Assembly (NCBI GenBank): GCA_013180625.2
Contig: SNVD02015047.1
Coordinates: 310,001 to 374,000 of the forward strand
Source: Boswellia sacra
Taxonomy: Eukaryota > Streptophyta > Magnoliopsida > Sapindales > Burseraceae
Length of the DNA stretch: 64,000 nucleotides
Direction of reading: 5' to 3'
Shown here: positions 1-64,000 of the stretch, in pieces
How the letters are laid out: each line of letters begins with the position of its first letter
Position numbering within the stretch: the stretch's first letter is position 1
The notes under the pieces: model-generated
Seen by the model: only the letters and a program-made list of their open reading frames with translations
What the model was told of the DNA's origin: nothing
Database searches by the model: none
Made by a program: the position numbers and the translations under genes

Positions 1-520
1 ATACCTGGGTCAACACATTACACATTCTAACCACGCAAGCAGCTTTGGCAATCCCTCAATCGTTTTCTCCTTGTAGCTTTATCACACTATTATTAATGTT
101 GCTTGCTGTTTTGAGGTGCTTTGCAAATACAGTAGAGTTTGATTTGGAAACTGGCGGATTGAGTAGAAAAAGTCTCCCACATGGTTTTGTGTTTGGGGCT
201 ACAACTTTTGCATGTCAAGTAGAAGGAATGGCTCTCGAGGAAGGCCGAGGACCTTGCGTTTGGGACCCTTTTGTTCGAACTTCCGTTATAATCAAATAAT
301 AATACTACATGCGTTGATATGTTTGATTGCTCTATGCATAAACATCTTAATCTTATTTTGTTGCTTTCATTTTCTCCTAATTGTGGCTAAACTTTTTTAA
401 TATGTATGACACAGTTTTTTTTAAATTTTTTTCTTGACAGCTGATAAAAGAAAAGATCAATCTACCGCAGATGTTGCAGTAGACCAATATCATCCTTACA
501 AAGTGAGAAATATCCATATG

Positions 521-521
521 A

Positions 522-580
<59 letters not shown>
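521..580. repeat. (ATAC)n/(TA)n microsatellite in intron 2
   Basis: Pure ATAC tandem repeat running into a TA run, within intron 2 of the first beta-glucosidase pseudogene. The corresponding intron of the second copy (after 38,905) lacks this expansion. Confidence 0.9.
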
Positions 581-583
<3 letters not shown>

Positions 584-1080
584 CTGTCACTTAAAATTTT
601 AAAAAAAAAACTCATTTCATATATCATAGTAAATGAATAATAAATGAAAAATAATATACAATAGTATATAAATTGCTACATTTATTAATAACATGATAAA
701 ATAGATCACAAAATTAAGCAAATATTTTTCTTTTATATTTATAAAGTATTAAATTGAAAGTGTTCTATATGCACCAAAATAAATGATATCTCTTGAAACC
801 TCTGGATAATTAAAAAAAATAAGATTTTACACTATATATGCACCTCTCAAGAGTTATATATTACAAAAGTTACCTCAAAAGTAATATGCATATTCTCAAC
901 ACATATTTTTGTTTGCGTTTACAAATTTATTTAATTCTTCACCTAAATATTTTGAAAAAAATCAAATTTTAGAAATCAACAATGATTCTCGAAGTTGGAA
1001 TCTAGTAGTTGTGGAGATTTAGATTTTGAGTTCATTTACCGTAAAAACTAGCTCTCATTTTTCTTGATTTATCCTTCAAT

Positions 1081-1146
1081 TATGTGTGTGCGTATGTGTG
1101 TGTATGTGTGTGTGTGTGTGTGTGTGTGTCTGTGTGCACGTGCGTG
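1081..1146. repeat. (TG)n microsatellite
   Basis: Imperfect TG/CA dinucleotide run in the same intron. The homologous place in the second copy (about 39,430-39,480) instead carries an ATAC/TATG repeat, so this is a hypervariable site. Confidence 0.85.
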
Positions 1147-2042
1147 CAGTTAAATTAAATTGTATCAAATTGAGAGATGTAAACAACTTATCAAATTGAA
1201 TCAGCTCCAATTTTTTTTTTTTTAGATTGGAGTATAGCGAAGATTACATGAGATTCTAACAAAACATGATTGATTGCCCAAAACTAAGAATTTCATCTTC
1301 TTCAATTGGTTATCTTTAATAATCATGTCAATAGAAGAGATTTGTACATATAAGTAATTTCATTTTAGGGTAATTTAATAATTCATATGTTCTTTTAAGT
1401 TAGAGTTTTCAATCTCAGAATTCCTTGTCACTTAAAATACAAAAAGTCAGTTAATTTGTTTATGAACACTTTTAAGTTTCAATCAACATTACATATTTCA
1501 AAAATATTTTAATGCCCTATTTAATATGATCAAATGCCTTTTCTGTTTGGTTAATTTATTCTTCTAATTTTACAGGAAGATGTTGATATTATGAAACATT
1601 TGAATTTTGATGCATATCGGTTTTAAATTTCATGGTCTAGAATTTTTCCAGGTAGTAATTAATCTCTTTTAATATCCTTTTGGATTACAATAATTCTATG
1701 GCATTAATCTTTGACCCTTTCGATGCATGTCATGTCATTGTTAATCTAGATGGAACTGGCAGTGTTATTAATTGGAAAGGAGTTGATTACTATAATAAAT
1801 TGATTAACTCCTTACTTAAAAGAGGTAACTATCTTTATCATGCATGAGAGAATCCTAATTAAAAAAAAAAAATGACCTATTTACTTCTAGAAACCTTCAA
1901 TTATACTATGCCAATAAAGAGAAGTATATATGAAGTGTTAAAATTTTTTCATGTAGGTATCACCCAATACATGAATATTCATCACTTTGATCTTCTAGAT
2001 GCACTTGAATAGAAGTATAAGGGATGGTTAAGACACAAAATA

Positions 2043-5000
2043 GTGTAATTCTAGGCTTGGTAATAGGGCGGGGCGGGTTCAGGGCGTCAAGTACCTATTC
2101 CCGCACCATCAAACATTTTTTTGCCCAGCCCTGCCCCATTGCCCTGGAACAGGGTGGGGCGAGGCGGGGTGGTGCAAAATTTGATAGACAAGACCTAGCC
2201 TCGCCCCGCCCTATTGCCCTAGAACAGGGTGGGGCGGGGCAATATTTGAAAGACAAGACCTAGACCCTGCCCGCCTCACTCCGCCTAATTTAAATCTTAT
2301 TAAATTATTTAATCTAAAATATAAACATATTGATGATCATTATTTAAAAACTACAAAAAGCATTATGTTCAATGTACTTCATTTAAAAAATAAATACATA
2401 CATCTATAGATTTCAAAAATAACAATAAATATAATTTATAGTTGACCTAAAATAAAATAAATACACACATTATATGTATTCTAAAATGCTTCACAATCAA
2501 ATCTAATTATCCAACAAACATTAAAACTGAAAAGAAATAAAGTTAATTTCTATTAGATAAAAAAAATAATTACTCATAAAGTTTATATAAGTTCTCATTT
2601 ATATTGGCATTACACAAGTTAAATTGTACTTCAACTCAAATAGAAAAAAAATTAATTTATATTAGATAAAAAATTTATTAATCATAAAGTTTAGATAATT
2701 TTTTTTTTTTACATTGACATTATGTAAGCTAAATGGTACTTATACAAATTAGTTATATCATCTAAAAAATTAATGACCACTAATTACTATTTGACTTTAT
2801 TAGTAATAATATTCAAAGTGTATTATTGCTTTTAAACTAGTTAATGGGTAATTTTTCAAATAATTTACAATATAATTAAATAATTTTATAATAGCATACT
2901 GATTTAATTTCAATCTAATAACAAAAATATGATTGACATATACCAATTGATTACCATTACATGTATATATAACATTAATAATTCAATTAATTAACTTAAA
3001 TTGCGATAAATCATTTGTTTAAGGTTATAAGATTATTCTTATCATATTTTTATTTATATATTTAAAAAATAATATATTGATTATATTAGAGGTATATATT
3101 TTGAAAATAATCTTGTTAATATTGTAATTAGTACTGGTAATCTATATCAAGATGGTATATATTATACAAATTTAATTTCTATAAAATAAAATGTTTTATT
3201 TTTTCATTATAACATGACTAAATTAATATTAATATATCAAAAGATTCATAATTTACTGTTCATCATCGGCAACCGACAAATCACCCATCAACAGATACAC
3301 CAAATCGTAGATTGGGCACCCCTATCATTCTTCCCTTCATCTCCATCACCAAAATTTCACCGGAAACCCCTCAAAATGTCCAAAAACAGTTCATTATAGT
3401 CACTATTCGTCGTCGTCAACCGACGAATGATATCTTACCTCCACCGACCGGTGAGTGGTATCTCACCTCTATCACCAAGCCATAGATCGATCCTCTCCGT
3501 CAACTTTTCCTTCTTGGCCGACTGCTAATTCCTACCAAAAAGTCTTCAAAACCCAAAACAAAAAAAAAAGAAAATCAGATTGTAGGCTTGCTTGGATAAT
3601 ATTATGAGCCCCTGAACCTTTGAAGAGTTACAGTGGAGTCCTTTAATAACTCAGAATTTGCAGTTTAACCTATTTCTATGCAACCTTCATACATTTTGAT
3701 TCTTGCAATTTAGTCCCAATGGCTTATTAGGCTTACCAAAGCATTTCTGAATGTGAGAAGCATGAGATTGCCTTCAATAAAGACTTAAATTTTGATGGGA
3801 TTCGATGTCGTCCTTATGTGAAAATTATTCTTCTTGACTTCCATGATCATTATGTCAAAGACAATGGTCTGAAAACTTGAGGAAATATTTTTACGATGTA
3901 GATCTTCCAGAAGATATGATGGTTGATTGTGGTGCAATCTAACTTAAAGATTTTGTTTTTGAATGGTGGAGGGTTTAGCGCAAATATTGGAGAAACACAG
4001 GAAAACTTCCAACATTGGACCGGATGAAACATTTAGTAATTGATACTTTTCTATCTTCATATCTTAGACCTAGATATATGTCTCAGCGTCAAAAAGTGGT
4101 AAGTTATTGATCTCAAAATAATGAGTATTGTGATAATGAAGTTAATTTGGATCGATGAGATAGATTAATTACCCAATACTATGAGTTTTGTAAGAACTCC
4201 CTTATTGTCACTCAAATACCTCCCCAAATTGATCCTTCTCCTATCTTTACTCCATATCTTTGTGAGAAAGTCTAACCTACCAAGTATGAGATTGTAGAGG
4301 ATAAAGTTTTAGAAGCAAGAGAAGAAGTTAAGGAAGATGTTGAGAAAGTAGCTATGTATGACGAAGTTCCAAGTGAAGATGATCATAAGGTTGAGATTCA
4401 AGTTGAAGATGTTGCAGTTAAGATTGAAGAGAGTTCTATGGAGTTAGAGCTTATGGTTGAATTTGAGTCTTTACATGTTGAAGATTTCAAGGTTTGAAGT
4501 CGTGCCAGTGGTTGATGACAAGCCAATTGAAATCATTCATCAGTCTAAAAAAGAGGACTCCAAACCAAAGATTGAAGTTGAAGACTTCAAACCAAAGACT
4601 GAAGTTGAAAACTCCAAACCAAAGATCTTTCGAAGTTAAACTATCTTATGAAGAAAAAATTTTTGAGCCTCTGAAAACACTTCAAGAAGTTATCTCCAAG
4701 TCCAATATTGATGTTGATATTGATTTTATAGGTGTGAATCATGTGTTGGATAAATGCTCAAACCAAAGCATGCTTGTCTCTATTTTGAAGTCTCTGTGAT
4801 GTTGATTGCTTCTTCACCAACATTGACGTCCATCGATGCAATATTGCCTAGTTTTCAAACACTAGTATCTATGTTTTTAGACTATCGTGAAGTGAAGACT
4901 TGGATTGACGACTTTCCTATATTTGTGTAAGACAAGACTTGGTGCTTTATTGTGTTTTGGCAATATCTACCTTGAGCAACTTGCCAGGAGCCAAGTTTTT

Positions 5001-5428
5001 TCAAGCGGAGGAGAATTGATACAGCATGATTTATTTTTACAACAAGGATAATTTAGTCTTTTCAATAATTTAGTTATTTAAAGTTTAATTGAATTAGGAA
5101 TTTATGATTTATGGATTTTGACTCAATTAGGGATTTTGACTTTTCCTAATTTGATTCAAACCCAAATTGTTAGTTTAGGAATTTTGACTCAGATAGGGAT
5201 TTTGACTTTCCTAATTTGACTTAAATTCTAATAAGGTTAGATTAGTAAAAAAATAGGTTTTTATTATTATGTTGTTAGATATTATTCAGACATTGATTAT
5301 TTTCATAAAAATGAGTTATTATTCAGAGAAGAGTGTGGACTAGTTGTTTGATTATTTGAGTGAGTGATTGTTGAGTGAGTGTTTGTTGGTATTTGAATTT
5401 TGGTTTGTTCTTGTTATTGTTCCCCATC
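2043..5428 (+). mobile_element. Degraded gypsy-like LTR retroelement replacing intron 5/exon 6
   Basis: Foreign sequence between the end of beta-glucosidase exon 5 and a surviving stub of exon 6. It begins with a GC-rich block of GGGGCGGG/CCCCGCCC repeats (about 2055-2285) that may be a separate element end. Around 3,950-4,090 a broken frame reads like a Ty3-gypsy Gag (RKYWRNTGKLPTLDRMKH, then SSYLRPRYMSQ). About 4,300-4,640 encodes an acidic, Lys/Glu-rich stretch with repeats of the type KPKIEVEDF. A purine tract at about 5,004-5,015 is followed at 5,017 by TGATACAGCATG, which resembles the polypurine tract and start of a 3' LTR running to about 5,428. No protease, reverse transcriptase or integrase is seen, so a non-autonomous or deleted element is likely. 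Family is inferred. Confidence 0.6.
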
Positions 5429-7004
5429 AGTTGGCCACAACATGATTTTAGTCCATGCATCAGTAGTTCAGAGATACCGTAAAGTGTATAAAGTAAGATC
5501 ATCAATTTGTTTTTTCTTTTTGTTTCTTAATTTGACAAAGAAGCGAATAGTTATTTAACTTGTGCACATTTTCAGGCGAAACAAATGGGAAGGATTGGGA
5601 TTGTCCTAGATATTACAAGGTATGAACCTCTAAACAAAAATCAAATTGACCAACTAGTAGCTCAAAGGGCAATGGCCTTCCATGCTGGATGGTAAAATGT
5701 TTACTCCTTAATGATCTTCTACTAGTATCGACACTATAGTATTCTATTAAAAGAAATCGAAAGAGGTACATAATCTTATCATTGTACATTTACATATGAA
5801 TTTAAGTTTTTAAGTTAAATGATTTCTTAATACTATAAGAAAACTAAAATAATCTAAAAGTTTAGTGTTCAATTCTTTTAGGATAAGGCCATCTTAGAAA
5901 TAGTTTAAATCATCATTGGGGCGTGTTGCACCCTTATCTATAGGTCAATTAGCTTCTTAAACTATATATCTTATGAAAATGCCAAATTATACATAGTTTT
6001 AGAATTTAATTAATAGAAATGAAGATCTGTACTCTATTAGCATTAGATCAACTTAATGGAAATACAAAATCATATATTTATCGTGATGTAGGTTTTTGGA
6101 TCCCATTGTCTACGGTGAGTACCCAGAAGTAACACGATGCAGTTTTGGCCTTAGAGTACCATGGTTCATCGAAGAAGATAAAAAAATGGTGAAGGGGTCA
6201 ATGGACTATTTGGGTATTAATCAGTATAGTTCTACCTATGCACAACATCCAATAGATCTGTTTCCTCTGATTTATCGTCCAACAAAAGGGGAATAAGTTG
6301 ACTCACTTGATATGGAAGAAGAGTTTGACGAACTTCTTGAAGAAAAAATAACAACGGGCCTGTCACGTCCTCCAAAATTATTGGGCTACAATTATGATAG
6401 AAATGTTGAAACAACTAGCAAGACTTCTCTTAATTCCTTCTGGGAAAATAAAAAATTGAAAAGAAGATTATACTTCAATTTCACCTTGATGTATAATTCT
6501 TTTCACTTTTGCAGATGAGAATGATGGAGAGCCGATTGGTGCACATAAGTTATTTATTCTTTTATCTTAAACAATGCTTCTTTTTCATAAATAGACACAC
6601 ACACACACACATATAGAAACCACACTACATATATAGGCAAATTACCTTATTTCAAAAATTTAGCTTAACTCTATCATGAAGTGAAATTTGCAGGCAGATG
6701 CTGTCTGGTAGTACAATGTACTACAATGTACCATGACGTACCTTTGGGTATGTACAAGGTTTTGATGCACATTAAAAGTAGTTCCTCCTGTTGTTATCAT
6801 AGAAAACGGTAAGTTAATATCGAATGTTGATTAATTAAGTCAAATTTTTAAAGCTTCCACTAAATAATGGGGATGGACTTTGACAATTTTGAATGGAATA
6901 GAGGATACACTTCAAGGTTTGGCATTGTTTATGTTGAGCGCAAGGGCTTGAAGAGGTATCCCAATTTGTCGGCTTATTGGTTCCAAAAAATGCTCAAAAA
7001 ATAA

Positions 7005-7661
7005 TTAAGCTTCTACGCTATCAGAATCAATCTTTGATAATCTTTAAGTGACTAATTATATGCTATAATAAGGGAAGTGGTCATGTTGTAATAAGTATCA
7101 ACCCTCATAGAGTTGAGAGTTGATCTCTTACAAATAAATTATCTACTATGCCTTCTACTCTATTTTCATTAAGATGTTATATTTATCTTATATTTACTTA
7201 TAAGATATAATTAATTATCAATATGAAGAGGACATCTATAAATAATATTATAATGGGTCAGGCTAATGGGACTTAAATTTTTAACTTAAATATAAGCACT
7301 AACTAACTATCATTCATCCCAATATTATCTAATGGTTGATAGGGAACTTAAAACTAAGATAGTGGACATCACTTGCACTGATTTATTTCTTAATTATCTG
7401 AAAAACAATTTTCTTTTTTCTTTTCATCATGTTCTCCGCTTTTTATCTTCACCAAGCAAGACCTTACGACTCTTTTAACATCAAATTCTTCCTTAAACAA
7501 AATTGATTTATTAAGAAAGAGAAAATAAAGAATAAGTTGTTTGAAATTCATGAATGACTTTCTAAACGTTTATGGGTTTTATTGTAAATCTTGCATTTTT
7601 TTTTCTCCTAGATCTTTTTTGCAAGTCATCTCGAGGCATTGAAACACATCCAAGCAATTGG
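7005..7661. other. 3' flank of beta-glucosidase pseudogene 1 (duplicated unit)
   Basis: No gene seen. The stretch is clearly homologous to 42,677-43,349 downstream of the second beta-glucosidase and ends exactly at the CACTA insertion. It supplies the flanking sequence that proves the insertion site. Confidence 0.85.
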
Positions 7662-7679
7662 CACTACAAGAAAAAATGT

Positions 7680-8220
7680 CATATTTGGCGGTCAAAAAAA
7701 CGACACCAATGGCACCGTCAAATATAGTCTATTTGGTTATATTTGGTGGTCGGTCAAAACGCCAAATATAATAACACCGATATTTGTCACATAAAAGCGC
7801 TAAGTATAACGGCAAAGATACAGTAGAAAAAATTACATATTTGTCACTTTTTTTGTCAAATTTGTTAAGTTGAAACGGTCAAAATTTTTGAATTGCAACA
7901 TATTTATCGCTTTTTACCCAACAAATATGGTTAACTTTTTTAATTTTGTCATATTTGACGCTTTTTAAACGATAAATATGATTTTGTAACGGTTATTTTT
8001 TTGAATTTCATCATATTTGGCACTTTTGAACTGATAAATATGATTTTGTAACCGATGATTTTCTTAAAATTTTATCATATTTGATACTTTTGAACGATAA
8101 ATATGGTTAATTTTTTTGAATTTTTGCATATTTGGCGCTTTTTGAATTAATAAATATGATTATATTTTTGAATTTCATCATATTTGACGCTTTTTGAATT
8201 TGAACTGACAAATTTTACGA
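7680..8220. repeat. CACTA left subterminal repeat array
   Basis: About eight degenerate repeats of roughly 65 bp, each with ATATTTGRCRCTTTT followed 15-25 bases later by GATAAATATG. In CACTA elements, arrays in this position bind the TnpA-type protein; binding here is inferred. Confidence 0.75.
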
Positions 8221-8624
8221 TAAAGCAATTCTAGTAGTTTTCCAATAACATAACTGTTTATTGATGAATATGAATATGATGTAAAACATTAGAAAGAAAA
8301 AGTTCTGTTCAATTCACGAAGCATTACAGCATATCAGTCTAGAAATTAATTAATGCTTTCATAACATTTAAATTATTCAGTTGTTTATCAGCAAACCATA
8401 CAGGAAAGCTGCTTGGGTTATTGAATCTGAACCTAGATTTTGACAGTATACAATTCTTCAAGTTTTTCAAGAGATAAAAGCAAAAGAGAGAACTGCTTTG
8501 TTAGATTATATAGAATTACAAATAGCATAAGTACAACCACCTATAAAACATCATAATCCATGTTTCATATTTGTTGTGAAAGAAGCAGTTAACCCATTAA
8601 CCAGACGATTATATTAATATTTTA

Positions 8625-9120
8625 AAGTAAACCTGAATTGCAAATTGTCCAGTCCCTCTAGCAGTAGCTGTAACAAGCACTTTGTTTCCAGATTCCATCT
8701 TCTAGTGCATGGGTTCATGTGAGTGGGCATGGATGTGGAAGACTCTAGACTAGGATTTGACCAATATATAAAACACACCTTTTCTAAAGCAATTGATGCT
8801 GTTAGCCCAGAAGTAAGCATGGCAACAACTTGTGGATCTGCTTTTGGAACTGGAAGGATGTGCTTTGAAGGAAACTGTCTCATGGAAACAATCCATAATT
8901 GATGAGATAATTATTTGATTCAACAGTTTTATGAGCACTCAAATGTAAAGACTTGAGGACATTTATCAAATCAACCAGTGAAGCAACCTGTGGTAGACAA
9001 ATTCAAGGATAGCATACCATTTGATATTCAGCATAGCCCCCAAATATCATGATGGCAGCAGGAGTGCCAACTTTAAAGTCACTAACAAAGTCCTCTACTG
9101 CTGCAATTATTCCTACTGCT
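8625..9120 (-). pseudogene. Captured fragment of NQR/ZADH2-type quinone oxidoreductase
   Basis: Three consecutive exon pieces on the minus strand: about 9003-9117 (AVGIIAAVEDFVSDFKVG, then FGGYAEYQM), about 8781-8889 (FPSKHILPVPKADPQ, then MLTSGLTASIALEK), and about 8630-8690 (MESGNKVLVTATARGTGQFA). These match the GroES/Rossmann junction of medium-chain NAD(P)H quinone oxidoreductases of the plant NQR or ZADH2 type, where the glycine-rich nucleotide-binding motif normally reads VTAAAGGTGQFA. Introns are retained, so genomic DNA rather than cDNA was captured. The N-terminal half and everything after the first Rossmann strand are absent. It cannot make an enzyme. Confidence 0.78.
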
Positions 9121-9397
9121 TGCAAGGTAAATCATAAGGAGCAATAATTTTACAGTACTAAGATTACCAACCACAAGATCAACCAAAGGATATCAACTAC
9201 TTAAGTTCCAGCATTGCACCATGACATTCAAATATAATTTATTCACTGCAAAGACAGCATCAAATGGCAGATAAGAACTAACACTGTCTTTGATGCCAGA
9301 GAAATAACAGCCTAAGCTGAAATTAACCTGTCCATTGTCCACAAACTGGCCTTGTTATGCATGCAGAAACAAATGGTAGTAGTTTCCTAAACTCTGA

Positions 9398-10191
9398 TTA
9401 ACTGTTAACAAATAGTGAAAATAAGGACAAAATATCTAAAACCACAGTATCAAAAGAGTCAATTTTGAAAAGTTCTCAAGTAACCAGAGTGATAGAAATG
9501 ATGAGCTGGACCTCTCAATACAACTTGGGAGAGAAATGGAAACCATCTATCAAAGGAAGGGAAATCATAAGTTCCTTTATGATACTATCTTTTTAGTCTT
9601 TTCTTTACTTCTTTGATGTAGTTCACAACCAGAAAGCTTGTAATTTAACAGTGAATAGAAGAGGCCACTACATAAGCTGCTTTTCTGACCTCCAAGAGGA
9701 AAAAGAAAGGTAAATCTTGTAGTCTTCTTTTGACAGCAAGGCTATAAAAAAATGTCGTAAAAGGGACTAATGAATTAACACCACAAGAGCAAAGAGGAGA
9801 AAACAAGATTGCATCAAATTAACGAGCTCTATAGTTTTTTTCATATGCTCAGCAAATACAAGAGATTATGACTTAAAACAATTTTTTTTGAGCCATTCAG
9901 GCCACAAACAGAAAGTGGAGCAAGGAAAAGGAGGTCACAGCCAACAGGAACTCTTACTTTTAAATAAATAACTGCAGCAAACAAAAAAAGGATTGCTGAT
10001 AATCACAAAAACTGTGATAATATGATGGTTCACATCACATACAACTACAAGAAACTGAGAAATTTCATGGCTCTTTCCCCTGTCTAGATTTGCAAGAAAG
10101 GCAGCAAAACGAACTTATAGTAACACATTTCTGGGGAAAAAGACCTCCATAAATAAGCTTGAATTGACTATAAGATTTCTTTTCCACCAAT
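9398..10191. repeat. Internal direct repeat, copy A (no SINE)
   Basis: About 794 bp that recurs at 12,671-13,684 in the same orientation at visibly high identity. Copy A keeps the unoccupied SINE target CTTGAATTGAC near 10,158-10,168. It also overlaps the 3' side of the captured O-fucosyltransferase exon 4 read-through. Confidence 0.88.
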
Positions 10192-10209
10192 ATATACCAA
10201 TATTCTACT

Positions 10210-12656
10210 TGATAACCTTTTATTTTTTTCGTTTTTCCATTTTTGCGAATTTCTGGTATGCTTTCGACAATGCGTACATCATATCTCAGTGTCTGAATAA
10301 AATGCTCAACATCATAGATACCTTGGAAACCACTGTACATAACAAAATAGTGTGACTGCACTTATCCTATCAGATGAATTGTAACAGATTTTATCAGAAG
10401 TAAAATAAACTTAATGAGCATCTCAAAAGTAGATGAGAAAAAAAAAAGTATAATGAAGGAAAATATATCTTGTGTAATCCTTTCTAAATTACATGAATGA
10501 TTGATACAATTACGATCAGATACACTTTACATAAAGAAATTATTGCAAATTGTACAAGGATCTTTTGTTATTTGCTAGTTCAAGATTTAAGATACAAATC
10601 ACATAAAGATCTAAATCTAGAATAAATTAGTTGATATGAAGAATATTTAAAAGAAACTTCAGTCATAATTCAAAATCACTTACAAAAAGAAAAACATTTA
10701 TTACTTTAAGCGGAAAAAAGGCACGAATATAGATTTATAACCAAACAGCCAACAATCTTCACTGAGATGACTAGGAATTATAGAAAAAGATATAATCCCA
10801 TTCACTTGAAAACCTAAATAAATTGCATTGCAAAAAATAAAATGTGTAGTACAATTTTTACAAAAATAATGGGAACTTCTTATCATAGTTGATACACTTT
10901 CTTCCTGTAAAATTTTCCTTGTATCCAAAATTAACCCATCAAGATTCAGCAAACACACTTCTATATCATTTTGGTCAGGGAATCAGGGTTATAATCACAA
11001 GTTAGCCATTAATACATGACATGCAGCATGATACATCTCACAAGAGACAGCTTCAAATGTATCTTTTTATGCTCAAGACTCTCAAACAAGATCAAGTGCA
11101 ACATTCTCATACATTACTATTATATGATTAGAGTATTAAAGTCATATCTATATATTCAGTTATTTCTCATTTAAATATACACCTATTAAGAAAAGGATCA
11201 TATAAGAACAACTTCCTTCACTAAATAGGAGTTATAGCAGCTTTCAAAAGCAATTTGCCGTGCATCTAATCCAGAAAACATAATGTTCAAATAACAAATG
11301 TTGTTTTACTTAACAAATTTGTACACACTACCATGTAAGAGATTGCTGCATAGAAATTAAAACTAGTGCAAAGCAGCAGTATATTTCAGACCACAAGAAA
11401 AAACAAATAAACGAAGAGACTGAAAAGATTATACCTGTCATCATGCCAGAAGGAGTTTGCATCCAACTCAGGCATCACAAGTGTCGCATTCATGATTCGT
11501 GCAGCAACAACAGCATTATAGATCTAGAAATCCATAAGAATTTAAGTTAATTACACAAATTAAGTCCATCAACCAGGAGGAGAAAAAGAAGAAGAAGAAG
11601 AAGAAGAAGAAGAAGAAGAAGAAGAAGAAGAAGAAGAAGAAGAAGAAGAAATTCATTAATAATTGAATGATTTAGTAGCGATTCTTGATGGATTGAGTCA
11701 CTCTTGCAATTTTACTTAACATGTAACTTTTGTGTAAGATGTATATTTACTTTTGAGCACAGACAAAGAGACTGTCATTAAAAGGAAAGAGAAGATAGAA
11801 GAATTTATCTCTCTTTTTTGGTATGGATACATTAGTCTCTCTATCAGTCAATATAATTCTTAAAGATAACCAGGCATAAATATAGTCTATGATATATTCT
11901 TCATGAATAGATACAAACTGCATTATGTTGTTGATTCAGACCACCATTACAACGAACATGAAGATAGCCATTGGTCTCTTTTAGAGGAGCTGCAACAACA
12001 TAAAAGAGCATAGGACAAATTTATAATCGAAGTTTGCCAAAATGCATAGAACTCAATAATAAATTTCATTTCATCCAATCTACTAGTGACATTTTCTTCA
12101 GCCAAAATTAAAAACATACGAGGCCAATTGGACCGTGGAGCAGACGATGGCCTCCAACCATTGGAATTAGCACTTTCCCAAAGTTCTTCCACATTAATCT
12201 GCTTAAAAATGGCAATAACAAATGACATCGCCAGAACAATTAGTAATTTCAAGCAAAGATAATTTTTTAAAAAAAATCAAACATACCTCCAACTTATTAC
12301 AATTCAAATTTCCAGGTTACTCTCTCATGTTCGATATCACTCACAACTACCCTCAATTTTCAGTATTATTTCAAATTCACATTTCCAGATAACATGGAAA
12401 TCAAAGATTCAAAATTTCCATTTTCTCAGCAAACAAACACTGTTTGAGCTAACAAACAAACAAACTAACCAACCTTGGAAGGGGAGGTAGACCCACGACT
12501 TTCGGTGAGAGTGGCCGAGAATAAGAGAGAAAGGGTGCAGATTAAGAGAACAACAACCACAATCATCAGCTTCCCTACCAATCCCCTCACTCCTGGTTGC
12601 TTCGCGTGCAGTCTGTGGTGGCCAAGGCCAGGCCTGCAAAGAAACGCACAAATCAA
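10210..12656 (-). pseudogene. Captured fragment of plant O-fucosyltransferase family gene
   Basis: Four exons in correct order on the minus strand. Exon 1, 12,474-12,656, has a basic start and a hydrophobic segment (GKLMIVVVVLLICTLSLLF), the type II Golgi anchor of the family. Exon 2, about 12,120-12,198, reads INVEELWESANSNGWRPSS. Exon 3, 11,435-11,522, reads AARIMNATLVMPELDANSFW. Exon 4, 10,210-10,332, reads GFQGIYDVEHFIQTLRYDV. Exon 3-4 junctions have GT-AG signals. The part between exon 2 and exon 3 that normally carries the glycine-rich RCNGG motif is missing, as is the C-terminal half, so no active enzyme is expected. Members are putative GT106-type Golgi glycosyltransferases. Confidence 0.85.
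11587..11650. repeat. (GAA)n microsatellite
   Basis: About 21 GAA triplets in an intron-like stretch of the captured O-fucosyltransferase fragment. Confidence 0.95.
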
Positions 12657-12670
12657 TGAAAACTAAAACA

Positions 12671-13684
12671 ATTAACTGTTAACAAATAGTGAAAATAAGG
12701 ACAAAATATCTAAAACCACAGTATCAAAAGAGTCGATTTTGAAAAGTTCTCAAGTAACCACAGTGATAGAAATGATGAGCTGGACCTCTCAATACAACTT
12801 GGGAGAGAAATGGAAACCATTTATCAAAGGAAGGGAAATCATAAGTTCCTTTATGATACTATCTTTTTAGTCATTTCTTTACTTCTTTGATGTAGTTCAC
12901 AACCAGAAAGCTTGTAATTTAACAGTGAACAGAAGAGGCCACTACATAAGTTGCTTTTCTGACCTCCAAGAGAAAAAAGAAAGGTAAATCCTATAGTCTT
13001 CTTTTGACAACAAGGCTGAAAAAATGTCGTAAAAGGGACTAATGATTTAACCCCACAAGAGCAAAGAGGAGAAAACAACATTACATCAAATTAACGAGCC
13101 CTATAGTTTTTCTCATATTCTCAGCAAATACAAGAGATTATGACTTAAAGCATTTTTTTTTGAGCCATTCAGGCCACAAACAGAAAGTGGAGCAAGGAAA
13201 AGGAGGTCACAGCCGACAGGAACTCTTACTTTTAAATAAATAACTACAGCAAACAAAAAAAGGATTGTTGATAATCACAAAAATTGTGATAATATGATGG
13301 TTCACATCACATACAACTACAAGAAACTGAGAAATTTCATGGCTCTTTCCCCTGTCTAGATTTGCAAGAAAGGCAACAAAATGACCTTATAGTAACACAT
13401 TTCTGGGGAAAAAGACCTCCATAAATAAGCTTGAATTGACTTTTTTTTTTGTAGCCGAGGTGTCCGGGCCAGCTTACGCACACCACAACTAATCCTCGGG
13501 GGAGACTAGCGCGACCACAAATTACTGTCACGATCTCCCGCTTACCTCATGGGGAAAGGTCATTGTGAAGAGTCGAACCCAGGACTTCACCGTTGGCCTT
13601 GCCAACTCCCTCCTGAGCGGCCCTTACCACTTGAACCAACCCATTGTGGGTCTTGAATTGACTATGATACTTCTTTTCCACCAA
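12671..13684. repeat. Internal direct repeat, copy B (contains SINE)
   Basis: Second copy of the 0.8-kb segment at 9,398-10,191, lengthened by a SINE and its target duplication. It lies just upstream (on the minus strand) of captured O-fucosyltransferase exon 1, so the element has duplicated part of its own cargo. Confidence 0.88.
13441..13651 (-). mobile_element. SINE insertion (tRNA-type)
   Basis: A 211-bp insert flanked by perfect 11-bp duplications CTTGAATTGAC (13,430-13,440 and 13,652-13,662). The plus strand begins with a T run, so the element is on the minus strand with a poly(A) tail. Reading minus, GGTTCAAGTGGTAAG near the start and GGTTCGACTC about 60 bases on look like pol III A-box and B-box regions. 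The homologous copy at about 10,158 has the empty site. Family resembles plant Au-like SINEs; the family name is inferred. Confidence 0.85.
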
Positions 13685-13862
13685 AATGACAACAAAATTC
13701 ACATGTAATTTACGATCCCAAATGAAAAAGTCTCACAAACTACGGAGATTTTCTTTATGTTGAATTTCCTGAATTTGGAAATTTAATAATGTAATTAGCA
13801 ACCCATAACATTATAGTGACACATTATCATACTAAATTAATCTGACATTTAAAACAAGTTAC

Positions 13863-14399
13863 CTGCCAGTGGAGCCTCTTCCCAATTGACATTATCATCT
13901 CCCTCATCCTCTTCACGTTTAGACTTCATGCCCACTTGATGATTAGAAGACAATCCAGAGGGACCATCAGCAATGGTTATGTTTGAAAGTTCAGGTTGTT
14001 TCTTAGCAGCTTCTTCTAGTCCCTGTTGTTTCTTAAGTAGAGCAACATAATAAGCTTTAATATACTCATCCTGCAACATGAGTAAATATGTTCTACATTG
14101 AGCAAATGAGATGGAGAAAGAAAGAATCCAGATCACAATAAGAAAAGTAATAATCTCATTGCACTAGCCTGTATACTCTGTTTATCATCTTCAACAGTAG
14201 ACTTCTTGTCGTCTGAGAATCCTCCAGCCGCTGAACTCCCATCCATCTTTGACTCCTGCTTGACCTCTCCACGTTGTTCCTTTGTGAGATTCATCCCTTG
14301 CTTGATCATCCAAGGTGACAAAATTTTCAGAGAGGTACTTGCAGTTTCAAATTTGACATCCACATCCTTGACTTCACCACCAGCAAAGGCAACTTCAAC
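13863..14399 (-). pseudogene. Captured fragment of TFIIE alpha (general transcription factor IIE large subunit)
   Basis: Two exons on the minus strand. Exon a, about 14,169-14,399, encodes KILSPWMIKQGMNLTKEQRG followed by a Ser/Asp/Lys-rich linker ending SVEDDKQSIQ-like. Exon b, 13,863-14,070, encodes DEYIKAYYVALLKKQQGLEE and later MKSKREEDEGDDNVNWEEAP. This is the central to C-terminal linker and acidic region of plant TFIIE alpha, the TFIIH-recruiting subunit; the N-terminal winged helix and zinc ribbon are not here. The intron is kept, but the sequence after exon a is CAG/GCTAGT, a GC instead of GT at the donor. A partial, non-functional copy. Confidence 0.75.
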
Positions 14400-14559
14400 C
14401 TGCCAAATCCAATTGACAATTGCTCACAAACAATCCAATCTAATTTAATTGTACAATATGTACAACATCTGACAATATTACGAGGGTAAAGAAAAAATTA
14501 ATTAGTACCAAATCTCTTAGTTTGTGTACACCTCTTTCTAAATAGCAGCTGCTGTTTGG

Positions 14560-14640
14560 CATGTGGTGGATGATAGTATGCTCGAACAGCAAAATCTGAA
14601 TGCGAGCTTTCTGCAACAAGTTGGAATAATAAGCAAGCCA
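14560..14640 (-). other. Short coding-like stretch, unrecognised
   Basis: On the minus strand an open stretch reads SHSDFAVRAYYHPPHAKQQL and on. It has coding-like composition and sits between other captured exons, so it may be one more captured exon. I do not recognise the family. Confidence 0.25.
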
Positions 14641-14699
14641 AGCCAGGCGTTAAATAAACAAGAATTAAAGGAAAAGAAGCAAGAAAAGAAGTGGGAAAT

Positions 14700-16050
14700 T
14701 GGGCACTTACACTTTTGAGAAACCTAAAGGTCTGGTTCTACAACCATAAAAGGGAAATTGGACCACAAAAAAAGAATTAGAGAGAGAAAAAATGAAAAAA
14801 TATTATATCTCAACTCTAGAAAAATTGTAATTTTGGGTCTATTGATATGTTTTCATAATCATGTCTAAGTTTATGTTAATTTGCAGTACAAAACAAAACT
14901 CATATTTCAACAAAAGAATTCTAATTTAATTTTTAAAAGATTGTAACAAATATAACATTAACTATTTAAATGAAAAACAATTTTAATTTAATTTTAGTTA
15001 ATATTTTTTTTAAAGATTTGTAAGAAATATAATTTTAATTTTTTAAATAAAAATTAATTTTGATTTAATTTTATTAACTATTTAATTTTTAAAGGATTGT
15101 ATAAATATAATATGAACATTTTACATTTCAACAAGGGTAAAAAAGTTATATTAAAGGTAAAATGTTCTCTTACCACTTTTTTTAAGTGGTATCTAAAAAA
15201 ATAAACAAATATCCTATTAAGTGGTGTAAATTAAGTTATAAAAAGTGTTTAGATCTAAAAAGTGTTAAGTGATTGAAACATACATCGTCTAATAAAGACT
15301 CTTGATTCATTCCTAATAATATTCGTTTTGGTGTTTAATTTCAAATACACTTGTCCTACCCTCATATCCCTTTCGTGGATAGTACTAGTCATGTGTTGAA
15401 ATACATTGCTAATGTCTTATTTTGGTGCAAGACCTTTTACCTGATCGACTTTTAGAATGTGACCGTAATTTTTAGGCATTTGGCTAGCTTGAAGAGATGT
15501 AAGATGAGGAGTTTCTTACCCATACATATGGGATCTTGCCTCCAATATTTGATTCAAAAATATGTTACATATCTTCAATTAGATACTAAAATTGCTCTCC
15601 AAACAATAAGTTTAGTCTTGGGAAATTGGTTGTAGGATCGATGCTAACCTCACAAGGCCAATTTTTTTTTCCCTATAATCCGAACGAATTATACACCATG
15701 AGCCATATAATAAATTAATTGGGATAATTTAAAAAAAAAGTCAACTCATAGGTAAAAGCTAATTTTTTTCCTACTTTGGCAAAACACAAAAAGGTTTTAA
15801 ATATTCAGTATAAGTCCCTAAGCGAAGGTCTAATATACCAAAAGAACATGCACACACACAGACATAGAGATATAATCAGCAAGGATTCATCAATACTAAC
15901 CACCAAAAGAATGAAGGCCAAGTACATGTCCAATAGGAAGACAAGATTTCTGAAACCAAAAGAATAAAGGTCTAAGTTTAAGAGAGCTTATTAATGGAAG
16001 AAACTAAATTTAAGACCAAATTGAGAGAAGATGCTTCCAACCTTGTTAAG
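14700..16050. other. AT-rich interior of CACTA element without recognised genes
   Basis: Low-complexity AT-rich stretch (about 14,800-15,150) followed by sequence with only short chance frames. I see no captured exon I can support here. Confidence 0.5.
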
Positions 16051-16062
16051 AAGTTATTTCTG

Positions 16063-16440
16063 GCTAACGCGAAGTAAAAGTGTAGTAACATACTCCAAGG
16101 TCATGTAGTTCGCTTTGGAAAGCTTCTTCAGTATGTTTCTCATTGAATGTACCCTAGAACGGGCTCCTTTGATCTCATCGTAAAGGTCAAATGTTGTCAG
16201 TGGCTCGGGAAGACTTGCTACGTAGTATTTGGCTAGAGTTGCTACATCAACAGGATTTATGCCCTCTGGCAGTGATGCACTGGGATCTATAACAACAAAT
16301 ATATATATCAAGGGATAATATCACTCAGACTGGATAACAGTCAACTCTAAGGTGAAAACTCAAGATACCTTGATTGTATTAGAAACTAGCTGTTGAATGA
16401 CCTTCTTCTCTCCCTCAGCTTTAAACAAGTACTGTGAGTT
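16063..16440 (-). pseudogene. Captured fragment of RhoGAP-domain protein (At5g61530-like)
   Basis: Two exons on the minus strand. The upstream piece, about 16,369-16,440, reads GLNSQYLFKAEGEKKVIQQL. The downstream piece, about 16,063-16,288, reads DPSASLPEGINPVDVATLAK, YYVASLPEPLTTFDLYDEI, then SMRNILKKLSKANYMTLEYV and LLLRVSQK. The NPVDVA..LK.Y...LPEPLT core is the RhoGAP fold's effector-facing helix region. The arginine-finger loop is not present, so no GAP activity is expected. Family match is by motif; the Arabidopsis relative named is from memory. Confidence 0.78.
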
Positions 16441-16799
16441 TAGTCCTATAACTCATAGAAATCAATAGTTAAACTCTAAAATGTATGTATATTATAAATA
16501 ATATAGTGAAAAGTACTAATTTCTTAGAATTCTGATATGAATCACTTGTTAATATGAGGTAATCTGCGCATTTGACCAAAATATATGGAACAGGCTATTG
16601 TTGTTGGTGTACAGTAACCTCAATTGGGACTCCAAATACTAAGGATAAAAACAAAATAAGAAGAATACAAGCAACTGTCACAACACATGAAGCAATGTAA
16701 AAGCATGCTAGGCATTAGGTCACTTTCTTGCGACAACTAAACCTAGGCATAAAGACAAAGGAAATAAGCGAAAGATCAAAGAGTGAAAAGATAAATTTG

Positions 16800-16914
16800 A
16801 ACAAGACATACCACTAAATATTGCAAGAAAATCAGGAGACGTGTAATCCAGAATTGGAGGATTATATTCCTCATACATACTAAACCATGGAGCTAAAGGG
16901 TGAAGAACTAGCAC
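16800..16914 (-). other. Coding-like exon, unrecognised
   Basis: Minus-strand frame reads LVLHPLAPWFSMYEEYNPPI then LDYTSPDFLAIFSG, followed by a possible GTATGT donor. Amino-acid content looks like a real exon captured from some host gene. I do not recognise the protein. Confidence 0.3.
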
Positions 16915-17756
16915 ATCTACTCAACCATTAGCTTCTTTGCCCAACCAATACAAACTAATGTCAGTTCAACAATGACTAGTTTCCACCAGACAATGAAATT
17001 CACAATACAATGCACTTGCTTTCTCTTGGAAATAATAAAGCTCCAGTCCTTCGGTCAAAAAACTTGGAAAAAGTGGCAAGCCTTTTCTCTTATCACCTAA
17101 ATGTCTCTTAATTATATAGCAACATAAATTCTAACCAACAAGTATCATGCACAGACTTGCCCAAAATCTATCCTTCTATGCTAAATCAAAAATCTCATGA
17201 GAATTTGACTACATTATAGCTCAATTTGGAACATAACCATTATTCGATAAATGAAAGCTACTGCCTCTATTCTAAAGAGAAATTATAGAAGCATAAAATT
17301 AGGGCTAGAGATTTGAATAGAAGTACCTGAGATTTGTAGAATCCGAAGCAAGAATCAAGATTTCTCTGTTCTAATTTAATTTTGTGAGAATAAGATCTGA
17401 GTCAAAGAGGGAGGGATTTTTTGCTTTGTTTATCTACATTAATTTATTATTAAAGTATTAATCAAATTTATGAATCAAGTATACAGGAAACTCAATCACT
17501 TATTATAGAAAGTGGTATTTACTTTACATATCACTATGAACCTAGTACTTGTATTTCTAATTTTCACATGTATAAGAATTGAGAAAAGAGCTGAAAAAAA
17601 ATGCAACAAAACAATTCAGCAAGTAAATCAGGATCACCTTCAAATTAATAGAATTGATTATCATTTGGAAACCTTCTGAAATTTAATTTGAAAAGGAACG
17701 ATTATCCTTGTTTCTTTTGCTAGGAAAAAGTAAATATTAAAATGAAGGATACCAAG

Positions 17757-18328
17757 GAAACAGACTGCTGCAACTCATCCTCCCTTCTCCTCACTTCAGA
17801 GGTCCTTTCTAACATCACTGCTATTTGAGCTTTCTTCTATTTAAAACAATTCTGGAGCGATTCTAGTAGAGAAAGAACAAATAATATGCTTTGACTATTG
17901 CAGCAGTTAAAATACTTCAAAATCACTCTATACAATCAATGCAAGCAAAGTTTTAAATTAAAAATAAAGAGAAAAGATAATGCTAAATATAATTTCTCCA
18001 TTTCGCCTAAGATAATATGATAAGCTTTACAAGACCCAAAAATCTACAGGACTACCACAAAAGGGTGGGTTCTCATCGCCTAATATTCGAAACTACCAAT
18101 CATTAGTTCCTACATTTAAACACAGTGCCAGACTGAACTCTCATCAACTAACTAGTACTATTATGATGTGAACAAATATAAAAAGATAGATAATATGCAC
18201 AAATGTGTCCCCACAAAATGTTTATAACTCACAAGTTTTGCATCAATTTTAGACTGGCAAGCAGGGATACGATCTTTTAGCTTTCCAATCTTCACAGCCT
18301 GTTCCTCGAGCTGTTTTTCCATATCATA
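17757..18328 (-). other. Two coiled-coil-like exon pieces, unrecognised
   Basis: On the minus strand about 18,232-18,324 reads MEKQLEEQAVKIGKLKDRIP then ACQSKIDAKL before a GTGAGT-like donor. About 17,757-17,850 reads QIAVMLERTSEVRRREDELQ. Both have heptad-like spacing of Leu/Ile/Val among charged residues and may be successive exons of one captured coiled-coil gene. The protein is not recognised. Confidence 0.35.
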
Positions 18329-18498
18329 TACCCATGACCAAGCAAGCTTTATTCAATTGTTCATAAATGCTTTGCAAAAGATCATTAACTTGATGAAGAA
18401 GTGTGGCCTTGAAAAAGAACTGAATAATAATAGATGCAGAACTGAATAATCGAAGAAAGAAAAGCTCTAGTGATGAAGTTGATGAAGAAAGAAAAGCC

Positions 18499-18702
18499 TT
18501 AGTGTCATAGAACTTGAGGAAGTATCGTGACTTGGGCACTGACAACTTCTTTTCAAGAATCGTAGCAATTGCAGAACTCAGTTTTTTGTTCACATCAAGG
18601 TTAAGGCCACCGATGGACACCAACTCATCAAAGACTACTGGTTGCTCGGTTCCACCAAATGACATAGGCACCGATCTCTTCAACACAACCATCACATACT
18701 GC
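18499..18702 (-). pseudogene. Captured exon of MIF/D-DT-like protein (MDL)
   Basis: A single minus-strand exon encoding QYVMVVLKRSVPMSFGGTEQ, ELVSIGGLNLDVNKKLSSAI and KKLSVPKSRYFLKFYDTKA. This is the C-terminal two-thirds of plant MIF/D-dopachrome-tautomerase-like proteins, including the SIGGL..DVNKKL motif. The N-terminal exon with the catalytic Pro1 is absent and the usual ending after FYDTK is lost; the reading continues into unrelated sequence to about 18,324. Confidence 0.82.
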
Positions 18703-19364
18703 AAAATCGAAAACGAAAAAAGTTAATGGAACAAGAGAAATAAATAACTTGGTCGAGTAAACAATAATGGCATTCCTTCCACACTTGTTAAGGACTAATA
18801 ACAAAACAATCTATAGATTCACAAAGTGATCAAAACAAGATCACATTGCACTCACCTAGTACCATTGTGATAAGAATAGGGAAAGAAAAAAGGTTTGAGA
18901 CATTATCACACCTAAAATCCTTGTTTCCATATATTAAAGCTTTGTCAAACTAACAAACAACTCAGGACAAGATTGTATTCCTAGCTCACATAAATTAATG
19001 CAATTCGAGCAAAAAACAGGTCTAAGCGGGCATCTAATAATAATCACATGTAAACAACAAAAGAACCAGTTAAAAATCTGTCCTTATAGCCCACTACACT
19101 ATCTAAATACAACATTCAATTCATCAATAGAATGGTGAAATAATTATTATTTTTTCCATTTTACAAACAAAAAATCCCTGAACCAACAAAGTTGAGTTGA
19201 AACTTGAGGTCCCACTGCCATAATCTTTCTGGTTGTCTAAGGAAGCAGAGTTTGACTGGTTTGACCGTAACGCTTTCTTCGAATGTAAAGAATCCCAGAA
19301 AGGGAACTCCAACTCCACCACCAACCTTAATCCCAGTTCGACTTCATAGAGATTCTCATCGACT

Positions 19365-20210
19365 TTGAAGTCCAAAGCCTCCATCCTTGGGTTGCCGAAG
19401 CCCCAGAAAAGTATCGTTGCTACCAAGTCCAAGAGGAACTGTAAACCGATGAACACTCGCTGGTTCCCCAAACGCTCCAGTTCGACTCTCAAATTGAATG
19501 CTGCTGTTGTCGAACCCTCTTCTCCCAAGGTCTCCTGCATGGGACGAGTGAGATCCAAGAGGGATCGCCGTAGATTGAAGAACTGTCAACACTCCACTTT
19601 CGAATCAGACCCTGTCAAGAACAAATCGAAAAGGAAATGTAAAATCGGATTTTTTTTCCAGTTTTCGAGCAATATTTCAGTCCGGCCTCAGGAAAAGGAC
19701 GGATACTGAAACGTGGGAGACTTTATTTTGTTAGATTGGGCTAATGCGCCCTTTTATTTTTATTGTTTGGGTGATCTTGGCTATGTTGTAGTTGGTTTTG
19801 GGCCTATACGCAATCGTTTTGTCTGGGGCCTTTGGCTTTATATTCTGTTTATTCGTTTGAAGCTTTTGGGCTTTGTTATTTTCTTTTGGACTTGTGAGTA
19901 CTAAATACTCTTCTTGGGGTATGCCCCTCGTATATTGTACTATCTTTTTTCTTTTTATGTGAATAGTAATTTTTTCAAAAAAAAGTGGGAGACTTTGAAA
20001 GATTCATCGTCGACGTCAAGAAAGGGTTCGACCATCATAAGTCACGACATTCGCGATAGGTTGCCGCCAGGTGACATAGACGTGTCACCTAGGAGGACCG
20101 TGGCGACAAGCGAGCCGAGAAAGAGCCTGGACAGCGAGCCGATTGGTTTGGGTGGGATGAAGTGGTTCACATCGGGTAGGAGGTCGGATGCCTGGGCTGT
20201 TGGTTTGGAA
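19365..20210 (+). pseudogene. Captured plant-specific basic protein fragment split by a LINE
   Basis: Plus-strand frame, opposite to the other cargo. The first part, 19,365-19,709, reads SPKVSCMGRVRSKRDRRRLK and is strongly basic. The second part, about 19,985-20,210, reads WETLKDSSSTSRKGSTIISH, RKSLDSEPIGLGGMKWFTSG and RRSDAWAVGLEG. The two are separated by a 260-bp LINE insert with a duplicated target, and even without it the frame is shifted. The SPKVSCMGRVRSKR and GLGGMKWFTSGRRS patterns look like a conserved family of small nuclear or membrane-associated plant proteins of unknown function, which I cannot name. Confidence 0.5.
19725..19984 (+). mobile_element. 5'-truncated LINE 3' end
   Basis: A 260-bp insert flanked by perfect 12-bp duplications GTGGGAGACTTT (19,713-19,724 and 19,985-19,996) and ending in a short A tail. 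The composition (T/G-rich, ending with CCCCTCGTATATTGTAC then AATAGTAATTTTTTC) is that of a plant L1-type LINE 3' untranslated end. It disrupts the captured plus-strand gene, so it inserted after capture or came with it. Confidence 0.8.
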
Positions 20211-21168
20211 GGCACACACTATTCAAAGATAAGAGATATCCACTATCACGGAGAGCCAAAATTTCATTGTTCACAAGCCACCGATTGATAAGCGAGGGAA
20301 TGACGAAGTGAGGGCAAACGTTGAAGAGATGAGAGTGATGAATGCAGAAAGTAAATAGCGCAAATGAGTTTCATTTTGAGTGGCTAGGGTAAGAAAGAGG
20401 GAAATATTAGCTACTTTTATATGAGTGGCAAAGGTGTAAATTAGAAGAAATCAGTAAGTGATAAATATTGGGCAGAGGCGAGTTTGACTTTTGGAGTAAA
20501 GTTATATTTGACTCTTTCTTTGAAAACCGGCAAATATATAAAATGCAAAGTGATAAATATTCTAAAAATTCTGGTAATGTGGTATTCGATTGAAAGGAAT
20601 TAAAGAATCACTTTTTTTTTCCCTAAAATTGATTTGTAAGATATTGAAGGCTAATTAATTTCTTGCTTCAACCCAAACAACTTTTACTCCAAAAAGCATT
20701 CCACGAACAAAATTCACTTGAGATTCGAAATACAAGTAGTGATGGAAAATCATTTGTATTCATATCGCACTTATTTTTTTTTTTGTTGGTTCCTGATATG
20801 AGGTTTTTTTATTGTATTTTATTTTTATTTATTATTTGCAGTTTTAGCTTTTCCATTAAAGTCAATTTAGTATTGGATTGAAAAATAAATAGAAGCTCTT
20901 CTAGTTGGATACTTATATATACAGTGGCATCATGTGAAAAATAAAAATAAAAATTCATAACCTCACTTGAATCATAAAAATAGTCTTGAGATATTTGGCT
21001 TAATAAGTGTCCTATTTGATTTATTAAAAATTAGAAATGGGGTTCGTTTATTTTCCATCACTTTCTTGGCACGACAACCCAAACTTTATTCTTAGCTCGT
21101 CACGTGGTCTACTTTTTTAATTATTACATTAGAATGTTGCTTGTCTCTGTTATGCATGTTTTTATCTT

Positions 21169-21978
21169 GTTAGAATATTAGGCAATAGAGGATTTGTTTC
21201 TAGATTAGAACTAAAACAAATAGGGATTTGTATCAAACCAGAAAGTTGAGTTTGATTGTAATTTGTTTTAATTGGATAATCTAGGTTACTCATAGTTTGA
21301 CAAGGAAACTGAATAGAAAGAGTTTTAGTTGTATTTTTGATCTAGCAATCATGGTTAGACTAGGAAAGAAACTCTTGGCCCTCTATAAAGTCTTGTATGT
21401 ACGAGTGTAGAGATATCGAGAAATCAATCAAGATATCGAGAAATTGATCAAGTGGAAAGAAGACAGTAATAAACGTTTTAGGAATCTTGGGAGACAATAG
21501 GGACATCAACATTTGGGTGATCTGAGAAGTTACGATTCGAGTCATTAATCGTCAGCAAGATCGTGATATTAGAAGCTACGGTTTGGGATAGTAAACCATG
21601 AGTATAGATCGAGTACTAGTGAAAGTTCTTCTCTTTTAATCTTTCCTTGGGAATATATATCATAGATTGGTAGTAATCCTGGGATATATACATAGGAAGG
21701 CTGTTAGTCTTTCCTTAGAAGCATATATTGAAGATTAGTAGTTATCTTGTTGATATGCATAAGAAGGCTGTAAAGTTAAATTCTTGTTATTGCATTTGAT
21801 ATTTTTGTAATTCTCTTTTATTGTTGATCGGAATAAAGCTGCTACTGAAATATCCAAAGTGAACGTATGCTTAATTGGCTGAACCACTATAAATCCGGTG
21901 TTCCTATCTTCTTTATTTTCTTGTTCGTTTTCTTGCTTGTGGTTTCATCATAATTTTGTCAATATCTCAAATTCAACA
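21169..21978 (+). mobile_element. Probable solo Ty1-copia LTR
   Basis: Starts TGTTAGAATATTAGG, ends TTCAACA, and its last 100 bases (GGCTGAACCACTATAAATCC and a T-rich run with TTGTTCGTTTTCTTGC) look like the R/U5 end of a copia LTR. It lies within sequence absent from unit 2. The flanking pentamers TATCT and CTTTC do not match, so target duplication is unproven. Confidence 0.5.
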
Positions 21979-22384
21979 CTTTCACGAAAAGCCCAAAATT
22001 CACAATAGTGTCTTTAATAAATTTCAAACTATGAAGAAAAGACATAGTTATAACTCTCTTTGTTGCAAATCTAAGCTTTGCCACAAAGCAAAGTTAAATG
22101 CATTGATAATCATACTTTTGGAGAACACATAAAACTACAACTTTAACCGCTTTTGCATGGTATGCTTTTATTTCTTGTGCTTTTGAAATTACATATTTGC
22201 TGCTTATTGACCAAAGCATATTCATCAACATATATAGAATCATAGACATAGGACTTGTGAAGCTTTTGCATTAAATAATCCAAGCTAACAAAGTGTTAAT
22301 CTTTGAGTAAGATAAGGTATAAGGAAGAGTAAGAAGAGTTTTGGTCGATTTTCATGTGTTGGTATATATTTGGCACGATAGGAA

Positions 22385-22690
22385 GTATATGGTGCTTTAT
22401 ATGAACTTCAAGTGATTCTAGAGGAAGCATAAAAACACTAAAGAATGATGGGGAGATTGCAGTGTTCATTCTAGGATTCAAGATACCTAGAACTTTTGAC
22501 TTTTCTGAGCAACATGAAGATGGGTTGGCTAGGAGCATGGTTGAATTTCTATCAACTATTAGAACAAGTATAGTTGTCATGGCAGGCCAGGAACATTCGT
22601 TCCTGCAAAAACACGAAGATCAGCCTCACAACATCATAATTCCCTTAGAGTTGCAATTCTGATTGTCAGGGCTTATATGGTATAAACATC
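22385..22690 (+). pseudogene. BRO1-domain (endosomal targeting) gene fragment, unit 1
   Basis: Plus-strand remnant of exon 1 of a plant BRO1-like domain protein. The frame reads FILGFKIPRTFDFSEQHEDG then ARSMVEFLSTIRTSIVVMAG, matching the family's start (VYVPGLRIP..., then VERL.ALRTRIVVMA). The first codons are off-frame and stops precede it. The counterpart in unit 2 is at 44,300-44,680. The sequence after CAACAT lacks the intron and second exon that unit 2 keeps, so this copy suffered a further deletion. Confidence 0.65.
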
Positions 22691-22842
22691 TCAAGATTCA
22701 TTTTTGAAATTGCGTAGATCTAGTTTCTCAAGGGCTCTAATACGCAGCATCACGTAGATCTGGTTAACTTTTGTGTAACTGATGATTATTCTTTGCCAAT
22801 CTAACTTCCACGTGGTTTTTTTTTGTTTTATTTTATTTTTAG

Positions 22843-23558
22843 TGAAGTACGGGTAGAAGAATTAGAGACACTGGATTGTCTAGACAACTTGAAGGATAAA
22901 GAGCAATTTATTAAACCAGGGGATGCAATAAGATTTGAATCAGAACTTAGTGTTTGCTTTAAGTGGATATAGTAATTTTACATTTATATTTTATATTTCT
23001 ACCATTCTTAAATTTGTAGTTGTTTTCATGGTAAAGGTAGACAAAATATAAAAGAAAAAAATGGAAAAAGGAAAAGAAGCTCACTATTTTATGGATAGTT
23101 ATATAGTTTTCTTTGTAACTCTAAGAATTAGGAATTTTCATAACATGACCAAAACAAACACAGGACCACAGGAATCCAATGATGTGATGATTTTTTGTTT
23201 TTAGCATTTTGAATAGGCGGTTGATATGAAGATTAATTCATTAATACAAAGTTCTATTAAATTAATGGATGTTTCCTGTAGAAATTCATGGTATGGGATG
23301 CAAAACACAATCTTCTTATGGTTTTGATTGTGTTCTCTTCCTTTACAGTAGTCTGGAATCCTTGGGATAAGAACGCAAAGGATTTTGGTGATGATGAGTA
23401 CAAGCATATGGTGTATGTGCTTGTGTGGAGAAGCCCTTTGTATTGAAACCCGGTGAAAGTGGAGCGGAAGATAGGATATTTCTAAAGTTCCTTCCGATTA
23501 CTATAGTAGACAACTCAACCCACAAAAGATACCATGTGATAAAAAGATAATGTGTCCT
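22843..23558 (+). pseudogene. Glucose-6-phosphate 1-epimerase-like gene fragment
   Basis: Two exon pieces. 22,843-22,975 reads EVRVEELETLDCLDNLKDKE then QFIKPGDAIRFESEL, and 23,349-23,558 reads VVWNPWDKNAKDFGDDEYK with a frameshift before KPFVLKPGES-like sequence. These are the C-terminal exons of the plant aldose-1-epimerase family (glucose-6-phosphate 1-epimerase, interconverting alpha and beta glucose 6-phosphate). The catalytic His/Asp exons upstream are missing and the last exon is frame-broken. Unit 2 shows no counterpart. How it arrived is unknown. Confidence 0.7.
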
Positions 23559-23641
23559 CATTTCTAAACAATGTTCTCCAGTTTACGCATTCCATGAGTA
23601 GAATTATTTGAGGTTTTTGTTAGGTCCACTTGCATGTGAAC

Positions 23642-24417
23642 TAGGAGTGTTCAAAAAATCCAAACCAATCCGTCCAAACCGACCAATCCAATCCAAATCA
23701 ATCCAATTTTGATTGGATTTGATTAATTAGAGGATTAGATTGGATTATAATTTTTAAAAATGAATTAATTGGATTGGATGATTAATCCTATTAAAAAATC
23801 AACCAGAAACCGATCCAATCCAATGAAACATAATAAGAGTAAAATATAATATCTAAAAAATAAAAGTGAGGGCTGCCCATCATAATTTTAATATAATAAA
23901 ATATGTTTAGTGCTAAGTTAATAAATAAAAAATACAAAATTTCTATAATATGCATGGACGTTGACGTTAATGCAAGAGATAAATCGTGTCATATCTATGC
24001 CTATTTCGTTGAAGTCCTATGAATTTATTTACAATTTCAATCTATGTATTGGAATGTTTTAAATGTTTATTGTTATTTTTATTTAGGCACTTAAACTAAT
24101 TTAGAAATGAATTAGAATGTCTTATATCATGAGCTGCTACTTATATTTAAATTTGTATCAATATATTATCATTATGTTTTATGTCATTTCACATTAAATT
24201 ATGTTTTTTTATTGGACCATGTTGGACTTAAAAAAAAAAGTTTATTAAGTTTGAATCGGATCGGATTAGATCGGATGATGGTTTCTATAATGTCAAATTA
24301 GATTGGATCTCACTCTTTATTGGATTGGATTGGATTGAAAAATCACTAAACCGATCAATGTTGGATAGGATTGATTATTAGCTAAATCTATTGGATCCAA
24401 ACCGATGATCACCCCAA
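23642..24417. mobile_element. Non-autonomous hAT-type element
   Basis: A 776-bp element with ends TAGGAGTGTTCA and, inverted from the right, TTGGGGTGATCA. It is flanked by the 8-mers ATGTGAAC (23,634-23,641) and GTGTGAAC (24,418-24,425), which match at seven of eight positions. The interior is rich in CCAATCCAA/TTGGATTGG repeats near both ends in opposite orientation. No coding sequence; hAT assignment rests on TAGGGGTG-like ends and 8-bp duplication. Confidence 0.72.
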
Positions 24418-26040
24418 GTGTGAACTGCACATGGCTAATTAGTTTGGCGTCTCATGAAGGAAAACATCACACGTTAATTTGATTCCTAAAGTCATTATGT
24501 TTCCTATCTTCTTTGTTGCCTAAAATTGCTACAGCTTTAATTAGGAGAATCCTACTAGAAATGAGATAACAATCTTGGTATCCTATTCTAATAGGAAAAT
24601 GCATGTGGACATTATATTGGCTCAATATATTATCCTAATATATGTTTGTATCCGACAATGCATTACCTAATTAATGTTCTTTCCAATTTGGAATTCTATT
24701 TCTTGTAAGAGAAGGAAAGAACAACTTGAGCTGGACGAGCAACAATTTATATAATGAGTTGTTTCTACATTTAGTGTATAACGGTGTTTTATTGAAGAGC
24801 AAGGTTGGTAGCAATTTGTGTTGTTTGTCCATTATTATACATGTGTGTGTGAAGCTGTAAGCTTCTGAGTGATTGTGTAGTTTACAGGTTGTGTGAGGAT
24901 TAAGGTTTTGAGTGACTTCACGAATTTGTAACTGGATCGTAAGTTTAAGTTATTCTTAACTGTGATCTATTAAGTGAATAGCATCAGAGAGTTAGTAGTG
25001 TCAGTAGGGTTTAGGCTTTAATAGTTTGGATTACAAAGATTAGGTCAGTGAGTGAGTGTGTTCATCACTCTAAACATTCCTAAAGATTGTAAACAAAAGA
25101 AACAGAGTGAACTACAAGTCTAAGCCGTATGTGGATATAAGCTTTAGAATTGAACCACATAAAACCTCCTATATCATTTTACATTATTGTTTTCTGTGTT
25201 ATTCTGCTTAATTATTCATACCTTTAGATCTCACAGTTTTTAACTGGATTTTTTATCCTCTGCCAATCAATTCTAACCACTATATTTTCAAAGAATTGTA
25301 GCTTTCTGTTCCTCTTGAAAACTATTTCAAGTACTCATTTGACATTGTGCATTTTTTTGCAGTCAGTGGATTCCTGCCAGGATTTTTGGTGGGCAGAGTT
25401 CCTGTAGAAATTTTAATAAAAGAAAAGAGCGGTTAAGAAAGAGGTCTTTAGTACATTGTAAATTTATTGGCCTTCTGTTTATTGCTGAAGAATGAGAGGA
25501 AGAACAGAAGAATGATAAATTTTTAGGTTTTACATTTCTTCTTTGCTTTTCTTTTCTTAATGATTGAAATTAAAATTTGAAACTAATCTCCTTTGAACTC
25601 TAATGCTTAAAAAGAGAGAGAGAAGTACAACATACGCTTTGAGATTTCATGGTCAAGTAGGCAAATTTTACAGTCTCTTTTAGATAATTACGTTGGGACT
25701 TTTGTTTTATTGCTCTCATTACTTGTTTAAATAGAAAAAAAAAATAGATTCCTTTACCAGATTCACCCAATACAAAGGAGAGTGAGGGTTAGGGTTTTGA
25801 TATTGAGCTCAATAATGGAAGAGATTACAAAGAGTTAACAACATCAACGTCAGTGGAAATTCAATCAAGAAAAAGCGGATTGAAGTCTCCAACCACCAAG
25901 AAAACCCTGTTTTTCTAGAGCAATCTTGCTAAGGTATCGTATCTAATTTTGGATTTTATCTTTCCTGAGTTGTATGCAACTAATTAGATTGGCCTTGTTA
26001 TTTGGAAATTTGAGCTATAAAATGCAAATAAATCATATTT
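24418..26040. other. Non-coding stretch, possibly including a solo LTR
   Basis: No gene recognised. About 24,720-25,240 resembles a copia LTR in composition (a block with CTTCTGAGTGATTGTG, then AATTGAACCACATAAAACCT before a T-rich end), but I cannot fix TG/CA ends or a target duplication. The rest is AT-rich and unassigned. Confidence 0.35.
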
Positions 26041-26044
26041 GAGA

Positions 26045-27180
26045 TGGCATTCCTCTTTGTTTCCGGAGTTTTCTCTTGAGAGGCTTATGGTTTTGCCCTT
26101 TCTTGGAATCTATTATTCTTGCTATCGTGGATCTACTTAACTATCTTCTATCCATAGGTTTCGATTTGAGTGTTTTAGTTCATCACGTCAAAAAACAACT
26201 TGATGGACTACCCAGTTTTGGAACTTCAAATGGAATTGTGTGGCCTCAATTTTCTCCAGAAGTCAAGATAAGGTTTTGAATTAAAATGCAGAATTTTGCA
26301 GTTTCATATAGACTTATTAGGCTTATTTGTAATACTATGTGAAAAAGTATATTATGCTTGAAAATGTTATAACATTGTTTCCATTATGAGGAAATTTTTT
26401 AGTACTCTTGTTAAATGTGGCATCAGTCCACCGACCTGATTTGGAGACCTTGAAAACTTCAAAATATTAACATAATATCAAAACATACATCCACTCAAAT
26501 ATTAGGTTTTGTTTCTTCTAAAACTTTGGATAAGTATGCATGAAATTCCAACCAAGTACTTTTACAAAGTGTGACTAAATCAAAATGTGGCATAAAATTC
26601 TGTTTCACAGAAACTCAATTTAAACCTAAAGATCTATATCAATTTCTAGCTATAAATTGGCTTTGGCCCCTATGTCATTAGAGGAAAGCCATCATTTTGA
26701 TTATTTAGCTCTGATGCGGAATGTTTGGCCATTTGATTTTGATGAGGTTGACTATAAGATTATTTGTACATTTTTGGCTTATATACTTTGTCTATCACTT
26801 CATGTGCTCTTCTATTTCTGTCTTTCTCCTCACCTGGCTTTATTGCAGGTTATGAATTTGATACTTCCAATTGGTACAATGAGTCAATTCAGAACCAGCA
26901 GTAAAGAAAAGTATAGCTTTTCTCAGGGGTGCATATAATATCCGAGGAACAGTTCGTAAGCAAATGGCTCAGCGTACACGATAAAGTTTCTATTATACTC
27001 GAAGGTGTCAATTCAAGAAAAGAGAGATTATGGAAAATATATAACTGTCTAGGAGTATATTTTACAGTTAACATATATAATAGTGAAGTGTTGAAGGATC
27101 CTTACACAGGAAAGAGAGTTGGTGCGCCCTATAGCATTAAATTTCTGAGAACTAACTTTAGAAGAACACCTAAACCTTAA
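26045..27180 (+). pseudogene. Unrecognised broken coding region
   Basis: Three plus-strand pieces have protein-like composition: 26,076-26,276 (IGFDLSVLVHHVKKQLDGLP then SFGTSNGIVWPQFSPEV), 26,657-26,770 (EESHHFDYLALMRNVWPFDF), and 26,929-27,180 (EEQFVSKWLSVHDKVSIILE ... DPYTGKRVGAPYSIKFLRTN). They could be exons of one decayed gene, since each is followed or preceded by plausible splice-like sequence, but stops and frame changes interrupt them. I do not recognise the family, and a retroelement origin is also possible. Confidence 0.3.
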
Positions 27181-29597
27181 CAAATAAATCAAAACCGGAA
27201 TTCCTGTTGAAGATAGTTATCCCTAGTGTACGTATCTCAATTTAAGTAATATAAATTTCCGTTTCAATCTATAATTAATTTTGTGCATTTTGGAGGCAGG
27301 GAAAGGGATAAGGTGGAATCATCAAACCCTAGGATTTTTTGAACGATTGATTTATGTCAATGTCGTAAGAAATAACTTGGATATAACGGCTGTACCATAT
27401 AATTACTATTTACTTTATATAAAAATTGTTAACAAATATAAAAATTTAAATAAATATATAAGAATTATAAAATTATAAATAAATATATAAAAATTATATT
27501 TATAATTTTTATTTATTTATTTATCACTTTCGTATATCAATTTACGATTTTTACATAAAATAAACAATAACTATATAATTACAGCTGATACATTGTAGAC
27601 GAACATCACCTTTGTATACGCTAACGGCGAGTTGGGCACTACGGATAATCATTGTTTGGGGAATCATAAAGGCCCCTATTTTTGGTCAAAGCACGTTTGC
27701 CTCCAACATTTCAGATAGTAACATATTGACCCCTACTTTTAAACAGCCTTTAAGAGTCTGTAAACAAAATGATATCAATTTTGTGCTTCCCATATGCCCC
27801 CTAATTTTAACGCCCGTTCTCGAGAGAAAATTATCCATTATATAAACTGTCCACTCTCTAATCTAAATCAATTGGTGTCTCTCTCGTCTCTCTCGTCAAC
27901 TCTCTTTTCTTTTCGATCTCTTGGTCATATTTTGGAATCCTTCAGTTGCAAGATGTCTTTGCGTTCGAAAAATCGACTATACACCAAAACCATCGAACTC
28001 TCTTCTTGGCTCTCTTTCTATTTTTTTTTTCAATCCCCTCTTTGTTTGTCTGGTACGTGGATAATTTTGGCGGTGATAGTGTTATTGTGGAGTGCGGTGT
28101 GTTAGATCGAGTTGTTTTGTGGTGTGACCGATGGTAGTTTTTTTGATGTGTAATAGGGTTTTGTGGGCTGGTCACTGGTGTGTAATCAGATTTTGATCAC
28201 GGATATGTGGGGACTTTTGCGTGAGTGGTTGTTTTGTAGGTTTTACTGTGGTGGTGTGCCCGACTGCCTATGGGGCTTTGGGTTGGTGTAGTCTTGTGTT
28301 TGCAGTGGGTTGTGGTTGAGTGGCTTTGATGATTATGGGTATTTTTCCTTTTTACTGGGTTGGAGACGCAGTGTGGGTTGTTGCTATGGAGCTGCTGCGA
28401 AGTTTTTGTGTTCTCCATACACTCTCCAAACACTCTTTCTACCCGCATCTCTCTTGTTCATATACTCTCTCTTTCATCATCTTTATTCTTGGCGGGAAGG
28501 CTAGCGATTTTTTATGTTGACGTTGTCAATATTTACGAAGATGAATCTGGAAGGAAAGTGGTTCTGCTAAGTGCTTAATTCTTTACAAGCTATTGAGAGG
28601 AGGAAGATCATGGGAAGGTTGTGAAGCCACCAAGATCGGTGCAATTAATCTTAGATCAGAATTATTTGGACCAAACCATATCGAGATTGAGAGGTGAATT
28701 TGGGTTTGTTGAGAGGGGTTATGTGCAGGGGGTGGTGCGATCAAAGCGGACGGGGGTTGTGTGCAAGTGGTTGTGCCATTGAACGAGGATTGTGCTCACG
28801 GTTTGCGAACAACAAGGGACCAATCCACCCAGCCAATGTGGTTTTTGACATTACCTCAAACTCACATATTGAAGCAAAAAAATTATCAATTAATAAACTA
28901 ACTTGTGGTTGGGTTTTGGAGATTGAGTTGTGCAGACGAAAGCAAAATCTCATAGTTTATTTAACAAAAAATTTTATGGCTTTGTTTATTTGGTCATATA
29001 AATAAAATTAGTTTGAGATTTACCAACTTACCCTTTAACACATCCAACTTAATAGAATATATAACTTTAGAATTTGGGCCTAAAGCCCATAATCACAACT
29101 GTTCCAACTCTTTTTTCCTTTTTCTTTATTTTTATTTAAATAATTCTTTATCTACGAACACTCACTGCCACTGTTCTCTGACTGTCACTATTCCATACTA
29201 GTTAAATTTTTAATTTTATCCTTAAATTTATTATATTGAATTTTAAAATAAAGATGGATTTCTTTATACTTCTAAATTTCGAAAGAAATTGTAAAAATTA
29301 TATAATTCAATTTTTTTACCCCTAAATTTATGCTAGTTAATAAAATTTTAAATTTTAGTTAAAGAATAATTAATGATTAGTTTATTATGCAAAAAATTAT
29401 TATTTAAATTTAATATTGACCTTTTTTAATTCTAATATTAAGTAATCAATTAATTAGGCTGTTTCATCAATAATTTAGAAATCGTTTATCATGTGTGTGT
29501 AGGAGGTGGAGCCACAGTCAGACCAAACATGACCTTGGTGCACCTAAAGTTAAAATGATTTTTTTGAAAGTACTTAATACTTCTATGGACTTGCAAG
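27181..29597. other. Intergenic, no supported gene
   Basis: Contains several overlapping short frames on both strands around 27.6-28.6 kb, in a T/C-rich then G/T-rich stretch, none resembling a known protein. AT-rich simple sequence occupies 27,400-27,560 and 29,200-29,470. I see nothing else I can name. Confidence 0.5.
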
Positions 29598-30458
29598 TAG
29601 GGGTGCACACGGGTCGGGTTTTGCTCAACCCGACTCAATCCGATTATGCATCGGGTTTTGAAAAATGAACCCATGATCGGGTTTCTGAAGTATGTAACCC
29701 GAGATATAACCCGAATGGTCGGGTTGGTCGGGTCGGTCGGATCCACTCAACACTCAACACTTAGATGTCGAGTCGTATCGGATTCACAATCGACACTCGA
29801 TATTAGACAATTTTTGAAGACATCGAGTGTCGGATTCGACACTCGACACTTACATGTCGAGTTTTGTCGGATTCACAACTGACACTCGATATCAGATTAT
29901 TTTCGAAGACATCGAGTATCGGATGCATCATCCGACACTCGACACTATCTATGTTCGACACGACTTGACATGTCGAGTAAATAGTGTAGAGTGTCGGATG
30001 ATGCATTCGACATTCAATGTCTTCGAAAATAGTCTGATATTGAGTGTCGGTTATAAATCCGACACAACTCGACATGAAAGTGTCGAGTGTCGAGTGGCAC
30101 CATCCGACACTTGACACTTACATGTCGAGTCATTTAAGATTCACAATCGACACTCGATATCAGTCTATTTTCAAATACATCAAGTGTCGGATTCATCATC
30201 CGACACTCGACACTTACATGTCGAGTCGTGTCGAGCGCTATCAAGCTCGTCGAGTTTTGTCGAGTGTTTTGACAGGTTTTTGGCCTTTTTGATCGGGTCG
30301 AGTTATATCGGGTTACATGAATTAAACCCGATCTCAAACCCGATCGCACAAAACCCGAATTTTAAAACCCGATTTCGGGTTTTTTATTACTCAGACCTGC
30401 TTGTAACCCGACTAACCCGACAAAACCCGATTAGGTCGGGTAATTTTGAACACCCCTA
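29598..30458. mobile_element. Non-autonomous hAT element with internal GTCGAGTGTCGG repeat array
   Basis: An 861-bp element with ends TAGGGGTGCACAC and, inverted, TAGGGGTGTTCAAA, flanked by perfect 8-bp duplications CTTGCAAG (29,590-29,597 and 30,459-30,466). Beside the ends are CGGGTCGGGTT-type repeats in opposite orientation. The centre (29,760-30,240) is an array of roughly 110-bp units in alternating orientation carrying TCGAGTGTCGGAT and its complement. Short frames across the array are products of the repeat, not genes. Confidence 0.88.
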
Positions 30459-30466
30459 CTTGCAAG

Positions 30467-31579
30467 TGAATACAATGAAACTCTTTTCTTTGACCTCCCT
30501 AAAAGTTTTTGTTAAGCAATATAGATATGGTTAGTGGATAAAATAGATATTTTAATTGAATGGTCTCCACTTAACTAAACTTTCATAATCTCACATTTCC
30601 TTTTTCTTTAAATTAATAGTTTAATTTTCTTTCCTATTCAAATGTTGATTCACATACTTTCCTATTTAATTGTTGTTTTGTGTATATGTTGATACATGGA
30701 TTTTAATATTAATAAATGGTTAACCTCTCCGTTGAATTGCAATGAATTAATAGTCATAGATTGGTGTAAAAATTAACAATCCATAAATATGTAGTGATAA
30801 AAAGGAGTATAATTAAACTACTTTTCTTTTTCAATCAAATTCGATTTATGCAGTGAGACCTTGAATAAGTTGCCACATCCATATTAGGAGTTTGTCATAT
30901 TCTGTATGGGATAACAAAGGTACTTATTTTAAACTCAACAATAAATTTATATAAGTGGACATTTCGTAAATTTAAAAGTCAAACTGGTGCTATTTTCCTT
31001 TATTATATTTCTCAAACTAAAGCAATCTCAAAATCTTATGTATTTTCTGCTTGTAAGTTTGTGTTTATCTTAATTAGCCTTTATAACTAAATTACAATAA
31101 AAAAAGTCTTTAATTAATTTGTTTTTCTTGTTTGAAATTTAAATTCACTTTACACCCCCTCACATAAGCCTCACTTTATAGTCATGTTAAACCCCTAGAT
31201 TGATATTGATCGATTTAAAGATTTTTTAGAAATAAAAAGTAGATTTTCTATTGGAGAAAAGATTATATACCAACATACATAGAGATTGTGAACAATATAT
31301 AATGGTAACAATTTTATAATTTTATAATTTTATAATTTTGTGATTTACAATCAGATAACAAATTTCTTTTTTAAAAAAAAATACAATAGAATTTTGATGT
31401 CAAAATATATTTTAAATCAAACATCATTGAGTTAGACATAATTTTAAAATGAAAAATCATAAATAAATATGGTATATATGAGGTGCATGTATGATGAAAA
31501 ATGAAAAGAAATTATTTATGGGACTTAAAGGGGTAGATGTCCCAAGAAAGAAACTATATTTAACATTTTAAATGACATA
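30467..31579. other. Intergenic AT-rich stretch
   Basis: No gene seen. The last 240 bp (from about 31,340) are homologous to 56,400-56,640, the 3' flank of the second GLOX gene, marking re-entry into the duplicated unit. Confidence 0.7.
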
Positions 31580-32828
31580 TAGGGGTGGAAATTTTTGACA
31601 CGACACGCGAACACGACTTAACACAACACGGGTTTAAGCAGGTTTGGGTTTTTGCTTAATCGTGTTCATGTCAAAGATGTCAACTCGTTTAATAATTGTG
31701 TCGTGTTCGGGTTAAAGGTCTGTAACACGCGAGCACGATTATGACATGACACGATTATGATACGGATATGACATGACACAATTATGACGTGAACACGCTT
31801 ATAACACGATTAACATGAATGCATATTATACACAATTGACACGATAACACAGTTAATATGAATATTGACATGTTTACAAAATAATATTAAATTTCAAAAT
31901 GCTAAACCTAATATTATACTTTTAGACATTTTAGTATGAAAATTTTAAGATAAAAATAGAATTTTAAAACCTTAGAAATTTAAAAACATAGGACATTTGT
32001 GTCATTTAACAAAAATTGAAAACAAATTGAATGAAAATTGGAAACCTAATATCCTTCAAATCAAATATTAACACATCACCCCTAATTCCTAACGAAGGCT
32101 AAATTAAGAAAAACATCTAAAGCAAATATTCAAAATCAAAACAAAATAACAAAATTTGAAAGTTAAAACAGTGAAGCCCTAAAGTCCCTAACACTTTCTC
32201 AAAGTAGGGGTGCACACGGGTCGGGTCGGGTCGGGTCGAGATTTACCAAATCTCACTCAACCCGATCACGTGTCGGGTTAGGAAAATTAGACCCATAGTC
32301 AGGTTTTTAAAGGAGGAAACCCGATGTATAACTCGTTGTTTCGGTTCGTATCGGGACACAAAATTCCAGTAAACAAAATTATCAATCCAAAATATGACCT
32401 ATTTTCAGTAAGTCTCAAATATCAATCAAACAAAACACAATAATTAGCAATCAAGACACAAACAACTATAATTAGTCAGGCAAGAAAGACCAACAAGTCC
32501 ACTAATGGAGTTTCTCCCTTCACCTTTTTTTTAGTTACTGATTTTTGTCTTTTAATCATATTATGATCAGTAATTTCTTTTTTTTTTAAGCTTCATTAAA
32601 TTTTCTCTTAGTAATAATTTATTATTAGTTTATTTTTTGCTAATTATAGCAAACTAAAAAAAACCCTTTTAAAGAAACACAATCAAGAACTGGAAATCAA
32701 AACCACACGCCATATAAATTACATGAAAACATGCATCTCACAAATAATTTGTACATTCAGCCACATCTTGATTAATAAAAACAAAAAAAAAAACCCAAAC
32801 TCAATATAAACTCTTTGAGACAAAATCT

Positions 32829-32851
32829 GAGAGAGAGAGAGAGAGAGAGAT
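32829..32851. repeat. (GA)n microsatellite
   Basis: A run of GA dinucleotides in the nested hAT. Confidence 0.9.
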
Positions 32852-33135
32852 TGAAAAAATAAAAATATAATAATATGATTACACATAGAGTAAGCAGACA
32901 TGAGGGAAAGTAGGTTTGAAAGTTGGCGTGGAAAGTCAGTGTGGAAGTACACATCAATGACTATGCAGCAAGCAATAAGAAATTGTTGCAAGATTTTTGG
33001 CAAAAAGGCCTTGAAGAAGACATCACTTTCATCTTCACCTTGCATGTGCATTTTGGAGCAGTAGCCTTGCAGAGAATCACTATTTGTTTCAAAGCTGGAA
33101 AAGTGGAGGTGAGTCGTTATGGTGAAGTAGAGCCA

Positions 33136-33252
33136 TGGAGGAGCGACGGCTAGAGCGGGATGAGGAAGGCATGGAGGAGCGACGGCTGGAGCGGGATGAG
33201 GAAGGCATGGAGGAGCGACGGCTGGGGCGGGATGAGCAAGGCATGGAGGAGT
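33136..33252. repeat. 36-bp minisatellite
   Basis: Three near-identical tandem units of 36 bp starting CATGGAGGAGCGACGG and a partial fourth. This GC-richer stretch gives a plus-strand frame with repeats of KAWRSDG, which I take to be incidental. Confidence 0.85.
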
Positions 33253-35764
33253 GATGAGTGCAGTAGCTGGGGCTGTGGAGGAGCAGTGGTTGTTGAAGAG
33301 AAGGAGATTTTAGGATTTGAGATTCAATTCAATTTAGGGTTGGAATTTAGGAGATGTTGTAGCTTTATATCATTGATTCAATGTGGCAAAATTCACAATA
33401 ATATTATGCTTTTCACCTATCACAAAGCTACATGTGGTAATTTTAAAATTTTTTAAAATATATATCGGGTTGGTTTTTTTTCAGGTCCCGATAAAAAACT
33501 TGATTGAAAACCCGATCCCAAAAAATCCGATGCTTTGAACCCGATTTCGGGTTTTTTCCTAAACAGCCCAGATCATGACCCGATCAACCTAATCAAAATA
33601 GGATCGGGTCGGATTGGGTCGGATTATTTTGAACACTCCTATCTCAAAGTCTCTCACTGCCAAGCTCTCCCTCAGGCCATAAGTCCATTCTTCTCCCATA
33701 AGCCACCACTCGTCGTTGCTCTTCGAACTCACCTCATCTCCTCTCCTCTCCTCGTTGCTCACTACCTTTCCTTTCCTCACAGCTTACCTCCTCTTCTCAC
33801 GAAGAAGTTGTCAAGCACAATAGCTTCATAGATGGATTTGATGTAGGTATTTCATCTGCTTTGGACTTCTTATTTCATCTGATTTTGTGTTTTGTTGATG
33901 ATTTTGTGTTAGCTTTTCAAGAGTGATTTAGATGTTTTTGTTTTGGTCTAAGTACCTACTTATTGATGCATCTCACTGAGTTTGGTTGCATGTAGTCCTC
34001 TATTTCTAGAGATTGTCTCTGTAATTTGGTATGTTATGTCTGCATCTTCATGAAGATATAAGCTACAATTGGTGAGTGAGCGCACGTGTGTTTGATTGAT
34101 GTATTAGAAGCCCCACGTGTCCTATTTAAGCTTCTTCACTTCTATGATATGGCTCAAGTTTTGATGTATACAGATCTTGATAAATCTCTTATAATGGATG
34201 AGACTTCCACAGATTCTCAAGTAGGTGCTTGGCAAATAGGAGTCATATATTCTCATTATTTGATTGGGAATAAATAAGTCGTATTTTAAGTTTTGGTTCT
34301 CTGTTTCAATTTATTGGTTGTTTCTCCGTTGATTTGTTCTAGAAATTAGAATATTAGATATAGATACTGTTAATCTAGATGGTTAACGGGGTTATATTAT
34401 GTTAAGTAAAGATTGAATTAAAAAGATAAATAAATTTTAACCATAGATGGATTGGCTCTAGAATTCGAAGCATAATATGTAGGCTAGTTCTAAGAGAATA
34501 ATGACTCCACAAGATATCTTGCTCTGTTCTAAAATTCCAACGGCCATATCTTGCTCGGATTCTACAAGATATATTAATCATGTTTATTATGTATTGACCA
34601 CATTAATTAATTAATCTTTATTTGTTGAAAACATGAATGTATTGTAAATTAACTTGGTAATAACAGCTGGCAGATTGGTTTTATCATTTCAATTCATAGT
34701 AATTAGTAAAAAAATCAGCCAAGTCAATCTTCGTAGACATGAACCACAAGCAACTCTCTCTATTCTTTCTAACAAGCTAATTAAATCACTTAGCCAGCTA
34801 TTAATTAACTAATTCAAGGGATTGGTTTAATTTGTGGTTTGTTTGACAAATCGAGTGATAATTCTTAATCATTCCCATGGGGTAGCTTGTGATTATATTT
34901 TTACAAATAGATCTTTTTGCAATTAGTTCCTTAATTAAGCCTTGATTGAATTATTAAGCTGTGTTGTGTAGAAAATTATCATATATGAAATTATCACTTA
35001 AAATAACTATAAATACAAATCTGCCTATTAATCTGATTTTTTCATGAGTATGATTTTTTTTTTGTAGGTTGCTTAAGAGTTGAAGAGAAGATGGATAAGA
35101 GTCGAAGAACTTTTTAGTGTTTGTTTGTGATGCAGTTAATTGTGATTTGTGATGGATGGCTACAACTTTATAGTATGTGTTTATTTATTTGTGATGAACT
35201 TATTCTAAGTCATCCATAATTTGGGAATGTGATGCATGTTTGTTTGAGATTTTATGGACTTTATTTTTATTAATTTTGTTGTATTTGAATTGTTAAAGTT
35301 GATTTCTTATTGGATTTATATTGCATTTGAAGTTTGTATGATTCTTGTTTAATTTTGTATTTTTTGTTATATCTTTTTCCTTTAAAAATATGTTTTAATG
35401 TATAATCGTATCATAATCGTGTTGTAAATGTAAACGTGTTCTGCGTCCGTAGATGTGTTGTAATCATTTCATTTAAGTAAACATATTATAACATGTCATA
35501 ATCATGTTAAGAGTCATAATCGTGTCAATCATGTAAACGTATCTCAATCGTATTAGACGGGTTGTGTTCGTGTCTAACACGAATATGACCCGTTTATTAT
35601 TCGTATTAGCATGTCATGTCGTGTTACCCATTTAATAATCGTGTCGTGTTCTTGTTGAGCCTTAATGACACGAATAATAAACAAGTCGTGTTCGTGTTGG
35701 GTCAATCTTTATCGTGTCAGAGCTCGATACGACACAAACACGAATTGGCATCCCTAATGACATG

Positions 35765-36199
35765 GTACAATACGCTGTGAGAAGTTTTTTTAGTTTGAGG
35801 GCGGCCGGATATACTAGCATTTCTTTTCTATATTTAAGATTTTTTTGCCTGACATACATAACGATTCTGAATCTAAGTGCAGTATATATAAATTGTTCAT
35901 CATACTTTAATTTTTATTATAACAATGTTTCCTTATAATTGTCATCTAAAGAAATTAATTTAAAGTCTTCAAAAGAGACATAAATTAATAATATTAGAAT
36001 AAAGAAAAGAATTTTGATTCTAGAGCAAATTTGTATACTTAATCTTCTAGTGCTTCTATGTATGCCTATGTATATATAAAGGGGATGTCATTTGACCCCT
36101 TGAAATTACAAAATAGAAAAGGCTTGTAATAAGATAAGGAAGGAGAATCCATAGTATCAATAATAGTTTGACTAATCAAGATCTAGAATATCTAGCTAG
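35765..36199. other. 3' flank of GLOX stub (unit 1)
   Basis: No gene. Collinear with 56,650-57,057 downstream of the complete GLOX, with small indels. Confidence 0.85.
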
Positions 36200-36489
36200 T
36201 TACTTGATCTGAACCCACATGGCAATGCTTGGCACTCCTTTATAGACAGCATAAAGAAGGTAATAGCCAGGAGGAGCAACTGCGCCTGATTTGGGAGCAC
36301 CAAGTATAATGTTGTGAACTCCTGGTGAAACGTTGTTAACCAAATCCGCCAAACCTAAGATAAGGAGCCTCTGATTCATTGAAATACCGTGCATTGTAAA
36401 AGCTGGTGCATACATGGTTACCTTAAGTTCTTCCTTGATCAGGCTCGATTCATTTGATCTAACCTTCACAGAGAAACTCTTGCCATAAT
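36200..36489 (-). pseudogene. GLOX 3'-terminal stub, unit 1
   Basis: The last about 96 codons of an aldehyde oxidase GLOX on the minus strand, from KSFSVKVRSNESSLIKEELK to the end VPSIAMWVQIK. It keeps APAFTMHGISMNQR with the histidine that would ligate copper (His540 in the complete copy). Everything upstream is gone: at about 36,490 the homology stops and a hAT-family sequence begins, so the remaining open frame carries a TE-derived N-terminus. It cannot form the beta-propeller and is non-functional. Confidence 0.9.
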
Positions 36490-37086
36490 GATTATGACAC
36501 GACACGATTATGACACGAATACATTTATGACACAAGTAACACGAATATATATTATATACGATTGACATAATAACACGATTAACACGAATATTGACACGAT
36601 AACACGATTAACACGAATATTGACACGATTACAAAATAATATTAAATTTAAAAAGACTTAACTTAATATTATAGTTTTAGATATTTTAGTCCATACATGT
36701 ATCCAAATTTAAAATAAAAATAGAATTTTAAAACCTAATAAATTTTAAAACTTAGGATATTTTTGTCATTTAACAAAAATTAGAAACTTAATTCTGTAAT
36801 GTGTCATAATCGTGTTAACAATTTATAATCGTGTTAACGGGTCATAATCGTGTAAACGTGTCTTAATCGTGTTAGACAGGTCGTGTTTGTGTCTAACACG
36901 AGGACGACCCTTATTATTCGTGTTAGCGTGTCGTGTCGTGTTACCCGTTTAATAATCGTGTCGTGTTGGTGTTGAGTGTTAGTGACATGAATAATAAACG
37001 GGTCATGTTCATGTCGTGTCAATCTTTATCGGGTTACAGCTCAACACGTTACGACCACGACCCGCGAACACGAATTGCCACCCCTA
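36490..37086. mobile_element. Truncated hAT-family remnant joined to the GLOX stub
   Basis: The right end, inverted, reads TAGGGGTGGCAATTCGTG, and the body shares ATTATGACACGA, CGATTAACACGAATATTGAC and ACAAAATAATATTAAATTT blocks with the 31.6-kb element. The left terminus is missing: GLOX coding sequence abuts it directly. No matching 8-mer flank is found, so a deletion removed the left end together with the 5' GLOX exons. Confidence 0.75.
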
Positions 37087-38437
37087 TTTGTCAAGATATA
37101 ATCGTTATATGTTTTAAAAGCTATGATACCTTATTTTTTAATCCAACATAGAATAAATTGTAAAACAATTAATCAATTCTATAATATTTTTCTCAAATTC
37201 CTTTTGAACTATATATGAATGGTAATGGATTTTTTGACACAAAACTATATATAAATTTGTAGTAATTGATCCACAAAATTCAATGGTTGAGATAATTGAT
37301 AAGTTGATAATATTAAATGTAGTTTTTTAACTTTCAACCTCACATATTGGATTTTGTGAGATTAAGGATCATTAATTTATATGAATAAATTATGTTAAAA
37401 ATTTGTATTAAAAGATTCATTCATGAATTGTTGGTGAAGTTGATTTAACTTTTGAAAAGCAATCACGTTTGGGCTCTAAGATATAAAGGATATACGATAT
37501 CATTTGTAAATTTGTAAAATGAAACTATGCCTATAAATATTTGGGATTTGATTGTTACAACTTACTTGATTTAAAACTACAAATTATGAAAATAAAGCTT
37601 TGATTAAAAAGTTGTTAATTGTTTGGTTTAATAATTGCGTAAATTCTTTTCAATTTCTGTTAAAATAAAATTGTGTGGGAAGAATGATTTAGCAAAAATG
37701 CTAAAATAACATTGGACTTTTTGATACTTTAAAACTTTAAATAAGTTGTTTTATGTTCACTAGGATAAACCGAAATTTCATGCAATTCTATATAGACACA
37801 AAACAACTTATTTAATCATTTACAAGCTTTACTTCGTTTTTTTTCTTAATTTTTGTAATTACAATCAAACCAGAGGGAAGATCTCTTGACATTAAAAACC
37901 CTTTTTTGTCAATAGATAAGTTGGGAACAGAACAGGCACATAATTGATATTTATGTAATAAGCAAGCGCAATTGACATTTTGCTTCCAACATTATGCTCG
38001 TAAACTGCTTGACTTAAAAATTTTAATTGATAGATAAAGGCACAATAATATTATGTTAAACTATTTTTTAGCTTTCACACAAATACAAACGTGATAGTAA
38101 CAACATTTACACAAAAAGTTAAATTCAAACAGGGGTTAAGTAATTCAAAGTTAATTATTATCCAGTTGGGAGTTGGGAGCCCATGGAAGGTTTGTTTTTG
38201 TTAGGCAGAAGGGACCTTAAATTTTAAGAATGAAAGTTCAAATTTAGGACCATTTAGGTTCATTAAATTAATATTACGTGCCACTAAGGTATTGTTGATG
38301 CCCGTTTTGGAGGTAGCAACTTCTTAAAGATTTTATTGAGGAAAGTTTGAGAAGTAATTTTAAAAAATCCAAATATTCTTCTATAAACAGAGGCCACTTT
38401 ATTGGTATGCACATTGCACACTGCAACGACGCAGGAA
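37087..38437. other. Intergenic region upstream of beta-glucosidase pseudogene 2
   Basis: AT-rich with no gene. A TATA-like CTATAAACA lies at about 38,381-38,389, some 50 bp before the ATG at 38,438, and probably belonged to the beta-glucosidase promoter. The window starts too late to compare with copy 1. Confidence 0.6.
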
Positions 38438-41400
38438 ATGGCTATCCCTCAATTGTTTTCTCCTTGTAGCTTTATCACACTATTATTAATATTGCTTGCT
38501 GTTTTGAGGTGCTTTGCAAATGCAGCAGAGTTTGATTTGGACACTGGTGGATTGAGTAGAAAGAGTTTCCCACAAGGTTTTGTTTTTGGGGCTGCGACTT
38601 CTGCATATCAAGTAGAAGGAATGGCGCTCGAGGAAGGCCGAGGACCTAGCGTTTGGGACCCTTTTGTTCGAACTTCCGGTATAATCAAATAATAATATTA
38701 CATGCATTAATTGATATATTTGATTGTTCTATACATAATCATCTTAATCTTATTTTGTTGCTTTCATTTTCTTCTAATTGTGGCTACATTTTTTTAATAT
38801 ATCTGACACAGTTTTTTTTTTAATTTTTATTTTTTTTTGACAGCTGATAAAATTAAGGATCAATCTACTGCAGATGTTGCAGTGGACCAATATCATCGTT
38901 ACAAAGTGAGAAATATCCACATTATACTTATATATATTTTAAAAGAAAACAAAACTCATTTCAAATATCATAGTAAATGAATAAAAAATGAAAAACAATA
39001 TAAAATATTATATAAATTGCAACATTTATTAATAACATGATAAAATAGATCACAAAATCAAGCAAATTTTTTTTTCATATTTATATAGTATTAAATTAAA
39101 AGTTGTTCTAGATGCACCAAAATAAATGATATATCTTGACACCTATGGATAATTAAAAAAAAAATCAGATTTTTACACTATATATGTACCTCTCTCAATA
39201 GTTATTTATTACAAAAATTACCTCAAAATTAATATATACCCATATTCTCAACACATATTTTTATTTGCATTTACAAATTTATTTAATTCTTCACCTAAAC
39301 ATTTTGAGAAATCAAATTTTAGAAATCCACAATGATTCTTCAAGTTGGAATCTAGTAGTTGTGGAGATTTAGATTTTGACTTCATGTACGGTAAAGACTA
39401 GTTCTCATTTTTCTTGATTTATTCTTCAGATATATATACATACATACATACATATATATGTATATGTATGTATGTATGTATTAAATTGTATCAAATTGAG
39501 AGGTGTAAAATCTTATCAAATTGAAACAGTTCACCTTTTTTTATATTTGATTGGAGTGTAGGGATGATAATATGAGATTCTAACAAAACTTGATTGATTG
39601 CACAAAACTAAGAATTTCATCTTCTTGTTCAATTGGTTATCTTTAATAATCATGTCAATAGAAGAGATTTGTATATATAATTAATTTCATTTTAGGGTAA
39701 ATTAATAATTCATATGTTCTTTTAAGTATAAGTTTTCAATCTAAGGATTCCTTGTCACCTAAAATACAAAATTAAATTAATTTGTTTTATATAAGACACT
39801 TATTAAAAGTTTCAATCAACATTACTATTCCAAATATATATATATATATATGTACTATATAATGTAATCAAATGCCTCTTTTATTTGGTTAATTTATTCT
39901 TCTGATTTTACAGGAAGATGTTGATATTATGAAACATTTGAATTTTGATGCATATCGGTTTTCAATTTCATGGTCTAGAATTTTTCCAGGTAATAATTAA
40001 TCTCTCTTATTATGCCTTTGGATTACAATAATTCTGTGGCATTAATTTTTGACCCCCTCCTATGCGTGTCATGTCATTGTTAACTAGATGGAACTGGCAG
40101 AATCATTAATTGGAAAGGAGTTGATTACTACAATAATTTGATTAAATACTTACTTGAAAGAGGTAACTATCTTTATCATGCATGAGAGAATCCTAATTTT
40201 CGAAAAAAAAAAAAAACTTATTTACTTGTAGAGACTTCTAATTATACTATGTCAATGAAGAGAAGCATATATGAAGTGTTTAAACTTTTCCATGTAGGTA
40301 TCACCCCATACGTGAATATTCATCATTTTGATCCCCCAGATGCTATTGAAAAGAAGTACAAGGGATGGTTAAGCCACAACATAGTGTACGTACAAAAGAG
40401 TGGCGCTACGTTTGGACCTGGAGGGGCAGTTGCCCCTCATGGATTTCAAAAATTTTTTATTTGACAACTCTATATGTTTATATGTTTAATAAAAATATCC
40501 TTAAATGTTTAAAGATTTATGATAAGAATACCCCTTGTTTATAATTTTAGAAAATAATCTCCTACGTATTTAAAAAATCGGAACTTCAATAAATATTTTA
40601 ATTAGCCTTTTTCATAGGTAGTTCTAAATTTTATTTTTGATTAAGTTTGCTACCCCTATACGTGTATGTTATATTATTCTATAATTTATAGGAAACGAGA
40701 TCAATGCGATGAATGTATTAGTTAAACATTTTGATACATATTGTTTCGAACTCTTCAGGGAAGATTTTACTAATTATGCGGACTTCTGCTTCAAGACATT
40801 TGGAGATAGAGTTAAGAATTGGTTTACACTTAATGAACCAAAAGTAGCAACTATTTTTGGTTATTGCGATGGCACAATGGCTCCTGGAAGATGCTCTGGA
40901 CAACCATATGGTACCTGTGAGGAAGGCTCGTCTGCAACTGAACTTTACACAGTTGGCCATAACATGATTTTAGCCCATGCATCAGCAGTTCAGAGATACC
41001 GTAAAGTGTATGAAGTAAGATCATCAATTTTTTTTTTATTTTTTGACAAAGAAACGAATAGTTATTTAACTTGCGCACATTTTCAGGCAAAACAAATGGG
41101 AAGGATTGGAATTGTCCTAGATATTACGTGGTATGAACCTCTAACCCAAAATCAAACTGACCTACTGGCAGCTCGAAGGGCGACGAACTTCCATGCTGGA
41201 TGGTAAAATGTTTACTCCTTAGCAATCTTCTACTAGTATCGACATTATAGTACTCTATTAAAAGAAATTGAAAGAGGTACATAATCTTACCGTTGTACCT
41301 TTACCTATAAATTTAAGTTTCTAGCTAGGTTAAATGATTTCTTAATACTTAAAAAAAAAAAAAAATCTAACAGCTTAGTGGTCAATTCTCTTAGGATAAG

Positions 41401-42676
41401 GACATCTTAGAAATAGTTTAAATCATCACTGGGGCGTGTTGCACGCTTATCTATAGGTCAATTAGCTTCTTAAATTATGTATCTTATGAAAATGCCAAAT
41501 TATATATGGTTTTAGAATTTAATTAATAGAAATGAAGATCTATACTCGATTAGAATTAGATCAACTTAATGGAAATACAAAATCATATATTGATCGTGAT
41601 GTAGGTTTTCGGATCCCATTGTCTACAGTGAGTACCAGGAAGTAATGCGGTGCAGTGTTGGCCGCAGACTACCACGGTTCACCAAAGATCACGATATGGA
41701 CAACATCGTTTCTACAGTGTTGAAACATCTTAGAATTTAATTAATAGAAGTAATGCGGTGCAGTGTTGGCTGCAGACAATGGGATTTAAATTAGATCCCA
41801 TTGTCTACAGTGAGTACCCAGAAGTCAACTTCTTCTAGAAGAGAAAAAAATGGTGAAGGGGTCAGTGGACTATTTGGGTATTAATCAGTACAGTTCTACC
41901 TATGCACAACATCCAACTGATCCATTTCCTCCGATTTATCGTCCAACAAAAGGAGAAGAAGTTGACTCACTTGATATGGAAGAAGAGTTTGACCAACTTC
42001 TTGAAGAAAAAATAACAACAAGCCTATCACGTCCTCCAAAATTATTAATTGGGCTACAATTATGATAGAAATGTTGAAACAACTAGTAAGATTTCTCTCA
42101 ATTCCTTCTGGGAAAATAAAAAATTGAAAAGAAGATTATACTTCAATTTCATCTTGATATAGAGTTTCTTATAATAATAATTTCTTTTCACCTTTGCAGA
42201 TGAGAAAGATGGAGAGCCAATTGGTGCACATAATGTATTTATTCTTTTATCTTAAACAAAGTTTCTTTATCCCGTATATACATAGGGAGAGCACATTTTG
42301 ACACAAGATTAGACGCACACGCAGAGAGAGACCCTCCTGTCGTTATAACAGAAAATGGTAAGTTAATATTGAATGTTAATTAATTAAGTCAAATTTTTAA
42401 AGCTTCCGCTAAATATAGAAGAAATATTTAAAATAAAATTGAAACTAACATTGTTGATGGACGTAATTTGGTCCATCAGGCATGGATGACGCTGGAGATA
42501 TCCTGTTTCCATTTGGAGTGCATGACACGGCAAGGGTGAATTACTATAAAGGTCATCTGGGTGCAGTGAAGGATGCAATTAAGCGTGGAGCAAATGTTGT
42601 TTATTTTGATCGCAAGGACCTGAAGCGGTATCCCAAGTTGTCGGCCTATTGGTTCCAAAAAATGCTCAAAAAATAA
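38438..42676 (+). pseudogene. Beta-glucosidase pseudogene 2 (GH1, BGLU44-like)
   Basis: Better preserved. ATG at 38,438 and a signal peptide ([14 protein letters not shown]). Exons 38,438-38,678, 38,844-38,905, 39,914-39,989, 40,088-40,162, 40,298-40,385, 40,759-41,014 and 41,087-41,202 join in one open frame with GT-AG introns; lengths 76, 88, 256 and 116 are those usual for plant GH1 genes. The acid/base motif TLNEP is at about 40,835. Exon 8 (from 41,605) is scrambled and hits an in-frame TAA at 41,738-41,740. A reading frame resumes at about 41,839 (MVKGSVDYLGINQYSS). Exon 10 keeps only PPVVITENG (nucleophile Glu, about 42,330-42,357). Exon 11 (42,480-42,600) runs straight into the end of the last exon, losing the GYFAWSLLDNFEW region. 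A truncated transcript is possible, but no active enzyme. Confidence 0.9.
40386..40758 (+). other. Intron 5 of beta-glucosidase pseudogene 2, with TE-like core
   Basis: A genuine intron position (donor GTACGT, acceptor TTCAG; exons of 88 and 256 nt on either side keep frame). The interior begins AAGAGTGGCGCTACG and has GGGGCAGTTGCCCCTC, and near 40,650 GCTACCCCTATACG, suggesting a small decayed transposon with TACGTACA/TACGTGTA as a weak 8-mer flank. The identity of that element is uncertain. Confidence 0.5.
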
Positions 42677-44300
42677 TTAAGCTTCAACGCTCTCAGAATC
42701 AATCTCTGATAATCTTTAAGTGACTAATTATATGCTATAATAAGGGAAGTGGTCATGTTGTAATAAATATAAACTCTCATAGAGTTGAGAGTTGATCTCT
42801 ACGAGAGTTGATCTCCTATAAATAAATTATCTACTATGCCTTCCACCCCTTTTCATTAAGATGTTATATCTATCTTATAATTATGTATAAGCTATAATTA
42901 ATTATCAATATGATGACGACATCTATAAATAATATTATCATAGGTCGGCCAATGGCACTTAAATTTTTAACTTAAATCTAAACACCAACTATCATCCATC
43001 TCAATATTATATAACGGTTGATGATGAACTTAAAATTAAAATAGTAAACGTCACTTACACCGAATTATTTCTCAATTATCTGAGAAACAATGTTCTTTTT
43101 TTTTTTTTCAACTTGATCTCGACGCCTTTTCATCTTCACCAAGCAAGACCTTAAGACTCTTTAACACTAAATTCTTCCTCAAATAAAATTGATTTATTGA
43201 GAAAGAGAAATTAAAGGATAAGTTGCTGTTTGAAATTCATGAATGACTTTCTAAACATTTATGGGTTTTATTTTAACTCCAGTGTTTTTTTTCTACAGGA
43301 TCTTTTCTGCAAGTCATCCCGAGGCTTTCAAGCGCATCCAAGCAATTTTTATTCGATTGAAAGGAATTAAAGAGGATCATATTTCGTTCTTTTTTGCCCT
43401 CTAAAACTGATTTGCAAGATTTTGAAGGGTAATTAATTTCTTGCTCCAGGCCCAAACAAATCTTACTCCAAAAAGCCTCCCATGAGCAAAATTCACTCGA
43501 GATTCGAAATAAAAGTAGTGATAGAAAATCATTTGCATTCATATCAGACCTTTTTCTTTTTGGTTTCTGATATGATTTTTTTTTTTGTATTTTATCTTTT
43601 TTTGTTTATTATTTGTTGTTTTAGCTTTTCTATAAGAGTCAATTTAGTATGGGATTGAAAAATAAAAAGAAACTCTTACGGTTGAATACTTATATATACA
43701 GTGGCATCATGTAAAAAATAAAAATTCATAAGCTCACTTGAATCATAAAAATAGGACTGAGACATTTGGCTTAATAAGGATCTTGTTTGATTTATTGAAA
43801 ATTAGAAAGGGGGTCTGTTTTATTTTCCATCACTTTCATGGCACGATAACCAAACTTTATTCTTAGCTCTTCACAGGGTCTACTTCTTTAATTATTACAT
43901 TAGAATGTTGCTCTCTTTAATAAATTTCGAACAATGAAGAAAAGACATAGTTACAACTCTATTTACAGCAAATCTAAGCTTTGCCACAAAGCAAAGTTAA
44001 ATGCATTAATAGTCATGCTTTTAGAGAACACCTAAAACTACAACTTTAACCGCTTCGGCATGTTATGCTCTTTTTCCTTGTGCTTTTGAAATTACACATT
44101 TGTTGCTCATTGATCAAAGCATCTTCATCAACGTAGAATCGTAGACGTGGGACATGTGAAGCTTTTGCTTTATATAATCCAAGCTAAGCAAGTGTCAATC
44201 TTTGAGTTAGATTATGTAAGGAAGGGTAAGAAGATTTTTTATTGATTTTCATATGTTGGTATATGTTTGGCAGGACATGAAGTATATATATAGGGCGCTT
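42677..44300. other. 3' flank of beta-glucosidase pseudogene 2
   Basis: No gene. Collinear with unit 1 (7,005-7,661, then 20,583-22,380). It contains the CACTA empty site at 43,347-43,349 and lacks the solo LTR found in unit 1. Confidence 0.85.
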
Positions 44301-44680
44301 TATGTCAACTTCAAATGACTCTGGAGGACGCAGGAAAACACTAAGGAACGTTGGGGACGTTGCAGTGTTCGTTCCAGGATTCAGGATACCCAGAACTTTT
44401 GAATTTTTTCAGCTACATGGAGATGGGTGATCTAGGTGCTTCGTTGAATGTTTGTCAGCTCTTAGAACAAGGATAGTTGTCATGGCAGGCCAAGAAACAC
44501 CCGTTCCTACAAAAACAAGAAGATCAACCTCACAACATGGATAGTTGAATTATCAGTAGGCCTAGCCGCTTGTAGGTTTTGTTGGATTTTTGTTTAATAA
44601 TGCAATTTGACCTGTTCTTATGCAGGAGGATCCATATTGAGTGATCTTCAGCAACCGCAAGCTCTTGATAAAAAATGATA
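44300..44680 (+). pseudogene. BRO1-domain (endosomal targeting) gene fragment, unit 2
   Basis: Exon 1 (about 44,300-44,546) reads STSNDSGGRRKTLRNVGDVA, VFVPGFRIPRTFEFFQLHGD and LSALRTRIVVMAGQETPVPT, with a TGA after HGDG. Exon 2 (44,627-44,680) reads GGSILSDLQQPQALD. The pattern matches the N-terminus of plant BRO1-like domain proteins (At5g14020-type), which act in endosomal sorting. The rest of the BRO1 domain is absent. The 3' half of this fragment is duplicated at 48,565-48,773 on the other side of the second CACTA-like element. Confidence 0.72.
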
Positions 44681-44761
44681 TCCCATTATTTACTGATTAA
44701 ATAAAAAATATATAATACTTCAGCGAACTAAGGTGGATAAGCAAAGATGCAAATTGTAAAA
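44468..44761. repeat. 293-bp direct duplication, left copy
   Basis: Begins CAAGGATAGTTGTCATGG within BRO1 exon 1 and ends GCAAATTGTAAAA. Nearly identical (about 98% by eye) to 48,565-48,857, with the CACTA-like element between them. Confidence 0.93.
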
Positions 44762-45059
44762 AATATATAATACTGTAACAAAGAAGACTTTTTACGGCGG
44801 GCCAAAACCGGCGTAAAAATACTTCTACGGCGGTTGTGCGGCGGTTCACAATCGCCGTAAAAACAACCGCAGTAAAAGCTTTTACGGCGGTTTTAACCCG
44901 CCGTAAAAGACTTTTTACGGCGGTTCTTTTGTTCGACGCAAAAACAGACGACAAAACTATAACTTTTTTATGATAAACAGTAAACCGCCGTAAAAACACA
45001 CCCAACCGTCGTAAATGATTATCTCAAATTATTTTGCATCGACCACGAAATCGCCATAA

Positions 45060-46740
45060 AAAATCCTTTTTTCAGCTTTATTGCTTTTACTATTTTATAT
45101 TTAACTTCTATCAAAAAAATATTTTGATATGCTAATCATGGCTTGTGAAACATAACAGAAAAAATGAACTTCAAACTAAGTAGGTAAATGTACATTGTTG
45201 TGCTGGTAACTGGATAATATCTATAGAAAATAGAAAAAAATTCAATAAATTTTGAACTGCAACTAAAATTTTATTTTCTATACAACCATTTGAACTAGTA
45301 AACAAATTGGAGCTATAAGAAAACTAAAAAGTGATCATTACAGGCATTTAAACGTTGCCAATTAATCGGGGTTGACAAAAATGCTTAACAATTTGTAGAA
45401 ATTGAACTGTTTACTCGTGTCTGCAGAAAATCTTCAAAAATGGTTGAGGTAGCACAGCCCAACTCTTGATGGTTGGTACATATATCTCCATCATCATGAG
45501 TTGATCTTCAGCTTGTGATTTTATTCAATAATAACAGAACTAACAAGAATATAGACAACTCAAGCATAAACTTGGGAAGTGTCACTCGTTCAACGATTTG
45601 TTGCCACCTGAAAGCAAATACAAAGCATAAACAAATTTTAACCCAACATAAATTATTAGTAATCCATCATCAGCACAGAACCATCATAATCAAGTATGAA
45701 AACCTTTAATGTGATAAAGCAACTAATTACATGATCAAATTTGTATGTAAAAGCAAGATATCCAGAAAACGTGCATGCTTTTATTACATATGAAAGAATA
45801 ATATGATGACATGTAAAAGCAAAAGAGGAATATGCTGGCAACATGTTTATCGAAGTCCTCCAATCATGCAAAAAGTCATGCTGTCCACTTTAATAAAGCA
45901 ACTCAATATAAGAGCTTCATAAAGACCAAAGCTAAATTCTCCCACCTAAGATAATAAAGTGGGACCTCCACTTTTGACATGACTCAATGATTGATTTGTA
46001 ATTAATTCCCCAGTTTTCTACTTCAACTCCACTCTGGAAAATTCAGTACAGCAGTGATTCCCTGATGCAGAAATTTCCTAGTTGTTAAACATGAGAAATG
46101 GAATGGAATAACTAAAATGTTCTAAATGAATATGCAACCAACCAGACGGCAAAGAAATAAAATCAATGAAAATATATCCAGACAACACCTGCACCTTTGC
46201 AGATAGTCTAAGGCAATAGGAAATATAATGGAAACCACAAATAGCACAGGCATCAACAGTTGAGAACTGGATTTGCCACAAGAATTATGTAAGGCAGGAC
46301 AAAAACCAGTGAGAACAGCAAACTGCTTATATGCGAAAGTGTATAATTAAAAAGATCACTGCTTCAGCAGAAGGCTAAGAAAATAGAATATCTATTGGTG
46401 CAAGATACAACTTTCCACTCATATTTAAATTGATATCCATAAATTATTCCTTTTGGAACATTTCCAACGAACAATAGAAATTTCATATTTATGTTACTGT
46501 TGTTAAATTATATTATTAATTTTCTCTTCTAATTGTTAATTAAAAAAGAGACACTTACCGCATTAGACAAAGTTTTTACATCAGCTTCATTTTGTATGCA
46601 TGACCCCAGGTATATTTGCTCTATAATCTATCAAAATGAACACTAATGTTATGAGTAAGAGAGAAAGCATTCTACTCAACATCATAGATCCATATACTAT
46701 AGATTATTTAGAGGATGAACATCACACCTTATTGTAGCGC
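45060..46740. other. Interior of second CACTA-like element, no recognised gene
   Basis: AT-rich; only short frames on either strand. May contain introns or 3' parts of the LSF1-like source gene, since it lies downstream of it on the minus strand, but I recognise no exon. Confidence 0.45.
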
Positions 46741-46765
46741 ATACCAAGAGAGTGATTTTAGTATA

Positions 46766-48130
46766 GCTCGCCTTTAGAATGATCTAGTGCCTTAATATAC
46801 TCCTCCAGTGGGAAGCTCCCATGAGCCCATTCTCCCTCTCCAGACTCTTCTTCAGAGAAAACACAAACAATTTGGTTCAGAGGCTGAGAAAGAATATTCT
46901 GATCAGACAGTGATTGAACGTTTCCATTTTGATTATTCAACAGCTTCCACCCCTGAGCTGATAGAAACTTAGCAGAAAACACAACAAACCCAACTTTCGC
47001 ACAGCGTTCAGAAGACACTTTTAAATTTGATGCCAATATTGCTTTGTTCCAAGTGGCAACAGACAAGCGACCTTTATTAAATAAAATATCAAGGTCACTT
47101 GAAAGATGCAGTTGTTGAATTGGAAAAGGAGAGAAAGGTCTTTCAAGGACTTGGCTAAAAGATCCTGTCTTCTCTGTCAGCATCTTCCTGAAGAAACCAA
47201 AAATTGAAAAAGATAAAAAGATGGTGATGAACAGCACAAATTGCCAACATCTAAAAAGTTTGACAATAAGCTACAAATTTAATTGCAAGTGAGAAGAAAC
47301 ATAATATGATTAATCAAGAACATAAGGTAAGCACAAGGCAATGCTTCACCCTTCCCCCAAATCTATAAGTTTTCTCACCTAAATTAATTCACTCAGATGC
47401 ATAGTGTAGCCGTTTTCACGGCCAACTGCTACCCAATCCGTAAAATCCACTCAGTAAAATTATCAATAAATCAATTGCTAGCAATTTCCTGCCCTAGGAT
47501 ACTAGAAAAATCCAATTCCATAATAATTTATCTTAATGCCATAATTAATTATTGAATAACCAAAAAAATCATACATTACAAGCACTACATAACGAATAAA
47601 CACCTCCACACACTAAATTCATATCTTTTTATGACTTTTAGCCAAAAGTTAGACAGAGTGTGACTCAACTACCCCCAAACACAAAAGAGATATCGTTTTC
47701 CCAAAATCGCTTTCGTTGCCGAAGCCCAACTAACGGCCGTGTCAGATCAAGCGCCCGATCAACCGACAGCCGTACGCAATCACGCGCGCAGTTATATTGT
47801 CGATTCGATTACTAATAAACATCAGTTACTTACTGCATATCGGCGATGTCGTTCAACTCAGTAAATCTCCCACCAGACGAATCACTTGCCTTCTTTAACG
47901 TGTCACCGATCATGATGATCCGCGACCTCTCCACATTACTCTAAAGAACGAGACAGCAATAACAATAATATCGATACTTTCTTAAATTTTTTGAATCAAA
48001 TGCTTAAAAAAAGAACGAATTGGAAGACGAGTACAAGTCATGATGTAACTACCCCTTTTCTCAGAGAGTGAACGATGGTTTTGCCATCCGCACACAGCGC
48101 GAAGCGAATTCCAAGAGGTTTCTCCAACGT
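46766..48130 (-). pseudogene. Captured fragment of LSF1-like phosphoglucan phosphatase gene
   Basis: Minus-strand exons in order: about 48,053-48,130 (VTLEKPLGIRFALCADGKTI then VHSLRKG), 47,835-47,940 (SRIIMIGDTLKKASDSSGGR), and about 46,766-47,186 (SFSQVLERPFSPFPIQQLHL, RLSVATWNKAILASNL, EWAHGSFPLEEYIKALDHSK then GELY). This is the PDZ-like region and the linker before the dual-specificity phosphatase domain of LIKE SEX FOUR 1, a chloroplast starch-breakdown protein. The phosphatase and carbohydrate-binding domains are not captured. The frame closes with a stop immediately after GELY where the donor should be. Transit peptide missing. Confidence 0.8.
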
Positions 48131-48184
48131 GACCATATACTCATTCAAATTCATCTTGAAATTTGAATTGCTGTTACTGGACAA

Positions 48185-48447
48185 TTGCATGAATCGTCAA
48201 AAATCATTTTTGACGTGTATTCGAGTGGGAAACCGAAGAATGAGGAGACGAATGTTGAGTTTGAAGTTGCTGAGAGGAAGACTGAGTTGGTCAATGGAAA
48301 TGTAACTAAGATTTCAGAGATTGACATGAAGAAAGAATCGGCGAATTCGGGTTCGAGTGGTGTGGAAGTGAAGGGGAAAGAGGGGCCTAGGTTTAGGGAT
48401 TTGGGAGGGAAGAAGAGTATGTTGGAGGAATTAAAAGGGGGAATTTT
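48185..48447 (+). pseudogene. Captured fragment resembling CDC48C/NVL-type AAA ATPase
   Basis: Plus-strand open frame, head-to-head with the LSF1 fragment. It encodes an acidic/Ser-rich linker (SSKIIFDVYSSGKPKNEETN...) ending with GPRFRDLGGKKSMLEELKGG. The P.F.DLGG....L.EL pattern is the start of an AAA domain; with the preceding linker I place it closest to CDC48C-like (NVL/Rix7) proteins. The ATPase domain itself is absent and the frame runs into element terminus. Family is a moderate-confidence inference. Confidence 0.45.
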
Positions 48448-48564
48448 AGGCCCTTTAAACGGCGGTTCTCACAACCGCCTTAAATATATTCGCGTGGCAT
48501 CTATTTACTGCGGTTTTTAAAAACCGCCATAAATAAGCGTATTATAAACCCCTCTTCCTTGTAG

Positions 48565-48857
48565 CAAGGATAGTTGTCATGGCAGGCCAAGAAACACCCG
48601 TTCCTACAAAAACAAGAAGATCAACCTCATAACATGGATAGTTGAATTATCAGTAGGCCTAGCCGCTTGTAGGTTTTGTTGGAATTTTGTTTAATAATGC
48701 AATTTGACCTGTTCTTATGCAGGAGGATCCATATTGAGTGATCTTCAGCAACCGCAAACTCTTGATAAAAATTGATATCCCATTATTTACTGATTAAATA
48801 AAAAATATATAATACTTCAGCGAACTAAGTGGATAGGCAAAGATGCAAATTGTAAAA
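48565..48857. repeat. 293-bp direct duplication, right copy
   Basis: Right partner of 44,468-44,761, including the BRO1 intron and second exon. After it the original flank continues with GATGGGAGAAGC. Confidence 0.93.
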
Positions 48858-49075
48858 GATGGGAGAAGCATGAAGAAGAAAAAATGGTTTTGGCATTTTA
48901 AGTACGATAAGATTATGGTGGGTACTTTGCATAAAGGCTTAGTTCACTAGAGACCCATATATATAACCTAGATAAGATAAATTTTTAAGCATGTTTGATG
49001 CGCTGTATAGCGCTATATAATATAGCATTAAGAAATTATATTGTGTTTAGTAAGATTTTGAGTGGGATTGTATAT

Positions 49076-49636
49076 TGTTATGTACGGTGGAAGTGATAAC
49101 TAACAGAACAACCAAATGCATAACCACAAATTATACCAGATAATTGAATATAATAGCAACTAAAGAGGCAACCAATCAACCACAATGCAGAAATAGAAAG
49201 AACACAAAGATTTAATGAGGTTCGGTATAAATACCTACGTCCTCGGGCGTCGCTGAAGAAACTTTCCACTATCTTCAAAGAGAATTACAAACTTTTGGGC
49301 CACAACACAAATACCACAACTATTAAGTCAAACTGTAATTATCCGAATAGTTGGGCCAAACTATAATTACCCAAACAATTGGGTAATACTACAAATACCC
49401 AAAATCAAAGGGAGAAAAAATAAATATTACAAACTTTAAGGTCCTTACAAAAGGCTCTTAAACTATGAGGTCTTTTATGTGAGACCTTACAAATATAGGG
49501 GGGTGAAGAATATTTCACTTGGGACACATAAAACTCTCCCACATGGCTTCTTTTATAAGGGCCACATGAGACCCATGTTTTTCTCCTTACCGATGTGGGA
49601 TCCTTGCATATGAGCCAAACAAAGAAAAAAACAACA
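49076..49636 (-). repeat. 3' LTR of the Ty1-copia element
   Basis: On the minus strand this is the downstream LTR. Just before it (minus) is the polypurine tract, CCAAGGTGGATATT on the minus strand at about 49,637-49,650. Confidence 0.93.
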
Positions 49637-50010
49637 AATATCCACCTTGGCGAATATGCCAATCTACCACAAGACTTTTCTTTTTCCCATATTCTCTATC
49701 ACAGCAACAACGCCTCCAATTGCGCCAACTAGCGCGATCAAATTCGCACAATGTTGATCAAGTCCAAACAATGACTGAACTTGATCGCTGTCACAATCTT
49801 CGTCAACATATCTGCGAGATTCTCGGCAGTCTCAATCTTCTGAAGTAAGATTCTCCCTTCATTAATAATCTCTCACACAAAATGATACCGAACATCAATA
49901 TGCTTTGTACGAACATGGAACACTGGATTCTTCGCTAAATGGATAGCACTCTAACTGTCAAAATAAAGAGTAATCTTCTTCTGCCCAATTCCCAACTCAT
50001 CCAGCAATCC

Positions 50011-52831
50011 CTATAACCAAATAGCTTCCTTCACAGCCTCTGTCATTGCCATATACTCTGCCTCTGTAGTAGACAAAGCCACTGTAGACTGTAAAGTAGA
50101 CTTCCAACTCACTGGTGCTCTTGCAAGAGTAAACACATAACCGGTTATCGACCCACGTTTATACAAATCACCGATATAATCTGAATCAACATAACCAATA
50201 GCATACTGATCACATGTATCATCCCTCTCAAAGACTAAGCCAACATCCACGGTTTTCAACAAATACTGTAGAGTCCATTTCACTGCTTGCCAATGTCCTT
50301 TACCAGGATCATGTATATACCTGCTCACAACTCTAACTACATGTGAAATGTCGGGTCTTGTACACACCATAGCATACATCAGGCTACCAACTGCATTAGC
50401 ATACGGAACTCGAGACATATACTCTCGTTCCTCATCTGTACTAGGAGATAAAGATGCACTGAGCTTCATATGAGGAGCAAGTGGGGTACTTACAGGTTTT
50501 GATGCTTTGTAATGCCAAACCGCTGTAATACCTTCTTCGATACTACTTCTGAGTCAAACAAATCTTGCTTCTCCCTCTATCTCTGCTAATCTCCATACCT
50601 AGTATCTTCTTAGCTTCACCCAAATCTTTCATCTCAAACTCTTGATTCAACTGAGTCTTCAACTTTGCAATTTCTTCGACATTCGTCAAAGCTATCAACA
50701 TATCATCAACATACAAGAGTAGATAAATGAAAGAACCATCATATAGCCTCAAAAAATACACACAATTATCAAATTTGCTTCTTGTGTACCTCTGACCCAT
50801 CATAAACCGATCAAATCGCTTATACCACTGTTTGGGAGATTGCTTCAAACCTTAAAGCGATCTTTTCAGTTTGCAAACCAAATTTTTCCTACTAGCAACT
50901 TTGAATCCCTCTGGCTGAGTCATATAGATTTTCTCTTCCAAGTCACCATGTAAAAATGTAGTTTTTACATCCAATTGAACTAGTTCCATATTCATCTGAG
51001 CTACCAAGGCCAACAAAATTCTAATGGAAGAATGTTTCACAACTGGAGAAAATACCTCATTATAGTCAATTCCTTCCCTCTGAGCGTAGCCTTTAGGTAC
51101 CAACCTTGCCTTGTAGCGAATGTCATTCTTGTTAGGAAATCCATCTTTCTTTGCATATACCCATTTGCACCCAATTACCTTTTTACCCTTCGGTAGTTGA
51201 GCTAGCTCCCAAGTTTCATTCTTCTGAAGAGACTGCATCTCTTCGCTCATAGCTGTCTTCCACTTATCAACTTTAGAACATCTGAGTGCCTCTCTATAAG
51301 TGGAAGGAACATCAGCATCTACAATTGGAAGTGTATAGGCCACCATATCAGCAAATCGAGCAGATCTGCGAATCTCACGTCTTGGCCTATCAACTGTAAT
51401 AGATTCTTGTTGCTGTTGAGGTTCCTGAGTAGAACTCTCTCCATCATCTCCCAAATCTCCCTCTGTCACAGGAGTACCATTATCTGTCTCAACAGATCTA
51501 ACTGAGTTCAATATCGTCGTTTCAAACTCCACCTACTGCTGAGTATGCTCCACCTGCTGTGGAGTACCATTCACCTTTATCATTGAAGACTCATCAAATA
51601 TCACATCTCGACTGGATACAATCTTCCTCGAACTAGGACACCATAGACGATATTCTTTTACTCCTAAAGCAAATCCCAAGAAAATCGCTTTCTTGGCTCT
51701 AGGATCTAGCTTAGATTCTTTTACATGATAATATGCAGGAGAACCAAAAATATGTAAAGAATCATAATCAGAAACAGGTTGTCCAGACCATACCTCTAAT
51801 GGAGTTCTATCATCAATAGCAGCTGAAGGTAGACGATTAATGAGATGACACGCATAAGTCACAGCCTCAGCCCAAAATTCCTTGCCCAACCCAGCATTGG
51901 ACAACATACACCGAACTTTCTCCAGCAATGTCCGGTTCATGCGTTCTGCCACCCCATTCTGCTGCAGTGTACCTCTAATAGTAAAATGACGTACAATACC
52001 ATCATCTTGACACAATTTCAAAAACTAATCACTGCACTACTCACCACTATTATCTGATCTGAGATGTTTGATCTTCTTGCCAATTTGTGTCTCAATCATC
52101 TTTTTCCACTTAAGAAAAGCACTAAGTACATCATCTTTTGATTTCAAACAATACACTCAAGTTCTTCTGGAAAAGTCATCAACAAAAGTAATAAAGTAGT
52201 GCCTACCTCCCATAGATGCGGTTTTAGTAGGTCCCCACACATCTGAGTGAACATAATCAAGAATACCCTTGGTATTATGAATAGCGGTGCCAAATTTCAC
52301 TCGCTTCTACTTTTCCAAAACACAATGCTCACAGAAATCCAGCTTGCAGGTCTTTACACTTTTCAATAAGCCTCGCTTCACCAAACTGAACAAGGCTTTC
52401 TCACCTGCATGTCCTAAACGCATATGCCATAGTCTTGTGATCTCTGAATCTGCATCATTATCAGAAACCATAGCAGCTGATCCAATAACCGTATTACCAT
52501 TATAGTAATACAAGTTGTTCCTCCTAGTACCTTTCAATACCACAAGAGCGCCTGAAGTGACCCTCAGAATACCATCTCGAATAGATATACCACAGCCTTT
52601 AAATTCTAAGGCTCCCAAAGAGATGAGATTCTTCTTCAACTTCGGTACATACCGAACATCTGTCAGAACTCTAGTCAGTCCATCATGATTCCTCAATCAG
52701 ATCGAACCTATCCCAGTAGTATGGCAACTATCATCATTGCCCATATACACAACTCCACAATCAAGCTCCTCAAACTGAAAGAACCAATCCCGATGTAGAC
52801 ACATATGATAAGTACAACCCGAATCCATAAT
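50011..52831 (-). pseudogene. Ty1-copia pol region (protease, integrase, RT, RNase H), broken
   Basis: Minus-strand pieces: protease with IMDSGCTYHM near 52,820, preceded by a stop in place of the usual Trp; GAG-pre-integrase HMRLGHAGEKAL near 52,400 with the zinc-finger pair CEHC; integrase core 51,533-52,021 (QNGVAERMNRTLLEKVRCML); reverse transcriptase 50,543-51,532 with the catalytic YVDDM; RNase H 50,011-50,469 (TTEAEYMAMTEA). Stops separate these pieces at about 52,306, 52,022, 51,532, 50,851 and 50,540, so no polyprotein can be made. Confidence 0.93.
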
Positions 52832-53714
52832 TCACTCATCAGAAACAGAAGTGGATGGATAACCAACTAGACATATATCTGAATCACTATCATCCTCACG
52901 CTCAACAACACATGCATCAGAAACAGTCTTGCCCTTATCTTTCTTTTTCAACTTAGGACAATCTTTCTTCCAATGCCCTTTCTCACGACAAAAGGCATAC
53001 TCATGTTTTCCTAATCTACCCCTCGACCAAGATTTTCCCCTTTTTCCTGGTTTCCTACTTTGACTACGCCCTCTCACTGTTAATGCATCTACTGATTCAT
53101 CCCTATGTTCCCTTTGATCTTTCTTACGAATTTCATAATTTAATAAAGCAGAACAAACTTCTTCAAAAGACAGTTTATCTTTCCCATGGATAAGAGTAAT
53201 GCACAAATGATCTAATTCATCCGGAAGTGAGCCAATCAATAGCATAGCCTTAATTTCATCTTTGAAGGTTTCATCTAAGTTTAACAAATCAGCAATTAAC
53301 TTATTAAACTCATCAATATGAGAACTAATGCTCGTACCTGGTTTCAACTCGAGACGAAACAATCTCTTCAATAGATATAGCCGATTTTTCATTGCTTTTC
53401 TTCATATATTTGTTTTCCAGCGCCTTCCACAATTTGTTTGCAGATGTCTCCTTAGTAAACGGATACTTTTATTCTCTACACAAGCAAGAGCGAATCAACC
53501 CACAAGCTTTTATATTTAGCCTGTCCCAATCTCTGGCACTGATATCTTCTGGTTTTGTTTTTTCCAGAACAATATCCAAATCTAGCCGATACAATCCGTC
53601 CAACACCTCACTCTGTCATAAGCCGAAATTATTTCGGCCATCAAATTTTTCAACATCTATTTTTGCATTTGTCACAGTCACTGTCTTCTCCAGTACAGTT
53701 GACGATGAAGCCAT
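52832..53714 (-). pseudogene. Ty1-copia Gag, broken
   Basis: ATG at 53,714 (minus) starts MASSSTVLEKTVTVTNAKID; a UBN2-type Gag follows (FRLELKPGTSISSHIDEFNK ... LLIGSLPDEL). A stop interrupts after NNFGL at about 53,622 and another follows SCLCRE. The zinc knuckle reads EYAFCREKGHWKKDC: the first cysteine of the CX2CX4HX4C motif is Tyr. The nucleocapsid would not bind zinc normally. Confidence 0.9.
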
Positions 53715-53866
53715 TACGACCTCTCACAAATAAGCTCGATACACAAATCACCAATAACTAAACTCCAAACAAACTATTATATTTAATAACTAGCAATCCA
53801 AAATCAATAGCCCAGAACTGTAGTAAGTGCTTCAATGAAATAGCCACTAACTAGCCAAAACCTTCG

Positions 53867-53878
53867 GCTCTGATACCA
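53867..53878 (-). promoter_or_regulatory. Primer-binding site (initiator tRNA-Met)
   Basis: TGGTATCAGAGC on the minus strand, two bases inside the 5' LTR; the standard priming site of plant Ty1-copia elements. Confidence 0.95.
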
Positions 53879-53880
53879 AT

Positions 53881-54441
53881 TGTTATGCACGGCGGAAGTG
53901 ATAACCAACAGAACAACCAAATACACAACCACAAACTATGCCAGATAATTGAATATAATAGCAACTAAAGAGGCAACCAATCAACCACAATGCAGAAATA
54001 GAAAAAACACCAAGATTTAACGACGTTCGGTATAAATACCTACGTCCTCAGGCGCCGCTGAAGAAACTTTCCACTATCTTCAAAGAGAATTACAAACTTT
54101 TGGGCCACAACACAAATACCACAACTATTGGGCTAAACTGTAATTACCCGAATAGTTGGGCCAAACTGTAATTACCCAAATAATTGGGCAATACTACAAA
54201 TACCCAAAATCAAAGGGAGAAAAAACAAATATTACAAACTTTAAGGTCCTTACTGAAAGGCCCTTAAACTATGAGGTCTTATATGTGAGACCTTATAAAT
54301 ATAGGGGGTGAAGAATATTTCACTTGGGACACATAAAACTCTCCCACATGGCTTCTTTTATAAGGGCCACATGAGATCCATGTTTTTCTCCTTACCGATG
54401 TGGGATCCTTGCATATGAGCCAAACAAAGAAAAAAACAACA
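53881..54441 (-). repeat. 5' LTR of the Ty1-copia element
   Basis: The upstream LTR in the element's orientation, with the same TG/CA ends and length as the other LTR. It would contain the element promoter. Confidence 0.93.
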
Positions 54442-54913
54442 TATATTATAACGCGGGTACTATAACGATGCTGTTGCGTGTACTGTATACATAAAAGTTG
54501 AGCGTGTTTATAGCAAGCCTACTCATGGGTTAACATCGTATAAGCCTATTTTTGTCTCAATTTTCACTAATAAATACCAATAAATTATTTAAATGAAATA
54601 TTTATATATTTATATAATTAATAAATAATTTATTAAATATTGAAATAAACAAAAAATAATTATTTAAATAAATAAAAAATTTAATAATTCAATTTTTATT
54701 TTAAAAATAATTTTAGTTATTATTTAAATTTATTTAATATTTAAATTAAACTTCTCATATTATAATTTTTTTTTTTTTACGTTTTATCTAATACAATACT
54801 CTACCAAATATAATATAGTATTTTGTCTTATCTAATCTTATTCTATACTATCCAATACAATTCAAATAAATTTATGCTATCATATACATTGTTATACAGC
54901 GCATCAAACATGC

Positions 54914-55268
54914 ATTCAGGAAAAAGATGAGGTTGAAACTGATAGCTTGGCAAATGGGAAAAAATATTGGTCGTAGTGTAATAGAGGTGAGGAAAGTTTG
55001 GCAGAGATGGTTACCAAGAAATTTATGGAAAAATTTACTTTGTAATTGAGATTATAAATTACCTTGTTCTAGCATGCATAATTCCATTAGAGTTGCAATT
55101 CCGATTGTCAGGGCTTATGTGGTATAAACATCTCAAGATTCATTTTGGAAATTACTCAAGGTCTCTAATAACCAGTATTACAAAGATTTGGTTAACTTTT
55201 GTGTAACTGTTGATTATCCTTTGCCAATCTAGCTTCCATGCGGTTTTTTTTTTTTTGTTTTTTTAAAT
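54914..55268. other. Continuation of unit-2 backbone
   Basis: No gene. A short open stretch at 54,930-54,985 (KDEVETDSLANGKKYW) is unassigned. 55,077-55,250 matches 22,637-22,810 of unit 1, showing that the duplicated backbone resumes here after the elements at 44.5-54.9 kb. Confidence 0.7.
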
Positions 55269-56335
55269 CACACTACCAAACATAGATTGTCTTCAATGAA
55301 AACATTATATAACAAAAAACTTGATTTTTATATAAAATATAGTTGCAATTGAAGAAATTTAACTATAGATAACATTTAATTTAAGACTAAAATATTAGTT
55401 AATAAAAGTATCTTTTGGTATCGATAAAATTTTTGTTGTAAATGATACTTTTTAATACGAAATAATAAGTTATTGATAATTCAAAATATTATGTTTAAAA
55501 ATATTTTGCAACTACTATAATTTACATTTGCAACAAATAAATTCCTCCCAAAAACATACATTCTAAATCAAAATTCAAATTGAACTAATAGCCAATCATA
55601 TATTTTAACAATTACATGCCACTAATTACATATTTTGACTACAATTTTTGCTATATTCTATGACTGGAAGTTTCATATCAAAAACATACTTTTCATGTCA
55701 AGACTAATTGTTGCTAAATGAGTTTATTGGCAACAAAATAATTTTTGAAGCTAATTAACATTCGTAAGAATATCTCTCCAAATTCGTAAACCTATTTTAT
55801 ATCATTTAGACTTCAATTTTCGATAGACAATTTCATTACAGTAATAGTCTTCTCTAGACAATATTTTTTGGCAGTTGAAAAAATTACATGACCAAAATAT
55901 TTTGTCACAAAATATTTTTCAAATCAATGTCAGTCACTATTAAAAAGGAATTTATAACAAATATTTTTTTAGCAACAAAATATTTTATAATTAAAAGTTA
56001 CATTTCAAGTCAAAAATATTACCATTGTTGAATGAATCAATAGACAACCAAATATTTTCATTGCAAAATGTGTTCCCGATCAAAGTCTTACTCCTCAAAT
56101 AAACTTTTAACAACAAATTCAATATAAGTTTGCTACGAATGATTTTGGCACTAAAAATATGAATTTGCATCAATTTGCATTTTGTCTTAGAAACTTTATG
56201 CAACGAGGATTTGGCGACAACTCAAGTAGGATTGACAAATTTTACATTTTTTTTGTAGAAAACCATTAACAACAAAAATCGTATTTTGCATAACAAATTA
56301 ATTTGTCCCGAAAAGTAGATTTTGTTGTAATATGT
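55269..56335. mobile_element. Possible small non-autonomous CACTA-like element
   Basis: Starts CACTACCAAACATAG. The right side, inverted, reads TTACAACAAAATCTACTTTTCGGGACAAA, here shortened to its first bases TTACAACAAAATCTAC, a form seen at ends of plant CACTA elements. The interior is AT-rich with many CAACAAAATATTTT-like repeats. The ends are degenerate and no 3-bp target is certain, so this call is tentative. Confidence 0.38.
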
Positions 56336-56338
56336 GTA

Positions 56339-56346
<8 letters not shown>

Positions 56347-56403
<57 letters not shown>
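56347..56403. repeat. (TA)n microsatellite
   Basis: About 28 uninterrupted TA dinucleotides in the 3' intergenic region of GLOX. Confidence 0.95.
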
Positions 56404-56407
<4 letters not shown>

Positions 56408-57057
56408 AATTTCATAAACATATTTCTTTTTTTAAATACAATAGAATTTTAATGTCAAAATAATTTTTAATTCAAATATCATTGAGTTAGACATAATTTT
56501 AAATGAAAATCAAGAATAAAAATGGGATATATGAGGCGCAACTATAAAGAAAAATAAAAAGAAATTATTTGTTGGACTTAAAGGGGTAGATTCCCAAGAA
56601 AAAGCTATATTTAATATTTTAAATGACAGGGCATGACAAGCAGTGCAAAGTTTTAGTTTGAGGGCGACCAGATGCAATGGCATTTCTTACATGTAAGATT
56701 ATTTTGCCCGACATATATAACCAATATGAATCTAAGTGTGTCATACATAAATTGTTTATTGTACTTAATTTTTATTATAACAATGTTTCCTTAAAATTGT
56801 CATCTAAAGAAATTAAGTTAAAGTCTTCAAAAGAGACATCAATTAACAATATTGGAATAAAGAAAAGAATTTTGATTCCAGAGTAAATTGATATACTTAA
56901 TCTTCTAGTATTTCTATGCATGCCAATGTATATATAAGGGGGATGTAATGTAACCCCTTGAAATTACAAAATAGAAAAGGCTTGTAATAAGATAAGGAGA
57001 AAGGAGAATCCATAGCAGTGGTAGTTGTTTGAAAAATAAAGATCTAGATCTAGCTAG
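56404..57057. other. 3' flank of GLOX (unit 2)
   Basis: Collinear with 31,340-31,580 plus 35,757-36,199 of unit 1. It contains the site that is empty here but occupied by the 4.2-kb hAT in unit 1 (around 56,619-56,640). Confidence 0.85.
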
Positions 57058-60000
57058 CTATTTGATCTGAACCCATATGGCAACGCTTGGTACTCCTTTA
57101 TAGACGACATAAAGAAGATAATAGCCAGGAGGAGCAACAGTGCCTGATTTGGGTGCACCAAGTATAATGTTGTGAATTCCCGGGGCAACGTTGTTAACCA
57201 AATCCACCAAACCTAAGATAAGAAGCCTCTGATTCATTGAAATACCATGCGTAGTAAAAGCTGGTGCATACATGTTTACCTTAAGTTCTTCCTTGATCAG
57301 GCTCGACTCATTTGATCTAACCTTCACAAAGAATTTCTTCCCATAACCGATCATCTTTTCTGAAGATTCAACCAATATCTGTTGTTTTAGCAAAGCCAAT
57401 GATGGATCCAAGTAAGGGGGAGAGAATTTCTCAACCCTAAGCTCAGTGGGATACTTGGCATCATATTTGTATCCATCATGAGTATTGCTGCCTGCTACAA
57501 GAACTTTTCCATCAGGTAGTAGCACAGCTGTTGAATGGTACATTCTTGGAATGGTTGTAGCAGCTAACTCCTTAAATCTTTGGCCTTTTAGTCCTTTAGT
57601 CTTGTACAACACTGGAACAAAATTGGGGTCCTCCGCATCATTCCATCCTGATGTACCTAATTTTGCACCATTAAGCATTAGCACATCTCCCGTTGGAAGA
57701 ATCATTATATCTCCCATTACACGGGGTGATGGCATAATTTCCTTTTTCCAAACTGCATTCTGCTTGGTGATTTGTATTCTTCCACAGTCTTGCAATGCAG
57801 GCCAGAATTTCTTCTCAACCTCTGAATAATAAAATGAATCCCACTTTGCGCCACCACAAACCAAGACTTCCGCATTGATTTGTTTGAACTGTCCAAGTTT
57901 AAGTCTTAGTGGGAGGAGCACGGACATTCCCGATGCAGGATAATTGCGCGAGCCACCTGGGAGATCTGGGAACTCATGGACAACTTTGTTGGTTGTTGGA
58001 TTGAGCAAGATTGAGCGGTTGTTAGAGAAAATAAAGAGATTTCCATCGGGTGCAAGGTGCATGAAAGGGTATAAATTATTTTCGATTCTATAGAAGCCTT
58101 GTTGACCAAAATTTCCTAGTAGATTGTTATGGGTATCTTTGAGCAAGGGCAAGAAGACGGCTTGCTTATTGGACTGTCCTTCTGGTGGAATGTATTCATA
58201 GCTAAAGGCTTCACGACCACCAGCGACGATGAAGCCACCATCGGATAAAGTTACCTGTGTTGAGTACCTGTAATGACAACAAGTAAATTTTAATTGATGT
58301 TTACAAATTACGAACAATGTTCCCAAAAGTGGAAAAAAGATACATAAATTGTGACACCCCAAGATTTAAGTAAGTTTGTCTTACATGTATATTGTAAAAA
58401 AATATATATTATTAACATTATGAGGTATGTATATATATATATATATGGAGAGGGATGAAATTAGATGCAATGGAGGGGCTAATTAACGAATTGAAAACTT
58501 AAAGGGTTAGACTAAAATTTTGCAGATTTGGATAAGTATAAAAGAGAGAATTCTAGAGAAATATATTCATTTTGATCCTATCCCAGCAGCCAGCCCTAAT
58601 CTCTTTCTCCTCCATGGTTGCCAACAAATTAAGCAAGAGGAAGAAATCTAGAGACAAAGTAGAGGTAGAAATCAACTTCTCCTCCCATTTCCTTGCATGG
58701 TTCCATTATTTTTACAGGAAATTAATGTGATATGTTATAAATTTTGGAATAATTGTGTTATGTGCATTCTGGAATTTGTGTGAAATCATGATATTACATG
58801 TTTTATGGTATATTGAAGGAGAAGACATGATGTTTGGGAAGTTAGGAAACATGATTGAGTGAAATTCCTGCAGGGCCTCTTTGCTGAACAGGGGTTAGTC
58901 CGAAAATTCTTATAAATTCCATGGTTGTTTGCTGACTCTGAAATTTTTATATGATAAACTAGACACCTCAAGGAGTTTATATAATTTTGAAACACTTGAA
59001 AATTCGTAGTGTGTGAATTGTAATGAATTTTTGAATTTCTGGTTCGAAATTGTGAATTCCCCTGTTTTAAAACAGGACAGGGGAAAATGAACTCGATTTG
59101 AGGGGGAAAATGTTTGTAAAATTTCGTGATTTTTAATATGAAAACCCTTGGGTATGGTATGTTTTCTGTTAGACTGTAAATTTTTATGGTTTTTAGAGTT
59201 GTGTATGAATTGTTATGATTTTTCAAATCTGGACTTAAAGAACTGTGAATGTTAAGTTCCAGAACTGAGTTTGTAAAATAAATTCCGTTTGACTGCCTTA
59301 GACTCCTTAGAAAATCATGATTTTTGGTGAAATAACTCTTATATGTGTCTAGTTTTAGACTGGAAATTTTGGTGGAGATTGGATTATTGTAGAATTTTAT
59401 AAAATTCTTCAAAGTTTCACTATTCAGTTAAAAGGTCTGCAGACAGATTTGCTGTGTGAATGAAATTAAGGATTTTCAAGGGGTAAATGACTTTATTTTG
59501 ACTCAATAAAATTCATGGACTATAATATGTATGTCTATTTGATTTCCATGAATTTTGGTGATGATTGGAAATGAATAACCTCTTATTATAATAATCCAAC
59601 CAATATGTGTGTGTGATAGAGTTTAATAAATGATGTTATTGGTTGGTTGAATTGTTGTTAACCTAAGGGATTTAATGACTTCTAAATGGACACTGATCAA
59701 TGTGTCATGACTATGGCAATGGTTACCAAAGAGGAAGGAGAAGAAGAAGAGATGAACTTTAAACAACTGCTTATCAAGAAATATATGAGAGCAAAATTAA
59801 GAGGCAAGGCTAACCAGGTAAGTAGCTAGACCCTTCTGATGACACAATAGATATTAACTTGTAATGAAATACGTTTAATGATTGTGTTTGTGAATATATA
59901 TGAAATGTGTAGATGGAATGTGCATTGGGCCATGAATACATGGACCTTGATATGAGAAATGATTTGATTTAGGTTTATAGTGATTTATGAAATGTGTGAT

Positions 60001-62519
60001 TTCACACACTTTGATGAGTATGTGAGCTACATGTTGGTGTAAATTCTATGTGTGTGAGATATAGAAATGTGAATGTGCTCTCATGTAGGTGAATTTGTTG
60101 TGATTTGGGTTGAATAATATTACCAATGAAAAGATGTGTGTATATGAAGAATAAAATACATGCCAAACGTTCTAGGATACTAATTCCTCATGTGGATGAC
60201 ATGACAAATGAATATCTATGAAATACCATGTGTATTAGAGTTCCACGAATATGTATGAGTGGAAAATGAATGAGACCAGTTATACATGGAAATGGTTGTG
60301 CAACGATATGATTGAAATAAATCGAAGAGTAATGGAAAGTGTTGGCACGAATAAAGATGTCATTGGGGTTCTATATGTGTAGAAATGATGCCAATGTATG
60401 GATTGTGCACATCCATAAGCGTATATGAGATATGTAGGCTTATTGTATTTGTGAATGTATATGTGATTAATGAGAAGCCTACGTAGAACCTCAATTATGA
60501 AAGTAAACTGCAGTACTGTGATGTGCGAAGGCATGCATCATTGCGTGATGTGTTATGAATTTGAAATTTCATGCCAAGCCCATGGGAATATATTGAATGT
60601 CGAATGTGAAATGTGATACCGTTAAATACTAGCATTATGGTGAATGAATTGTGATAAGTTGTGATTGGGTTAGAAGCTTGATATAAAGAGCTTCACTTAT
60701 GTGACTGAAATGTGAAATGTGAAATGTGAAATGTGATATGTGAATGAAAGCTTAATATAGAGCTTCACTTATGTGACTGACTGAAATGTGAAATATGATA
60801 TGTGAGTGAAGGCTTAATATAGAGCTTCACTTATGTGACTGAATGTGAAAACTGATATGTGAGTGGCATGCCATAACTTAGGATATTTGGCTCTCATGGC
60901 TTGAGGGGAGGTCTGGACCATGTGTTTCCCTACATGGGATTCGCTAGCATGGGCCCGGTATCACCCGGATTGTCAGACTAGCCTCGAGCTATTTCAAGTG
61001 TAGGCATTTGAATGTATCCGTACTGTTACGTACTCCCATGGCTTGAGGGGAGGACTGGACCATGTGTTTCTCTAGATGATATTCGGTAGCATGGGCCCGG
61101 TATCACCTGGATTGTCAGACTAGCCTTGAGCTATTTCATGGGTAGGCCTTTGAATGTATCTGTACTGTTCTGTATCCCCATGGCTTGAGGGGAGGTCTAG
61201 ACCATGTGTTTCTCTAGACGAGATTCGGTAGCATGGGCTCGGTATCACCCGGATTGTCAGACTAGCCTTGAGCTGATTCATGGGTAGGCCTACATATGGG
61301 AGCTGACTGTGAAATGAAAAGTCCTACCTTGATTAGAGAGCACTGTTCCTAAGTGTCTGTGACTGTACTGTGGAAGCTTCTGAAATTATGTGAAATGGAT
61401 ATCCATATGAACAATGTAGCTAGCTTATGGAAACTCATGTGTGAATGATTTATATGTTTATGGGAGCACATGAGGATGTGATAGACTTGTGGAAAGTTTA
61501 TGTGTAAATGAGACATGTGTATACAAATGGGTGTATGTGATGAGCTTTGACATAGAAAAGCCGTGTTTGATCACCCATAGACAAGTATTTAAAGAATTAA
61601 AAATATGATGGGATAAGTGAGTAATTGATCTAGAAAAATTGGCCAATGATGCAAGGTTAGTGCATGAGCACCATTAAATGGTACATGAGCTCATCTTTAA
61701 CAGACTTAAAGAGGTATAGCTAGAGAATGGCATTGCTGTGCCATACTGTCCTTGCTGGAGCACCAATTGCACCGACTCAAGTAAGAGAGAATAAAGAGTT
61801 GGCGCATGCGTGCCTCTCCTTTGGTGCAGGAGCGCGGAACTGAAATTTGCAACGGATTGAAAATCAGAAACTTGGCACCGCCGTGCTAGTTCCCTTGTAC
61901 AGAGGCGCAATCCTTAAACAGTGAAATCAATTTTCTGACTTTTTTTAGTAGAGAACTGGTGGCTTATATACTAAGAAATAATCGGTAATTGGTGATTTAT
62001 GGAATAAGTTTTTAATAATGGTCATAATCTGAAATGGTTATCGCCATTAATTGTTTATTATGACTGTTACACCAATTTCATAATTCTAGCTACTTACTGA
62101 GTTTTATACTCACTAGTCTATTGTGTACCTCAGGTATTCGATCAGTTAAAGATTAAGGGAGGATTTCGGCATAGCGACGATTGTGTTCCCTAGGCAAGTT
62201 CTTATCCGCTGCAGTATTACTATGTTGGACACAGGGTATGACATAAATATCCAGTAGGAAATGATAAGAATGAAAATTAAGTTGATTTACCATCTAGGAT
62301 CTGCAAGTGTCATTGGGTATTCCCTCCAGTCACAGTTGTCACATATGGACAGATATCTCACTGTGTTTGCTCCGCCTCCATTACCTCCTGCGCTAACAAA
62401 GTTTCCATCCACTGATAAGCCTCCTGATGAGCACCATGTGTCGGTTTGAAGCTGCCAAAGAGAAGGACATCAAGACTATCAGCGAAGAATATATTAATCA
62501 CGATGATAATCAAATTAAT

Positions 62520-62561
<42 letters not shown>

Positions 62562-63159
62562 GATAGATTTAATTAGTTCGACAACACTTTATGTTTACAA
62601 CCAGAATTAGCACAAATAATATATTTATTTCTTTTTAGCAAAAATAATTTATTATTGGCTTAATGTGCAAACAACTTTATATTCTTGAACTCTATATATG
62701 TCCATGATATGCAGACTTCACCTTGAGTGGTTTCAGTTGTGATGTTTCAATATCAAACAACACTGAATGGCACCAACAGTCATGTTCACCTGTGCCATGG
62801 ACAACACGGCAAGGCATCTTCTCTGGTGGCAATGGAATCTTCGATGTCTTCCAAATTGTGGCATCGTACATCAAGACCTTATTAGTTTTTGGAAGCAAGA
62901 TTGCATGCATGGCGGAAACACCAGAGTTATCAGAAACTAGCTCCCATTTGCCATTGAATCCTGTTGCAGCATTTTTGTCAATGGAAATTTCAGACGAGAT
63001 CTTGATTTCCTTCCCTTCCAAGCCTTTAACATCACTATGTTCGCTATGAAATCTATCAAAAGAATCTTGGAATTTAGAGAAAGGGTTTGGGATAACGTGA
63101 GCATACCCAGAAAGAAACAAAAGAGGAAGAAAACAGAGGACTCTGCAAATGATTGTCAT
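57058..63159 (-). CDS. GLOX: Aldehyde oxidase GLOX (glyoxal oxidase family), complete
   Basis: Secreted copper-radical oxidase that oxidises aldehydes to acids with release of H2O2, acting in the cell wall; some family members act in pollen or defence. Three exons: 62,722-63,159, 62,291-62,451 and 57,058-58,267, all with GT-AG introns, giving 602 codons plus TAG. Residues 1-21 are a signal peptide (VLCFLPLLFLSGYAHV). A glyoxal-oxidase N-terminal/kelch-type propeller is followed by the DUF1929 C-terminal domain. All active-site residues align: Cys153 (TDTWCSSGG) and Tyr201 (PRWYSTQ) for the Cys-Tyr cofactor, Tyr443-His444 (PRMYHST), His540 (AFTTHGISM). Intron 1 is 270 bp; intron 2 is 4,023 bp because of a 3.9-kb LTR. 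This is the only gene here I consider likely functional. Confidence 0.93.
60660..60880. repeat. Short tandem repeats in the solo LTR
   Basis: About three copies of a unit with GCTTAATATAGAGCTTCAC then ATGTGACTGAAATGTGAAAT, spaced roughly 65-75 bp, with extra GAAATGT heptamers. Confidence 0.8.
60895..61310. repeat. Three 142-bp tandem repeats in the solo LTR
   Basis: Units begin CATGGCTTGAGGGGAGG at 60,895, 61,037 and 61,179, an exact 142-bp period, and differ by only a few substitutions. They include GGGCCCGGTATCACC and GATTGTCAGACTAGCC. Confidence 0.93.
62518..62560. repeat. (TA)n microsatellite in GLOX intron 1
   Basis: About 20 TA repeats in the 270-bp first intron of GLOX; it makes up a sizeable part of the intron. 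Confidence 0.9.
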
Positions 63160-63206
63160 TGCTTTGCTTTGTATAAAATTGATTAATTTTCATAGAAGAC
63201 TCTTCC

Positions 63207-63214
63207 TATTTATA
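63207..63214 (-). promoter_or_regulatory. GLOX TATA box
   Basis: TATAAATA on the minus strand, about 48 bp before the GLOX ATG at 63,159. This would give a short 5' leader of about 20 nt with a start some 30 bp downstream. Position and sequence fit a plant TATA promoter; not tested. Confidence 0.6.
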
Positions 63215-63630
63215 CTTTCTCCTTCTTCCGTTTGTTGAAGACTTCAACAGACTAATGCGCGTTTGTTTATTAAAGTTGTCATTTTACGGGGAAGTGACAT
63301 GCTTTGGTGCCAGAGGTCAGTTTAAACAGCAAGGCAGCTTGCCATTTGATGGTGTTAATTAAAGGCTTTTAATTTGGTCAAAAAATAGCTTTTGGAATGT
63401 TTTTTGTTGTGGTTAATTCTAATTAATAATTTATTGAATTCGTTTGAATGTTTGAAAACTAAAATGCATATGGAGCAAGATATATCTATTACCTATAACG
63501 GGAAAACTGGAAGAATAAATTAAAATAAATGGATACACATGCAAAATTTAGAATATTAGATAAATGTCTTCAACACTCGTCATTTATTCAATAAAGTAGA
63601 ATGTTGATAGCATTTCTTTTATATACATAC

Positions 63631-63710
<80 letters not shown>

Positions 63711-64000
63711 CTAAATAAAATGATATAATTTGTTCTATGTTAATAATATACGTGCAAAAGTCATATGCATCATTAATATTTTATCATTTGATAATTGATA
63801 TAGTTCAACAATGATCCCAAAAGTTCTATAAAATAAGTGAGTCATGTATTATTGTAGATTTGAATACAAAGAGTAATTGAAAAATAGAATTTCTCTGCAA
63901 AGCACTAAAGATCTTACTTACAATTTTAACATAAAAATTTAATAAATACAAATAATTCACTAATGAAAATAAGGACAGAATTCGGTGATTCATGTCAAGC
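63215..64000. other. GLOX upstream region
   Basis: No gene. Contains GLOX promoter sequence and a compound (ATAC)n(TA)n(GA)n microsatellite at about 63,625-63,706. The rest is AT-rich and unassigned. Confidence 0.6.
63625..63706. repeat. Compound (ATAC)n(TA)n(GA)n microsatellite
   Basis: Three consecutive simple repeats in about 80 bp, roughly 470 bp upstream of the GLOX start codon. Confidence 0.92.

Follow-up and report, generated by a model that had tools for sequence, protein, structure and literature searches.

The En/Spm-related elements of the Tpn1 family of Ipomoea capture host genes. The element described here resembles them in that respect, a likeness of description rather than one of compared sequences. 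The soybean CACTA element Tgm-Express1, as set out in the available text of PMC1947982, is 5.7 kb long and lies within an intron of F3H; it contains parts of both exons and introns from five host genes unrelated to one another, and splicing incorporates it into chimeric transcripts. Both are CACTA elements with exonic and intronic pieces of several host genes, but the present element measures 12.9 kb, holds pieces of at least six genes and lies outside a gene. Set against the available account of Tgm-Express1, a degenerate right end and nested retroposons are features of its own.

Pack-CACTA and other Pack-TYPE elements may each carry several loci, and locus number correlates with element width (PMC8903248, available sections). 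The present element shares with Pack-CACTAs host coding DNA and, on the left, the CACTACAA end; its right end is degenerate, and it differs from those sections' description in the single copy seen here, its internal repeat and the absence of an internal cluster of transposon ends. The mechanism given in print for Pack-CACTAs is fusion of neighbouring insertions, which would leave transposon ends between the cargo pieces unless these were deleted (PMC8903248; PMC13317346; available sections of both). Given the internal repeat and the lack of an internal cluster of ends, such fusion is not visible here.

CACTA elements of grapevine (PMC2528002) and Chenopodium (PMC8978399) also hold host gene fragments; in the excerpts of both papers these are single genes next to transposase, whereas here there are several genes and no transposase was found. 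In animals, gap-filling or FoSTeST Pack-TIRs capture sequence by template switching, and the excerpt of PMC8277862 leaves application to plant Pack-MULEs to be explored. The present element may share template-switch capture with these elements, which differ in being animal ones. Our literature search found no description of this particular element, which is itself new and is a large, old member of the gene-collecting CACTA class already known.

Borders and ends of the insertion

The stretch of Boswellia sacra DNA analysed here (the window, 64 kb) contains a tandem array of GH1 genes, with Pfam Glyco_hydro_1 matches at 6087-6296, 6864-7004 and 40685-41206. The coding sequence of the first copy runs to 7004, stop codon included, and a 12.9-kb insertion, 7662-20579, starts 657 bp 3' of that point. 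In a self-comparison of the window, the left flank (6925-7659) aligns with 42597-43347 in the sister locus at 85.5% identity, and the right flank (20583-21141) aligns with 43350-43912 at 84.4%. Because both flanks align there, the 12.9 kb lacks a counterpart in the sister, and the borders are therefore fixed independently of the terminal repeats. The features at the borders are as follows.

7662-7674, plus strand: left terminal repeat CACTACAAGAAAA, preceded by TGG at 7659-7661; sole exact match in the window
7676-8225, no strand: left subterminal array of CATATTTG(G/A)C...GATAAATATG-like units, from motif counts and self-matches
20431-20566, no strand: right subterminal region with weak similarity to the left array (score 34)
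20567-20579, minus strand: degenerate right terminal repeat, 9/13, with CATTA in place of CACTA
20580-20582, no strand: right TGG of the target duplication; TTT in the sister
43300-43400, plus strand: empty site in the paralogous locus, after the tandem GH1 copy

The left end is the sole zero-mismatch site among 60 matches to CACTACAAGAAAA with at most 3 mismatches in the window. The right end at 20579, read inward as CATTACCAGAATT, agrees with the left end at 9 of 13 bases, and TGG then follows. This agreement has a binomial P of about 0.003 at a fixed position, was the best of 22 positions tried (next best 7) and is of a kind frequent across the 64 kb; it counts as evidence because the sister alignment fixes that border.

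The subterminal repeats that are expected of a CACTA element are strong on the left and weak on the right. The left 560 bp of the element form an array of CATATTTG-like units, with eight occurrences of CATATTTG in 7662-8250, none in the element's last 200 bp, one in its 12-kb middle and three in the 51 kb outside. When 20431-20579 was compared with the left array, its score of 34 was reached by 2 of 300 shuffles and by 6 of 500 real 149-bp stretches, and this result counts against well-kept ends. None of five left-end motifs forms an internal cluster: besides the single CATATTTG, the 12-kb middle contains no occurrence of two motifs and three scattered occurrences of each of two shorter ones. 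A Pfam scan that covered all 46 ORFs of at least 60 aa and 51 of the 185 ORFs of at least 35 aa revealed no transposase family in any of the former, a search in which short exons could be missed; such an absence is as expected for a non-autonomous copy. An Rfam scan of 7000-22100 found nothing.

The initial annotation had described a single insertion bounded by CACTA-type ends and a TGG duplication, with no visible transposase and with the pre-insertion site preserved base for base in the sister locus. The insertion itself is well supported by the exact CACTACAAGAAAA after TGG and by the missing 12.9 kb in the sister, and we likewise found no transposase in those 46 ORFs. Its account of the ends applies in full to the left one, the right one being degenerate. 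The sister site is indeed empty, and the flanks joined at one TGG align with it without an indel at the junction, but "base for base" was too strong: the sister holds one three-base unit, TTT, which differs from TGG at two of three bases. Since the flanks are about 15% diverged, these two differences are unremarkable.

Several other features were observed in the window. The right flank contains a further insertion (21142-22010, about 870 bp) that is absent from the sister, the self-comparison joining 21141|22011 to 43912|43914. The minus strand carries a Copia-type LTR retrotransposon (49074-54446); its end repeats, of about 568 bp, are direct and 94.7% identical, and it has matches to gag, SH3_retrovirus and RVT_2. 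Pieces of GLOX (glyoxal oxidase) lie on the minus strand at 57058-58365 and 62692-63189, their best named matches among 120 of 3607 listed being from Sapindales at 71-75%. The segment 29736-30234 is self-complementary and internally repeated, and perhaps consists of nested inverted-repeat elements. Finally, a 297-bp direct repeat, 97.6% identical, occurs at 44468-44764 and 48565-48860 and is matched over its first 71 bp by 22565-22634 as well.

Captured gene fragments

Judged by sequence similarity, the element carries pieces assigned to at least six unrelated host genes, so that host gene fragments between the ends, the hallmark of a Pack-TYPE element, are present from six genes. The cargo comprises the following.

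8633-9119, minus strand: NQR/PTGR3-type reductase fragment, 3 exons and 2 introns (PDB 2wek, E 6e-13)
10209-12633, minus strand: O-fucosyltransferase (O-FucT) fragment with five exons, here called exons 1 to 5, and 4 introns (Pfam O-FucT)
13858-14399, minus strand: TFIIE-alpha C-terminal fragment, 2 exons and 1 intron with a GC donor (protein homologues)
16057-16638, minus strand: RhoGAP fragment with an in-frame stop (Pfam and PDB)
16812-16920, minus strand: exon-like piece ending at GT; no Pfam family match
18233-18380, minus strand: exon-like piece ending at GT, coiled-coil-like by eye; in Pfam WASH_WAHD alone, E 0.26, below cut-off
18498-18698, minus strand: MIF-like exon with an open frame of 67 aa (Pfam MIF, E 7e-09; PDB 8ap3)
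19185-20198, plus strand: sixth captured gene, an uncharacterised plant protein with an in-frame stop (protein matches and tblastn)

The NQR fragment is of the PTGR3/ZADH2 type, and its alignment to 2wek has a gap of 2 residues where the second pair of exons joins; in Pfam this fragment matched ADH_N alone, at E 0.18, below cut-off. Consecutive O-FucT exons matched the Pfam profile at 18-53 (E 1e-08) and at 52-137 (E 2.4e-05, where the 24.6 bits of this second exon fall below the curated cut-off of 31.5 bits). Against PDB, the joined O-FucT exons gave no O-FucT and one unrelated match at E 0.49. For TFIIE-alpha, the protein database returned 100 proteins of suitable length (all 100 listed), several of them named TFIIE alpha, the best at E 1e-54 and 71% identity; the fragment had no match in Pfam, and its joined exons had none in PDB. 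The RhoGAP exon at 16057-16286 matched Pfam RhoGAP at E 5e-13 and p50-RhoGAP in PDB at E 6e-06. The upstream exons and the stop presumably belong to the same gene, as its homologues suggest, and a frameshift is suspected on the same grounds. For the MIF exon, the PDB match was to the MIF homologue 8ap3 (E 3.5e-30). No source for the two exon-like pieces was found in Pfam.

The sixth gene covers about 80% of a protein of 259-296 aa, beginning at about residue 40-53 and ending close to the C terminus. It matched 617 proteins with E<=0.001, of which 120 were listed. Among these 120, the best E was 3.9e-78 and the best named matches were from Sapindales at 60-63% (Mangifera, Xanthoceras, Acer, Melia, Dipteronia and Pistacia), those at 62-63% being from the first four genera. 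The named matches of the sixth gene, TFIIE-alpha and GLOX are all from plants (120 of 617, 100 of 100 and 120 of 3607 listed, respectively, many of the entries being nameless). Taken by themselves, the best named matches of the sixth gene and of GLOX suggest a host that probably belongs in or close to Sapindales and is none of the species matched.

Nine introns were assigned to the named genes. Seven are GT-AG, the TFIIE intron has its GC donor, and the first RhoGAP intron fits no GT. The borders were picked by eye, and independent support comes from homologues or profiles that continue across them, as they do for NQR (with the 2-residue gap), O-FucT (profile 18-53 followed by 52-137) and TFIIE. 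Because introns are kept, DNA and not mRNA was captured. The reading frames of the RhoGAP fragment and the sixth gene contain in-frame stops.

These results agree with the initial annotation in its five named cargo genes (O-FucT, RhoGAP and MIF by Pfam, NQR and MIF by PDB, TFIIE-alpha by homologues), in the retention of introns and in the placement of all five fragments on one strand, the minus. The sixth gene, on the plus strand, was absent from it, as were the two retroposon insertions and the internal direct repeat described below. A strand bias of the cargo was considered and rejected, since 5 of 6 genes on one strand falls short of significance (sign test, two-sided, 0.22). The same annotation had considered multi-gene capture on this scale unusual, which was overstated: CACTA capture of five genes is in print for Tgm-Express1 (PMC1947982, available text).

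The internal repeat and the gathering of cargo

The O-FucT piece is accompanied by a direct repeat, and retroposons are nested at two places in the cargo.

9397-10197, minus strand: direct-repeat copy B, at the position expected for O-FucT intron 5; 96.2% identical to 12671-13441
12671-13441, minus strand: direct-repeat copy A, ending 37 bp before O-FucT exon 1
13442-13651, minus strand: SINE-like A-tailed retroposon in copy A with duplication CTTGAATTGACT (13430-13441 / 13652-13663); absent from copy B
19725-19984, plus strand: A-tailed retroposon within the sixth gene with duplication GTGGGAGACTTT (19713-19724 / 19985-19996); interrupts the protein match

The five O-FucT exons sit between the two direct copies, with B following exon 5 and A preceding exon 1, and the repeat places intron 5 sequence immediately upstream of exon 1. 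Aligned over 773 columns, the copies, about 800 bp long, differ by 27 substitutions and have 2 gap columns; beyond the SINE-like insertion, similarity can be followed by eye for about another 30 bp. Since that insertion is present in copy A only, it is later than the repeat. "SINE" describes its appearance: a tRNA finder detected no tRNA gene in 13442-13651, and Rfam gave no match there. Transitions account for 19 of the 27 substitutions, and 10 of these lie in CpG or CHG, a pattern that is consistent with methylation and silencing of the DNA but goes no further, the counts having no control for context. Separately, a long (GAA)n run occupies 11586-11650, inside O-FucT intron 3.

We assign a probability of roughly 0.88 to the reading that this is an old, decayed, non-autonomous Pack-CACTA of the CACTA superfamily, into which pieces of six or more host genes were taken up, with a filling at O-FucT that looks like one template copied twice and with subsequent decay. 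It fits because a left end of CACTA type coincides with a duplicated 3-bp target and a paralogous locus that is empty, because several unrelated gene fragments lie between the borders with introns kept, and because no transposase was found; the 9/13 right repeat, the weak right subterminal similarity and TTT in place of TGG in the sister are points against it. Such an element would once have been mobilised by transposase supplied in trans and would have landed 3' of the stop codon in one of the GH1 copies, presumably after its interior had been filled at the DNA level. At O-FucT, one template may have been copied twice, much as if interrupted repair synthesis had switched back to the same template. 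Later decay would have broken frames, admitted the two A-tailed retroposons and taken the right terminus off consensus. We infer that the element is probably no longer mobile.

An empty site alone has no power to separate insertion from deletion, and the stretch might be ordinary sequence lost from the sister copy. This is very unlikely given that the borders bear a CACTA end and a 3-bp duplication and that the identified pieces are partial genes. Among other carriers of gene fragments, Pack-MULEs are well known and have a 9-bp target duplication and long TIRs. Here the 9 bases beside each border are not duplicated and the element ends agree at 17 of their first 30 bases, which makes a Pack-MULE the least probable of the alternatives. 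Helitrons make no target duplication and have 5'-TC and CTRR-3' ends with a hairpin. Maize Helitrons do hold several host gene fragments (PMC1947982, available text), but the borders, which the sister fixes, show a 3-bp target duplication and an exact CACTA left end, and this renders a Helitron with captured exons highly improbable.

How a Pack-CACTA of this kind came by its cargo is a separate matter. The repeat is what one template copied twice would leave, whether through a switch of template while a gap was being repaired or through a tandem duplication that afterwards lost part of its length, and it may already have existed in the parental O-FucT gene. Alternatively, related elements inserted next to one another could have fused and so pooled their cargo, the repeat being one captured segment delivered twice by two fused elements. 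Fusion has a published model (PMC8903248; PMC13317346; available sections) and examples with a twice-repeated segment (group BB, in the former), and a repeat does occur in this element. Against it, the left-end motifs form no internal cluster in the 12-kb middle, a weak argument because the model allows deletion of internal ends, and the O-FucT exons stand between the repeat copies in the arrangement expected of one gene. We regard fusion as rather unlikely. Serial repair synthesis with template switching, in which one host gene was copied twice and neighbouring insertions were not fused, is the reading that we tentatively propose at less than even odds; the O-FucT junction would then be its direct record.

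The exons of this element resemble genes and are thus a trap for annotation. How DNA transposons acquire host genes is still argued, and six donor genes, a history that can be read in part (the repeat, then the SINE-like insertion) and an empty site for comparison make this locus a good test case, in which comparison of the junctions with the parent genes could separate template switching from fusion of neighbours.
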